Virus record (IMG/VR): IMGVR_UViG_3300027896_000067
Span: 1 to 47,773 of that record
From: a virus
Reading direction: 5' to 3' (one strand)
DNA length: 47,773 nt
The position numbers and the translations under genes were made by a program. This document shows, piece by piece, positions 1 through 47,773 of this stretch; within the stretch, counting starts at the first letter, position 1, and each line of letters opens with the position of its first letter. The notes beneath the pieces are model-generated. The model ran no database searches. It saw only the letters and a list, made by a program, of their open reading frames with translations, and was not told the DNA's origin.

Positions 1-28
1 TGATAACAATTAACGAACGGAGAAATTA

Positions 29-1999
29 ATGCCTACGGATGAAGTAAAACAGAATTATGGTTACACACCAAAAGCAATAGGAGAAGTTGCCGCCACCCAA
101 ATCGAAGTGGTCGATGCAACTGACACTCTATCCGACAACGTAGGTGCTTTCGGAAAAGGCGGAATAGAAGCCCCTGATGTAACAGTTATCGAAGACAACC
201 CATTAGACGAAGGGATGAACGTAGAGGAAGTTCCAGACGAATCATCCGATATGTCTGAAACGCCTTTCGATGACGTAGGATCCAAACAGAAGTTAATTGA
301 TTGGGCATCAGATGATCAGGGCAATATTGCCAAAAAGCCTTTGATGAAATACTTCTTGGACGTAGATGGAGGACCCGGACAAAGCCCACTGAACTACAGA
401 TATCCTGTAGGCGCAATAACCAATGGCTCCGACAATCCTCAATACTGCCCAATTGCCATGGATCATTCATGGGATTTGGCATCTGGGAAAAAGACCGGCG
501 TGGTAAACCGAGGCATTCAGAAGAAGATCGTACTGCTAAAACAACGAGAAGGTTATCCATTGAATGACGAACAAAACGAATTCACACAGAGGCATATGAG
601 TATCCCGGAGATCCGAGTGCAGTACAACGCAGCGGAAAGGGATTCGGGAGTTCTCAATGAAACTGATGATTATATTGACGTTTCCGTGATACCGATGAGA
701 GAAGGAGTGTTCACCGGAACAGATGGTATACCGACTTTAAAACAATTCGACGTATTCAAGGGAGACGCACATTGGCTTGAAGGCCAACCAATTTTACACG
801 GTCACACGGGTCCAACGGAAATTGTAACTTACAAGCATCACAAACTCGGAAAGTTGCTAAATGTAACGCCCCGAGAAGAAACAAAAGACGTTTCTGCGGT
901 AGCCCGTTACTACAAGAATAAACTTACTCCCGATGATATCGCAAAGATCAAGTCTGAAACTCCATACGACGGATCAATAGCTTACACCACCAACACCGTC
1001 CCTGAGGAGGGAGATTGGATTTCACCAAGTGGCGAAAAACAACACTACAACGCGGTTGAGAAAGACGGTTATCATTTCTATCATTTCGCCGAGGTCGGCG
1101 AAGGCGCATGTTCTGTTGGAGACGGGTGCGGCTTCTTATTGAACGAAGCCGGGATGAAGCTCGACGGTAATTTCTGGGAACCAGCCGTACAAGCATATCT
1201 GGAGAAATTGAATAACGAACTGGTTATGGCAGAAGACGACGCTGAGAAGAAGCGTCTGACCGCAGAAATAGCGAGATGGACAAAACTTCAAAGCAGACTA
1301 GGCGGAAAACAAAATTCAGCGGAATCACAATCACTAAGTGAGGAAAATATTATGGTTAAAGAACAGAGTAAGGAACCTGTGGATCCTGTTATCGAAGAAG
1401 TTGCCGAGGTAAAAGAAGACGCCAAGGGCAAAGGTACGGTAACGGATAAACAAGGTAACGAATGCTTACCATTCGAAATGAAGGGCGGAAAATGCCCGAA
1501 GGACGCAGAAATGACTGATGAAACAGCAAAGGCCAATGAGGCCCCTAAGGAGAAGTCCGTTCAGGTAGAAGTAACTATCCCCGAGGAGTTCGCCCAGAAG
1601 ATGAATGCAGCAATTTCCGAGAACGAGGCTCTAAAGAGCAAGCTCGAGGAAACTACTGTAAAGATGAACGAAATGGCGACTAAGGTCGAGGAACTCATTC
1701 AGAAGCAGAATGAAACAGAGGAAATGAATAGGCAATCCCTTGAAAAGAGAGACTTCGACGCATTCTGTATGAGACTGAACGCTGCAAACAGGACCCCCGA
1801 AAAAGCCAAAGAGCACTACGAAGCCTTCAAGCAAGAAGGATGGGCTTATTTCGACGCTAACCCGAAGATCCTGAACACCGGCGTACCTCTTATGAAAGCG
1901 ATGGGCGTTCCATCGAGTTCTGGCGAATCTAAAGTAGAAGAAGCCAAGAAGAGAGTTCACATGACTCTGAACAGCCGCCGGGTACTACCAAGTCCTTGA
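29..1999 (+). CDS. Prohead maturation protease with C-terminal scaffold region
   Basis: 656 aa. The N-terminal two thirds resemble DUF2213-type head maturation proteases: a conserved block at about residues 215-290 (VIPMREGVFTG, LKQFDVFKGDAHWLEGQPIL, HGHTGPTEIV). Residues about 440-600 are acidic, helical and coiled-coil, as in scaffolding proteins. An internal in-frame ATG at 1352 with its own GAGG could give a separate 215-aa scaffold, as in nested protease/scaffold genes of phages. The start at 29 has GGAG nearby. It lies just before the decoration and capsid genes, the usual place for a protease/scaffold. Family assignment rests on motif similarity; I did not identify the catalytic residues. 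Confidence 0.72.
   Translation: MPTDEVKQNYGYTPKAIGEVAATQIEVVDATDTLSDNVGAFGKGGIEAPDVTVIEDNPLDEGMNVEEVPDESSDMSETPFDDVGSKQKLIDWASDDQGNIAKKPLMKYFLDVDGGPGQSPLNYRYPVGAITNGSDNPQYCPIAMDHSWDLASGKKTGVVNRGIQKKIVLLKQREGYPLNDEQNEFTQRHMSIPEIRVQYNAAERDSGVLNETDDYIDVSVIPMREGVFTGTDGIPTLKQFDVFKGDAHWLEGQPILHGHTGPTEIVTYKHHKLGKLLNVTPREETKDVSAVARYYKNKLTPDDIAKIKSETPYDGSIAYTTNTVPEEGDWISPSGEKQHYNAVEKDGYHFYHFAEVGEGACSVGDGCGFLLNEAGMKLDGNFWEPAVQAYLEKLNNELVMAEDDAEKKRLTAEIARWTKLQSRLGGKQNSAESQSLSEENIMVKEQSKEPVDPVIEEVAEVKEDAKGKGTVTDKQGNECLPFEMKGGKCPKDAEMTDETAKANEAPKEKSVQVEVTIPEEFAQKMNAAISENEALKSKLEETTVKMNEMATKVEELIQKQNETEEMNRQSLEKRDFDAFCMRLNAANRTPEKAKEHYEAFKQEGWAYFDANPKILNTGVPLMKAMGVPSSSGESKVEEAKKRVHMTLNSRRVLPSP
1338..1354 (+). 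promoter_or_regulatory. Internal ribosome binding site and start for a nested scaffold protein
   Basis: GTGAGG stands 8 nt before an in-frame ATG at 1352 inside the protease gene. The product would be exactly the acidic coiled-coil part. Predicted from spacing and from the known nested scaffolds of lambda-type phages. Confidence 0.45.
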
Positions 2000-2044
2000 G
2001 GAATCAGGAGATCACAATTATCAAGATTTAAGAGGTAAAAATTT

Positions 2045-2755
2045 ATGGCTGCAACAAGTTTAAATGGTTACGGACACGGATTACACCAGAAGGGTATTAG
2101 AACTTCTCGCAGCGGCGCGATGACAACTGGCATCGTCGCAGCTGGAGAATATATTGCCTTTGGTGCGATGGTGTCTAGAAATGCGGACGGATACGTCCAG
2201 GCAACACCCACTGCTAGCTCCACGGTATACGATTATCTAGGATTAGCATGCGACGACGTCAGAAAACATCTAGTAGATGGATTCTATGGCCCGGGTGGAG
2301 AAGTACCGATTCTAGTGAACGGTGCGGGAATGGGCTGGCTGCTAGGTGGACAAACAATTGACACCGGTAACTTCGTGAAGAACGCTGGGGCTATAGGAGC
2401 CGGCACAGAAGGTCTCGGTGTTCTGATACCAGAAAGCACCCCGAAGACCAGATCACTTCTAACAGTTGGAAAGTATATTGGACAAGCTGACATGGGCGAC
2501 GGCGCTTACGCAGCCGCATGTACAACCTATTCCGGAACTACAATTACTTTCGGAAGCAACGCTATCAAGGAAGCTATTCTATTCCAGTCTGGTGACTACA
2601 TTGCAATAGCCCAGAGCGGTACAATCTCAGAGGTAAATAGAGTAGTTGACGCTGAACTCGGATCGACCACTATGTCAGTCGTGAAGACAGCAACAGGCGC
2701 TTTCACAACTCCAACGATTTACAGGTTGCAACCGATGGAAGTATTACTGTTATGA
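2045..2755 (+). CDS. Probable capsid decoration or head-fibre protein
   Basis: 236 aa, Gly/Ala/Thr-rich, predicted beta-rich, no signal peptide or membrane segment. It sits between protease/scaffold and major capsid protein, the usual place of a head decoration protein (compare DUF2190-like proteins). An AGAGG sits 6-10 nt before the ATG. I recognise no diagnostic motif, so the role comes from position and composition. Confidence 0.6.
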   Translation: MAATSLNGYGHGLHQKGIRTSRSGAMTTGIVAAGEYIAFGAMVSRNADGYVQATPTASSTVYDYLGLACDDVRKHLVDGFYGPGGEVPILVNGAGMGWLLGGQTIDTGNFVKNAGAIGAGTEGLGVLIPESTPKTRSLLTVGKYIGQADMGDGAYAAACTTYSGTTITFGSNAIKEAILFQSGDYIAIAQSGTISEVNRVVDAELGSTTMSVVKTATGAFTTPTIYRLQPMEVLLL

Positions 2756-2801
2756 GGTCTACTAATCACGATTAGAAGGTTTACAAAGAGGTTAAAAATT
2801 C

Positions 2802-3725
2802 ATGACTGATAATACATTGAGTTACGGTTCCTTCATACCAGAAGAATTCGTTACGATCTGGTACCAGGATATTAACGAATATGAGCTACTGTACAAGCAA
2901 GAGTTATTCGCAAGAAATATATTTGCATACCGATCCGTTGGTCCAACCAATGACTTCGATATGATTACCTATTTCAATGCGGGAGACGACCTTGCTCAGG
3001 TAATAGCGAAAGGTGCAACACCCGAGCCATTCACGACTCGCGCTCGCATAGTCAAGCACGAAATGTTCTGTATTGCAGATGGTTTCGTAGTCAACGAGAG
3101 AGATCTTATCAAGCCCGACGGCGCAAACATGAAGTCCAAGGAACTTGATATCGCCCTCGACCGTATTCACGGCAAGGAAGACTACATCGCCATGAACGGC
3201 GCAACCACAATCAGCGCAGATCTGCTTGGAATAGTAGGCGCTGCTCGTGCAAACGAACTCGGAAAGATCACTGCTGCTGCATCAAGCGGCGCAAACGTCG
3301 CTAACATGGGTGCATGGGCTGGAGGGGATGACACTAGAGATCCCTACGAAGACATAGTGAATGCCATGGACAAGATGCAGTTCACCGCAAAGCCTTACGG
3401 CTTAGTTGGTAACAGGCACTCCTTGAAATGGCTTAACACTCTAGACTCGGAAAGGATAGCATTCACAGATCATATCGCTCCTCTCTTCGGAAAGGCCCCA
3501 ACAGACCGTTCCTGGATGATAGAGAGCCAGTTCTGTGCAGACGGTTATGTCTACCTAGTCCCCAAGAGCCCGAAGTTCGGCGAGTTCGTCGTAAGTGAGG
3601 AAATCACCATAAGCGACGACTATCCGAAGCAGCCTGGTGGGAATTTTTGGATAGAAATCAAGGAATGGATAAATCCCGCAGAAATTCACCAAGTGACGGG
3701 CTACGTTGAGGTGCAAATTACCTAA
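2802..3725 (+). CDS. Major capsid protein, HK97 fold
   Basis: 307 aa. Typical features are an N-terminal helical arm (IPEEFVTIWYQDINEYELLY), a spine-helix-like region, and a P-domain segment (DPYEDIVNAMDKMQFTAKPYGLVGN) followed by LKWLNTLDSERIAF, as in encapsulin/HK97-type capsid proteins. It comes right after protease/scaffold and decoration genes. A strong hairpin follows the stop, fitting a highly expressed gene. Fold call is from sequence pattern and gene order. Confidence 0.78.
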   Translation: MTDNTLSYGSFIPEEFVTIWYQDINEYELLYKQELFARNIFAYRSVGPTNDFDMITYFNAGDDLAQVIAKGATPEPFTTRARIVKHEMFCIADGFVVNERDLIKPDGANMKSKELDIALDRIHGKEDYIAMNGATTISADLLGIVGAARANELGKITAAASSGANVANMGAWAGGDDTRDPYEDIVNAMDKMQFTAKPYGLVGNRHSLKWLNTLDSERIAFTDHIAPLFGKAPTDRSWMIESQFCADGYVYLVPKSPKFGEFVVSEEITISDDYPKQPGGNFWIEIKEWINPAEIHQVTGYVEVQIT

Positions 3726-3744
3726 AATTTTTACACAACGTTGG

Positions 3745-3769
3745 ATCGTAGGTATATTTTTCCTACGAT
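3745..3769. terminator. Hairpin terminator between convergent genes
   Basis: ATCGTAGG and CCTACGAT form a perfect 8-bp stem with a 9-nt T-rich loop, followed by T-runs. It lies between the capsid gene (+) and the nuclease gene (-), so it can serve both. Confidence 0.6.
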
Positions 3770-3808
3770 TATCAACTTTTTATATCATAAATTTAACTTA
3801 ATCCTATT

Positions 3809-5212
3809 CTACCAAACCAATATCTGTTCCTCTAAAGATGTACCAACATTCTGAATGTCTATTGTAATACCATTTTCAAATTTGTATTCTAATTCTTCTA
3901 AATCATCTATCATCACTATTCTAACGTTTTCGTTCGGGTACAAAGTGTAGAACGCCAACATCTTCTTCTTATCGCTCGGTCTCCAAAACCCTTTCGTCTC
4001 TAGGTACAAATTGTATTCCACGCAGTAGAAATCTGGGTAATAAGTATCAACACCTCCTATATCAAATGATGTTTCATATTCCCAAGGAATGAGTAAGTCA
4101 TCCAGTAATTTTGCCATCCTGATTTCATATGACGACCTTAACCAAATTTGTACACCATTTCTCTGTAAATAGAAACCTCCCTTCCCTATACCAGAACCTT
4201 TTGCAGCAGGTCTACCGAACATTCCGTTATTCTTGCCGGTACGGTTATCTGTTTGTATCTCTCTATATTCTGGATCCTTCCACGCCTCTTTCACACCATA
4301 CGATATCTTTGCATTCCTAACCGGATCCTGGCATGCCTCTTTCTGCCGCTGCCTAACATCTTCCCGATCCATGGGATTATTCTCTTTCATGAACTTCGAA
4401 ACCGCTTCTCTCTGCTCTTCAGAAATCACTTTCCCGGTATTGCCCAGTCCTATCTTCCTTCTCGTCTCATCAGAGGTTTCATGTCCCATCAACGCCTTCG
4501 AAATATTTTCAGCGTTCTTTCTGACCCTATCATCGGTTTCTTTCGTCTTGCCCTTATTCCACATCGGAGAATATGTGTTCCTGGCAACACTAATACTCTC
4601 ACCCGCCTTGGCAAGCCGTTCATCCGTTTCTTTGGTTAGACCCTTGTTCCAAGAAGGTATGCCTTTCTGCTTATCTGAAAGGAATTGTCGGAGTTCCGGA
4701 TGCTCTTCTAAGTTCTCTAGAACACTCTTCGATATCTTCTCTTTCACTGCATCCGTTCTAGGCACGCCCTTCCTTAGAGCATTAGTAGCGCATCTTTTTT
4801 TACAAAACCTAGGATTATCCGTTGGTTTCTTACAACACTCACAGGGATGTGTTCGGTTTATCTTCACTCGTGGTATTCCCTCCCGAGCATCTCCAGCACA
4901 TTTGTGACTACAGAACTTCGGATTACTCGTGAGAGTTTCGCACCACTCACATGAATGCATAGAAGCCGTTTTCTCCGCTTCTAGCGTTTCGTAACTTTTT
5001 CCTTTCAACGCCTTTGAGATCTTCTCAGCAACGTCCTTATTCTTCGAAGGCCCATCTTCACTTAGCCACACCGCATAGCAATTCATATCACAGAAGTGAT
5101 GCTTCTTATACATATGACACGGAGATACCTCGACATCCTTCGGGCATCCTGGAGCGTCACACTTGACTATGATCTTCTTGTTTACCTTATTCTTGCATCC
5201 TTTCCTGGTCAT
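3809..5212 (-). CDS. Mobile PD-(D/E)XK endonuclease with zinc fingers and NUMOD3-like repeats
   Basis: 467 aa. The N-terminus has three treble-clef-like Cys clusters (ending FCDMNC, FCSHKC, FCKKRC). The middle carries repeats of the type WNKGxTKETDxR, as in NUMOD3 DNA-binding motifs of homing endonucleases. The C-terminus has a nuclease signature: a helix with YEIRMAKLLDD, then YYPDFY and YLETKG, giving Glu, Asp and Glu-x-Lys. It is antisense to and inserted among virion genes, has its own TATA box, and two more genes in the window share its C-terminal design. Probably a free-standing homing enzyme; the target is unknown. Confidence 0.75.
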   Translation of the reverse strand: MTRKGCKNKVNKKIIVKCDAPGCPKDVEVSPCHMYKKHHFCDMNCYAVWLSEDGPSKNKDVAEKISKALKGKSYETLEAEKTASMHSCEWCETLTSNPKFCSHKCAGDAREGIPRVKINRTHPCECCKKPTDNPRFCKKRCATNALRKGVPRTDAVKEKISKSVLENLEEHPELRQFLSDKQKGIPSWNKGLTKETDERLAKAGESISVARNTYSPMWNKGKTKETDDRVRKNAENISKALMGHETSDETRRKIGLGNTGKVISEEQREAVSKFMKENNPMDREDVRQRQKEACQDPVRNAKISYGVKEAWKDPEYREIQTDNRTGKNNGMFGRPAAKGSGIGKGGFYLQRNGVQIWLRSSYEIRMAKLLDDLLIPWEYETSFDIGGVDTYYPDFYCVEYNLYLETKGFWRPSDKKKMLAFYTLYPNENVRIVMIDDLEELEYKFENGITIDIQNVGTSLEEQILVW

Positions 5213-5236
5213 ACGTCCTAATATGTCACTTCATCC

Positions 5237-5245
5237 TATATAAAC
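5237..5245 (-). promoter_or_regulatory. TATA box of the 3809-5212 nuclease gene
   Basis: On the minus strand GTTTATATAGG lies about 29 nt before the ATG at 5212, placing the mRNA start close to the start codon. It lacks the CCAAAA BRE seen at the other early promoters. Confidence 0.45.
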
Positions 5246-5263
5246 TCTTTGCTAACCAATCCA

Positions 5264-5271
5264 TTTTACGT
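5264..5271 (+). promoter_or_regulatory. TTTTACGT motif, proposed late promoter element
   Basis: One of eight copies of TTTTACGT or ATTTACGT found upstream of plus-strand virion genes; here 95 nt before the ATG at 5366. Confidence 0.45.
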
Positions 5272-5365
5272 ACACTCGTATGTTGATAACGAGTTCGCTA
5301 ATCCCGATCAGTTATCATCATCACGAAAGCTTACACACGAACAAACACATAGAGAGGTAAAGAAA

Positions 5366-6019
5366 ATGACACAAGATAAATTCGGCAAACAAGCCGGACC
5401 ATCCAGTGAGAACATTCACGGATTATCTATCGCAGCAGTAGATGTTGCCGCAGATAAAATAGTCTTCGCAGACTATTCAGCATCTCCGACCCTAACCGGA
5501 AAACTCTGCACAATCTCAAGCCTAGCTACCGCAGTGGCCGGAAGCGGACTAACCGCTACAGACGGAGTTCTTTCCGTTGGTGATCTTACAATGGCCGCAA
5601 ACCTAGACGACGATCCACACAGCATATTCGTGGTTTATGGTGAACACGACTTCCATGCAACAACCGCGAAAGATACAGATTTCGGTGTAATTGGATACAA
5701 ATGCACTCTAATTGGTGGATACGTCACATTAACGCAAATAGCGAATGGAACAACTACAACCCCATCAATCACACTCAGCATTGCAGCATCAGGTGCAACT
5801 CCGATCGCAACAGCAATCACCATTACAAATGCCAATACAGCAGACGGCCAGAGCAATGTTGTTGGAACAGTCCGAACGGTATTACCGATATCGCCAGGCG
5901 CTGCCGTTGACATCGCATCTACCGCACACATCTACGCATACACCGCCGCAGATGCCGCAGCGGCCACAAGATCGACCGGAAAAGCAAATGTAGTTCTGTT
6001 CTTCCAGAAGAGCGCATAG
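5366..6019 (+). CDS. Virion protein, paralogue A of a tandem pair
   Basis: 217 aa from the ATG at 5366, preceded by GAGAGGTAAAG. Ala/Thr-rich and beta-rich. It is clearly homologous to the next gene along its whole length; shared blocks include DPHSIF, EHDFHA/DHDFHA, LGYKCTLIGGY-like and HIYAYTAA. Tandem duplicates after a capsid gene suggest decoration or minor capsid proteins. A longer frame to an upstream TTG exists but has no ribosome binding site. Confidence 0.7.
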   Translation: MTQDKFGKQAGPSSENIHGLSIAAVDVAADKIVFADYSASPTLTGKLCTISSLATAVAGSGLTATDGVLSVGDLTMAANLDDDPHSIFVVYGEHDFHATTAKDTDFGVIGYKCTLIGGYVTLTQIANGTTTTPSITLSIAASGATPIATAITITNANTADGQSNVVGTVRTVLPISPGAAVDIASTAHIYAYTAADAAAATRSTGKANVVLFFQKSA

Positions 6020-6040
6020 AGGACTTCAAGGTGAATTCAA

Positions 6041-6703
6041 ATGGTCACTGAAAGGTTCTCGAAACATGACGGGCCAAATTCTGAAGCCCGAGTCGTAAAA
6101 GGATTAGGTTCGGCATCAGTAGCCGTAGCTACAGACTCAGTTCCATTCGTAGACGAGTCCAACAACCACGCAGGAAAACGCACCACGATAGCACTACTCG
6201 CTACTGCTATGGCAGGAACCCCTGCTGTAACCGGCGTAACCGCAACATCTGGTACCCTGGCTATAACCGCGTCTAATCTACTTACTGCCGCGAACAATTT
6301 AGCCGGCGATCCTCATAGCATCTTCACGATCTACGCAGATCATGATTTCCATGCAGCCACAGTCAAAAACACAGACTTAGGTGCGCTTGGATATAAATGC
6401 ACTTTAATCGGCGGCTACATGAACGTCTACGAAGCAGTAGCAGGCGGAGCAGGAGCAACATCCACCATCACACTCGGTAAAGCGATAACCGGCGGAACTC
6501 CTGTTGCAAACGTCGTAACAATCACAAAAGCGAATACCACTGAACCCGGTTCAAACATCATTGGTGCAGCCAGAGCAGTTATACCGGTCACCGCTGGAGC
6601 GAGCATGGCTGCTACAGACCACATTTACGCATACACTGCCGCAGAAACCGGAAGAACTGCTGGAAGAGTACACATCGTGCTATTCCTGCAGGTCGTAGCA
6701 TAA
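6041..6703 (+). CDS. Virion protein, paralogue B of a tandem pair
   Basis: 220 aa, beta-rich, paralogue of the preceding gene, starting 21 nt after its stop. Shared motifs: DPHSIF, DHDFHAATVKNTD, YKCTLIGGY and DHIYAYTAA. The N-terminal 60 residues have diverged most, so the copies may have distinct partners on the capsid surface. A perfect hairpin follows the stop. Confidence 0.7.
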   Translation: MVTERFSKHDGPNSEARVVKGLGSASVAVATDSVPFVDESNNHAGKRTTIALLATAMAGTPAVTGVTATSGTLAITASNLLTAANNLAGDPHSIFTIYADHDFHAATVKNTDLGALGYKCTLIGGYMNVYEAVAGGAGATSTITLGKAITGGTPVANVVTITKANTTEPGSNIIGAARAVIPVTAGASMAATDHIYAYTAAETGRTAGRVHIVLFLQVVA

Positions 6704-6726
6704 ACAGTAGAAACGCTCTACTGTTT
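6702..6726. terminator. Hairpin terminator between convergent genes
   Basis: AAACAGTAG and CTACTGTTT pair perfectly (9 bp, 7-nt loop) and fill the gap between the stop of the plus-strand paralogue B and the end of the minus-strand gene at 6736. Confidence 0.65.
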
Positions 6727-6735
6727 ACACCCTTT

Positions 6736-7014
6736 TTACTCGTCTTTATCCCACTTTCTTCGGAACTCCACCTCTTTCTCAGCTTCATCGAAGAGGAGCT
6801 TGACGTAGCCTTCTATGTGCTTTATGAATTTACGTCTCTGTTGCTCGGTCATCTTTCCGTATATTCTGACATATCCGACTCCATATCCGCTAAGGTCTGC
6901 TGTCACTTTAGGACTATTACCACTTGTGTCTTCACGGACATCTACAGTAACTACAGAAGGAGTCAGATGCTCATTCTTCATCGCGAGCGCCTCAAGTTGA
7001 TACGCTTTTGTCAT
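6736..7014 (-). CDS. Small early protein of unknown function
   Basis: 92 aa, not recognised. A predicted beta-rich first half (SVVTVDVRED, GYVRIYGKM) is followed by a charged helix (TEQQRRKFIKHIEGYVKLLFDEAEKEVEF). It lies alone between plus-strand virion genes under its own early promoter; the TATA spacing implies a leaderless mRNA. Confidence 0.65.
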   Translation of the reverse strand: MTKAYQLEALAMKNEHLTPSVVTVDVREDTSGNSPKVTADLSGYGVGYVRIYGKMTEQQRRKFIKHIEGYVKLLFDEAEKEVEFRRKWDKDE

Positions 7015-7036
7015 AATTAATGTGTAAGTTGTTCGA

Positions 7037-7055
7037 GCTTAAATAACTTTTGGTC
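7037..7055 (-). promoter_or_regulatory. Early BRE/TATA promoter
   Basis: Minus strand ACCAAAAGTTATTTAAG. The TATA centre is about 28 nt before the ATG at 7014, so the mRNA is probably leaderless. A late motif lies 5 nt away in the opposite direction. Confidence 0.65.
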
Positions 7056-7059
7056 TACC

Positions 7060-7067
7060 TTTTACGT
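7060..7067 (+). promoter_or_regulatory. TTTTACGT motif, proposed late promoter element
   Basis: 51 nt before the ATG at 7118, divergent to the early promoter at 7037-7055. Confidence 0.5.
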
Positions 7068-7117
7068 TTTAACTAATCTGTATAGAATAGAACGAACAAA
7101 CTTAAGAGGTATATTAA

Positions 7118-7480
7118 ATGACATCTTTGAAAACAAATAACAACGCCACTCCAGGAGTATCAAACTCGACGACCGGAACTACCACGGATGCTTATGTCGC
7201 TGCCCTAACACTTGTGTGCCTCGGATATAGCCAGAAAACGATAATAATCGCAAACACGGATACTGCAAACTCTCTCACATTCAAGGCAGACGGTTACGCG
7301 AATCGAGATAGCACAATCAGTTATCCTATCCTAGCGGCAACGATTCTCGCACACGGCGACTCCTACAAGTTAGATATCACAAATCCGTACGACCAGATCA
7401 TATTATCAGTGGTGAGCACGGCTGCACCCGGAAGTCCAGCGACCTATCAGATAGATCACGTATTGCAGAGGTCAGCATGA
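7118..7480 (+). CDS. Small beta-rich virion protein
   Basis: 120 aa, Thr/Ala/Asn-rich, no membrane segment. Not recognised as a family; composition and location suggest a virion surface or neck component. Its stop overlaps the next start (ATGA), indicating coupled translation. AGAGGT lies 9 nt before the ATG. Confidence 0.6.
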   Translation: MTSLKTNNNATPGVSNSTTGTTTDAYVAALTLVCLGYSQKTIIIANTDTANSLTFKADGYANRDSTISYPILAATILAHGDSYKLDITNPYDQIILSVVSTAAPGSPATYQIDHVLQRSA

Positions 7481-7803
7481 CCTCGTATGAGTGGACAGAT
7501 TGGACAGGACCAGCAAAAGAGACCTTTACACTTTTCACAGAGAACCCGAAATTCCACGAGTTCGGTCCAATAGCGAGAACCGCCGTGACCGGCTTCAAGA
7601 GGGAACTAACAGATTTCAAAGGAGCCGTAGTAACCACCCTGTCAACAGCGTCAGGCTTCAAGAGGGAGTTAACAGATTTCACAGGACCCATAGGAAGTGT
7701 CCAGTCAACAGCGTCAGGTCTGGTTCTAAGACTCGCGGAGTCCGCTTCTGGAGCAGTGAGTGCGAAGTCAACGGCTGGAGCGCATATTGAACACACTCCA
7801 TAG
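7477..7803 (+). CDS. Small repeat-containing protein
   Basis: 108 aa. Starts in an ATGA overlap with the preceding gene. It contains short internal repeats of about 24 residues (two FKRELTDF units, each followed by a G-x-V-x-S-T-A-S-G stretch), with later degenerate copies. Unknown family; probably a virion accessory protein. Confidence 0.55.
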   Translation: MTSYEWTDWTGPAKETFTLFTENPKFHEFGPIARTAVTGFKRELTDFKGAVVTTLSTASGFKRELTDFTGPIGSVQSTASGLVLRLAESASGAVSAKSTAGAHIEHTP

Positions 7804-7814
7804 GGAGGTATTTT

Positions 7815-8309
7815 ATGATGGACGAGACCAACGACACCCGAAGAGACGCAATAAGTGTAGGAATCAAGGGATACGTGGATGATAAGTGCGTCGACATCAA
7901 AGAGATCATGAACGCGAGGTTCAAAGCACTCGAAACCAAAATTCAGGCTCAGCAAGAAGCAACTCAACGCGCCGTCGACCGTGCAGAGAGTGATTACAAT
8001 ACGAGGTTCGCCTCTACCAATGAATGGAGATTCGCATTCAAGGATCGCGAAGCGAACTTCATCACCCGGGAAGAACTAAAAACGCTCATCGAAAAGGTCA
8101 ACCAAGGAATATCCCGTGCTGAACACGACGCATTGATCGCACAAGTGAATTCCAAGAACGATGCAATGGCAGAGGCCCTCGGAGAAAAATCAAAAGCACT
8201 TGAAGCCAAAATATCCGAAATGGGTCGACAGATGATGGCGATGATCGGTGGATTACTTGTAATCGGTATAACTCTCGCCATAGAAATTTGGTCTGGAAGC
8301 CACATATAA
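7815..8309 (+). CDS. Coiled-coil protein with C-terminal membrane anchor
   Basis: 164 aa. Residues about 20-140 are charged and helical, predicted coiled coil. A single hydrophobic segment near the C-terminus (MMAMIGGLLVIGITLAIEIW) is followed by only five residues, so it would be tail-anchored. Small anchored proteins in this position often act in lysis or in fibre attachment; I cannot choose. AGGGAGGT precedes the start by 7 nt. Confidence 0.65.
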   Translation: MMDETNDTRRDAISVGIKGYVDDKCVDIKEIMNARFKALETKIQAQQEATQRAVDRAESDYNTRFASTNEWRFAFKDREANFITREELKTLIEKVNQGISRAEHDALIAQVNSKNDAMAEALGEKSKALEAKISEMGRQMMAMIGGLLVIGITLAIEIWSGSHI

Positions 8310-8321
8310 GGAAAGTTAAAC

Positions 8322-8525
8322 ATGTTGATTAATCCAGAACTTCTGAGCGAGTTAGAAACGATAACCTTTGCATTAGCATCGGTTGTATTTTTATTCATGT
8401 CGTGGAAGTTCTATGTACTCGGCAAGTACGTCGAGAAGCTAGAAAAGAAGCTCCAAAAAGCAAACGGAAAGATAGAAGAACAAAAAGCAGAATTTATTTC
8501 TGCGAATTACGCAACACAAAGGTGA
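8322..8525 (+). CDS. Small membrane protein with coiled coil
   Basis: 67 aa. One membrane segment (TFALASVVFLFMSWKFYVL, residues about 14-32) then a Lys/Glu-rich helix. It is 12 nt after the tail-anchored gene, so they may act together at the membrane, for instance in lysis. No family recognised. Confidence 0.55.
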   Translation: MLINPELLSELETITFALASVVFLFMSWKFYVLGKYVEKLEKKLQKANGKIEEQKAEFISANYATQR

Positions 8526-8536
8526 AAGAAACTGAT

Positions 8537-8555
8537 AACCAAAAACTATTTATAC
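8537..8555 (+). promoter_or_regulatory. Early BRE/TATA promoter of a mobile nuclease gene
   Basis: ACCAAAAACTATTTATAC on the plus strand. The whole 70-nt leader to the ATG at 8607 resembles the leader at 11182-11250, so promoter, leader and nuclease seem to move as one unit. Confidence 0.65.
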
Positions 8556-8606
8556 TATCAAAGATAAAACTATGATGTATTTCTAGATATTTTGGAGTGT
8601 ATAAAT

Positions 8607-9539
8607 ATGCCAGAAGGAGTGCATAACCGATCGTTGACCTTAATCCAACGTGAACAACGTAAATGGCGTAAGACACACGCCATACCTATTAACTTCTGTA
8701 AGATTTGCAAGAAGGAAACCACGAATAACAAGAAATTTTGCAGTGTAGAATGTCTTAACGAATGGATGTCAACTAGTCTAGAATACAAAGAAATAATGTT
8801 AAAAGCGCACAACACACCAGAATTCATAGCAAATCATTCTGGTCCAAACAATTCAATGAATAGACCGGGAGTTAAGGAAAAACACGCAGAAGTGTGTGCA
8901 TCTGATGCACACAGGGATAAACTATCCATTATAGCGATAGAACGTTGGCAAGATCCTAAAGTACATGAAAAACATTCCATTTCACAGATAGAAAGATGGA
9001 AAGACAATTTACAACGTGAAAAACAATCTATAAAATTGATAGAATATTCAAAAACGCCCGGCGCACATGAAAAATATTCCACTGTTCAGATAAAACGTTA
9101 TGAAGATCCTTCAGAACATGAAAAACTATCCATTGCAGCGATAGAACATTGGTCAAATCCGGCAATGTTCCTACCTGATCACGACGAAACTGCACACTTT
9201 AGATCGAAGCAAGAAGCAACGTTCGCTAGAATGCTTAATGCTTTGGATATTGAATGGTACCACGAACCTAAAACATTCAAAATTCCTTCACAATCGCATA
9301 ATGGTTATCTTCCGGATTTCTACCTACCTACATATAATCTCTGGGTAGAACTGAAGAATCAATCAAAAAACAAACCTCTGTGTGTTGACGATCAGAAGAA
9401 GATTGCAGAATTTCACATGATTTATCCGAATGAACACCTAATCATAATGTATAAAGAAGACACAAAAAGACTAGAACATGATCTTGTGTGTTGCGAGCCG
9501 TTAGACATTCGATCGTTTGGTACACCTTTACGTTTGTAA
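8607..9539 (+). CDS. Mobile PD-(D/E)XK endonuclease with tandem repeats
   Basis: 310 aa from the ATG at 8607 (GGAG 9 nt upstream; an in-frame TTG at 8592 is less likely). N-terminal zinc finger (CKIC...FCSVEC). Residues about 95-185 hold five degenerate repeats of about 22 aa around IERWxDPxxHEKxS. The C-terminal nuclease domain has FRSKQEATFARML, then YLPDFY and WVELKN (Asp, Glu-x-Lys). The last 120 residues closely match the 11251-12066 gene. Probably a homing-type enzyme binding DNA through the repeats. Confidence 0.72.
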   Translation: MPEGVHNRSLTLIQREQRKWRKTHAIPINFCKICKKETTNNKKFCSVECLNEWMSTSLEYKEIMLKAHNTPEFIANHSGPNNSMNRPGVKEKHAEVCASDAHRDKLSIIAIERWQDPKVHEKHSISQIERWKDNLQREKQSIKLIEYSKTPGAHEKYSTVQIKRYEDPSEHEKLSIAAIEHWSNPAMFLPDHDETAHFRSKQEATFARMLNALDIEWYHEPKTFKIPSQSHNGYLPDFYLPTYNLWVELKNQSKNKPLCVDDQKKIAEFHMIYPNEHLIIMYKEDTKRLEHDLVCCEPLDIRSFGTPLRL

Positions 9540-9568
9540 TATATTAGAAAAAGAAAAGGAGATATAGA

Positions 9569-9940
9569 ATGATATTCAGTTTGTTGACACTTTTTGGTGT
9601 CGTTTTTGTGATAATCGCAGTATTTGCTGGATTATTTGCTCACAAATTTTGGACGCTGCGAGACATAGTGATGATCTCAATCGGAGAACTTGCCGAAGTC
9701 ATGGAATTGCTTAAGCACTATGATGAGATCGAGAACGTAGACCAACACTTGGCAAGGCTTGCGAAAATGGATCCCGACGAAGTTGCACGAGAAATAGAGA
9801 AAGGCAATACAATGGCCATCATTGGCAAAGTCGCTGCTAACGTCTTAGACAATCTGCGGAACAGCGTTCCTGGAGGGCACGAGGTCATAGCAAACGCTAG
9901 ATGCACTCTAATGCCTCCCAATTGCGAAGCACCAAAGTAA
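9569..9940 (+). CDS. Membrane-anchored small protein
   Basis: 123 aa with one N-terminal hydrophobic segment (residues 2-25, LTLFGVVFVIIAVFAGLFA) and a helical soluble part. Not recognised. AAAGGAG lies about 8 nt before the ATG. It precedes two more exported or membrane proteins, together a possible envelope or virion surface group. Confidence 0.6.
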   Translation: MIFSLLTLFGVVFVIIAVFAGLFAHKFWTLRDIVMISIGELAEVMELLKHYDEIENVDQHLARLAKMDPDEVAREIEKGNTMAIIGKVAANVLDNLRNSVPGGHEVIANARCTLMPPNCEAPK

Positions 9941-9954
9941 AGGAGGATACTAAA

Positions 9955-10272
9955 ATGGCTCCTCCAAAGAATAATTTCCGGATGTACGCCGCAATCGGCG
10001 TCCTAATGTCTTTACTCTGTCTGGCATTCGCTGGAATATCGTTCGCGAGTGCAGCAGTCACTGGCCCCAATGAAGACGCCATCTGTCAAGTCGGCGTTTC
10101 AGGAATGTCCCCAGGAATAGAAGTCGGTCTAATCCAATCAGGCGTGTGGACACCATCCCCGCAGATAATCTGGTCGATGGGCAAGCACAATCCGTTCCCG
10201 GCGAATTCATCTGTTCAGACTAGCAGTTTTGGCATGGCGTGGGCATGGTGGAGCATTGAATTGACGTGGTAA
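9955..10272 (+). CDS. Small membrane or exported protein
   Basis: 105 aa starting at the ATG at 9955, which has AAAGGAGG 9 nt upstream. Residues 11-34 form a membrane segment or uncleaved signal (AAIGVLMSLLCLAFAGISFA). The tail is rich in Trp, Ser and Gly. No family recognised. Confidence 0.6.
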   Translation: MAPPKNNFRMYAAIGVLMSLLCLAFAGISFASAAVTGPNEDAICQVGVSGMSPGIEVGLIQSGVWTPSPQIIWSMGKHNPFPANSSVQTSSFGMAWAWWSIELTW

Positions 10273-10283
10273 AAGGCGATAAA

Positions 10284-11174
10284 ATGAAATTTCTATACAT
10301 TTTGCTAGTCCTTTTCCTAGCAATTCCGTGCATGGGTGACCTTGAAGTTCACACCGCTGTTTCCGGACTTGAACATCTCTACAGTTATTCCGAGTATGGA
10401 CCCGTAAAAGAGAAGATGAACGTAGCCGGGCAATTCAATTACCAGAGTTTATCCAAACAATATAGCGACCAGACTTATCAGTCTACGTTTGATTTCCAGG
10501 CAGCGAAAGCTACACTATCTAATACGTACTCCATATCTGCGAGCGACAAAAACGTCGGCATCGGTCAATCTGTGAGTGCTTCAAACCTTAGCTGGATAAG
10601 CGCGAAAACTCAGATAGGATCTAACCCCGTGCTGTTGCGAACAGACTTCAAGATTAATGGCAGCGGTAACCTGAACGGTTGGATTGTAGGCAGCACGACT
10701 TCAGGTGTGGCAACATCAGACGAAGTAATCGGATTAAAACAACACCCAACTTGGCTGTCAGAAATGAGCGTGAGCGGTCCATTCAACTTCCACCAGGGAT
10801 TAACAGCAACACCAACACCAGTGGTTCTCGATACAGGCGGTAACTGGTTAGAGCAAGCCGGAACGAAGATATACCCGAACGGAACTGTGACAGCAATACC
10901 CATTATTTCCAATGCAAACGAAGGAACCCCCAGCGTGTTGGTTCCAGGCGTAGCTGTTGGAAAGATCGCGACAGTCCCTCCAAATTCTACTGCTATTCCA
11001 GGTGCCAAGATAGATGCGAACGGACTTCCCGCTGTGCGTCTCTCTGATTACCCGGGCCTCGCAAAACTAATGTCAAACACGTCAATACCGATTCAGATCT
11101 GCCCGACGAATGGAGAGAAATACAAAACAATTGACGACACGACCCTCGGAAAGGTTGATGTCTACTACTTGTAG
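10284..11174 (+). CDS. Secreted or virion surface protein with signal peptide
   Basis: 296 aa from the ATG at 10284. The N-terminus is a clear signal peptide (KFLYILLVLFLAIPCMG; cleavage likely after CMG). The remainder is Ser/Thr/Gly/Asn-rich and beta-rich. It would be outside the cell membrane. An upstream in-frame GTG would spoil the signal, so the ATG is preferred. Function unknown. Confidence 0.65.
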   Translation: MKFLYILLVLFLAIPCMGDLEVHTAVSGLEHLYSYSEYGPVKEKMNVAGQFNYQSLSKQYSDQTYQSTFDFQAAKATLSNTYSISASDKNVGIGQSVSASNLSWISAKTQIGSNPVLLRTDFKINGSGNLNGWIVGSTTSGVATSDEVIGLKQHPTWLSEMSVSGPFNFHQGLTATPTPVVLDTGGNWLEQAGTKIYPNGTVTAIPIISNANEGTPSVLVPGVAVGKIATVPPNSTAIPGAKIDANGLPAVRLSDYPGLAKLMSNTSIPIQICPTNGEKYKTIDDTTLGKVDVYYL

Positions 11175-11181
11175 ATATGCT

Positions 11182-11199
11182 ACCAAAAACTATTTATAC
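11182..11199 (+). promoter_or_regulatory. Early BRE/TATA promoter of a mobile nuclease gene
   Basis: ACCAAAAACTATTTATAC, identical to the copy at 8537-8555 and followed by a similar leader ending in TTTGGAGTGTA. Confidence 0.65.
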
Positions 11200-11250
11200 T
11201 CGCAAAGTTAAAATTGTTGAGTATTTTCTAATAACTTTGGAGTGTAAATA

Positions 11251-12066
11251 ATGTCTCGTGGAGTCTACAAACGAACAGAAAAACACAAAGCAGTGACAAA
11301 AACTGCAATGAACCGACCAGATGTTAAAGCGAGGCATAAAGCATCGTGTAACACACCAGAATGGATAGCAGCACATTCTGGCGAAAACAACACATCAAAG
11401 AAACCTGAAGTTAGAGCAAAGATTTCGATAAATAATGCAATGAAGAGACCGGAAGTTGTAGCAAAATTGAAAGTCAAGGTGAATACACCGGAGCATATAG
11501 CAAGTATATCTGGCGACAACAACGTCATGAAACGCCCTGAAGTTAAATTGAAACACAAAGCATCGCACAACACAGAAGAATACAAAATGAAGGTTACCGG
11601 TGAAAACAACGGAATACATAACCCAGGAGTCATAGAAAAACTCAAAATCACGCAAAAAGAACGCTGTGGAAAATCTGTAATGTTCTTACCTAATCACGGT
11701 GAGATAGTGCACTTCAGATCCAAGCAAGAGGCAAAATATGCTAGAATGCTTGATGCACTTGATATAGAATGGTATTACGAACATCAAACGTTCAAACTCC
11801 CGGATATGATTATAGGGTGTCGCCCAGACTTCTACTTACCAACACAAAATATCTGGATAGAATTGAAAAATCAATCAAAAGACGCCCCTCTGGATGATGA
11901 AACGCAGAATAAATTGACAACATTCTATAGAGTGTATTCAAGTTGTAATCTAATTCTACTGTACAAGGAGGATACAAAAAAACTTGAACATGATTTAGTG
12001 TGCTGTGAACCGATAGATATCCAATCATTCGGCGTACCTTTAAAATCTATAGTAGAAGGAACATAA
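11251..12066 (+). CDS. Mobile PD-(D/E)XK endonuclease with tandem repeats
   Basis: 271 aa. The N-terminal half carries four degenerate repeats (MKRPEV...KHKAS-NTPE...SGENN), a NUMOD-like DNA-binding array. The C-terminal domain matches the 8607-9539 nuclease: FRSKQEAKYARML, CRPDFY, WIELKN and a shared tail (DLVCCEPIDIQSFG). Unlike its relative it lacks an N-terminal zinc finger, and the repeat unit differs, suggesting changed target recognition on one catalytic core. Confidence 0.72.
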   Translation: MSRGVYKRTEKHKAVTKTAMNRPDVKARHKASCNTPEWIAAHSGENNTSKKPEVRAKISINNAMKRPEVVAKLKVKVNTPEHIASISGDNNVMKRPEVKLKHKASHNTEEYKMKVTGENNGIHNPGVIEKLKITQKERCGKSVMFLPNHGEIVHFRSKQEAKYARMLDALDIEWYYEHQTFKLPDMIIGCRPDFYLPTQNIWIELKNQSKDAPLDDETQNKLTTFYRVYSSCNLILLYKEDTKKLEHDLVCCEPIDIQSFGVPLKSIVEGT

Positions 12067-12081
12067 AGAGGTGAAAAAGAC

Positions 12082-12273
12082 ATGTCTGACAGTGTTATAG
12101 GTAGTAAGGAAGTCGCGATGTTCATAATCGCAGTTCTTTTGCAGCAAGGGGTTGCATACACAGGAGTTGCTTTTCCTTTAGATGCAACACAAATATACGC
12201 CGCTTGCTTCGCAATAGCAATGATGATTCGCGTATTCTGGACCAAAGAAAAGATAACTTCGATAATGCCGTGA
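12082..12273 (+). CDS. Small two-helix membrane protein, holin-like
   Basis: 63 aa with two hydrophobic stretches (residues about 10-29 and 36-52) and a charged C-terminal tail. AGAGGTG lies 11 nt upstream of the ATG. Size and topology fit a holin, but no family signature is visible. Confidence 0.5.
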   Translation: MSDSVIGSKEVAMFIIAVLLQQGVAYTGVAFPLDATQIYAACFAIAMMIRVFWTKEKITSIMP

Positions 12274-12311
12274 AAGTTTTCATAGCATTACCACTTTTTT
12301 ATTGAGGCATC

Positions 12312-12434
12312 TTGACCAGCAATGCATATATTAAGTGCTTACACTGCGGAATAGCATTTCCCGACGGTATAAGACTTATTTGCCCTAAATGTATAAAAAA
12401 GGAGAAGGACCTCTGGGAGAAAGAACACACCTAG
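12312..12434 (+). CDS. Possible 40-aa zinc-ribbon protein
   Basis: A short frame starting at TTG (GAGG 5 nt upstream) encodes KCLHCG...LICPKC, a two-CxxC zinc ribbon, then a Lys/Glu-rich tail. Its end overlaps the 3' end of the minus-strand E1-E2 gene. The Cys pairs argue for a real gene; the TTG start is uncertain. Confidence 0.42.
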   Translation: MTSNAYIKCLHCGIAFPDGIRLICPKCIKKEKDLWEKEHT

Positions 12435-13855
12435 AGTATCCTATTTATTCCGGCATTGCCACCATACGGGCGAGTACTGAAGTCTCGGTCCATGACTTCC
12501 CTGTTGATGTAGATTTCCCCGAAATAATGATTCGAAACCGAATCTAGGTTCACCACATTAATTGATGATTCTACTTCGTTTATGAACCTTACAATGTCAT
12601 TTTCGCTGCGCGGTTTCTGTATGTTACCGGTGCATTGATACTGACTACCGCCGCTATAAGTGTGTGGCGTTCTAAACGACGTTACCATATCAGGATGAAG
12701 CAGCTTAACGTTACCGCTTCTGTCCGAAAGTATAACGATGTTTTTTGTGGTTCTCTGTATCATGCCAGGGCTAGCGAACCATGTTTTACCTTGCATCGTG
12801 AGTAATCGCAACGCCACTGTAACTCTCTTTCCTACGAACTTACCGCCATTATATTCGGTATTGAACCACAAACTCTCATCACTATTTCTACTGCTGCTAC
12901 CAATAATCCTTCCGGTTTGCGGGTCTACGGATGCGGATGCTGCTGCACTCTGACTACCTCGAATAAAGTCATTCTGCACGGCTATATTATTCTTTGTGAT
13001 GAGCGCCATAACCTCTGAAGAACATCGCAAATATGTGGAAGTATCTGGTTCACGATCATAACTGCTGCCTCTGTTACTAGCCTCTGATGCAATGATACCA
13101 TCTACTGTTGGGTATAATGAGATGGAATTCAGGTTACAACCTACATGCAAGAAAAACTTGCAGTTAGTTGCTTTTCTCATCCTGTCTTCTATCACTTTTC
13201 TGGCATCCTTAGAATCAGCGCAGCATATGGCAATAAAAGGTCCAATACCCATAAATGTCTGCAACCGACTGGAGTCAATGACGTACTCGAACTTTTGCGG
13301 GACAGATTCCACCTTGGCTGATGCATCCCTCTTGCGCAAGATGTTTTGAACGACATTCGTCTTAAGTTTACCAACCGCACCATCAAGTTCGTCTGAGGTG
13401 AACGTGAACCTATTGAGGTTTTTGGCCTCCATAGAATCATGATCAATCAGCATCAGGTCGTATCCTTCTTTGGAGAGAGAGAAGGCTAGGTTAGCGCCTA
13501 CTCCACCAACCCCTATTATCATTGCGCGTTTGATTTCCTTGATGTTATTAGGCGGGATGCTATTACTCCTAGTCGCTGGTTGATCTTCCTCACGAATTCG
13601 ATTCCGCGTTGGATTATAGTCGGGCACCACGCCAGTTGACGTATAACTATATCCTACGCTGTTTAATCCTAACACACGCGCCTGAGCATATTCAATCATC
13701 GGCGTCGGTTCTTTTGCTCTTCTGCTTGCTAAAGGCGTCCACGCGTTGTTTACTCCCATCGCTGCTTGAATATATTCAGCGTTATTTGACACATCTCTCG
13801 CGCTCACGCTCGATTGTCGTGGTCGCCTCATGTAAATGTGATTAGATGTAGGCAC
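12431..13855 (-). CDS. E1-E2-like fusion of Ubl module A
   Basis: 474 aa. Residues 110-260 are a ThiF/E1-like adenylation domain: GVGGVG (115-120), LIDHD (136-140), NLNRF, and HVGCN around Cys240. Residues 395-415 carry HTxSGxxxxxCTGNI with Cys408, resembling the His...Gly...Cys active-site layout of UBC/E2-like folds. E1 should activate the partner Ubl with ATP; the E2 part should carry it as a thioester. The gene overlaps the Ubl-A gene; the GTG at 13855 or ATG at 13831 may start it. The fusion and E2 call are my inference from motif comparison with two relatives. Confidence 0.75.
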   Translation of the reverse strand: MPTSNHIYMRRPRQSSVSARDVSNNAEYIQAAMGVNNAWTPLASRRAKEPTPMIEYAQARVLGLNSVGYSYTSTGVVPDYNPTRNRIREEDQPATRSNSIPPNNIKEIKRAMIIGVGGVGANLAFSLSKEGYDLMLIDHDSMEAKNLNRFTFTSDELDGAVGKLKTNVVQNILRKRDASAKVESVPQKFEYVIDSSRLQTFMGIGPFIAICCADSKDARKVIEDRMRKATNCKFFLHVGCNLNSISLYPTVDGIIASEASNRGSSYDREPDTSTYLRCSSEVMALITKNNIAVQNDFIRGSQSAAASASVDPQTGRIIGSSSRNSDESLWFNTEYNGGKFVGKRVTVALRLLTMQGKTWFASPGMIQRTTKNIVILSDRSGNVKLLHPDMVTSFRTPHTYSGGSQYQCTGNIQKPRSENDIVRFINEVESSINVVNLDSVSNHYFGEIYINREVMDRDFSTRPYGGNAGINRIL

Positions 13856-14030
13856 TGAGATCTACCGGCTTTATTATGACGGTTTTCGTTGCATAGTCCT
13901 CGGAGATAACCTGCACAGCGGAATAGCCGAACTTGTCCTTGAAGTTCACGATATCACCGTCGGAAGGCCTATCTGGTGTAACCGTAGTTCTTCCGGTTCT
14001 CGCGTCTTTAATTATCCACTCGTTACTCAT
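13842..14030 (-). CDS. Ubiquitin-like protein A
   Basis: 62 aa from the ATG at 14030, just after the JAMM gene stop. The pattern (WIIKDARTG, then NFKDKFGYSAVQV, then IIKPVDLSAYI) matches two other small proteins in this operon and suits a beta-grasp fold. Its neighbours are E1-E2 and JAMM genes, the classic Ubl partners. It has no C-terminal Gly-Gly. Translation is coupled to the next gene by overlap. The call depends on operon context plus the three-way alignment. Confidence 0.68.
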   Translation of the reverse strand: MSNEWIIKDARTGRTTVTPDRPSDGDIVNFKDKFGYSAVQVISEDYATKTVIIKPVDLSAYI

Positions 14031-14037
14031 CTTCTTT

Positions 14038-14862
14038 TCACCTCTGTATCTCGCTTTCTGGATCTTTTTTCTCAAACGACGCTGTAAACCCCTTAATCGT
14101 CCTTTGTACACCAGACTTTATTATGTCTGGACGTCGTCTACCCATAGCCGCATTTACTACGGGACGTGCAGCTCTCACAGGTATATTGTTATCGACTGGT
14201 GCAGGGATCTTTGTCATCGGAATGATGTCTATCACTTTGGTTATCTCGTCGCGAATCTGCTCCCTAGATATAGTAGGTTGTTTGTCAACCATATATTCCC
14301 AAAACACATCGTTTTCTAAACCCGGAGTTACTTTTGGTTCAGGAGGCGGCTCTATTATTCTAACCTTCGCGTTCTGTTGCATGACTCTCCCACATGATGT
14401 TTGAGTCCTCGTCACGCATATCGTGGATAATCCGTCTAAATTCGCGGTATCGCCATACAGATTCATGCCAGAAGGCGCTCCGATCACCATTTGCACGTCA
14501 TAATTGAAGTGAGACCTATCCACGCTAGAGAAGAATGCTCCAAACGTTCCGTGACTGTGTAGGTGCCCGATTATGTCACTTGGGCCTTGCTCCAAGATCT
14601 CGACATTCGCTCGACCCACATTCTGCTTCGGTATCATGTAGTCTTTTACTACATATTTTGTCTCTTCTTTCTCAAGCAACAAGAACACTGCCATCTCATT
14701 GGGTAGGAATTGATTTCTTATTTCTTTTATGTCATTCCAAATATCTCTCGGGAACTCCACGTTCGTGTTCGTCGCTTCCGGACAAGACATGCAGTCCAGG
14801 TTTTCTTGGAATATTCTGTTCGTTCTATCTCCTTTTCCCCATATCATATCAAGTATACTCAT
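14038..14862 (-). CDS. JAMM/JAB metalloprotease, deubiquitinase-like, module A
   Basis: 274 aa. The JAMM zinc site is complete: Glu56 (NEMAVFLLL), His102-x-His104, Ser112 and Asp115 in HLHSH-x7-SSVD. Such enzymes cleave Ubl precursors or conjugates. A CxxC near residue 24 (DCMSCPE) recurs in the second JAMM protein. The C-terminal 100 residues are an Arg/Pro-rich extension of unknown role. It lies between E1-E2 of module B and Ubl-A. Confidence 0.82.
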   Translation of the reverse strand: MSILDMIWGKGDRTNRIFQENLDCMSCPEATNTNVEFPRDIWNDIKEIRNQFLPNEMAVFLLLEKEETKYVVKDYMIPKQNVGRANVEILEQGPSDIIGHLHSHGTFGAFFSSVDRSHFNYDVQMVIGAPSGMNLYGDTANLDGLSTICVTRTQTSCGRVMQQNAKVRIIEPPPEPKVTPGLENDVFWEYMVDKQPTISREQIRDEITKVIDIIPMTKIPAPVDNNIPVRAARPVVNAAMGRRRPDIIKSGVQRTIKGFTASFEKKDPESEIQR

Positions 14863-14871
14863 TTTACCTCC

Positions 14872-16416
14872 CTAATACATTTGTCCCACTACTGATACTG
14901 GTTCAGGCGCTTGTTGCGTTGGTACGACTGGTACTGGTGCAGTGTTTACTGGTTTGTCTTTACCGAGCCAGTGCATAATCTTGCCCTTAATTCCAGAGAC
15001 TTGTGGTGTTGCTGCTGCTTTCGGTGGTTCGGGTCTCGTCTCTGGTCTTCTTGGAACGCACAGCCTCATAATTTCGTCGCTTCTGCTGAGAATGCTTATC
15101 GGGAACGACCCAAAGCTATGACCCGCAAGCGAATCGAAATTAGCAATACACAAAGATGGCTCTATTTCATCTAGGTACCTCTTGATCTCGCGGAAATTAT
15201 CGTCATTCGGCCTTCTTATCGTGCCAGTGCACTGGTGGCCACCAGACATCGTGTGCGGCGTAGGAAACGGGTCCAAATCGGGTCTGAATACCCTCACTCC
15301 CGTGCTTCGTGGAGAATACGCAATAATGACATCCTCCTCGGTTTGCCGGGTGATCTCGGGCTTCACGAAATACGACCTCTGATCGTAGACACACTTCTTG
15401 AGGCTGATCTTCGCACCCTTTGCGAAGTACATATGTTCGTGGTATCTGAGTTTAAAGTAACCTTTGGCTTGGTCACTTATCGGAATCTCCGTGCTGCTGA
15501 TTACCCGTTCTATTTCCGTCACAAATTCATTACGTATTGTGCAACTTCTATTCGATATCGTCTCTAATATCGTCAATATGCATTGTAGGTAGTCAGCTTT
15601 TGTTGGTTCGCGGTCATAACTAGATCCCATATTAACGGGTTCTGAGATTAGGCCTTTGACGCTCGGAAACACAGAAACCGAATCTCTATTACAGCCAGCA
15701 TGCATGAAGAATTTGCAATTCACATTCTGCGACATTGAATCTTCTATGAAACGCCGCGACTCAATGGTGTCCGTCGCGCATATGCACACGAATGGTTGAC
15801 CCAGAAACTGCATTATATCATCGGGTAGTCTTACGTTCGCCTCGTACCTTCCGATGAATATTGAGATGGGAATACCGAGGAGCGTCCTGCTCTGGTACGC
15901 AGCCAGCTCTAACTTAGGCTTACCGAGGTAACTTTTATCCTCGTCGGTTCTAAACAACAGCCGGTTTATGTTTTTTTCTTCTATCACGTCGTCATCGATC
16001 GCTGCAATATCATATCCGTGTGAAGCCAGCAAATAGAGAAGATTCGCGCCTACACCACCACATCCGATAACCAACGCTCGTCTTATGCCTGCATATTGTT
16101 CAGAGTCTCTTATTACAACTTCCGCAGGTGCTGCTGGTGCTGGTGGTGCGACTTCATCCTCAAGGATAACTCCCCTGCGCTCTTCGGGAACAGATCTCGG
16201 AACCTCTCTGATAATCTCCCCGGTTCTATCGTCCGCGATACGGACACCAGTAGCTCCATGAATCGCCGCTTCTTGTCGGGCTCGCGCTTCTCTGATCACC
16301 CTATCGACTTCAGCCATCTGGCGACGAATATTATCGTCGGTTGCACCCGGTCTTCTTCGTCGTCCTCCTGTCACGTCGTGTCCCTCCGGCCACAAGTATC
16401 CTGTATGCAAGCTCAT
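14872..16416 (-). CDS. E1-E2-like fusion of Ubl module B
   Basis: 514 aa. Residues 1-105 are a charged, low-complexity extension. E1-like domain: VIGCGGVGAN (116-125), AIDDD (139-143), NINRL, HAGCN around Cys242, then SSYDREP. The E2-like part has TPHTMSGGHQCTGTIRRP with Cys396. The C-terminus is Pro/Gln-rich. It is paralogous to the 12431-13855 protein over nearly its whole length. Start ATG overlaps the Ubl-B stop (ATGA), so the two are translationally coupled. Confidence 0.77.
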   Translation of the reverse strand: MSLHTGYLWPEGHDVTGGRRRRPGATDDNIRRQMAEVDRVIREARARQEAAIHGATGVRIADDRTGEIIREVPRSVPEERRGVILEDEVAPPAPAAPAEVVIRDSEQYAGIRRALVIGCGGVGANLLYLLASHGYDIAAIDDDVIEEKNINRLLFRTDEDKSYLGKPKLELAAYQSRTLLGIPISIFIGRYEANVRLPDDIMQFLGQPFVCICATDTIESRRFIEDSMSQNVNCKFFMHAGCNRDSVSVFPSVKGLISEPVNMGSSYDREPTKADYLQCILTILETISNRSCTIRNEFVTEIERVISSTEIPISDQAKGYFKLRYHEHMYFAKGAKISLKKCVYDQRSYFVKPEITRQTEEDVIIAYSPRSTGVRVFRPDLDPFPTPHTMSGGHQCTGTIRRPNDDNFREIKRYLDEIEPSLCIANFDSLAGHSFGSFPISILSRSDEIMRLCVPRRPETRPEPPKAAATPQVSGIKGKIMHWLGKDKPVNTAPVPVVPTQQAPEPVSVVGQMY

Positions 16417-16688
16417 GCACTTAGATCGACTGGCGTGAACTCCAACAAGTGAGCACCTGCATCATCGGTGGTTACTTTCACCGTGCCGTACCCGAGTTTC
16501 TTCTTAAAGTCGAGTATCTGCTTGTCGGATGGATATCCCGACACCACTTGTGTCTGCCCGGTTCTTGAATCTTTAATGGTCCAAGCATCCGGAACCCTGT
16601 TGTTATCCATCGGAACATTCTCGACGTTGGTTAAATCTACCGTGTCAGGTGTCGATTGCGGCTGTTGCTGATGATCTTCGTTACTCAT
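16413..16688 (-). CDS. Ubiquitin-like protein B
   Basis: 91 aa: an acidic/Gln-rich N-terminal tail of about 33 residues, then a beta-grasp-like core (AWTIKDSRTG, DFKKKLGYGTVKV, LLEFTPVDLSA) alignable with Ubl-A and Ubl-C. No terminal Gly-Gly; the protein ends in Ala. ATGA overlap with the E1-E2 gene of the same module. Confidence 0.68.
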   Translation of the reverse strand: MSNEDHQQQPQSTPDTVDLTNVENVPMDNNRVPDAWTIKDSRTGQTQVVSGYPSDKQILDFKKKLGYGTVKVTTDDAGAHLLEFTPVDLSA

Positions 16689-16697
16689 TCTCTCCTC

Positions 16698-17429
16698 CTA
16701 ATACATCCCGGGCCTGTAGAATCGCCCGATCTCATAACCGATTTCCTGTAACTCTTCTTCAGATAGCTCATCATCGCGATTCACACGAACGTCCCTCAAC
16801 TTGAACCTCTTATGCTTATTATCGTAGTTGCAGCACAAGTTTTTGGGCTGTTGCCACGAGTACGTGCGTTCTTTTATTTTTTCGAGGCCTTGGATGCCAG
16901 AGACATCAAATTGAATCTCAATTTCTGCCTCTGCTTTGATCATCCTGCCACAGGTAGTCTTCTTGTGGACAATTGCGGAATTGCCCTTGTCACTAATAAT
17001 GATATGCACCGGCCAATTTCTGTGATGGTTGTCAGTGCCTGACGGAGTACACCCCATACTATGATGACTATGTAGGTGCCCTATTATACGGCTGGCTACG
17101 TTCGGCGGTATGTCTTCCTCTACTATGTCTGCGTTCACTGATGTGACTTCCTGCTCAGGAATGTAGTAATCATCGATTTCAGGGTTACCGTCGGTCGGGC
17201 TGAACGATCCCAATAGATATATCGCGAATTCTTGTCCTTTCTGTAGCTCTTTGATGTGCTGAATTTCGTACCATTTTTGTAGGTCTATCCGCACCTTCGT
17301 AACTGTCTCAGGGCACCCGCTACAATCGTCTATATCCTCAAAGAGTTCTTCTTCCTGCCCATCCTTGAGGTATTCTCCGTCGCTATTTGGTTCTTGCGTT
17401 TCTTGCGTATTTGTTGTTTCCTCAATCAT
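16698..17429 (-). CDS. JAMM/JAB metalloprotease, deubiquitinase-like, module B
   Basis: 243 aa. Zinc site: Glu67 (QEFAIYLLG), His120-x-His122, Ser130 and Asp133 in HLHSH-x7-SGTD. An N-terminal acidic tail and a CxxC (DCSGCPE) match the module A JAMM. The C-terminal region is charged and unassigned. Its ATG overlaps the stop of the E2-like gene, and it precedes Ubl-B. Confidence 0.82.
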   Translation of the reverse strand: MIEETTNTQETQEPNSDGEYLKDGQEEELFEDIDDCSGCPETVTKVRIDLQKWYEIQHIKELQKGQEFAIYLLGSFSPTDGNPEIDDYYIPEQEVTSVNADIVEEDIPPNVASRIIGHLHSHHSMGCTPSGTDNHHRNWPVHIIISDKGNSAIVHKKTTCGRMIKAEAEIEIQFDVSGIQGLEKIKERTYSWQQPKNLCCNYDNKHKRFKLRDVRVNRDDELSEEELQEIGYEIGRFYRPGMY

Positions 17430-18493
17430 AGTACATCTCCATCACTTACAGTGGTTGTGTCTCCCGCCGCTGGCTTCTTCGAAACTTTCTTACAATGATC
17501 TGTGTAGAGAGCTTCTTCCGTTATGCTGTACGGGTCGTCGCTGGAAATCCGGCTTGCTGTTCTTGAAGGCGTGTTTATCATATCCAACATATCGATAACT
17601 TTCCGGATGAACACCTTAGCATCTTCATATTCTAGGTGCATTGGAACCTTCACTTCTCCCGTGCAGATGTTACCCGACGATCGGGTATGATGAGTCGACA
17701 TAATCGTGCCATTTGCTCTTAATGGTATGATCTCGCCGACGACAGGACTATATGCTAGGACACCGGGTTGACGCCACACCTTTCTCACTGCTTCATCCGT
17801 GACTTGCCACAGGATGTGGCCGTCTGTAATATAGTGAGGTGAATATACGAATCTCTTCGCAAGCACCGGACCGTTCTTGTAAAAGAACGTTGACCATCCA
17901 TCGAAGGCATCTTTAGTCGTCAAGGGAAACAAACGAATGTCCTGGTTCCGTATGCGTTCAAGTTCATCATGGAAATCTTTCTGGGCGGTGCTGATCGCAG
18001 TCGAATATTCAGACTTGAGCTTTTGAATGTGGTCGTTAACTTCGTTCTTAAATTCCTGACCGACATCGAAACGTTGAGGTGTCTGTTTCAGTTGCAGCTC
18101 ATATACTTTGTCGCCGACGCTGAACAGCGGATGCTTGATCCTATCCTCGATCAGGTCTTCCATGATTATCTCGGCGGTAAGTTTAGAGCTAACTATGCCA
18201 GAAGAATCAAGAAGTTCTTGTAACATCACAAGCGCCTTTATGAACTTCGTTCTTGCATCAGGATCATCAACAGTCCACCGGAAACTCCTAGGGACGTTCT
18301 TCGAGAACGCATATATATTGAGATAAGGATAATTCGGATAGTTCCAAGGCTCGTTCGAAATGTCGAAACGATGGTTCGTTACCCTGTTTATTTCTGCTCT
18401 GATCTCCTCCAGCTCTCCTATGGTTGCTGGGCGACTGATCGCGCAGTTTATAGTTATATTAGAACTTCCTTGTGCTGCGGATAATTCAAACAT
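17426..18493 (-). CDS. E2-like protein of Ubl module C
   Basis: 355 aa, lacking an E1 domain. The C-terminal third has GTIMSTHHTRSSGNICTGEVKVP-type residues with Cys277, the same His...Ser-Gly...Cys-Thr-Gly motif found C-terminally in both E1-E2 fusions. A helical coiled-coil region spans about 147-185. The adjacent small E1 (overlapping by 8 bp) lacks this part, so together they equal one fusion. Related in logic to PRTRC-B or Bil-type E2 proteins; exact family not proven. Confidence 0.65.
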   Translation of the reverse strand: MFELSAAQGSSNITINCAISRPATIGELEEIRAEINRVTNHRFDISNEPWNYPNYPYLNIYAFSKNVPRSFRWTVDDPDARTKFIKALVMLQELLDSSGIVSSKLTAEIIMEDLIEDRIKHPLFSVGDKVYELQLKQTPQRFDVGQEFKNEVNDHIQKLKSEYSTAISTAQKDFHDELERIRNQDIRLFPLTTKDAFDGWSTFFYKNGPVLAKRFVYSPHYITDGHILWQVTDEAVRKVWRQPGVLAYSPVVGEIIPLRANGTIMSTHHTRSSGNICTGEVKVPMHLEYEDAKVFIRKVIDMLDMINTPSRTASRISSDDPYSITEEALYTDHCKKVSKKPAAGDTTTVSDGDVL

Positions 18494-19163
18494 GAAGTGT
18501 AATCTCCTGAAGATAAGCTTCTATAGTGTTGTTCTCCGTGGGGTTAACAAAGGGCGTCTCTTCTTCGTCCTCGATCCATATTCTAACAGGTTCTCCGTCA
18601 AGGTAGGAAGCAACTGCGCAACATACAGTCAAGTATGTTTTTGCGTCTGGAACTATATCGTAGGACGTCTCAGCACCTGCTATTTCCTCGTCACCCAACA
18701 CATCTTCGATAGTACGGAATATACTGCCGGATCCCAAGTTGCAGCCAGCGTGGACGAACTGAAGGCCCTTCTTTTTGAGATTCCTCTCTATGACTTCCCG
18801 GGAAACTACAGAATCAGTTGTGATGATACAGAACCGACCGGCTAATGCCGAATAATCGAATGATTCATCTACCTTCGCGTGCATGACTGAAAAAGCAAAG
18901 CTAGGAATATGCATCAGGGGATTCGGTGCTATGTTCTTCCGGTTATTAATGGTCCTCTGTATGACTTCAGTTTTTGGTATACCAGTATTAGTGAAGGAAA
19001 TTCCGTTGAAAAAGACGTATCGCCCTAGGAATTTCAGGTCTGAAACATCATCGTCGATCAGCAGTATGTTAATGTATCCCTGCTCTCGCAATACTGACAC
19101 GAGATTCGACCCTAGTCCTCCGCCGCCGATTATGGCGATGGGCAACGCTAAGTTTGCACTCAT
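18486..19163 (-). CDS. Stand-alone E1-like (ThiF-fold) enzyme of Ubl module C
   Basis: 225 aa. IIGGGGLGSN (11-20), LLIDDDVSDL, and FVHAGCN (Cys141) match the two fusion proteins; TSYDIVPDAKTYL matches their SSYDREP block. The acceptor loop reads LKFLGRYVF instead of NLNRF, so the usual Asn is replaced by Phe. The E2 part is a separate downstream gene. Should adenylate Ubl-C. Confidence 0.75.
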   Translation of the reverse strand: MSANLALPIAIIGGGGLGSNLVSVLREQGYINILLIDDDVSDLKFLGRYVFFNGISFTNTGIPKTEVIQRTINNRKNIAPNPLMHIPSFAFSVMHAKVDESFDYSALAGRFCIITTDSVVSREVIERNLKKKGLQFVHAGCNLGSGSIFRTIEDVLGDEEIAGAETSYDIVPDAKTYLTVCCAVASYLDGEPVRIWIEDEEETPFVNPTENNTIEAYLQEITLHV

Positions 19164-19225
19164 TTATGCACCTCCCAATAAGAATGAATAAATTTGTAGA
19201 TAAGCGGTCTAACCGCATATCTACT

Positions 19226-19471
19226 TTACCAGTCGATCCAGATATCCGCGCCGGCCTTGTCGAGGGGCGTGATCTTGATCACTTTACAACGAGCATCCTT
19301 CTTCACCTTCACGGTGGAATACCCCTGCTCGTTCTTGAAGGACAATACCTGAGTTTTGGTAGGCTCTGCGTCGAACTCTTCCTCATCACCGGTGACGGTG
19401 TCCTTTACTACCCAACAATCGGGCTCATCCTCGTTTCCGAGGACTTCTCCATCTCTTACAACTTCTACCAT
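19226..19471 (-). CDS. Ubiquitin-like protein C
   Basis: 81 aa, first gene after the operon promoter. Core alignable to Ubl-A and B: CWVVKDTVTG, SFKNEQGYSTVKV, VIKITPLDKAG. It then continues with ADIWIDW instead of a Gly-Gly tail; cleavage after the Ala-Gly would be one way to expose a Gly terminus. AGAGGTT lies before the start. Confidence 0.66.
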   Translation of the reverse strand: MVEVVRDGEVLGNEDEPDCWVVKDTVTGDEEEFDAEPTKTQVLSFKNEQGYSTVKVKKDARCKVIKITPLDKAGADIWIDW

Positions 19472-19568
19472 TTTATGTCTAACCTCTTTATTGGTTATTT
19501 TTTGCTAAACGCCGCGACACCAAGAATGATTGTTTCCGTTCGCGACGAGTTACAATAAAACTTTCCTA

Positions 19569-19586
19569 GTATAAATAGTTTATGGT
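19569..19586 (-). promoter_or_regulatory. Early BRE/TATA promoter of the Ubl operon
   Basis: Minus strand ACCATAAACTATTTATACT, overlapping the end of the glycosyltransferase gene. Predicted start near 19545 leaves a leader of about 75 nt before Ubl-C. The nine following genes are tightly packed with no other copy of the motif, so they probably form one operon. Confidence 0.65.
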
Positions 19587-20620
19587 ATTCTCCTTCTATA
19601 AATGTCCAGATACCTTTTCGCCATGTTCTCACGTGAAAAGAACTCTGCGCGACACCGACAATCTTCAGGCCGGATATCGTCTATCTGCTTTAAGGCGTGC
19701 CACATCTCGATTGTGTCATTTACTACTAAACCACTGCCTGGGGTGACTATTTCAGGTAACGCGCCATCTCGAAACGTTATAACTGGTGTACCACACGCAA
19801 GCGATTCCGGCGCTACCAACCCAAAGGGTTCGCCGAACTGACTTGGAATCAGAGTGCATCTTGCATTCTGATAGAACTTGATTTTGTCCTTCTGCGGTAT
19901 TTCCACGTGAAACTTGATGTCACCTTTCTGGGCCATCGCTTGCAACTGCGTAAGATATATAGAATCTTCCATTGTGGCGACGACCGGACTCCCAACGATA
20001 TCGAGACCACAGTGAGAAAGCAATGCCACCTGCGCGGCCACCTGTGCGCCTTTAAACGTCTGGAACCGCCCTACGAATAGGAGTCGGTCTCCCTTATCCT
20101 TTTGAAAGGCGTACTCTTGAACATTAATGCCATTATAAGCAGTGTCAATAATTGCATCCTTCGGCATAGTTGCTTGAAAATGATGTTGCGCGAGGGCCTT
20201 AATGTACTCAGATATTGTAATTAAGTGTACATCTGTAGGCCAATTGTTCCAGTAGAAATGTCCGTGTGATACGTGAAATACATTGTCTTGCTTCAACTGA
20301 CTCTCTAAACAGAACCAATTATTTCCACAAACAATATCAAATTCTTTCAAATCTTCTTTACACTCATCAAACAACTTCTGCTCTAGTGCGAACCAATCAG
20401 TGTTTATGCTATCAGCTGCAAAAGATTCCATAGGCTCGATAAATTCTCGAACTTTATAATCACCAATCGGAACGCTACCATTAGCACAAAATACAGTAAC
20501 ATCTTGCCCAAGTTCAGATAATCCGCAAGCCAGATCAGCAACAACTCTTTCCACTCCTCCATAATTTTTAGGAGGAGTTGTTATATATGGTGTTGATAAT
20601 AATGCTATTCGAATAATAAT
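19580..20620 (-). CDS. GT4-type glycosyltransferase
   Basis: A GT-B enzyme: C-terminal half has LLFVGRFQTFKGA, FGEPFGLVAPESLACGTPVI and ALPEIV, the GT4 donor-binding EX7E region. Reading upstream of the first GTG (20554) gives RIALLSTPYITTPPKNYGG, a typical GT4 N-terminus, so the true protein must start further upstream. No ATG, GTG or TTG exists there before an in-frame stop; three ATT codons (20612-20620) follow directly after a pentamer array. Probably sugar-modifies virion or host surface molecules. Confidence 0.75.
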   Translation of the reverse strand: MIIRIALLSTPYITTPPKNYGGVERVVADLACGLSELGQDVTVFCANGSVPIGDYKVREFIEPMESFAADSINTDWFALEQKLFDECKEDLKEFDIVCGNNWFCLESQLKQDNVFHVSHGHFYWNNWPTDVHLITISEYIKALAQHHFQATMPKDAIIDTAYNGINVQEYAFQKDKGDRLLFVGRFQTFKGAQVAAQVALLSHCGLDIVGSPVVATMEDSIYLTQLQAMAQKGDIKFHVEIPQKDKIKFYQNARCTLIPSQFGEPFGLVAPESLACGTPVITFRDGALPEIVTPGSGLVVNDTIEMWHALKQIDDIRPEDCRCRAEFFSRENMAKRYLDIYRRRIP

Positions 20621-20695
20621 CCCTACCTTACCTCACCTTACCAGACCAGACCAAACCGGACCTTGCCGTGCCCCACCGTACCACACCTCACCACA
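20621..20695 (-). repeat. Degenerate pentanucleotide array 1, GGYNN on the minus strand
   Basis: Fifteen uninterrupted 5-nt units, all CCNNR on the plus strand (CCTTA, CCTCA, CCAGA, CCAAA and so on). It ends immediately at the first codons of the glycosyltransferase. GGTGA-like units resemble archaeal Shine-Dalgarno sequences. Confidence 0.8.
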
Positions 20696-20705
20696 TCTCA
20701 TTTGA

Positions 20706-20722
20706 GTCTCCTATTCAGAGAC
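20706..20722 (-). terminator. Hairpin upstream of pentamer array 1
   Basis: GTCTC and GAGAC pair around a 7-nt loop. The same hairpin with similar flanks precedes array 4 (30822-30844). Confidence 0.4.
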
Positions 20723-20730
20723 CTCCGATT

Positions 20731-20781
20731 CTAGGGCGTTTTCTGCACTGGAGTTAAGTCAATTTCTCCTGTTTCTGCCAT
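20731..20781 (-). CDS. Possible 16-aa peptide
   Basis: ATG at 20781 preceded by ATAGGAGATGTAA, a good ribosome binding site, followed by 16 codons. It lies between the 82-aa gene and pentamer array 1. No homology recognisable; could be chance. Confidence 0.25.
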   Translation of the reverse strand: MAETGEIDLTPVQKTP

Positions 20782-20802
20782 TTACATCTCCTATGACGAT
20801 CT

Positions 20803-21051
20803 TCATACTGAGTATATTTGCGCTTGTCTGATGTCTTCTAGGGACTTTTCTAGCTGGGTTATCACCAGGTAATACGCTCCACTTGCCTTCAAGAATGTAA
20901 TTGCTTCGCGTATTCCTTGGGCCGCGGTTTCGAGCCGAATTTTGTTTTGCTCTTGTATATCCCTTCTTCTTGATTCGTCTTTGCCTACGTATCTCCACCC
21001 CAAAATGCCGATCGATTCCCAATCTTCTGGTTTATCGTCCATTATACACAT
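20803..21051 (-). CDS. Small helical protein of unknown function
   Basis: 82 aa, mainly charged helix (IQEQNKIRLETAAQGIREAI, LVITQLEKSLEDIRQAQ). GGGAGG lies 8 nt upstream of the ATG. Pentamer array 2 lies about 34 nt upstream of the start. Not recognised. Confidence 0.6.
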   Translation of the reverse strand: MCIMDDKPEDWESIGILGWRYVGKDESRRRDIQEQNKIRLETAAQGIREAITFLKASGAYYLVITQLEKSLEDIRQAQIYSV

Positions 21052-21084
21052 TTATTTGCCTCCCTAAGGGAATGTTCCCAATAT

Positions 21085-21154
21085 CCATACCTTACCTTGC
21101 CCCGCCTTACCTCGACAAACCACACCGTGCCTGACCAAATCCAACCTCACCATA
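21085..21154 (-). repeat. Degenerate pentanucleotide array 2, GGYNN on the minus strand
   Basis: Fourteen 5-nt units in one phase (CCATA, CCTTA, CCTTG, CCCCG ... CCATA on the plus strand); only two units (ACAAA, TCCAA) deviate. Sits between the NadV terminator hairpin and the 82-aa gene. Confidence 0.78.
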
Positions 21155-21162
21155 TATCGATC

Positions 21163-21178
21163 ACTCCCTCTCGGGAGT
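21163..21178 (-). terminator. Hairpin after nadV
   Basis: ACTCCC and GGGAGT form a 6-bp stem with a TCTC loop 9 nt after the NadV stop; pentamer array 2 starts just beyond it. Confidence 0.5.
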
Positions 21179-21186
21179 AGACTCTT

Positions 21187-22557
21187 TTACGGAAATGTCC
21201 CTAACTCACGTCTAATTTGGTCGAGAGTTTGTGTTCTCATCACAGTACCATCTAAAAATGCGGTCTGTAAACAATCTAACTCGTTATTATCCTCGAGTCG
21301 AGTGGTCTTAAAACTGCCGTTGCTCTGTATTAGCTTGAGACGACCTGCCTTCGAGCGTTTCCACGAAGCATTAATCGGGTCTTTGTAGACGTCGTACCAT
21401 TTCTCGTCGCGTTTTATAGCACTTGCCTTAAATGCGAACTTCAAGGTGTCTCTATTAAGACGCTGTAGCAACGCGCCGCCCATGCCGAAAGCAATATTGT
21501 CGATCGACCACCTTTCGTGCTTCATTGCGCCCAGGACCGAATTGATTGTGTCATAGTCGACGCCATCCCCTTGAATGATTCGAACGTGAGGATCTAAGAC
21601 CTTATACCCTTTGGCGTTAACTGAGTATCCGAACTTGTCACCGAGCGTATTCAGAACGCTCATAACAACCTCTAGGGGATCGCCCGAGTCAGGACGAACA
21701 ACCAAAGTTCCGTCGCGGGCCATTATCGTGTCTTTTAGCTCAGTTCCCCATATCTCTGCGCACGCCTTATAGATGTCGAATGAATCCGAAACGCATGCTA
21801 TGATGCCAGTGGGCCACGTCTCCAACATATTGCGCATGGCTTCAACTTCATTGTCGCGACCCCACGAAGTGATGGTTGAATGCTCGCTCGCCGGGATACT
21901 GAACCCAGGCATCTCCGCTGCATAATACTGTCGGAGGAAAACTAACGCAGCAACGGTATCCGTTCCTAAAAAGCTGAGGAGATGAGCTGCTCCGCCTATT
22001 CCCGCGGATTCTTCGCTCGATACGCCCCTATACCCGAAATCATGTAAACGGTAGACATCACTTTCGACTCCAGTTTCTTCCATATACCAATCCATAAGTT
22101 TTCTTATTTCATGCGATTGTGTAGCAACGGTTATTGGATACCACAGACGCGAGAGCATAGTCTCCACGAAGTTTGTCAACCAGAAACACTTGGGATCAGT
22201 GTTTTCGACGGTTAACAGTACGTTATTCGTTGGAACGCAGGTTCCTTCGCGAACTGCCTTAATGCGGATGGGTAGTTTGCCACCGTATTGATCGATCAAG
22301 TATTCCCACGAGGGTCGATCGAACGTGCCGGGTCCCATATGAGCGTTTATTATCGCTTCTGCATCGTTGATCTTGGCTTCGGTGACTACATTACCTGCAA
22401 GATACTCTCTCATGCAAGCTTGTAACCCGAAAAACACCGAATAAGGCCACTTACCACCTCTGCTCTCAAAGTACGAATACACCGCTTCAGTGTCCCTAGG
22501 GTACTGCCGGCGATGTGTGTATTTGTAACTGTCACTCATTAAGCATATGTTGCTCAT
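21187..22557 (-). CDS. nadV: Nicotinamide phosphoribosyltransferase
   Basis: 456 aa, full length for NAMPT/NadV. Characteristic blocks: DSYKYTHRRQYP (residues 8-19), FESRGG, HDFGYRGVSSEESAGIGGAAHL, ASEHSTITSWGRDNE, VRPDSGDP, IQGDGVDYDTI, and NIAFGMGGALLQ. It makes NMN from nicotinamide and PRPP, a salvage step towards NAD. Phages carry NadV to maintain or restore NAD in infected cells. Its start overlaps the upstream 142-aa gene (ATGA). No NMN adenylyltransferase is in the window, so a host enzyme or one elsewhere in the genome would finish the pathway. Confidence 0.93.
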   Translation of the reverse strand: MSNICLMSDSYKYTHRRQYPRDTEAVYSYFESRGGKWPYSVFFGLQACMREYLAGNVVTEAKINDAEAIINAHMGPGTFDRPSWEYLIDQYGGKLPIRIKAVREGTCVPTNNVLLTVENTDPKCFWLTNFVETMLSRLWYPITVATQSHEIRKLMDWYMEETGVESDVYRLHDFGYRGVSSEESAGIGGAAHLLSFLGTDTVAALVFLRQYYAAEMPGFSIPASEHSTITSWGRDNEVEAMRNMLETWPTGIIACVSDSFDIYKACAEIWGTELKDTIMARDGTLVVRPDSGDPLEVVMSVLNTLGDKFGYSVNAKGYKVLDPHVRIIQGDGVDYDTINSVLGAMKHERWSIDNIAFGMGGALLQRLNRDTLKFAFKASAIKRDEKWYDVYKDPINASWKRSKAGRLKLIQSNGSFKTTRLEDNNELDCLQTAFLDGTVMRTQTLDQIRRELGTFP

Positions 22558-22982
22558 TCTATATCACCCTCAATGAATTGTTCATAAGCGTAACGATTTA
22601 ATCGTTCATCGGTAAGAGGAACATCTACGTGATTCCGTATTGAAGCTGTGACGTCACTCAACCTGTAATTCAGCACGGTGAATATGTGTTCTTTGGTGTC
22701 GTGCTCGAAATCTACGTCATACAGGAACATTGATTGAGCAACCTTTGGGATGTCGTTCTTGGGGTCGTCTTTCTTCTGGAAGTAATATCTAAACTTGCCT
22801 TTGCCATGCCGGAACAAACCTTCGGGTGACCACATATAATATGGGAATCGGCGTATCTCTGGCAACGCATTGCAGATTAGGAGGTCGGTAGCTGAGGCAG
22901 AACCATACATGCGACCATCTATTGAGACATCTACTAATCCATCATTAGGGCCGACCCTACGTCGGTCAATCTTCAAATGCAT
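22554..22982 (-). CDS. Unknown protein coupled to nadV
   Basis: 142 aa, overlapping both neighbours, so part of the NadV operon. Mixed alpha/beta with many aromatic and basic residues (RRFPYYMWSPEGLFRHGKGKF). I do not recognise the family. Coupling with nadV hints at NAD metabolism, but that is inference. Confidence 0.6.
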   Translation of the reverse strand: MHLKIDRRRVGPNDGLVDVSIDGRMYGSASATDLLICNALPEIRRFPYYMWSPEGLFRHGKGKFRYYFQKKDDPKNDIPKVAQSMFLYDVDFEHDTKEHIFTVLNYRLSDVTASIRNHVDVPLTDERLNRYAYEQFIEGDIE

Positions 22983-23244
22983 CCCTTGATTCTCTCCCTT
23001 CCTTCACCCCGGTAATCTCACCCAAACTCTGACACTTGTAGCAGAACACCCGCAAGTACGTGTTAGCGTTGTCTGGCATGCCTCGGACGAAATCCTTTAT
23101 GAAAGGTATCCAGATGTGACCGTCACACGGTAGAGGGTTCGGCGCGGCTGGGTAATCGATTGGCCGTTCTTTTATTACTCTGATTTCGAATAGATCGTTA
23201 AACAATTCCTGCATCCTCCTTGATGAGTTTGATCGCCTGTACAC
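22966..23244 (-). CDS. Small protein, first gene of the nadV operon
   Basis: 92 aa with one CxxC (VFCYKCQSLGEI) that may be half a zinc site. The GTG at 23244 fits a leaderless mRNA because the early promoter TATA box is centred about 28 nt upstream; an internal ATG at 23214 follows AAGGAGG with no spacing and is less likely. Function unknown. Confidence 0.55.
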   Translation of the reverse strand: MYRRSNSSRRMQELFNDLFEIRVIKERPIDYPAAPNPLPCDGHIWIPFIKDFVRGMPDNANTYLRVFCYKCQSLGEITGVKEGRESRDAFED

Positions 23245-23269
23245 ACCTACCTTCTAATAAGTGTATGTA

Positions 23270-23287
23270 GTATTTAATACTTTTGGT
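23270..23287 (-). promoter_or_regulatory. Early BRE/TATA promoter of the nadV operon
   Basis: Minus strand ACCAAAAGTATTAAATAC; predicted transcript start within 3 nt of the GTG at 23244. Confidence 0.62.
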
Positions 23288-23333
23288 ACAACAACGAAAA
23301 AAGAGAAAGGGAAGGGGGGTGAATAGGAAGAAC

Positions 23334-23519
23334 TCACCTAACGTCAACGTACTCCATACAGAGCCCGAGCACTTCATCGTATGAACCTGCGCCGAATGCT
23401 TTCTGCTGAAACTCTGCTGCCTCGTCTTTCATTCCGGCTTTCTTCAGAGTCTTCGATACATTGCCTATTATCCCAAAGACGTTTCCGTCTTTGCCCACGA
23501 GTTTGCATATAGGTTTCAT
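23334..23519 (-). CDS. Conserved small phage-type protein
   Basis: 61 aa (MKPICKLVGKDGNVFGIIGN, later YDEVLGLCMEYVDV). The pattern matches a small family I recall from phages and Firmicutes of unknown function. The ATG has GAGGTG upstream and a strong early promoter. Confidence 0.7.
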   Translation of the reverse strand: MKPICKLVGKDGNVFGIIGNVSKTLKKAGMKDEAAEFQQKAFGAGSYDEVLGLCMEYVDVR

Positions 23520-23566
23520 AGCTTTTGCACCTCACGTTTATTGACAATACTCTATACGCTTTGCTA

Positions 23567-23584
23567 GAATAAATAGTTTTTGGT
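23567..23584 (-). promoter_or_regulatory. Early BRE/TATA promoter
   Basis: Minus strand GACCAAAAACTATTTATTC, about 50 nt before the ATG at 23519. Confidence 0.65.
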
Positions 23585-23589
23585 CTGGA

Positions 23590-24057
23590 TTATCGACGTA
23601 CGTTACGCATACTTTTAATCACACTGCGATCTATTAACTCCTGGATCTTGCGTTCTAGTTCTTCCTGCTCAAGCTCGCTCTTGGTCTTTGTCTTTATCCA
23701 TTGACTTGAGCCGAGCTTCTTGTTATACTCATCCATTTCATGCAGATTAAAGAACACGGGTATGCCTAGTTCAGTTGCGCGAGCGATTTCGGCTTGGGTG
23801 CCATTAGAGCTTTCATATCCTTTCTTGACTACAAGAACGGCATCACAGACCTCTAAGAAGCTCATGGAATATCGGAGATACTCTTCATAAGAGACCTCTC
23901 CGAATAAAGAGAAGTTGTAATCTAGATGCGGGCAAAAAGGAGCATATCCCGCTTTCAAAACATCAAACGCGAGATTCATCCCACGTCTCATGTTGCTGAG
24001 CGCACCAATAATATTTGGAGCATTATATGCTCCGGCTACATAAACACGTCTAATCAT
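23590..24057 (-). CDS. DUF4406-like, nucleoside deoxyribosyltransferase-related protein
   Basis: 155 aa from the ATG at 24057. N-terminal RVYVAGAY, central DAVLVVKKGYESSNGTQAEI and IPVFF are typical of DUF4406/Nuc_deoxyrib_tr proteins, which bind nucleoside or nucleotide ligands. The C-terminal 45 residues are a charged helix. The start codon lies 8 nt from the end of pentamer array 3. The activity is unknown. Confidence 0.72.
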   Translation of the reverse strand: MIRRVYVAGAYNAPNIIGALSNMRRGMNLAFDVLKAGYAPFCPHLDYNFSLFGEVSYEEYLRYSMSFLEVCDAVLVVKKGYESSNGTQAEIARATELGIPVFFNLHEMDEYNKKLGSSQWIKTKTKSELEQEELERKIQELIDRSVIKSMRNVRR

Positions 24058-24065
24058 AAAACACA

Positions 24066-24125
24066 CCTTACCATACCTTGCCTGACCCCACCTTGCCTTA
24101 CCGAACCTAACCCAACCTTACCTTA
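24066..24125 (-). repeat. Degenerate pentanucleotide array 3, GGYNN on the minus strand
   Basis: Twelve consecutive 5-nt units, all beginning CC on the plus strand (CCTTA, CCATA, CCTTG, CCTGA, CCCCA ...). It directly precedes the start codon of the DUF4406-like gene. Confidence 0.8.
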
Positions 24126-24150
24126 TTATCCGCTGCCATTTATATACCTC

Positions 24151-24474
24151 TTAATCATGTAACCCCTTCTTATTATGAATATCGGAATCAATTTCCATTA
24201 GTTTAAATATCAAATTGTCATAGAGATCTTCGTTTTCATATATTTTTGAGTCTTCATATCTAGAGATAACCCGCCTATTGAACTCTAATTTGCATCCTTC
24301 TAACGCCCCTAGAACATCATTGAATGTTGCATATGAAATTCCTTTGACTGAGACATAGCGCAATATGTCCATAGTTATCTTGTAGTTCAGTTCTCCGGAA
24401 GTTTCTGGTAAGGATCCGCCTCCTATCTCCATTCTTCTTTCCTTCTTGATGTATGGCATTTTAATCTGCTCCAA
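24151..24474 (-). CDS. DUF6899-like phage protein
   Basis: 107 aa. MPYIKKERR...GELNYKIT...LGALEGCKLEFNRRVISRYEDSKI is the signature of a small family common in phages and archaeal viruses, function unknown. Overlaps the start region of the neighbouring zinc protein gene by 14 bp. Confidence 0.78.
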   Translation of the reverse strand: MEQIKMPYIKKERRMEIGGGSLPETSGELNYKITMDILRYVSVKGISYATFNDVLGALEGCKLEFNRRVISRYEDSKIYENEDLYDNLIFKLMEIDSDIHNKKGLHD

Positions 24475-24661
24475 TTGAATGTATGACTTCTTTCAGCTTC
24501 TCTGGAGTTGCTTTACTTGCACACTCTTCATAATGGTCGCCTGTTAGTTTTGCGTACTGCATCTCCGTTTTCCTTCGCGAGGATATTCTGAATCCGCAAA
24601 ATGGGCAAACAAATACTTGATTCGTTTCAAAATCCGCAATAGTGATTGGTCTTTTACTCAT
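24461..24661 (-). CDS. Small zinc-finger protein
   Basis: 66 aa from the ATG at 24661. CPFCG plus HYEEC gives a CxxC...HxxxC zinc finger, possibly DNA- or RNA-binding. Overlaps the next gene, so co-translated. Confidence 0.6.
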   Translation of the reverse strand: MSKRPITIADFETNQVFVCPFCGFRISSRRKTEMQYAKLTGDHYEECASKATPEKLKEVIHSIGAD

Positions 24662-24686
24662 CGTATCCACCATAAAAAGAATATGA

Positions 24687-24759
24687 TGCTCCTGCTGGGA
24701 TTTGGACCCAGGTCTAAGGGTCGAAGGCCCTCAATGATTGGCCACTACACTACAGGAGC
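24687..24759 (-). tRNA. tRNA-Glu (anticodon TTC)
   Basis: Acceptor GCTCCTG/CAGGAGC, D-arm GTGT...TCAT, anticodon loop CCTTCGA, T-loop region GGGTCCAAATCC, discriminator A. Confidence 0.85.
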
Positions 24760-24761
24760 GA

Positions 24762-24835
24762 TGCCACATGGGAGATTCGAACTCCCGTTGCTTGCATGGC
24801 ATGCAAACGTGCTAACCGAACTACACTAATGTGGC
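24762..24835 (-). tRNA. tRNA-Gly (anticodon GCC)
   Basis: Acceptor GCCACAT/ATGTGGC, anticodon arm TTTGC-ATGCCAT-GCAAG, T-arm GGGAG-TTCGAAT-CTCCC, discriminator A. Confidence 0.85.
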
Positions 24836-24838
24836 TCA

Positions 24839-24912
24839 TGGAACGGGCAGGACTTGAACCTGCGATAAGAGCCTCTTCAGGACCCCGAATTCCCGATCTA
24901 TTCTACCGTTCC
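24839..24912 (-). tRNA. tRNA-Phe (anticodon GAA)
   Basis: Acceptor GGAACGG/CCGTTCC, anticodon arm GGGTC-CTGAAGA-GGCTC, T-arm GCAGG-TTCAAGT-CCTGC, discriminator A. Confidence 0.82.
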
Positions 24913-24922
24913 TCGATAGTTA

Positions 24923-25162
24923 TCACTTGATCCCATCTTTCTTGTAAAGATTGACGACCAATTTCACCTTTAACTCTTCGATCTCAATATGACTGTCACA
25001 TTTCGGGCAAACCACAAAAGCGTTGAAAGTATCGATGTTGGGTCTATTTATCTGTTTCAAGAGTGCTTCTGCTACCTCTTTTCCAGAGAATTCATAGGTC
25101 ATCCTCATTACCGGATCATGCCCGTTCCAATGATAATTGCATGCAACGTTAGTTATTTCCAT
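24923..25162 (-). CDS. Small CxxC protein
   Basis: 79 aa with CPKCDSH in the middle, a possible zinc site, and a beta-rich rest. Located between tRNA genes, unknown function. Confidence 0.55.
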   Translation of the reverse strand: MEITNVACNYHWNGHDPVMRMTYEFSGKEVAEALLKQINRPNIDTFNAFVVCPKCDSHIEIEELKVKLVVNLYKKDGIK

Positions 25163-25238
25163 GTTAACTCATTCCGGATTATCAGTCGCAGCGACCAGTG
25201 CATTCTAACCTTTCCGTATAAATGTGAAAGGTTACAGT

Positions 25239-25394
25239 TCATGTAGAAGCATCTACCGCTTCCATCTCCCTTTTTAGCTCGTCGAGCCGCAATTCTTCTC
25301 GTATAGATTGCCAAATAGCTATACGTTCAGCACCAGGTTCTTCCCGGTTTAATCTCTCTATTATGAGATCTACCTTTTCGACTTCACTCACCAT
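25239..25394 (-). CDS. Small charged helical protein
   Basis: 51 aa from ATG at 25394 with GAGGTG upstream. Mainly Glu/Arg/Leu helix. Follows tRNA-Ser(GGA) in the same direction. No family recognised. Confidence 0.5.
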   Translation of the reverse strand: MVSEVEKVDLIIERLNREEPGAERIAIWQSIREELRLDELKREMEAVDAST

Positions 25395-25409
25395 ATCAAC
25401 ACCTCTTCA

Positions 25410-25495
25410 CGCCGGAGACATGAATCGAACATGTAAGGTCTCTTTCGAGGCCACAGGATTTCCAATCCTGCGCAGTTCCGTTGTGCCACTCCGGC
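25410..25495 (-). tRNA. tRNA-Ser (anticodon GGA)
   Basis: Class II tRNA: acceptor GCCGGAG/CTCCGGC, anticodon arm CAGGA-TTGGAAA-TCCTG, long variable arm, T-loop TTCGATT, discriminator G as expected for Ser. Confidence 0.85.
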
Positions 25496-25524
25496 AAAAA
25501 AATTTATTTCGGGTCGCCCACTAT

Positions 25525-25893
25525 TTATGCATACGCATTCGGATGGGCGTTCACGTAGGCACTCACTTGATCCGCGAGACTTGGTAGGTCTGCTGAAACC
25601 GGCATTCCTGTCGCTGGATCAAACTGCATGTCTGCGATGGTCTCTAGGCCTAGCTTCGCATTTTTCTTGTAACCGGGGAACCCCGGGCTGTAGTTGTTAT
25701 ACCCCAAGAACGCTTCCTGTTGTTCACTCATTCCTGGTCCTGGATCCAGGAATAATATTCTTTCGGGGGAATATATCGACCCGATTCCCATTTTCTCGAA
25801 ACTCGTACCACTTAGTTGCACTGCGTCCATCGCATTGACGCTTACAACCATTGCCAGAGCAATAATAGCTCCTAGAACTAATTTTCCCAACAT
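25525..25893 (-). CDS. Small secreted protein
   Basis: 122 aa with a signal peptide (LVLGAIIALAMVVSVNAMD; cleavage likely after NAM or VNA). The mature part is Pro/Gly-rich. Would act at or outside the cell membrane. Unknown function. Confidence 0.6.
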   Translation of the reverse strand: MLGKLVLGAIIALAMVVSVNAMDAVQLSGTSFEKMGIGSIYSPERILFLDPGPGMSEQQEAFLGYNNYSPGFPGYKKNAKLGLETIADMQFDPATGMPVSADLPSLADQVSAYVNAHPNAYA

Positions 25894-25919
25894 TTAATGC
25901 CTCCAAATCTTCTTATGAC

Positions 25920-26300
25920 TCACACAATGTCTGTGCAAGTCCTTCTCTCAAATCTCTGAACATTCCTTATGTCGTGCAGACGATTACCCGCGTGCTTGAT
26001 GCAACTCATGATCGTGTTCCAATCCTCTACCCCGAAAACCTTCCCGGGGAATATCTTCACGACATCAGTTGCGGCTTCTGGATCGTCTGGCTCATGAAGG
26101 ACAATCACACCGGTTGAACCGGGTCGACCGTCTCTCCTTCTCGAATTTATCCGGAATAAGCAATCCCCACCGCGTAAATATTCTCGAGGCAAACAGCCTC
26201 GCGGTAGGACGCCTTCGATTCTCCGGATCTTATACGCAACCACAGTGCTCGTATTCTGAGTTTCTATGGTTATCGGATCTTTCTCGAAGATCATACTCAT
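25920..26300 (-). CDS. Early protein of unknown function
   Basis: 126 aa, basic, Arg-rich, no recognised family. GAGGTG precedes the ATG, and an early promoter lies about 44 nt upstream, giving a short leader. Confidence 0.6.
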   Translation of the reverse strand: MSMIFEKDPITIETQNTSTVVAYKIRRIEGVLPRGCLPREYLRGGDCLFRINSRRRDGRPGSTGVIVLHEPDDPEAATDVVKIFPGKVFGVEDWNTIMSCIKHAGNRLHDIRNVQRFERRTCTDIV

Positions 26301-26338
26301 CGTAGCACCTCTTTGCTACCTATACTGTACACACTAGT

Positions 26339-26358
26339 CGTATAAATAGTTATTGGTT
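26339..26358 (-). promoter_or_regulatory. Early BRE/TATA promoter
   Basis: Minus strand ACCAATAACTATTTATAC; it overlaps the last codons of the upstream membrane-protein gene. Confidence 0.62.
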
Positions 26359-26571
26359 GTCGCGCACTGCGGCTGTAGCCGCTGCGCTTCCGATCCTATT
26401 ACCTATGTACACGCCTGCTCCTGTAGATGCTAAACCGAGCCATATACCCGCGTGAATGTTGTCTGGTGACCATATAGTGATATAGAAGGCCATCAGAATC
26501 AACATAGTCGCGATGAATAGGTTCTTCTCCGCTTCGATGAAGTCGGAAAGACGTTTTAACGAAAACTGCAT
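26350..26571 (-). CDS. Small two-helix membrane protein
   Basis: 73 aa with two hydrophobic stretches (residues about 18-34 and 43-64, the second Gly-rich). Lies 40 nt after the Ro60 vWA gene. Holin-like size, function unknown. Confidence 0.55.
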   Translation of the reverse strand: MQFSLKRLSDFIEAEKNLFIATMLILMAFYITIWSPDNIHAGIWLGLASTGAGVYIGNRIGSAAATAAVRDNQ

Positions 26572-26611
26572 AAAATACCTCTTTAATTACAAAACATCTA
26601 ACCCAAAAAAG

Positions 26612-27625
26612 TTAGAGCGAGATCTTCTGGATCTCGTCTATTGCGGTTGTGCCCTTTTCGAGCAAACTGACCATCTCGATAGTTCTGTCGCTCCATCCTG
26701 CCACGTTCCTGGCCGACGGTAGTTTCTCGGAAACAGTCGACAGACCATAACCTCTTAGGTCCACATTATACAAGCGACTCTTCGGGAACATCTGATGGTA
26801 TTTCATCCAGGAAACGGCGAATCCGCCCTCTCTGTAACCATATTCCTCGTAGAGAACCATGTCAGTGAGGAAAATGACCCTATCCGCTTCATACTGTTCT
26901 CTGATCATGTCGTCGAGTACCAGGTGACCGTAAGTTGCACCGCCCGGCGCGTCAAACTCGTAGGCATTCCTCAATATGCCCTTATCCGGTAGATTCAACC
27001 ACTTCTGCGTGGTATCGAAGGTCACGGTTCTGCTCTTATCGCATATCCGCCTGGACATCATTCCGAGCATCATCGCGATACTTGATGCAGATACTGTTGA
27101 CTTGTTTGCGATTACACCGCTCATACTACCCGACGTGTCTATCGCGATTACCGACGTTCCTGGTAGTTTCGGCACGTTATCTATCGATATCTTGACAGCC
27201 TCTTCCATGGCTTCGTTGATGTCCGAGATGTCATGTTTCGTGTTTATGTTTCTGATCTCGGTATATGCAGATAGATATCTGAACGGAAGAACCATAGAAT
27301 GAATGATTGCTTCCTTATCTTTGAGCATGGAGCAGAGTAGGGATACGTCTTCGCTTGTTACGTCGTCGGCTGTGAGGCAATTTCGTAAATTTCTAAGGAT
27401 CGCAAAATAGTTGTTGGTCTTACCGTCCTTATGAAATACCTGATTGATCACTTGCGACCAGTTCATCTTTCCCGTTGATCTCATGACTTCCCATGTATCG
27501 GGAGAAGCGAGTGTTCCATCGATTAGTTGGGACCAGGTACGTGCTTGTAGATCGTCTTTTGGTTTCGGATGCGTCATGAAGAGTACGTCTTTGAGCTTAA
27601 CCTCTCCATCTTTACTTGCTGACAT
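26612..27625 (-). CDS. Ro60 C-terminal fragment: end of TROVE domain plus vWA domain
   Basis: 337 aa. The N-terminus EVKLKDVLFMTHPKPKD matches the middle of the TROVE domain of Ro60. The vWA domain starts near residue 157 with an intact MIDAS motif DTSGSMSG. Together with the 28429-28941 gene it makes about 507 aa, the normal Ro60 length. Ro60 binds misfolded RNAs and Y RNAs. Its ATG overlaps the nuclease stop (TAATG), so it can be made by reinitiation. Confidence 0.85.
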   Translation of the reverse strand: MSASKDGEVKLKDVLFMTHPKPKDDLQARTWSQLIDGTLASPDTWEVMRSTGKMNWSQVINQVFHKDGKTNNYFAILRNLRNCLTADDVTSEDVSLLCSMLKDKEAIIHSMVLPFRYLSAYTEIRNINTKHDISDINEAMEEAVKISIDNVPKLPGTSVIAIDTSGSMSGVIANKSTVSASSIAMMLGMMSRRICDKSRTVTFDTTQKWLNLPDKGILRNAYEFDAPGGATYGHLVLDDMIREQYEADRVIFLTDMVLYEEYGYREGGFAVSWMKYHQMFPKSRLYNVDLRGYGLSTVSEKLPSARNVAGWSDRTIEMVSLLEKGTTAIDEIQKISL

Positions 27626-28425
27626 TAATTATCAACTCCATTTCTATTTCTCCTATATTTGGCATGACACTTTGCACACAACGTTTTACCATTAGAAACA
27701 TCAAATGCAAGTTCAGGATATTCATCCGATGGTTTAACGTGGTGCGCATGTAGCATATGACTGAACTTCTCAGGCATGCTGCCACAATCTTGGCACGTGT
27801 AGTCGTCTCTTTCTATAACCAACTTTCTCCACAACTTGGCTTCAGGAGACATTGCATTCTTATAACCTTCTGGAGAGATACCACCTTGCCAATTCCAGTG
27901 ATCTGATCCAGATACTCCCCAGGTTACGATATCTGGATCGGTCAATTTAGTCAATCCCTTTCCTGTAGGGATCATCTCGCCGGATGCGTATTGTTCCTTC
28001 CTGGTTCTGCTTATTTTCGCCCTGACATCATCACGTTTCGCGGGATTAAGATCCCCAACGAAATGTTTTCCAATGTTGGCACACCACTCAGGAGTACGTT
28101 CGATGGAACTAGATATCTCAGACCTAGTCCTAGCAACTAAGTTGTATTCCTTCATTCTATTGCAGATTGTCTGAGCAGAGCATCCGAAGGCTATGGCTAT
28201 ATCACCATATGTCATTTTTTCTACGCGGTAGAGTTCCTTTAAGATGTCTTCTTCTATTGTCACCTTAAATTCTGATCTTGACTCCTTAAATCCGAATTCG
28301 AATAATCTGCTATTGATGGTATCGCAACTACAACCATAAATCTCTGCGATTTTATCAATAGACAGACCTTGGTACATATAAAATTCTTCCAATTCTTCAA
28401 CTGGAATATTTATGAACGGGGGCAT
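27625..28425 (-). CDS. HNH homing-type endonuclease inserted in the Ro60 gene
   Basis: 266 aa. Two helix-turn-helix-like segments (residues about 15-45 and 60-90), a NUMOD3-like region, HWNWQGG, and an HNH domain (CQDCG...HAHHVKP...LCAKCHAKYRRN) with zinc Cys pairs. The frame fills almost the entire insertion between the two Ro60 parts, leaving only 6 nt before it. Hence a free-standing homing gene, not an obvious intron. It is in the same frame as the upstream part, separated by TAA-AGT. Confidence 0.82.
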   Translation of the reverse strand: MPPFINIPVEELEEFYMYQGLSIDKIAEIYGCSCDTINSRLFEFGFKESRSEFKVTIEEDILKELYRVEKMTYGDIAIAFGCSAQTICNRMKEYNLVARTRSEISSSIERTPEWCANIGKHFVGDLNPAKRDDVRAKISRTRKEQYASGEMIPTGKGLTKLTDPDIVTWGVSGSDHWNWQGGISPEGYKNAMSPEAKLWRKLVIERDDYTCQDCGSMPEKFSHMLHAHHVKPSDEYPELAFDVSNGKTLCAKCHAKYRRNRNGVDN

Positions 28426-28428
28426 ACT

Positions 28429-28941
28429 TTATGCCTTCGCAAGTCTATATGCATCAAACTTTGGAAAGGCAAGCGCAATACCATTCTTGATTGCCATAGG
28501 AAGTTTTGTTTTCCTGTCTGTAACTTTATTGCGTGCTAACTGATAGGCAATCAACTCGGTCATATCTGAAGGACGTTTAATACAACGTGCTATATACTTT
28601 CTGATATTCGGAACCTTTCCCGGGGCCTGATTTGCTGTTTCTGCGAGTAACAGGGTCGTTACCGAGCGCAGATACAGTTTTTCTCTGGTGTAGACGGCTA
28701 GCTTCAACACGAACTCCGGGTCCGTCTTCAGGACTCTGGAAACCGCGTTCAATAGACCAGCATCTGCTGTCTTTCCATCTTCGTAATACTTGTTCTCCCC
28801 CACAAGCGCAGATGCAACTCTGGTATAGAGTTCCAACTTGTCACTCATCTTGTAAGCGATGCCACCCTCGGCATTTACTGTTGCTGTTGGGTCATTTGCC
28901 GCTGCACTGCGCAACGTTTGAGGTGTATTAAACTTGCTCAT
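28429..28941 (-). CDS. Ro60 N-terminal fragment (TROVE domain)
   Basis: 170 aa. Matches the first HEAT-like repeats of the TROVE domain (LLNAVSRVLKTDPEFVLKLAVYTREKLYLRSVTTLLLAE). It stops after FDAYRLAKA; Ro60 continues at this point with ...GxVKLRDVLF, found at the start of the 26612-27625 gene. The two parts may assemble after translation. The non-coding RNA locus lies immediately upstream. Confidence 0.83.
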   Translation of the reverse strand: MSKFNTPQTLRSAAANDPTATVNAEGGIAYKMSDKLELYTRVASALVGENKYYEDGKTADAGLLNAVSRVLKTDPEFVLKLAVYTREKLYLRSVTTLLLAETANQAPGKVPNIRKYIARCIKRPSDMTELIAYQLARNKVTDRKTKLPMAIKNGIALAFPKFDAYRLAKA

Positions 28942-29064
28942 TCACAACCTCTGAAAATAAATACGGCCTATTCTTACCCGGTTATTTGGCCGTCGTCCTG
29001 GCAGATTCCAAGGTACAGGACGTTGTTCAATGAACGTAAGGGTGATCAGGCGCGATCGCGATTA

Positions 29065-29188
29065 CACGCAACCTTTGTCAAAGTTTTCATCGAAGTATGC
29101 GATCACTACACAACCCAGGTACAAGTGTACCTCGTTCATTCTGGCTGTACGATTTTATGTGCTCGTGCACACAATTTCGCGTTGCGTG
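29065..29188 (-). ncRNA. Structured RNA element with closing helix, next to Ro60
   Basis: CACGCAAC and GTTGCGTG close a domain of 124 nt. Inside are TGTGC-ACGA-GCACA and GGTACA-CT-TGTACC hairpins and a motif copy (29092-29112). Same size as the tRNA-like elements upstream, but without a T-arm. Confidence 0.45.
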
Positions 29189-29189
29189 A

Positions 29190-29317
29190 AGGTCCCGAGG
29201 AGACTCGAACTCCTATCAGCCGATTAACAGTCGAAGTAACCAAGAACTGCGCAGCGACTTTAATCGAGTACATGCGCTCTCGGAAATTTTCTGCTCTCCC
29301 AATTGAGCTACAGGACC
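29190..29317 (-). tRNA. tRNA-like element, probably tRNA-Asn (GTT) with an insert of about 56 nt
   Basis: Acceptor GGTCCTG/CGGGACC, D-arm GCTC-AATTGGGA-GAGC, T-arm AGGAG-TTCGAGT-CTCCT. Removing about 56 nt after position 27 gives anticodon arm GTCGA-CTGTTAA-TCGGC with anticodon GTT. The insert holds a helix GCGCA/TGCGC and one 21-nt motif. The discriminator would be T, unusual for Asn. It could instead be a tRNA-like Y RNA. Confidence 0.5.
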
Positions 29318-29322
29318 AATTG

Positions 29323-29417
29323 CGCTGACGGTCCGATTCCAACGGACTAACCTTCCCAATGGGTTTTGAGACCCTGAGTCGGCCCTAGGAACGCATCGCA
29401 CTGCGCAAGCCGTCAGC
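29323..29417 (-). ncRNA. tRNA-like element of uncertain identity
   Basis: An 8-bp acceptor-like helix (GCTGACGG/CCGTCAGC) and a T-arm-like hairpin GTCCG-TTGGAAT-CGGAC, but no normal D-arm or 7-nt anticodon loop (CTCAAA region only). Contains TTGCGCAG-like sequence as in the motif family. May be a decayed tRNA or a tRNA mimic. Confidence 0.4.
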
Positions 29418-29427
29418 AATTATTATT

Positions 29428-29502
29428 CCGCAGATCCTGCTATCAGCCCGGTTATCCGTCTTTACCCGGTCTTGTTACTGCGTCTTAGCGGTGCTTCTGC
29501 GG
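29428..29502 (-). ncRNA. Structured RNA domain closed by CCGCAGA/TCTGCGG
   Basis: A perfect 7-bp helix spans 75 nt; an inner CCGG...CCGG stem encloses GTAAAGACGGATAA. No known family assigned. Confidence 0.4.
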
Positions 29503-29513
29503 GGCATTATACA

Positions 29514-29666
29514 CCGGCGGAATTGAGGCTCTTTCACCACGTCTTGTCCCCGCCCTTCTCCACCTGTCGCGGTTACGTGGTTCCGGCTCCGATTAAGCCC
29601 TATCCTGCTGTTGAATCAGCTCAGTAGTGGAGCTACTTTGCCTCTGTCGCGTAGGGGCACCGCCAG
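29514..29666 (-). ncRNA. Structured RNA domain closed by CTGGCGG/CCGCCGG
   Basis: A 7-bp closing helix (one G-T pair) spans 153 nt, with inner helices GAGGC/GCCTC and AACCACGT/ACGTGGT. GC-rich compared with its surroundings, typical of a functional RNA. A TATA-like CTATATAG lies just upstream near 29675. Confidence 0.45.
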
Positions 29667-29760
29667 TAATCTATATAGTTTAAGTTAGACTATAGTTTTT
29701 TTTAAACGCGCCAACAAACATTCAAGACACATGGCCTTTATTCCACGAGATCCACTGTTA

Positions 29761-29778
29761 AGAAGGATTTGTCCTTCT
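29761..29778 (-). terminator. Hairpin inside the non-coding locus
   Basis: AGAAGGA and TCCTTCT pair perfectly around a 4-nt loop; may separate RNA units. Confidence 0.35.
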
Positions 29779-29824
29779 CTTTGACTGCATTTGTAACACT
29801 TCATCTAACCTCATGATTATAATA

Positions 29825-29910
29825 GTGGGAGATCAAGCGAGTAGACGAACGGGCTTTCGCCCAAGGCAGATTCAGTATCAGCGAAGTACGTCTTTCTCTA
29901 CGCATCCCAC
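29825..29910 (-). ncRNA. Structured RNA element with GNRA hairpin
   Basis: GTGGGA/TCCCAC closes 86 nt; GTAG/CTAC pairs inside; GGGC-GAAA-GCCC forms a GNRA tetraloop. It carries a motif copy (29883-29904). The tail CGCTTGATCTCC recurs near 30095-30106. Confidence 0.45.
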
Positions 29911-29948
29911 AGGGAGGTGTTGTTTATGTGACGCTGCTTAGGCGTCAA

Positions 29949-30084
29949 TGGCGGCGTTCGGATTTGAACCGAAATCGCAGTCTCCAAGGGACGAAGTATC
30001 TCCCAACTACGCACCACTTGTATAAGTGAGGTCAGACGCCAGGAGCACATTTATGCAGGCTAATCCAGGTTACCCCACGCCGCC
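29949..30084 (-). tRNA. tRNA-like element, possibly tRNA-Pro, with a long insert
   Basis: Acceptor GGCGGCG/CGCCGCC, D-arm-like GGGTAACCTGG (typical of archaeal tRNA-Pro), T-arm TTCGG-TTCAAAT-CCGAA, discriminator A. About 60-65 nt of extra sequence replaces the normal anticodon arm and contains a CACTT/AAGTG hairpin and one 21-nt motif. TTGG before AGACTGC may supply anticodon TGG, but I could not close a clean anticodon stem. Confidence 0.45.
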
Positions 30085-30091
30085 AAATATA

Positions 30092-30240
30092 TTCAGGAGA
30101 TCAAGCGAAAGGAGAGGTGTTTCTTTTCGAGAGAAGTATCTCCATTCTGCACAGCCTGATTGTTATCTTATTCATTGGAGATTAGTCTGACAGGGAGTTT
30201 TTCTGTCCATGAAGGTCGGAAGTAACCCTATCAACCGCAA
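30092..30240 (-). ncRNA. Structured segment with two motif copies
   Basis: Contains motif copies at 30133-30153 and 30219-30239 and hairpin GACAG...CTGTC. The downstream GGAGAT can pair with ATCTCC on either side, suggesting alternative folds. GACTAATCTC is shared with the insert of the tRNA-Lys-like element. Confidence 0.4.
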
Positions 30241-30307
30241 CCAACGAACATACATTTCAACACTTGGTCGAAAGCATTTACGTACTTAGGCTAGCACGTA
30301 AATAGCA

Positions 30308-30440
30308 TGCCGGGACCCGGAGTTGAACCGGTCGAAGAGCTTGGGGATGAAGTATCACGGGACTGCACAACAAATTTGTATTGAGATTAGTCGCCTCGTG
30401 CATTTTCAAGAGGCTCTAGTGCGCCGTACACCAACCCGGC
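30308..30440 (-). tRNA. tRNA-Lys (anticodon CTT) with an intron of about 60 nt
   Basis: Acceptor GCCGGG/CCCGGC, D-arm GTGT...GCAC, anticodon stem AGAGC/GCTCT with CTCTT on the 5' side and AA on the 3' side of the insert, T-loop TTCAACT, discriminator A. The insert sits at the usual archaeal intron place in the anticodon loop and contains TGCAC/GTGCA and one 21-nt motif. Confidence 0.6.
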
Positions 30441-30523
30441 AAAGTGCGCGTGAGTCTTTCCACAAACTGATTTTAACCAACTCGCTACTCACTCACGCGC
30501 AATACCATGTTAATAACGTTCTA

Positions 30524-30541
30524 GTATATAAAGCTTTTGGT
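30524..30541 (-). promoter_or_regulatory. Early BRE/TATA promoter of the non-coding RNA locus
   Basis: Minus strand ACCAAAAGCTTTATATAC; predicted start near 30503, upstream of the tRNA-Lys element. Confidence 0.68.
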
Positions 30542-30554
30542 CGGACCATTTTTA

Positions 30555-30746
30555 TCATTCACTCTTATTATCGTATAGCTTATTATAGCAGTTTTTGCAG
30601 TACTTCCGTCTCGTTAGAACTTTCCCGACTTTCCGGGAACTGCCGTCGTGTTTTGTCACCGTCTCTTCATAATACGTTCCTGATAACGCTTCACCGCAGT
30701 CATAACATTGATGCAACTCACCACCCCTTTCACTGTATTTTGCCAT
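30555..30746 (-). CDS. Small zinc-ribbon protein
   Basis: 63 aa with CYDCG and CKNCY, a two-CxxC zinc ribbon (DksA/TraR-like spacing is not evident). The ATG lies inside the last unit of pentamer array 4, so the array itself is the 5' leader. Function unknown. Confidence 0.6.
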   Translation of the reverse strand: MAKYSERGGELHQCYDCGEALSGTYYEETVTKHDGSSRKVGKVLTRRKYCKNCYNKLYDNKSE

Positions 30747-30812
30747 ACCCTACCTAACCTCGCCCCACCATACTCTACCGCAACATACCGAACCTCGCCT
30801 TACCTCACCACA
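30743..30812 (-). repeat. Degenerate pentanucleotide array 4, GGYNN on the minus strand
   Basis: Fourteen 5-nt units in one phase (CCATA, CCCTA, CCTAA, CCTCG ... CCACA on the plus strand); only CTCTA and ACATA deviate. The start codon of the next gene falls within the last unit. Confidence 0.8.
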
Positions 30813-30821
30813 CATATCAGA

Positions 30822-30844
30822 GTCTCTTACTGTTATTCAGAGAC
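30822..30844 (-). terminator. Hairpin upstream of pentamer array 4
   Basis: GTCTC/GAGAC stem with loop TGAATAACAGTAA. Same stem and similar flanks as the hairpin before array 1. Confidence 0.4.
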
Positions 30845-30857
30845 CTCTCAAATTAGG

Positions 30858-31454
30858 TCACTTTGTACAACCGATGCTTGCAATAGCTTCTTTGGATACC
30901 ATAGCTGGTCCATAAGAAGTCTGTAACTTAATGTGGTTGGGAACGATCTTAACTACCTTACCATATACTATTTGGTCGGAGTTCTTAATCATGATTTTGA
31001 CGTCCAACCCGACAAACATATTATAGATACTATCTGCATCTGGGTATTTCGTTTCCCGCAGAAACGCATGGTCTATTTTGCTGATTCTAGGTGCAATCTT
31101 CACTATATGATCTGGCACAGAAGGTGCGCTCTGCTCCATAAGATCGCAGCACGCCTCGCACACTCCATTACGCAAGTCAGAAACGTTCTTTATAGCTAGG
31201 CATATATCACAGACGTCAGTTTCTAAGGACGCTCCGGTTTTTCCATAAATGAATTGCTGGGATCCAGGTACTCGTTCCTTAGATATGTAGCCGCACTCTA
31301 CCAACTTTGTGAGATAGCGATGAACTTTCCGACAAGAAGATGGAGATGCAGTCCCAAATATAGCAAACGAGATATCACTTATCGTAAACTTCATCATAGA
31401 TGTGGTAATTAAATTGGATATTTCAGATTCTATGTCGTTTTCCATTTCGATCAC
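30858..31454 (-). CDS. Winged-helix DNA-binding protein with zinc site
   Basis: 198 aa. Residues about 10-65 form a wHTH (FTISDISFAIFG...KVHRYLTKLVECGYI); residues 80-105 hold CDIC...CEACC, a zinc site; the C-terminal 60 residues look like a small beta-barrel. Probably a transcription regulator. GTG at 31454 (or ATG at 31445) fits a leaderless mRNA from the promoter just upstream. Confidence 0.65.
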   Translation of the reverse strand: MIEMENDIESEISNLITTSMMKFTISDISFAIFGTASPSSCRKVHRYLTKLVECGYISKERVPGSQQFIYGKTGASLETDVCDICLAIKNVSDLRNGVCEACCDLMEQSAPSVPDHIVKIAPRISKIDHAFLRETKYPDADSIYNMFVGLDVKIMIKNSDQIVYGKVVKIVPNHIKLQTSYGPAMVSKEAIASIGCTK

Positions 31455-31475
31455 ACTATCTCATGAAACATTCTG

Positions 31476-31493
31476 GTATTTATAGTTTTTGGT
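31476..31493 (-). promoter_or_regulatory. Early BRE/TATA promoter overlapping a tRNA 3' end
   Basis: Minus strand ACCAAAAACTATAAATAC. The ACCA of the BRE is also the CCA end of the tRNA-like fragment next to it. Confidence 0.62.
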
Positions 31494-31519
31494 GCCCGCG
31501 ACGAGAATTGAACTCGTCA
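31490..31519 (-). pseudogene. 3' end of a tRNA gene (T-arm, acceptor strand, CCA)
   Basis: Minus strand has ACGAG-TTCAATT-CTCGT, then CGCGGGC-A-CCA, a perfect tRNA 3' end. No matching GCCCGCG 5' strand is found upstream, so only a partial tRNA is present. Could be a decayed tRNA or a viral attachment site matching a host tRNA gene. Confidence 0.45.
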
Positions 31520-31547
31520 GGACTTCAGCTATTAAGTTATTATAACA

Positions 31548-31904
31548 TCAAGCATTCGTGGGACCGCATGGATCTCCCGCTTTGCCGACCCAATTTTCCG
31601 GAACGTTCTCCGTATCCCTTTTCTCGAACCACCTGCCTTGTTTGCCGCAGGTGTTCCCGTAGATGCCTAAGAAGCTCCAAGTACCGACTAAAACTTTCCT
31701 CTGAGATGTACAGTACTCACGCTCATAGTAAACGGTATATGGATCAGTGTGCCCTGTGACGTAGGTAGTGTCATCATAAAGGTCTTTGCTTTTTTCTATA
31801 TTATTCGGATGGTGACACTTGCTATATCTAAAGTCACTGTATGATTCGTTAACGAACCACTTGCAGTCTTTACATAGCGGGTAATCCTTCTTATTCTCTT
31901 TCAT
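31548..31904 (-). CDS. Cys-rich small protein
   Basis: 118 aa. CKDCKWF...KCHHP near the N-terminus matches a zinc motif common in small phage proteins; CGKQGRWF and CGP follow at the C-terminus. GTG upstream overlaps the previous stop; ATG at 31904 is preferred. Function unknown. Confidence 0.6.
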   Translation of the reverse strand: MKENKKDYPLCKDCKWFVNESYSDFRYSKCHHPNNIEKSKDLYDDTTYVTGHTDPYTVYYEREYCTSQRKVLVGTWSFLGIYGNTCGKQGRWFEKRDTENVPENWVGKAGDPCGPTNA

Positions 31905-31909
31905 ATAGA

Positions 31910-32164
31910 TCACTCACTTTTATACGCTTCCCCGAACTTCTCCATTTGATAATCGACGAAAAGTTGCTCGTCGAGCGTCCTCAATATACGCTCCCACAAA
32001 CACCTATTAAGTCGTAATTCTTCTAGGAACTCATCCGAAATCTTATTCTCAATGTAAGGCATATTCATCGACTCAGATATCCGGGTAAAAACCATCGCGA
32101 GGCATTCCGCTTCTTTACTTACTTTGTACGGGAGAGCGTCTTCCTCTCTATAGGCCGTACTCAT
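31910..32164 (-). CDS. Small helical protein
   Basis: 84 aa from the ATG at 32164, directly after GAGGAGA. Mostly helical, no recognised family. Part of a tight early gene row. Confidence 0.55.
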   Translation of the reverse strand: MSTAYREEDALPYKVSKEAECLAMVFTRISESMNMPYIENKISDEFLEELRLNRCLWERILRTLDEQLFVDYQMEKFGEAYKSE

Positions 32165-32169
32165 TCTCC

Positions 32170-32376
32170 TCAAAGCCTACTCTTGAAACGTTTTCCGCCG
32201 GCGCAGGGCCACCCATTCTTTCTCTCAAGATCGCAATATTTCAGATCTGCATCATATTTTCCGGTGACCACATTCACGATATTTTCCCTCTCCCATGCGC
32301 ACTTGTGTTCACGGACGCCGAGTCTACTCGGTCTGAAATACGTGCAATCAACACAGAAATTTTCTATCTTTCCCAT
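32170..32376 (-). CDS. Cys-rich small protein
   Basis: 68 aa with CVDCTYFRP...HKC...YCDLE...PC, the same CxxC-xYF/WF type as the 31548-31904 and 33457-33663 proteins. Zinc binding likely; role unknown. Confidence 0.58.
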   Translation of the reverse strand: MGKIENFCVDCTYFRPSRLGVREHKCAWERENIVNVVTGKYDADLKYCDLERKNGWPCAGGKRFKSRL

Positions 32377-32389
32377 CTATATTTCCTCA

Positions 32390-32466
32390 AGCCCGCGGCA
32401 GGATTCGAACCTGCGCATTAAACGATCTGCAATCGATCGTGTTAGTCCTCTCTTCACCACACGGGC
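32390..32466 (-). tRNA. tRNA-Cys (anticodon GCA)
   Basis: Acceptor GCCCGTG/CGCGGGC, anticodon loop TTGCAGA, T-arm GCAGG-TTCGAAT-CCTGC, discriminator T as required for Cys. Confidence 0.82.
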
Positions 32467-32470
32467 ATTT

Positions 32471-32677
32471 TTATTTTAAAACCACCATTTCTTCGATTTC
32501 AACGATACCTGATTTTTTCAGTCCATCCACATATTCGCGAACTTCACGACGAGACCTTCCCATAAGATGCGCCAAAAAGTCAATCGAGAGAGGTTTGTTG
32601 TATCGCCTTAGTATTTTGACGATCGCTGTATGAGGTCCCGTCCTCAAGTATTTCATAATTTCCGCATCTTGATTCAT
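32471..32677 (-). CDS. Winged-helix-like small protein
   Basis: 68 aa from ATG at 32677 (GGAG 9 nt upstream). The sequence (HTAIVKILRRYNKPLSIDFL, SRREVREYVDGLKKSGIVEI) fits a small wHTH DNA-binding protein. Before a repeat expansion the upstream gene probably ended in an ATGA overlap with this start. Confidence 0.6.
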   Translation of the reverse strand: MNQDAEIMKYLRTGPHTAIVKILRRYNKPLSIDFLAHLMGRSRREVREYVDGLKKSGIVEIEEMVVLK

Positions 32678-32693
32678 CGCCAATCTCCAACCA

Positions 32694-32880
32694 CATAGTG
32701 TCTTACACGTTTATACCAGTCATCATCTACAGCGTTCTGCAAGCATTATGGAATTGTAAGATGTAATCATAGTGTCTTACACGTTTATACCAGTCATCAT
32801 CTACAGCGTTCTGCAAGCATTATGGAATTGTAAGATGTAATCATAGTGTCTTACACGTTTATACCAGTCATCATCTACAG
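32694..32880. repeat. Tandem repeat, 74-bp unit, 2.5 copies
   Basis: The pattern is A-B-A-B-A: three copies of a 38-bp block A and two of a 36-bp block B, all identical as far as I can see. Includes the end of the 32801-33430 gene. Identity between copies implies a recent event. Confidence 0.9.
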
Positions 32881-33430
32881 GACAACTGTAACTTAAAGAC
32901 TTCTTGCAACAATCAACACAAGAACTCAAGGTTGGTTGTTCGGGACAATGTTCATCTTTTGGCCCGGTATCAAAGAACGAGCAACCACCATCCCGAAACC
33001 GAGCCTCGAACGCTTCCTGAAGGAAGTTATCGCATGAACTGCGTACAAGTGACCTGTCGCCTGTTCTTCTTTGGCGAATATTATAAAATTTGCAGACAGG
33101 ACACCTCGTAGCATTGACGGTATTTTTAGGAACATTGCGTGGCGTGATTCGTTGCACACCTCGGCGTATGGAAGTCGACTCCTCTCCAGAGAAAATGGTG
33201 CCTACCCTGCTGCCTGAAACTTTTTCGGGAGGCCTTTCGATAGATTCAGATGCGGGTGATTCTCCCGAAAAAAACTTGCCGAGTCTGTTCGGATTTCCGT
33301 TGCTCGCGATGACATTATCCAACCTCTCAATTTCTTTTTCCAGTTGCCGGATATCCGCAAGCGTTGTTGAATGAGTCTCGCCCGTATATTCTCTACCGAG
33401 CTTTGTAATTTTCCTTGCCAAAGATTCCAT
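32801..33430 (-). CDS. Cys-rich protein with repeat-altered C-terminus
   Basis: 209 aa. Coiled-coil N-terminus, Arg/Ser-rich middle, and a C-terminal half with many Cys (CPVCKFY, SSCVDCCKKS, SYSCPV), probably zinc-binding. ATG fits a leaderless mRNA. Its last 13 residues are encoded by an expanded 74-bp repeat; the ancestral end probably read ...RHYVVGDWR followed by a stop overlapping the next start. No family recognised. Confidence 0.6.
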   Translation of the reverse strand: MESLARKITKLGREYTGETHSTTLADIRQLEKEIERLDNVIASNGNPNRLGKFFSGESPASESIERPPEKVSGSRVGTIFSGEESTSIRRGVQRITPRNVPKNTVNATRCPVCKFYNIRQRRTGDRSLVRSSCDNFLQEAFEARFRDGGCSFFDTGPKDEHCPEQPTLSSCVDCCKKSLSYSCPVDDDWYKRVRHYDYILQFHNACRTL

Positions 33431-33452
33431 AAAGCACCAAACGCGCTATTAG

Positions 33453-33470
33453 TATTTTAAGCTTTTGGTC
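33453..33470 (-). promoter_or_regulatory. Early BRE/TATA promoter
   Basis: Minus strand ACCAAAAGCTTAAAATAC, TATA centre about 27 nt before the ATG at 33430. Confidence 0.65.
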
Positions 33471-33663
33471 CGACCTGAGCATTCAGGCATTTCTCGCTTC
33501 TGAATGTCTTCTCGTTATCAGGAGCAAGATCCTCAACGAAGAGATCGCAGACCGGGTCTACATAATTGTCTTCGCTGCTTTTCGCCATGAAAGATAGCCA
33601 CTCACACTCGCCGCAGTGTTTCTCTTCACAATCTACCTCGATGCGTATCTTTGTTTTAGTCAT
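33457..33663 (-). CDS. Cys-rich small protein
   Basis: 68 aa with HCGECEWLSF...PVCDLF...KCL: a CxxC-xWL zinc-type motif like its neighbours. Overlaps the ASCH-like gene by 8 bp. Its 3' end contains the next promoter. Confidence 0.58.
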   Translation of the reverse strand: MTKTKIRIEVDCEEKHCGECEWLSFMAKSSEDNYVDPVCDLFVEDLAPDNEKTFRSEKCLNAQVGPKA

Positions 33664-34021
33664 TTACGTCCTCCTTCTTCTTCAAATTTACTATATTAAA
33701 TGCAATCAACCCTCTTTCTCTGTACTTTTCTCGGTAAGCTCTCAGGAATTCCAAAGTTTTAATGTCATTTCTGATACTTTTCGGGAACACTCCATCTTTG
33801 ACGTACTCTGGAAGTTCATCATAGTCCTTGACTATAAAGATGCCGAATATAGTTCCGAATAACGGTTTAGCAGAGTAGCCTCGCCGTATCTCCACTTCGC
33901 GACCTATTTGAACCTGCTTCTCGTTAAACTGGTTGCCGATGCCGCGGAGTTCCCACGTTTTTTCGCCGGACGCGAATAGATCGTACCACTTACCCGCTAA
34001 CGGAACAAACAGCCGGATCAT
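33656..34021 (-). CDS. ASCH-domain protein
   Basis: 121 aa from the ATG at 34021. KWYDLFASGEKTWELRG...VEIRRGYS...GTIFGI is the ASCH pattern (PUA-like fold; GxKxxExR). ASCH proteins bind RNA or modified nucleosides; the target here is unknown. Coupled by overlap to both neighbours. Confidence 0.75.
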   Translation of the reverse strand: MIRLFVPLAGKWYDLFASGEKTWELRGIGNQFNEKQVQIGREVEIRRGYSAKPLFGTIFGIFIVKDYDELPEYVKDGVFPKSIRNDIKTLEFLRAYREKYRERGLIAFNIVNLKKKEDVND

Positions 34022-34154
34022 GGTATCCCGCACCTTTGTGCTCGCAACTGTATCTTATCTCGAAACATCGATATCCCTCTCTTGTGACAGAATAAACGGG
34101 ATGGTTGCACTTATTGCACAATCCGATCATTCTTTTTATGACATCTCCGTGCAT
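33990..34154 (-). CDS. 54-aa zinc-ribbon protein
   Basis: ATG at 34154 forms a TAATG overlap with the stop of the preceding gene. Encodes LCNKCNHP...YSCEHKG...VCS, a likely zinc ribbon. Overlaps the ASCH gene start in another frame. The coupling and Cys pattern support it. Confidence 0.5.
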   Translation of the reverse strand: MHGDVIKRMIGLCNKCNHPVYSVTREGYRCFEIRYSCEHKGAGYHDPAVCSVSG

Positions 34155-34465
34155 TATTCCCTTCCTTTATTGATCATTTCATCGATTAGTTTCGACAAAT
34201 TTTTCATCTTGTTTATCTCTTCTACAGGCGTTTCAGAATGTATTGCTTCAAAATACCCATCATCAGAAAAGACACCTCGAACCTGTAATAGCGCGTTACC
34301 AGAGTTTAGTCCTGGTTCTCTACCATCGGCAATGTCATGCTCGACTGCCCAGATCATCCCGCCTACATAATATTCGGTTGCCACTTTATCCGTTGTTGCG
34401 ATTTCTATGAGATCCAATGCGGCTGGTTTCACAGTCTCATCCCAAAACTTAGAGTATTCACTCAT
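34154..34465 (-). CDS. Small early protein of unknown function
   Basis: 103 aa, acidic, mixed alpha/beta. Not recognised. Stop overlaps the next start. Confidence 0.58.
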   Translation of the reverse strand: MSEYSKFWDETVKPAALDLIEIATTDKVATEYYVGGMIWAVEHDIADGREPGLNSGNALLQVRGVFSDDGYFEAIHSETPVEEINKMKNLSKLIDEMINKGRE

Positions 34466-34608
34466 TATTTATTCTCCTATCGAAATAACCATCTATTGCT
34501 GGACGAGCTTGTCCTTAGGCAAGTGTTTTACTGCTGCTAGTTTCGAATAGTGTTAGGGCGGATCAGACCCATTTCTATCGACTTGACGACAGTCTACTCT
34601 CCCGTCCA

Positions 34609-34692
34609 CGTCGGTAATGCGAATCGAACGCATGTGAGCCTTCCGGCTCAGGAAGTTAGCAACCTCCCGCTGTACCATTGAGCCATACCGAC
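34609..34692 (-). tRNA. tRNA-Ser (anticodon GCT)
   Basis: Class II: acceptor GTCGGTA/TACCGAC, anticodon arm GGAGG-TTGCTAA-CTTCC, variable arm TGAGCC...GGCTCA, T-loop TTCGATT, discriminator G. Confidence 0.86.
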
Positions 34693-34695
34693 AAA

Positions 34696-34770
34696 TGAGA
34701 CCGGCACGATTCGAACGTGCGACCAGATGGTTCCAGACCACCTATGCTATCCAGACTACACTACGGTCCC
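34696..34770 (-). tRNA. tRNA, anticodon TGG (Pro) or CTG (Gln) reading
   Basis: Acceptor GGGACCG/CGGTCTC, anticodon arm GGTGG-TCTGGAA-CCATC, T-arm GCACG-TTCGAAT-CGTGC, discriminator A. A strict 7-nt loop gives TGG but places C at position 33; the D-arm (GTGTAGTCTGGATAGCAT) is like archaeal tRNA-Gln. Identity unresolved. Confidence 0.68.
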
Positions 34771-34853
34771 GACTCTTTCTCTTCCTTCGGAAATAGTTTC
34801 TTGATCTTTTCTCTGGCTCTGTCTGATTCTTCTTGTTCTTGCTTAGATAACAT
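34761..34853 (-). CDS. Possible 30-aa peptide between tRNA genes
   Basis: ATG at 34853 with GGAG 8 nt upstream; Lys/Glu-rich helix. The frame ends inside the neighbouring tRNA. Weak. Confidence 0.3.
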   Translation of the reverse strand: MLSKQEQEESDRAREKIKKLFPKEEKESGP

Positions 34854-34865
34854 GCGTATCTCCAA

Positions 34866-34940
34866 CGGGCATGGCGCGACTCGAACACGCGGCAACTTGC
34901 TTCGTAGGCAAGCGCATTATCCAGGCTATACTACATGCCC
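34866..34940 (-). tRNA. tRNA-Arg (anticodon ACG)
   Basis: Acceptor GGGCATG/CATGCCC, perfect anticodon stem CTTGC/GCAAG around CTACGAA, T-loop TTCGAGT, discriminator G. A at position 34 is unusual for an archaeon. Confidence 0.82.
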
Positions 34941-34943
34941 AAA

Positions 34944-35019
34944 TCTGCGTGACCGGATTCGAACCGGTGATGAAACCAAGTCTACAGCCTGGCGCGTTCG
35001 ACCTCTCTGCCACACGCAG
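34944..35019 (-). tRNA. tRNA-Tyr (anticodon GTA)
   Basis: Acceptor CTGCGTG/CACGCAG, anticodon arm CCAGG-CTGTAGA-CTTGG, T-arm ACCGG-TTCGAAT-CCGGT, discriminator A. Confidence 0.82.
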
Positions 35020-35038
35020 TCATAATTCACTCTAATGT

Positions 35039-35296
35039 TCAAAACACGATCGCCATAACGATGCAACCAACCAGGCAGATACCGCCTAGTATAAGAGCCT
35101 CTTTATCGATGTCGACGCCGCGCACCTTACCCAAGAACACTCTTCCCATGGGATCGGGTCCGTACTTAGGAACGTATGCGGGCTGTGCAGCGAGTTCTGT
35201 CCTAAATATGTCCATCGCGATTACATCGCTTACCAATTTTGGTGCATGTTCAACGACTGCCTCGTCATCATGCGTGCCGTCTCTCGGATTATACAT
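35039..35296 (-). CDS. Tail-anchored small membrane protein
   Basis: 85 aa from the ATG at 35296 (GGGAGG upstream). The soluble part is acidic to neutral; the last 18 residues (LILGGICLVGCIVMAIVF) form a membrane anchor. Lies between tRNA genes. Unknown function. Confidence 0.55.
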   Translation of the reverse strand: MYNPRDGTHDDEAVVEHAPKLVSDVIAMDIFRTELAAQPAYVPKYGPDPMGRVFLGKVRGVDIDKEALILGGICLVGCIVMAIVF

Positions 35297-35322
35297 ATAG
35301 ACCTCCCGTAAATGCTTTTTCA

Positions 35323-35395
35323 TGGAGCCGGAGGAACTCGAATCCTCAGTCCTTTCCCTGCAACGGAAGCGCATTTCCGGTTGTGCTACGGCCCC
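35323..35395 (-). tRNA. tRNA-Ala (anticodon TGC)
   Basis: Acceptor GGGGCCG/CGGCTCC, anticodon loop GTTGCAG, T-arm GAGGA-TTCGAGT-TCCTC, discriminator A. G at position 32 and a weak first stem pair are odd. Confidence 0.72.
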
Positions 35396-35398
35396 TAA

Positions 35399-35471
35399 TA
35401 ACGGGGAGCAGATTTGAACTGCCGTCGATGGGTTATGAGCCCACTAGTCTACCTAGCTATCCTACCCCGTT
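35399..35471 (-). tRNA. Initiator-like tRNA-Met (anticodon CAT)
   Basis: Acceptor AACGGGG/CCCCGTT with an A1-T72 pair, anticodon arm with GGG/CCC around CTCATAA, and D-arm GGATAGCTAGG: all hallmarks of archaeal initiator tRNA. The promoter upstream predicts transcription starting at its first base. Confidence 0.8.
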
Positions 35472-35492
35472 CCAGCAAACACTAAACGCTAT

Positions 35493-35512
35493 TAGTATTT
35501 AAAGCTTTTGGT
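35493..35512 (-). promoter_or_regulatory. Early BRE/TATA promoter of a tRNA cluster
   Basis: Minus strand ACCAAAAGCTTTAAATACT; TATA centre about 26 nt before the 5' end of tRNA-Met. Shares ACTAATAGCG downstream with the promoter at 33453. Confidence 0.66.
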
Positions 35513-35513
35513 A

Positions 35514-35521
35514 ATTTACGT
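35514..35521 (+). promoter_or_regulatory. ATTTACGT motif, proposed late promoter element
   Basis: 25 nt before the ATG at 35546 and directly next to the divergent early promoter. Confidence 0.48.
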
Positions 35522-35545
35522 TGCAACTATTTCGAGGGTCCCAAA

Positions 35546-36460
35546 ATGACTGATGACTATGCCAGAACTTCAAGGACGATATACCAGGGAATGATAGGAG
35601 TAGGTGTTCGGCTCGATACCGGAATCGACCTTAGCACTGCCACTTTACTAGAGATACGAGTTAAGAAACCGAGCAACACATTTGTGACTTGGCCGGCTAC
35701 CGTATATACGTATTTGGATGGCAGTGGTAATACAGTCACGACCCAATCAATCACATACACCACCGTAGAAGGCGATCTTGATGAATTGGGAGAATACATT
35801 TTACAAGCATATGTCGAAAGACCATCCGAAGAGTTGCTTGGAGATGCCATCGCGGTAACAGTCTTACCGAGCTATTCAACTGATGATATCGACTCCATAG
35901 AGGGTCTATTCAAAGTCTTGTATTGGGGTATCACTCTTCAAACCGATGACGAAGCTTCCGAGAGTCCTGCTGCCAACGACGACGCGAACATAAGCGCAGA
36001 GGAATTTGGTATATACCTTGGGCTCGCTCAGGACGAACTAGAACGTCTCGTCGGCGCCAAACACGTACCAACAGATTACATAACAACTAACCAAAGCAAT
36101 ATGTTGCTATGTCACTTGGTTGCAGATTATTACGAAATGGGCAACCCAGACTGGAACTTCAAGTCTGAATCTATGGGGTCTGGAGTTAGTATAACGCGGG
36201 GTGTTGACACCGGACCTCGTGCTGCAATAAACAAATTGCTCGACACATTATACGAATCTTGGCTATATACTGCAAGATCCGGAATACGTATGGGAGAGAA
36301 GGACCTCGTTATGATGAAGGACCACAAGCATTACCCAAGACGCTTCAAGAAGACACAAATACCTGCTTTCGACTTCGCGGATGATGGATTCGATAGCAAC
36401 GAAACCACAGAAAGCGGATTCTATGGCGGCTACGGCAACTACAACGACAGGAACTATTGA
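35546..36460 (+). CDS. Virion protein: beta domain plus head-tail adaptor-like part
   Basis: 304 aa. The N-terminal 110 residues (GVGVRLDTGIDLSTATLLEI, FVTWPATV, GEYILQAYV) look like a phage beta-sandwich of the baseplate/fibre-adaptor type. Residues about 125-250 are helical, as in gp6-like connectors. The C-terminus is Gly/Tyr/Asn-rich. First gene of the plus-strand connector and tail block. Assignment tentative. Confidence 0.62.
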   Translation: MTDDYARTSRTIYQGMIGVGVRLDTGIDLSTATLLEIRVKKPSNTFVTWPATVYTYLDGSGNTVTTQSITYTTVEGDLDELGEYILQAYVERPSEELLGDAIAVTVLPSYSTDDIDSIEGLFKVLYWGITLQTDDEASESPAANDDANISAEEFGIYLGLAQDELERLVGAKHVPTDYITTNQSNMLLCHLVADYYEMGNPDWNFKSESMGSGVSITRGVDTGPRAAINKLLDTLYESWLYTARSGIRMGEKDLVMMKDHKHYPRRFKKTQIPAFDFADDGFDSNETTESGFYGGYGNYNDRNY

Positions 36461-36462
36461 CC

Positions 36463-36470
36463 TTTTACGT
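36463..36470 (+). promoter_or_regulatory. TTTTACGT motif, proposed late promoter element
   Basis: 20 nt before the ATG at 36490, directly after the previous stop. Confidence 0.42.
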
Positions 36471-36489
36471 TCTCCTGTATGATGATATC

Positions 36490-37134
36490 ATGACCGTTCG
36501 AAATAGAGCCCGGGGAAGAACAAGATACACCCATAGTATGACTATACTACAGCAAACAAATAGTCTCTACTCCGGCAACACCGAACGCAACATGCTACCC
36601 ACAACAACGCAACCCGACATCCCTTTCCGCTTGATGATATCACCAAAAGGAACCACAATCGTAACAGGCATAAAAATAACCGGTCTCATTAATGGCGTTT
36701 CTAAATCTGAAAACGTTACATGCACCGCAGAAGAAGTCAGCTACTCGAAGAACTTCTACGACTCAATCACATACTTAGGATCCAGAAGCTACTTCTTAGG
36801 CAGCACAATAAACATAACGGCAATAGACGACGCCTATCAACCAATCTATTGGAGAGCAACATCTGACCCATATCCATGCGTGTTTTCCACTATCAATGGC
36901 TTAAGTGCTCAAATAATGCCCGACCCCTACGGTCTATTGACAAATGTAGGACATTACGTTCGAGCGCCAATAAAAGCACCCGTTTACAAGAATATGGAGG
37001 TTTTGATCAGTCCTGGATACGAAAACGAGGTTTGGGTGCCAGTCAGTGACTTCGACAAGATCTGCCTACCAATATCGAATATACCAATCGAATGGGCATT
37101 TCGTGTGATGAGCAAAGCGGACGTGCAAACATGA
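36490..37134 (+). CDS. Virion connector or tail protein
   Basis: 214 aa from the ATG at 36490; an in-frame TTG at 36457 overlaps the previous stop. Beta-rich, no recognised family. Its stop overlaps the next gene's ATG (ATGA), so it belongs to the head-tail connector set. Confidence 0.58.
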   Translation: MTVRNRARGRTRYTHSMTILQQTNSLYSGNTERNMLPTTTQPDIPFRLMISPKGTTIVTGIKITGLINGVSKSENVTCTAEEVSYSKNFYDSITYLGSRSYFLGSTINITAIDDAYQPIYWRATSDPYPCVFSTINGLSAQIMPDPYGLLTNVGHYVRAPIKAPVYKNMEVLISPGYENEVWVPVSDFDKICLPISNIPIEWAFRVMSKADVQT

Positions 37135-37565
37135 CCGATAACATTACAAAATTCATAATGGATACAATGGTCGCGGACCCCGTTCTAAACTCCCTAACTG
37201 AAAGTAAGTACAGAGCGGAATATCCAAGAACAGACATGCTCCTCAACGGAACGAGTAAAACTGTAGTCGGTGTAGTTCCATTGAAAGTCAGTACCACGTC
37301 ATACTTTCTATCCACTTATAGGAGTCTTATCAAGACTGAAGCGGATTTCCAGATAGTCGTACTCTGCGGAAAGGGGCAAACAGACGCATATTGTTGGTCC
37401 GTAATCAACAGAATGCACAAATTATTCCAAGACGCAGAACACATTGAAACCACGTATCGGATATTCGTGAACTCAATATCTGAAGAGGTAAAACCAGATC
37501 AACCCTATATGGGAAATTGGTTGGGAACTCTGACATTAAGTATTATAGAATTTGACCCAAAGTAG
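37131..37565 (+). CDS. Tail terminator-like protein
   Basis: 144 aa from the ATG at 37131. N-terminal helix (ITKFIMDTMVADPVLNSLTE), then beta/alpha region (FQIVVLCGKGQTDAYCWSVINRMHKLF) and a final strand ending LGTLTLSIIEF. This layout and its position after connectors fit tail-terminator or tail-completion proteins. No diagnostic motif. Confidence 0.58.
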   Translation: MTDNITKFIMDTMVADPVLNSLTESKYRAEYPRTDMLLNGTSKTVVGVVPLKVSTTSYFLSTYRSLIKTEADFQIVVLCGKGQTDAYCWSVINRMHKLFQDAEHIETTYRIFVNSISEEVKPDQPYMGNWLGTLTLSIIEFDPK

Positions 37566-38271
37566 ACCACTCTTTTTTTGTAAAGTAAGATTTGTCATTA
37601 TATATTTCGTGTATAATAATATGCAACACATTTTCCCATCTATTGCGATCATGATTTGTTTTGGCATGACATTTCCTACACAACGCAGCAAAGTGAACTG
37701 GTTCACCATCGCAACATGCTTGCTTGTTGTATTCTACATGATGTACGCATAATCTACATCCGCTCTCTTCCTCAGACTTGCCACATATTATGCATTCATA
37801 ATCGAAATATGCCCTCACTCTCTCTTTGAATTCACTATTGAATTTCGGACAGTAAGGTTCGTAACTGACGCCGCCTTTCCAATTCCAACTATTCTCTCCC
37901 TTCCATGCATCAGGATGCTCTTCACACCATTTCTTCCTGCCCGCGACAACCTTCATTACGACATCAGGTCTTTTCATAGGACTGCTCTCACCAGTCATCC
38001 TTAGTCTAAGATTCTCGATTAGTGTTGGATGTTGTTTCAGAAAATTTCTAAGAGTTTCGGCTTGTTTCAAAGCAACATCTCTTTTCTTTGTAGGACTGTT
38101 TTCCATCAACCAGATACCACGACATTTATTATCACAAAAATGATGATTAAAAGATCTTAGTCGACAAGAACAAACTTCAATAAGATTCCAGCAATCTAGA
38201 TTGTCACACAATCTAGTTTCTCTAGGTTCTTTCTTGGAACCCTTTCTTCTTACATAAATTCCGCACGGCAT
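37543..38271 (-). CDS. HNH homing-type endonuclease
   Basis: 242 aa. N-terminal zinc finger (CDNLDC...FCDNKC), a NUMOD3-like section (SPMKRPDVVMKV), WNWKGG, and a full HNH domain (CIICG...VHHVEYN...LCRKCHAKTNHDR). Antisense insert among tail genes; its 3' end overlaps the plus-strand gene by 23 bp. The promoter spacing predicts a leaderless mRNA. Confidence 0.8.
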   Translation of the reverse strand: MPCGIYVRRKGSKKEPRETRLCDNLDCWNLIEVCSCRLRSFNHHFCDNKCRGIWLMENSPTKKRDVALKQAETLRNFLKQHPTLIENLRLRMTGESSPMKRPDVVMKVVAGRKKWCEEHPDAWKGENSWNWKGGVSYEPYCPKFNSEFKERVRAYFDYECIICGKSEEESGCRLCVHHVEYNKQACCDGEPVHFAALCRKCHAKTNHDRNRWENVLHIIIHEIYNDKSYFTKKEWSTLGQIL

Positions 38272-38294
38272 GTATTTATCTATTTATTTTGAGA

Positions 38295-38313
38295 GTATTT
38301 ATAGCTTACGGTC
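38295..38313 (-). promoter_or_regulatory. Early BRE/TATA promoter of the HNH gene
   Basis: Minus strand ACCGTAAGCTATAAATACT; TATA centre about 27 nt before the ATG at 38271. Confidence 0.58.
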
Positions 38314-38321
38314 AAACACAA

Positions 38322-38329
38322 TTTTACGT
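38322..38329 (+). promoter_or_regulatory. TTTTACGT motif, proposed late promoter element
   Basis: 57 nt before the ATG at 38387, divergent to the early promoter. Confidence 0.48.
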
Positions 38330-38386
38330 TTCCTGTTATATTGACTTGATCAAGTGATCCGCAATAAATGTTTATCAGGATGAATT

Positions 38387-39865
38387 ATGGCAACTATCGC
38401 TCAAATGTCAATATTGAAGGGAGAAATCCTAACAACAACGCACATACAGTCGATGACCCGTGTCAACGAAGGATACGGAGTAATCTCGGGGTGTGACGTC
38501 ACACAACAAGCCTCCCCTACAATGGGAATAACTGTGGATGCGGGGTCAATATTATACGGTGGTGTTACTACAGCCGTTGCTGGTGGCAACGTGACTATCG
38601 ACGCATCGACTTCATTACCAAGATTCGATATAATATACCTTGATAGTGGTGGAAACGCTCACGTCATTAAGGGCACCGCCGCAGCCGTTCTGCCTGGTAA
38701 TCCACCTGTCACCAATTTCAAAATGATGAATACGCCGTATCCTAATCCGTCTATTCCGACCGGCGTGATTCTAGCAAGGATATATGTAGCCGCTAACGCA
38801 ACTACAATTCTCAACGCTTCAATTGACTCAGTCGCGATGTATGCCACAACGCCGACGAAAATAGGTCTGGGCAACGTGACCAACGATGCACAAGTGAAAG
38901 CATCTTCAGTTGTAACAACTATTGCAAATCCGGGCCTCGACACGACCGTTCCAACAGAAAAATCTGTTCGTACGGAATTGGAATCACTCAAAGCTATACA
39001 GCGAAACTACGTCTGGAACTCAAGTTTTGAATATCTGCTTGGTACCTCCATTCTAGGATGGACCACTCTGGGAACCGCCACTGTATCATCATATACGTCT
39101 ACGGCCCCCAGAGACGCTTTCCACGTTCCGGTAAGTGGAAACGGGTATTGCCTTAAAGTAATAAGTGCCGGTGCAGGCAACGAAGGTTCTTCACAGACCT
39201 TGAAAAATCTCAAAGCGAGTACAACCTACACTTTCAGATGTCTTGCAATGGCAACATCCGGTGATACTGCCAAAGCATGGACAACCGGAGCTTCCAGTAA
39301 CCTTTCCGTTACAACGACATCCGCGACATGGATTGCTATAACTGGGACGTTCACAACAGACGGAACGCCAACTAACGTTGTGCTCAAACTCGGCTCTGAC
39401 ACTTCCACTGATGTTGTATATTTCGATCAGATTACCGTGAATGAGGGGATTGGTGTACCAGCTTCATACTTCTGTGACCTTGAATGGGATACGCCGAAAC
39501 AACTGCAATTTGGTGCAGGAAGTGGAGATTTGGTGGCCGGGACAGGAATAGTCCCCGGCTCTTTCAAGCAATCCCAGGGTATGTACGAAATCGTTGGCTG
39601 GGAACTTATCGAGTCTTCGGCGACTCCTTTAGCCACCGCAACGGCTACCATTGACGTCATCAAGAGCGATACTTATGCGCCGACTGCTGGAAATTCAATA
39701 TGTGCATCCGCAAAACCTGCCATAGCGACGGTCACAAATGCGAATAGCACTACTCTGACTGGGTGGACCACCTCCATAAATAAGGGAGATTGGCTCGCAA
39801 TAAATGTAACTGCTAATGACCTTGCACAAAGCCTGGATTTATTCTTGACAATTCGTAGACTGTAG
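38387..39865 (+). CDS. Tail fibre or receptor-binding protein with carbohydrate-binding-like module
   Basis: 492 aa, Thr/Ser/Ala-rich. The N-terminal 150 residues resemble phage fibre N-domains (VTQQASPTMGITVDAGSILY, LPRFDIIYLDSGG). TPTKIGLGNVTND is a short motif frequent in fibre shafts. Residues about 215-365 look like a CBM-type beta sandwich (NSSFEYLLGTSILGWTTLG ... STTYTFRCLA). Likely binds surface sugars. Confidence 0.72.
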   Translation: MATIAQMSILKGEILTTTHIQSMTRVNEGYGVISGCDVTQQASPTMGITVDAGSILYGGVTTAVAGGNVTIDASTSLPRFDIIYLDSGGNAHVIKGTAAAVLPGNPPVTNFKMMNTPYPNPSIPTGVILARIYVAANATTILNASIDSVAMYATTPTKIGLGNVTNDAQVKASSVVTTIANPGLDTTVPTEKSVRTELESLKAIQRNYVWNSSFEYLLGTSILGWTTLGTATVSSYTSTAPRDAFHVPVSGNGYCLKVISAGAGNEGSSQTLKNLKASTTYTFRCLAMATSGDTAKAWTTGASSNLSVTTTSATWIAITGTFTTDGTPTNVVLKLGSDTSTDVVYFDQITVNEGIGVPASYFCDLEWDTPKQLQFGAGSGDLVAGTGIVPGSFKQSQGMYEIVGWELIESSATPLATATATIDVIKSDTYAPTAGNSICASAKPAIATVTNANSTTLTGWTTSINKGDWLAINVTANDLAQSLDLFLTIRRL

Positions 39866-39871
39866 GTCAAA

Positions 39872-42769
39872 ATGACTCTTCTGAAATACAAAAAGAAGTA
39901 CATTGTTCAGAGCGGTAATGTAGTTACCACCACATCATCAACATTAACGGATGATACTGAAGCTTCTCAAACTTTTACTCTGACCGGCACACAAACAGTC
40001 CTAGTGCTGTATTCTGGAAACTCCGCGCACACAGAAGCCGTCTACTCCCATGGTGCAACTATCTGTATTTCAGTTGATGGTGTTAATTATTCCCAAGTCT
40101 CTGATAGTCCGTATGCCACAAACTACTGTACTGGGAATACGACTTTCTGGGTAGGATCTCTTGGCGCAGGTAGCCATACTATCAAGGGTAAATTTGCGGC
40201 AACCGTAGACACACATACCACGACAATATCAAATAGAACGTTGCTCATCATGATCTTCGACGGGAACGAATTCGGATACCGGTCGAGCTTCGTTAATGTG
40301 ATCAGCAACGCATCCTACGCACTATTCAAAGATACCGCATCGGATCTACCGTTCACTCCATCTGCGCCGTGTAAGGCGTTGCTTCTCTATGCCACCACGA
40401 ATAATGACGGGGACGGCGGGTTAGGTATAGAAATTGCTATCAACTTCGACGGAACCAACTACGGAAATGTAAGCAAAGAACCGTCATATGTACTCTATGC
40501 TTTATCAAACCTTGCAGTCGCAGTAAAAAGCGCGACAGCTTCAATACATACATTTTGCGGATATTTCAGACCAATATCTGTCTCAATAGGCAGTGGAACA
40601 ATCGACAAAAGATATGTTGGTTATCTCCTTCTTTCTAATGATACCTTAATCGACGACTTATCCTCATCCACGCCTTTCTCAGTAACATCCAGCTCTTTAC
40701 AGGATGATACCGCGATCACTGTTTCTAGAACCTTACCTGATGCCCGAGAATGTTTTGCTTTCGCAAAAATGCAGCGAACCGTTGATTCAGCAGTCACCGG
40801 CGAACGGTACGGGATCGCGATAGATAATGTGGACGCGATGAGCATCAGGAGATCGGGTGCAAACTACTATTACACGAATAGTATGGTGGCATTCTTCTCG
40901 AAGACAGTGAGTGCCGCGGTGCATACAGTTAAAGGTCGACTTTCCAACAACACCGGAACAGACTCCGTAGCAGTGAGTTCCCGAGAGATTATTGCACTCT
41001 GGTTTAAAACCGATTATATTCCACAGGATATTTCTCACTACAATTACCGGGTGGAAATGTCTTACACGACACCAGCGAAATGGCTACCAAACCATTCATA
41101 TGCCGCGAAAGATTTATGCGTGCCAACTACCCGAAACGGTTACATCTATACGTGTATAGTCGCTGGTACGTCTAATACAACGACAGAACCTACGTGGCCC
41201 ACCATGATAGGAGAGAAGTTCAGGGAAAATACAACCTACCTATTCACAGACAATTTCAAATCCGGGGATTTCACCAACCCATATGGAATTGGCGGTGCGT
41301 GGGATACGGTTCCTGCTACGTGGTCTGTTCAGAGTACTTCAAAGTATGACGGTGTGTACTCCGCGAAATCTACACCAGGAACAGCAGGAATTATCAAGCA
41401 TCTAGCAATTGATTCCACTCAACCGCTTCTGATAGATTTTTATGCGAATACCACAATCTCTGGATACTGGTGCAACACAATAGTGTTGAGAGGTCCGGTT
41501 GAGTCTATAATGCCGTTTAGAATGTATTATTCTTACTTCCAGTTCTGGAGTGGAACGTCTTGGATTGCTCTTGGTCAAGCCTGGTATAACCCTAACGCCT
41601 GGTATCACTGTCAGGTTTATGTAGACTTTGCTAATGCGACCGTAAACCTGGTGGTTGACGGTCAATACTTTGGGTCAGCTCCGTTGAAAAGCGCAACAAA
41701 CCACGCAATAACATCAAACACGGTTTTTACTGAGATCGAGATCAAACCGATAGACCCACAGAGTTCGAATTTGTCAGACATGTATACGAGTTTCATTGAC
41801 GATATTATTGTCCGCGTTCAGGCGTACCCAGACGTTCCCAAACTAACCTGGAGTTGTCTGAACGAAGATATGTACTCGCTTTCTCTGAACGTTGATAACA
41901 CAACAGCAGCGAATACGACCGGAAATATTCACTGCAATGGAGCATGCCAAGACCTCACAAAGGATATCCGGTTTACGCAGAATAATAAGAGGACGATCTG
42001 TCCGTTCTATCGAGAAAGTGCAACCGGCCCTTGGTGGGTTAAGGTGATCGCTCATCCTGACTACGCCAATTGTTACATCTACTATGATAAGGTCGGCGAA
42101 AAGGACGGCAGTGATATATCATCTGCGTTCATGTTCGGTGACGATTTCGAAACCGATGATCTGTCCAAGTGGGATGTAGGAACGTGGACAGTGCAACCAA
42201 CGATAGCAAAAGAAGGAGCATACGCAGCAATGTCTCCTGATACAGCTGTTGCTCCTTCTCCCAAGTTGCGTTGGAACAAATTCATTGGAAGTCATTTGAT
42301 ACACGGTTATATTTATAAAAATAGCTATAGTACCTATGATGTTTCCGGATTGGTATCACATGACAAAGATTCAAGTGCTTTTGCATCATTGAGAATGAGT
42401 GGTCGTTTCCAGTATTATAGAGATCAGTCTCCTTATGCATTACCAACGGACACTTATAACTCAGTGAATACATGGTATAAGTTCGACGTTGCACTAGATT
42501 TAGTCAATGGCCTTTATCGTTGGATATACGTGAGTAACGGAAATAAAGGTACCGCTGCGTTGGTAAATGCGCTCGGGGTGACTTTGGGACCTACTACATA
42601 TTTTACTGACGTGGGTGTAGTTGGAGAATATTACATCACCAACTGCAACTATTATCTCGATCAGTTCTGGGTCCGCAACTATGTGTATCCCGAACTCGCG
42701 TGGTCGAGTGCAGGCGCTCAAACATTAGTTCCGAGTACCGGGCGAAGAAGAGGAGACATGGGGTTCTGA
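39872..42769 (+). CDS. Large tail fibre protein with DUF2341/LamG-like modules
   Basis: 965 aa. A Thr/Ser-rich beta-repeat N-terminal half is followed by two lectin-like segments introduced by TDNFKSGDF...W and GDDFETDDLSKWDVG, typical of concanavalin/LamG modules with DUF2341-type flanks (YANCYIYYDKVG). Large modular adhesins of this type decide host range. The stop overlaps the next start (TGATG). The modules were judged by eye. Confidence 0.7.
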   Translation: MTLLKYKKKYIVQSGNVVTTTSSTLTDDTEASQTFTLTGTQTVLVLYSGNSAHTEAVYSHGATICISVDGVNYSQVSDSPYATNYCTGNTTFWVGSLGAGSHTIKGKFAATVDTHTTTISNRTLLIMIFDGNEFGYRSSFVNVISNASYALFKDTASDLPFTPSAPCKALLLYATTNNDGDGGLGIEIAINFDGTNYGNVSKEPSYVLYALSNLAVAVKSATASIHTFCGYFRPISVSIGSGTIDKRYVGYLLLSNDTLIDDLSSSTPFSVTSSSLQDDTAITVSRTLPDARECFAFAKMQRTVDSAVTGERYGIAIDNVDAMSIRRSGANYYYTNSMVAFFSKTVSAAVHTVKGRLSNNTGTDSVAVSSREIIALWFKTDYIPQDISHYNYRVEMSYTTPAKWLPNHSYAAKDLCVPTTRNGYIYTCIVAGTSNTTTEPTWPTMIGEKFRENTTYLFTDNFKSGDFTNPYGIGGAWDTVPATWSVQSTSKYDGVYSAKSTPGTAGIIKHLAIDSTQPLLIDFYANTTISGYWCNTIVLRGPVESIMPFRMYYSYFQFWSGTSWIALGQAWYNPNAWYHCQVYVDFANATVNLVVDGQYFGSAPLKSATNHAITSNTVFTEIEIKPIDPQSSNLSDMYTSFIDDIIVRVQAYPDVPKLTWSCLNEDMYSLSLNVDNTTAANTTGNIHCNGACQDLTKDIRFTQNNKRTICPFYRESATGPWWVKVIAHPDYANCYIYYDKVGEKDGSDISSAFMFGDDFETDDLSKWDVGTWTVQPTIAKEGAYAAMSPDTAVAPSPKLRWNKFIGSHLIHGYIYKNSYSTYDVSGLVSHDKDSSAFASLRMSGRFQYYRDQSPYALPTDTYNSVNTWYKFDVALDLVNGLYRWIYVSNGNKGTAALVNALGVTLGPTTYFTDVGVVGEYYITNCNYYLDQFWVRNYVYPELAWSSAGAQTLVPSTGRRRGDMGF

Positions 42770-43218
42770 TGGACGAAGGTATAAGAAAGATTATGGTGGG
42801 AGCCGCAGATGATCTCCGGACGAAAATCGTTGAAAAAATCAACAGTAATATTCCACCACCGAACGCTCCATCGACCGCAAAGGCAAAAGGATCAAAGAAG
42901 ACCCTATATGATACAGGTACCATGATAGGTTCGGTGGAAGTTCACGTGCTAGCCGAGGAAGACGATTCCATTGATATCGGTGTCGGGATTTTTGAAGAGG
43001 GTGTCGCGACTTATGCCGCAGCAAACGAATTCGGCTCAGTCAGAACCGTGACAACCAGAAATAAGGATAACGAAGGCAGACTCCACCAGGGTTACAGTAT
43101 AATTGTGATACCTGAGAGGAGCTTCATGAGGAGCACCTACGACGAGGAAATCGAAGGGATATATGATAGTGTTTCCGAGAAAATCGGTAGACTGGTTTCC
43201 GCGGCCTTCAAAAGATAA
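42769..43218 (+). CDS. HK97 gp10-like neck or tail-completion protein
   Basis: 149 aa from the ATG at 42769. LYDTGTMIGSVEVHV, IDIGVGIFEEGVATYAAANEFGS and IPERSFMRSTYDE form the gp10-like pattern (TGxLxxSI, YAxxxEFG, RxFL/M). Such proteins join the head to the tail. Confidence 0.75.
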   Translation: MDEGIRKIMVGAADDLRTKIVEKINSNIPPPNAPSTAKAKGSKKTLYDTGTMIGSVEVHVLAEEDDSIDIGVGIFEEGVATYAAANEFGSVRTVTTRNKDNEGRLHQGYSIIVIPERSFMRSTYDEEIEGIYDSVSEKIGRLVSAAFKR

Positions 43219-43226
43219 ATTTACGT
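43219..43226 (+). promoter_or_regulatory. ATTTACGT motif, proposed late promoter element
   Basis: 105 nt before the ATG at 43332. The intervening leader contains no frame. Confidence 0.4.
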
Positions 43227-43331
43227 GACTAATTACATTGTAGGTCAATTGACAGGCTTACGAGATTTTGCATTGACTAAAGAGAAAAAGTGATTACAAA
43301 TGAATTCAAAATTATTTAGAGGTAAAGACCC

Positions 43332-43943
43332 ATGGTAGCAACTGTAGGTGTATATGAGGGAAATGGTGCGGGTACTGACGGCTTCGGTACGTGGACTCTC
43401 ATCACTTCTGGAAGGTATGCAACCGTCGACGCATATTTGCCCGGCGATAGCAACCCTTGTGTGGTTCCGACTTCTGGAAATAACTATTCCTATTGGAAGA
43501 ATCACAGAATAGCATGGACTGGAATTGGAACGAAGATAAGCAATATCAGGTGGTACACTTCTGGACATATTGCAACGAACTGGACTCCTGGTGCGAGCTG
43601 TGGGTTGTTTGTTGCTCAGAAAGCCAATGGCGCGAGCGTCGGTCATGGATGCCCCACCGCGTCTTATCAGGCTGCGGGCGGAAGTGTCGGTGAAACCGGT
43701 TACGCAATTTATGCGGCTACCGCTTCAGGCGGACACGTGTATTACAACCCGACTTCATCGCAGCCGACACCACCGGTGAATGCCGATACGTTCACATCTT
43801 TGGCTCCCCTATTGGTGGACCCAAGAGAATACACAACTGATACTCACTCGTTCCATGTTGTTAGTCAGGTGATGTTGGGGACTGATGCTACGCAGGGGGA
43901 TAAACCCAACGAAACTTTGACTTTCAGATATGATGAGATTTAA
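43332..43943 (+). CDS. Probable major tail protein or other abundant virion protein
   Basis: 203 aa, Gly/Thr/Ser-rich and beta-rich, no signal peptide. AGAGGT precedes the start. Own late motif and a strong terminator hairpin behind it suggest high expression, as for a tail tube protein. No family motif visible. Confidence 0.58.
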   Translation: MVATVGVYEGNGAGTDGFGTWTLITSGRYATVDAYLPGDSNPCVVPTSGNNYSYWKNHRIAWTGIGTKISNIRWYTSGHIATNWTPGASCGLFVAQKANGASVGHGCPTASYQAAGGSVGETGYAIYAATASGGHVYYNPTSSQPTPPVNADTFTSLAPLLVDPREYTTDTHSFHVVSQVMLGTDATQGDKPNETLTFRYDEI

Positions 43944-43954
43944 ATATAAATATT

Positions 43955-43976
43955 AGTAACCGCTTTTTAGGTTACT
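43955..43976 (+). terminator. Hairpin with T-rich tail
   Basis: AGTAACC/GGTTACT stem with an 8-nt loop, followed by a long T-rich stretch to about 44020. Confidence 0.65.
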
Positions 43977-44026
43977 TTCCTACTTTTTTATTAATATTTT
44001 TATTTTAATACTTTATTTTAACATCA

Positions 44027-44046
44027 ACCAAAAGCTTTATATACTT
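44027..44046 (+). promoter_or_regulatory. Early BRE/TATA promoter of an HNH gene
   Basis: ACCAAAAGCTTTATATACTTG; predicted start near 44064, at or just before the first possible codons. Confidence 0.66.
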
Positions 44047-44076
44047 GAACCACTTATAAAGCAATTGGTAAATTTA

Positions 44077-44874
44077 ATGACAAGACCACCGGCCTTATGT
44101 CAAAACAAAGAATGGCTCTATCAGAAGTACATAGTGGAACGGCTATCAACACCAAAGATCGCAGAAATTATCGGGTGTCAACAAGAGACAGTGGCTAAAG
44201 CCCTGAAACGTTTAGATATCCCTATAAGAATTGGATCCGAGGCTCACTCAGGCGACCTACACTGGCACACCGGCAAAGCGACTCCACAGTCAACCAAAGA
44301 TAAAATCAGTAAGTCTGTAACTGCTTTAGGTGGCTATAAAGATAAACGCCCTGAGCAGTGTAAGAAACATTCTATAGACATGACAGGTCCGAAGAATCCA
44401 CGTTATAAGATACATCCATCAGACGAACAGATAGCACAACAAATAGAAACACTGTGCGATACAAACGATAATATGACAATTGTCGAGAGAAAAACCAAGT
44501 ATGGACATCCAGGTGAAGAACACGGAAATTGGAGAGGAGGGTTGCCTTATAGACATGCAACTTATATAGAACTTCAGGAAGACGTAAGAGATCATTTTGG
44601 CAGAAAATGTTTCACATGTGACAAAAATGAGCAAGAGAACGGAAATAGATTAGATACGCATACCACAGATTATCTTCGAATAATACTAGATTACGACGAC
44701 AGAGAACGTCAATGGCATGTAATACCGCTGTGTAATAGTTGTCACAGTCGAACAAACTTCAATAGATGGTATTGGTTCAACCTACTCGATCATCATTGGG
44801 CCATGAATCCCAGTATAGACTTCAATGTGCAGTATTATCCTATCGTGAGTATAGGTGATAGACATGCCAACTAA
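44077..44874 (+). CDS. HNH homing-type endonuclease with altered active site
   Basis: 265 aa from the ATG at 44077 (a TTG at 44065 could start a leaderless mRNA). N-terminal helix-turn-helix (LSTPKIAEIIGCQQETVAKAL), NUMOD-like part, GNWRGG, and an HNH-like domain (CFTCDKNEQENG...LCNSCHSRTNFNR). The HH pair of active HNH enzymes reads HT here (RLDTHTTDY), so the general base may be missing. Next to an M41-like peptidase gene. Confidence 0.7.
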   Translation: MTRPPALCQNKEWLYQKYIVERLSTPKIAEIIGCQQETVAKALKRLDIPIRIGSEAHSGDLHWHTGKATPQSTKDKISKSVTALGGYKDKRPEQCKKHSIDMTGPKNPRYKIHPSDEQIAQQIETLCDTNDNMTIVERKTKYGHPGEEHGNWRGGLPYRHATYIELQEDVRDHFGRKCFTCDKNEQENGNRLDTHTTDYLRIILDYDDRERQWHVIPLCNSCHSRTNFNRWYWFNLLDHHWAMNPSIDFNVQYYPIVSIGDRHAN

Positions 44875-45445
44875 ATGTAGAATATGCGATTTCTGTAATG
44901 CACCAACCGGAGGAAAGGATCTAGTCCCTTTCTTTCAATTTCAAATCTGTCCGGAATGTTTGGTTCAACATTATTACAAAGCAGCATTACATGAAGCCTC
45001 TCACATGGTTGTAGCACTATCATTCGGATGTATAAACGCCATGGCTTGGACAGATCCGTGGCCTACACCAAAAGACGTAAAAGAACGCACAAAAGGAGAG
45101 CAGAACGAACATATAACAGGTTGGTGTACATATGATAGACCTAAAACACTGACTACAGAAGAAAAGCTAATAATAGCGGTTGCTCCGGCTGCAGCAGCTG
45201 CCATTACAGATAATGTGTGGCCAGATCCAAATTGTTGTGAGATTGGAGGTGAAGGCGACGAAATTGATATACAACTATTGCTAGGTGGCAAATTAGGCAA
45301 ATATAGGTTAGAACATAGGAAACAATGTTTGAAGAAGGCGCTGGAAATTTTATCCAACCATCTCGATAGTCTTGACGATATCGCATGGGATATTGCACGC
45401 GGTGTAGAAAAAATATACAATCCGGATTTCCTTAACCGACCATAA
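44864..45445 (+). CDS. Zinc-ribbon protein with M41-like peptidase domain
   Basis: 193 aa. N-terminal zinc ribbon (CRICDFCN...CPEC), then ALHEASHMVVALSFG with HExxH, very like the FtsH (M41) protease helix. The typical third ligand region may be EGDEIDI near residue 125. There is no AAA domain, so it is a stand-alone metalloprotease. It overlaps the nuclease end by 11 bp. Substrate unknown; capsid or host protein cleavage are both possible. Confidence 0.68.
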   Translation: MPTKCRICDFCNAPTGGKDLVPFFQFQICPECLVQHYYKAALHEASHMVVALSFGCINAMAWTDPWPTPKDVKERTKGEQNEHITGWCTYDRPKTLTTEEKLIIAVAPAAAAAITDNVWPDPNCCEIGGEGDEIDIQLLLGGKLGKYRLEHRKQCLKKALEILSNHLDSLDDIAWDIARGVEKIYNPDFLNRP

Positions 45446-45454
45446 ACTTCAACA

Positions 45455-45482
45455 CACAGGCCTACCCACTCGTAAGCCTGTG
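45455..45482. terminator. Hairpin between convergent genes
   Basis: CACAGGC/GCCTGTG, a 7-bp perfect stem with a 14-nt loop between the M41-like gene (+) and the 45484-45810 gene (-). Confidence 0.55.
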
Positions 45483-45483
45483 A

Positions 45484-45810
45484 TCACACAATCGCCACAA
45501 TTGTCCGCTCAGGAGGAAGCAACCCCAGGACATCTTCAAACGTCGCCCGTGACCGCTTACCTTTCAACTCTTCGCGAAGTTCATCTGACGCAAACTCATG
45601 TGTCCAAACCGGGCGTCCAAGAGTTTCGCTTACCGCATCATGGAACACAGCCCACGGCATCAAGAGTCGTGAATTGTACATCTGGAACTCCGCGATCTCT
45701 TGTGCTGTCCAATCCTTCCAGAACTCAGTTTCACACAGTTTGACGGCCTCGTCATATCCAATGTCAATCCGTTTTATCTTTATCGAGCAATTAATCTGTT
45801 GTATTTGCAT
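45484..45810 (-). CDS. Small early protein of unknown function
   Basis: 108 aa, no recognised family; GGAGGT lies 7 nt before the ATG. Third gene of a short minus-strand operon within the late region. Confidence 0.58.
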   Translation of the reverse strand: MQIQQINCSIKIKRIDIGYDEAVKLCETEFWKDWTAQEIAEFQMYNSRLLMPWAVFHDAVSETLGRPVWTHEFASDELREELKGKRSRATFEDVLGLLPPERTIVAIV

Positions 45811-45821
45811 ATGCTTACCTC

Positions 45822-46013
45822 CTAACCATAACTCCGAGCCTCTGACTTCTCGACGAGGGCTTCATCTTCTTTTCTTTTCGCCTCGCAATCCTCACAGTGA
45901 CATTCCACTGCTTGTGGTCCCATCGCAACAGCGTAAGCCAGATGGTTCATTCCCTCACCCATCACACCTAAACCGTACCCGCAGGCTTCATCCGCTTGGA
46001 GTCTGCGACACAC
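45822..46013 (-). CDS. Small Cys-containing protein
   Basis: 63 aa with CHCEDCEAK near the C-terminus and a Gly/Met-rich first half. Ten nucleotides after the 33-aa gene. Function unknown. Confidence 0.5.
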   Translation of the reverse strand: MCRRLQADEACGYGLGVMGEGMNHLAYAVAMGPQAVECHCEDCEAKRKEDEALVEKSEARSYG

Positions 46014-46022
46014 CGGATATTT

Positions 46023-46124
46023 TTATCCTTCTTCTGGTGTCCACATCTCCCAAGAACGACATTTCTCGGTACAGTCTCTATCAACAAAGTAGCAACACAT
46101 CTTCTCTTCTTTCTTTTTAGCCAT
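46023..46124 (-). CDS. 33-aa Cys-rich peptide
   Basis: Starts at the ATG at 46124, about 25 nt from the TATA centre, so a leaderless mRNA. Encodes MAKKKEEKMCCYF...DCTEKCRSW, four Cys in a short zinc-type arrangement. First gene of the three-gene minus-strand unit. Confidence 0.5.
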   Translation of the reverse strand: MAKKKEEKMCCYFVDRDCTEKCRSWEMWTPEEG

Positions 46125-46144
46125 ATACCATTAACTACTTTTCT

Positions 46145-46163
46145 ACTATTTAAAGCCTTTGGT
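46145..46163 (-). promoter_or_regulatory. Early BRE/TATA promoter
   Basis: Minus strand ACCAAAGGCTTTAAATAGT, placed for a leaderless start at 46124. Divergent to a late motif 27 nt away. Confidence 0.62.
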
Positions 46164-46189
46164 AGTGTTGAGTTACGTACTGATGTTAC

Positions 46190-46197
46190 TTTTACGT
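46190..46197 (+). promoter_or_regulatory. TTTTACGT motif, proposed late promoter element
   Basis: 22 nt before the ATG at 46219. Confidence 0.48.
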
Positions 46198-46218
46198 TCC
46201 AATTAACTTGGTGATAAA

Positions 46219-46611
46219 ATGTTATTCTTAGATTCCATAGTCGAATACATAACGACTTTTGCGCCGAACATCGCGCAGGCGTTACTCGTTCTAGTCGTAG
46301 GATTTCTCCTGGCTAGGATTGCCGCCGGCGTCAGCACACGCGCATTAGGCGTCGCAGGCTTAAATGCTAAAATCGCCGAAATGTTCAAGGTGGACGCAGC
46401 AGACGCAGACCACATGGTAAAAGAAAATCTATACTATGTTATGATGTTCTTTGTGGTAGTTGCGGTGTTCGCTGCACTCGGTGTAACTGTCCTAGCAAAT
46501 CTCATGACCGGAATGGGACTATTTGTAGCCTTCATTCTGATACTAGCATTGGCATTCTTCCTTGATTTAGGCGAGAAAGCCGAAACCGTCATGAAAAAGG
46601 TACCTAGATAG
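46219..46611 (+). CDS. Membrane protein with MscS-type TM-helix repeat
   Basis: 130 aa with three hydrophobic segments (residues about 17-36, 73-93 and 96-115). NIAQALLVLVVGFLLARIAA matches the conserved TM-helix domain found in small mechanosensitive channel relatives. Might act as a holin or pore at the end of infection; that is inference. Confidence 0.65.
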   Translation: MLFLDSIVEYITTFAPNIAQALLVLVVGFLLARIAAGVSTRALGVAGLNAKIAEMFKVDAADADHMVKENLYYVMMFFVVVAVFAALGVTVLANLMTGMGLFVAFILILALAFFLDLGEKAETVMKKVPR

Positions 46612-46626
46612 GTACATCCTTTTTTT
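46601..46626 (+). terminator. Hairpin at the stop codon with T-run
   Basis: TACCTA/TAGGTA stem overlaps the stop codon, followed after ATCC by a run of T. Confidence 0.5.
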
Positions 46627-46648
46627 CTTTTTTACATTCTCTTCTTCG

Positions 46649-46656
46649 TTTTACGT
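46649..46656 (+). promoter_or_regulatory. TTTTACGT motif, proposed late promoter element
   Basis: 49 nt before the ATG at 46705. Confidence 0.48.
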
Positions 46657-46704
46657 CTCTCATAACTTTGACTATCACGTTCTGAACGTGTTAGTGGAGA
46701 TTTT

Positions 46705-47289
46705 ATGAGTAGTCCAACACTCGAATATTATTGGTTGAAAACTCTATCCGACGGTGTAACCGTGATTCCACAGTTTGACTTCGTCACAGGCGAGTCAACG
46801 AGATGGAATGCAAACAGTGACGAACTCCTACAAGTATCATTGGTACCATTCACGGTTGACCTTGCAGAGAAAGTCATCCGGAAAGGGACACCAGCAATAG
46901 CAACAACTAACCCGACTTTTATATTCAGACTGAAACCCGGTGAAACCGCTGAAGCAGGGTTAACCGGCGACCTAACAATCTTCGACTATTATAAATGCGA
47001 TATCTGTGGCAACGAATTCAAACACGTAGACGGTACGAAGTATGCAGAGTGCCCGAAATGTGGCACCCGCGATGAATGGTACTGTGCTCGGTGCGATCAG
47101 TACAAATTAGAACATCGAGTAACCTCGAAAGGCCAGGTACAATGCCTGGACTGCGATATTGAAATGGGTCTAAACCGTGTCGTGCATCTCAAAAGAAAGA
47201 CTTCAACAACTCATACCTGTGACTACTTCATACGAACAGCAACCCGAACACTCACAGTGAAAGATAATGGATCAGTAATCTACGAGTAA
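46705..47289 (+). CDS. Zinc-ribbon protein in the tail gene block
   Basis: 194 aa. Residues about 98-150 hold three CxxC pairs (CDICG, CPKCG, CARC) and CLDC, two stacked zinc ribbons. The flanks are beta-rich. It comes directly before the baseplate-like gene, so it may be structural, with zinc replacing a hydrophobic core. Not recognised. Confidence 0.6.
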   Translation: MSSPTLEYYWLKTLSDGVTVIPQFDFVTGESTRWNANSDELLQVSLVPFTVDLAEKVIRKGTPAIATTNPTFIFRLKPGETAEAGLTGDLTIFDYYKCDICGNEFKHVDGTKYAECPKCGTRDEWYCARCDQYKLEHRVTSKGQVQCLDCDIEMGLNRVVHLKRKTSTTHTCDYFIRTATRTLTVKDNGSVIYE

Positions 47290-47300
47290 ATGGACGTTTC

Positions 47301-47773
47301 ATGATTATCGGTATAAGTGGTGTCAATAGCGATCCAGGCGTAGGATCTTCATACACAACTATTGAAGTTTCATACACCATAGACGAAAACAACGTCTACA
47401 CCATCGATCAGGGAACGCTTATTGGAACCGATCCCAACACATACGAAATAAATCGGTTCTACGCCACCAGAATGCGTATTTTGGCGAGTCCACTTTTGCC
47501 CATTGACTCAGACTTCCTATCACTGAAACACGTTGCCCATCAGTACACAATGGACACTACGTTCCTCCTTCCCATCCAGCACTACGACATGGGAATCTTT
47601 GTTATACTCGCCGCGGCATCAAGATTACCGGCGGACTCTGTCATAAACAGTTTGATATGGTCCTGGGCGACCGTACTCGATCAATCATACCGAGCGATAA
47701 AGAATGCCACTAACGACTTGACGCTGCCCAATGCTACCGGCACAACCCTTGACGAAATCGGTGAAGTATACCA
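47301..47773 (+). CDS. Baseplate J-like protein, 5' part (cut by window end)
   Basis: Open from the ATG at 47301 to the end of the window (157 codons). The segment VINSLIWSWATVLDQSYRAI ... NATGTTLDEIGEVY resembles the N-terminal region of baseplate J/gp47-like proteins, where a helix is followed by ATG-x-x-LD. If right, the tail has a baseplate. Weak similarity, partial gene. Confidence 0.5.
   Translation, partial: MIIGISGVNSDPGVGSSYTTIEVSYTIDENNVYTIDQGTLIGTDPNTYEINRFYATRMRILASPLLPIDSDFLSLKHVAHQYTMDTTFLLPIQHYDMGIFVILAAASRLPADSVINSLIWSWATVLDQSYRAIKNATNDLTLPNATGTTLDEIGEVY

Follow-up and report, generated by a model that had tools for sequence, protein, structure and literature searches.

Three paralogous ubiquitin-like conjugation cassettes in one operon of a probable archaeal virus

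Introduction

Ubiquitin-like (Ubl) conjugation in prokaryotes has so far been met chiefly in host defence or on plasmids. In the PRTRC system of plasmids protein A is a JAMM peptidase, B an E2, C the Ubl and ThiF the E1, an arrangement that corresponds to operon type 6d (Iyer et al., 2006; PMC1779556). The antiphage operons Bil (BilABCD) and Bub likewise contain a Ubl, an E1, an E2 and further partner genes. Type II CBASS (Cap2/Cap3) has E1 and E2 in one chain and a JAMM, and the CD-NTases that Cap2 conjugates have a C-terminal Gly or, as an accepted alternative, Ala (PMC10449767). Archaea have the SAMP/UbaA system, and Borgs carry JAMMs and a SAMP, with E1-E2 sets not described for them in PMC12660748.

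Here we analyze the IMG/VR virus record IMGVR_UViG_3300027896_000067, of which all 47,773 bases are referred to as the window, and in which a single operon encodes three sets of such proteins. The system is not PRTRC, Bil, Bub or CBASS as such; its nearest counterparts are PRTRC and the operon types that Iyer et al. (2006) described. Similar to PRTRC, it comprises the same four predicted activities and small stand-alone Ubls; its JAMMs are homologous to A, and its E2 domains, by profile comparison, probably to B. In contrast to PRTRC, the E1s are without the PRTRC insertion, the gene order is unlike, E1-E2 fusions occur, three copies are present, and the Ubls do not have the C-terminal Lys-Gly of PRTRC-C, to which their profile match was not significant. 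No match to PRTRC ParB was found in the window, and none to E or F among the operon proteins and ten other proteins scanned.

The operon resembles Bil and Bub in the grouping of Ubl, E1, E2 and partner genes, but it is virus-borne and in three copies, whereas the BilA and Bub Ubls consist of several Ub domains and the E1 architecture of those systems is unlike that of the window. From the PADLOC Bil models only BilD gave a match, a weak one to E1E2C (4.6e-4), with none for BilA, B or C, and neither the Bub multi-ubiquitin protein nor DUF6527 was found by Pfam in the operon. E1 and E2 in one chain, a JAMM and the acceptance of a C-terminal Gly or Ala are shared with type II CBASS; however, the E1 part of Cap2 is C-terminal and a CD-NTase is conjugated, whereas the fusions in the window start with the E1 and have a Ubl of their own, and the scan of window proteins recognized no CD-NTase among those covered. 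With SAMP/UbaA and the Borg de-SAMPylases the locus has the archaeal context, an E1 and a JAMM in common, but SAMPs have GG ends and do not need an E2.

Results

Organization of the operon

The operon occupies positions 12431-19471 on the minus strand and, as an earlier note on this DNA had claimed, consists of nine intact ORFs (Table 1), packed with small overlaps or gaps of at most 62 bases and mostly preceded by ribosome-binding-like sites (UblC, for instance, starts at the ATG at 14030 with GAGGTG ahead). The earlier note had extended the span to 19586, which merely touches the upstream glycosyltransferase gene; the operon itself starts at 19471. The order of transcription is UblA, E1A, E2A, JabA (set 1), UblB, E1E2B, JabB (set 2) and UblC, E1E2C (set 3). 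E1 and E2 are separate genes in set 1 and fused in sets 2 and 3, and a JAMM is present in sets 1 and 2 only. Bacterial sigma-70 promoters were not in excess over shuffled sequences.

Table 1. Position and assignment of the operon genes and of selected genes elsewhere in the window.
Feature	Position	Strand	Evidence
Major capsid protein candidate	2802..3725	+	36% identity to ANMV-1 protein, 100% query coverage, E=1e-43
E1E2C, fusion of E1 then E2, 474 aa	12431..13855	-	ThiF 4.8e-13; NCBIfam PRTRC_ThiF 1e-7
UblC, 62 aa	13842..14030	-	AlphaFold2 pLDDT 87
JabB, JAMM peptidase most similar to PRTRC protein A	14038..14862	-	Pfam Prok-JAB 5e-8
E1E2B, fusion of E1 then E2, 514 aa	14872..16416	-	Pfam ThiF 5.6e-13
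UblB, 91 aa	16413..16688	-	48% identity to UblC
JabA, JAMM peptidase	16698..17429	-	Prok-JAB 9e-4 (below curated cut-off); BLAST to JabB
E2A, stand-alone E2-like	17426..18493	-	BLAST to E1E2B and L004 E2; PRTRC-B profile
E1A, stand-alone ThiF-type adenylating enzyme, 225 aa	18486..19163	-	Pfam ThiF 5.6e-11
UblA, 81 aa	19226..19471	-	Alignments; paralogue of UblB and UblC
Family 4 glycosyltransferase (upstream context)	19580..20554	-	Pfam Glycos_transf_1 7e-19
Nicotinamide phosphoribosyltransferase, NAMPT (upstream context)	21187..22557	-	Pfam NAPRTase 3e-58, NAMPT_N 1e-33

E1 and JAMM enzymes

The Pfam ThiF profile is significant in all three E1s (5e-13, 6e-13 and 6e-11), and the alignment places GxGGxG, DxD, Arg, Lys and Asp in each of them. 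Only E1A is without the Asn ahead of the conserved Arg in the ATP-site motif N-x-x-R, reading KFLGR instead. The model of the E1 part of E1E2C resembles UBA5, MccB and Cap2 at 3e-9 to 2e-8, and alignment with PRTRC ThiF revealed no clear equivalent of an E1 transfer cysteine.

Both JabA and JabB have the complete catalytic set of E, HxH (HSH in JabA), S and D. The earlier note's comparison with PRTRC is borne out on this side: hhalign aligns the JAMMs to PRTRC-A at a probability of 95 (E=4e-8), and the catalytic residues coincide. JabB also matched NCBIfam PRTRC_A (TIGR03735) at 1.4e-5, below the curated cut-off, and 21 of its 23 plasmid matches are annotated as PRTRC protein A, at individual E-values of 0.1-10. 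Judged by profiles and catalytic residues, the E1 and JAMM identities can be regarded as secure, and of the four parts that broadly define a Ubl conjugation system (Ubl, E1, E2 and JAMM), the ThiF-type E1 and the JAMM are present with their catalytic residues, apart from the one Asn in E1A.

E2 domains

The E2 domain of E2A follows an N-terminal extension of ~200 aa and has the active site HHTRSSGNICTG (Cys277); the corresponding sites are TPHTMSGGHQCTG in E1E2B (Cys396, with FDSLAGH downstream) and TPHTYSGGSQYQCTG in E1E2C (Cys408, with LDSVSNH downstream). All three place a His just ahead of the Cys (THHTRSSGNICTG, TPHTMSGGHQCTG, TPHTYSGGSQYQCTG) and N-x2-S downstream. The CTG motif, (T/H)H-T...SG..CTG, fits an E2 active site, and with it the catalytic motifs listed in the earlier note (E1 motifs, both full JAMM sites and the E2 CTG) are all found intact.

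In a profile-profile comparison by hhalign, the three E2s matched six PRTRC-B proteins over 139 columns (E=7e-5), with the catalytic Cys aligned and, for E1E2B and E1E2C, also the downstream S-x3-H. This score was reached by none of 300 column shuffles and by none of five other PRTRC proteins. The E2 of the viral contig L004 (HPNISGEGEVCLG), which itself has a weak UQ_con match (E=0.019), is linked to E2A by BLAST (E=0.004). The Prok-E2_D HMM (PF14460) had no direct match in the window, and searching PDB sequences with the E2 gave no meaningful match. The proposal of three E2-like domains draws on motif and PRTRC-B profile; the AlphaFold2 model of the E2 region is of low confidence (pLDDT ~35). 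From these sequence comparisons we consider a UBC-like nature of the E2 domains well supported but not proven.

Ubl proteins

AlphaFold2 predicts a beta-beta-alpha-beta-beta arrangement for UblC (pLDDT 87). The best PDB matches of this model, all of them weak, were protein G, PB1 and CIDE-N domains (E of at least 0.06, TM ~0.5), which are beta-grasp folds; UblC is predicted to be a minimal beta-grasp. Structure prediction, which the earlier note had named as able to refute its claim on the small proteins and the CTG domain, speaks for the beta-grasp in the case of UblC and gives a low-confidence model for the E2 region.

None of the three Ubls has a GG end. UblA reads ...TPLDKAG followed by a tail of 7 aa (ADIWIDW), UblB, which has a polar N-terminal extension, ends with ...TPVDLSA and has no tail, and UblC reads ...KPVDLSA followed by the 2-aa tail YI. 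Judging from these termini, the mature ends seem to be Ser-Ala or Ala-Gly, and the tails of UblA and UblC seem suited to trimming by a JAMM; we infer that the JAMMs of the operon are the trimming enzymes. Similar ends occur in related viral Ubls (YNEAA, KDAQG, KHNKAA, PVTGAA, PIPSSA and PVTDAA). A profile match of the window Ubls to the set II Ubls of other viruses was of rank level (E ~1).

Paralogy of the three sets

BLAST within the window connects all parts of the sets: E1E2B with E1E2C (35% over 347 aa, E=3e-66), E1A with E1E2C (E=1e-19), E2A with E1E2B (23%, E=9e-6), JabA with JabB (E=2e-19), and UblB with UblC (E=4e-16, at the identity given in Table 1), UblA with UblB (E=6e-14) and UblA with UblC (E=1e-8). 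Together with the ThiF matches and the JAMM residues, this paralogy substantiates the three Ubl/E1/E2 sets and two JAMMs described in the earlier note. No additional E1, E2, Ubl or JAMM genes were found elsewhere in the 47,773 bases, and no direct DNA repeats of at least 24 bp. The absence of such repeats and the protein identities of ~23-48% rule out a duplication by assembly; with no further copy, no DNA repeat and clear paralogy, the triplication is real and old.

An E1 phylogeny, suggested previously as a check, grouped the window E1s in a single clade (support 95/98) in a tree with the viral set I and set II E1s and PRTRC, and the same clade was recovered in a smaller tree (72/77). The set II E1s also form one clade. 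A single E1 clade disfavours three independent acquisitions of a cassette. Because the three E1s form this clade, the cassette was most likely triplicated by tandem duplication in the lineage of this virus, separately from the two-set viruses described below.

Related viral cassettes

L004 and L005 are viral contigs with a single cassette each. Two viral E1s used as queries yielded 35 IMG/VR contigs, some of which were inspected for adjoining Ubl, E2 and JAMM genes and some of which may carry other ThiF proteins; the ThiF profile found one E1 in 31 of them, two in four and three in none. The window is not alone in carrying several sets, contrary to the view in the earlier note, since three of these four contigs have two sets each: L026/G004 (141.5 kb), L035/G007 (50.9 kb) and L037/G009 (101.7 kb). 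IMG/VR records being fragments of unestablished completeness, these set counts are minima. In the two-set viruses a Ubl-E2-E1-JAMM cassette (set I) is accompanied by a second set, E1-Ubl-E2 (set II), adjoining an RNA polymerase gene. The fourth contig, G032, has two E1 genes, with a cassette at just one of the two neighbourhoods. As two-set viruses exist, the three-set virus is a variant rather than a new category; no other virus checked had three.

The viral cassettes (L004, L005 and the three two-set contigs) are likewise compact, with a related E1, a JAMM and, as in the window, an E2 with a His-then-Cys site, often HPN..C; their Ubls end in Ala-Ala or Gln-Gly. In contrast to the window, whose three sets run Ubl-E1-E2(-JAMM), they comprise one or two sets, arranged as Ubl-E2-E1-JAMM or E1-Ubl-E2, and no E1-E2 fusion occurs among those read. 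In GTDB genomes no close relatives were found by two pattern scans, which detect only motif-retaining relatives, and E1A, E1E2C and JabB had no tblastn match in phage records. On plasmids, E1E2C matched a Bub-type operon and a ThiF/HEXXH cluster of rhizobia, both of which differ in architecture and were rejected as relatives. In a literature search of partial coverage, no virus carrying more than one such set came up.

Host

The window shares a collinear run of head genes (protease-like, decoration-like and capsid) with ANMV-1, which is a virus of uncultured archaea from methane-seep sediment, and a tRNA-Lys gene at 29190-29317 contains an intron. No CRISPR spacer or provirus tying the window to a host was found. 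The head-gene collinearity and the intron-bearing tRNA suggest that the host is probably an archaeon, and probably ANME-like, which leaves the previous description as an archaeal virus probable.

Discussion

We consider it likely that an archaeal tailed-type virus carries here three paralogous Ubl cassettes that arose by tandem duplication, two of them with fused E1 and E2, and that serve reversible protein tagging. The starting unit would have been one Ubl-E1-E2-JAMM cassette that was tandemly duplicated, with fusion of E1 and E2 in two copies, and with the JAMM of the third set either lost or never copied. Read from the protein families, a JAMM would remove ADIWIDW from UblA and YI from UblC, exposing Ala-Gly or Ser-Ala, while UblB would be made already mature. 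Each Ubl would then be adenylated by its E1, passed to the E2 cysteine (277, 396 or 408) as a thioester and attached to amines of target proteins, and the JAMMs would reverse the modification.

Such tagging may act on host or virion proteins, and we infer that it most likely serves host takeover or counter-defence. Host or defence proteins are the most likely targets, about twice as likely as the virion, because the operon lies in a minus-strand accessory block near NAMPT, the glycosyltransferase and a TROVE gene, and not in the virion module, and because it follows NAMPT, enzymes of the NadV/NAMPT type being known to serve phages in counter-defence (PMC9503650; also Osterman et al., as cited in PMC12660748). 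Self-modification of the virion, with Ubls placed on its capsid or tail to aid assembly or stability or to exclude rival viruses, is unlikely by comparison; it would mirror Bil, which tags structural proteins of phages. Bacterial Ubl conjugation disturbs phage assembly (Hor et al., 2024, as cited in PMC12660748) and the 3' end of the operon is convergent with plus-strand genes, both in its favour; yet the operon runs antiparallel to the head genes, among accessory genes, and ANMV-1 and the contig L009 share the head genes and have no such E1 in the sequence examined.

The number of pathways can also be read differently. Somewhat more credible than virion tagging, though still doubtful, is a single pathway of mixed parts, in which the E1s and E2s are hetero-oligomeric or act sequentially, like eukaryotic heterodimeric E1s, and set 1, in which the E1A motif is weaker, may have a regulatory role. 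The Asn missing from E1A and the presence of two JAMMs for three Ubls would agree with this, but sets 2 and 3 each have a complete fused E1-E2 with its own Ubl, and the Cys is kept in all three E2s. We think it quite improbable that the JAMMs act in counter-defence by clearing viral proteins of host Ubl tags, with the conjugation parts secondary or decoys: Methanoperedens Borgs are indeed rich in JAMM genes, proposed to be de-SAMPylases (PMC12660748), but three Ubls, E1s and E2s stand here against two JAMMs, and the catalytic residues are largely conserved. A sulfur-carrier or cofactor system (ThiS/MoaD, Urm1-like) instead of protein conjugation would explain why the E1s score with the ThiF and MoeB families; it is very hard to reconcile with the E2-like and JAMM partners and the small-residue, non-GG ends, and next to the operon neither a rhodanese gene nor one for a cofactor or tRNA thiolation was recognized.

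Three virus-owned cascades, and two in other large viruses, suggest that viruses themselves make use of protein tagging. Within the preferred reading of three duplicated cassettes, we would propose only tentatively that the pathways are orthogonal, each directing JAMM-trimmed Ala- or Gly-ended Ubls to different host or virion targets, and that tagging with several sets recurs among viruses as a strategy. The locus offers a compact model of the divergence in Ubl-E1-E2 specificity that follows a duplication, and it leads to a concrete prediction: Ubls ending in Ala or Gly should be trimmed and conjugated. The set I Ubls of three viruses share a KHNKAA core and differ in what comes after it (nothing, M or the 14-aa tail TKKHVSKYSFYTIL), a variation that fits C-terminal trimming by a peptidase.

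Ubiquitin-Like Sets in Other Viral Contigs

Three other large viral contigs (G004, G007 and G009) carry two ubiquitin-like sets each (loci L026, L029, L035, L037, L066, and L067). In all three, the second set, of the order E1-Ubl-E2, has an SbcC-like gene upstream and an RNA polymerase largest-subunit-like gene close downstream. On the minus strand of contig G032 (locus L069, 2-2371), a small Ubl-like protein with a C-terminal EGGR is flanked by an E1 and an E2-like protein, the latter carrying HPNISNSRFCYG; this is a further viral cassette with a Ubl of the GG type. The first 200 residues of E2A, the stand-alone E2-like protein of the first set in the window (17426-18493), form an N-terminal extension similar to those of the E2s of the single-cassette contigs L004 and L005.

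Other Genes in the Window

The full-length nicotinamide phosphoribosyltransferase gene (NAPRTase, 3e-58) is likely an NAD+ salvage and counter-defence gene. A TROVE (Ro60-like) gene lies in two pieces on the minus strand (26612-28941), as if interrupted by an inserted endonuclease gene or intron; no Rfam match to an intron was found. With the intron option, the tRNA scan identified a tRNA-Lys(CTT) with an intron of approximately 41 bases, overlooked by the default scan, and two weaker candidates. Among the homing-endonuclease-like ORFs, those starting at 8592 and 11251 are visibly alike in their C-terminal parts.

Coordinates of additional features in the window
Feature	Position	Strand	Evidence
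Homing-endonuclease-like ORF	3809-5212	-	
Homing-endonuclease-like ORF	8592-9539	+	
Homing-endonuclease-like ORF	11251-12066	+	
Nicotinamide phosphoribosyltransferase	21187-22557	-	
TROVE piece, profile residues 273-372, and vWA	26612-27625	-	profile match
HNH-endonuclease-like ORF between the TROVE pieces	27625-28425		
TROVE piece, profile residues 23-154	28429-28941	-	profile match
tRNA-Lys(CTT)	29190-29317	-	tRNA scan
Weaker tRNA candidate	29948-30085		tRNA scan
Weaker tRNA candidate	30307-30441		tRNA scan
Homing-endonuclease-like ORF	37543-38271	-	
Homing-endonuclease-like ORF	44065-44874	+
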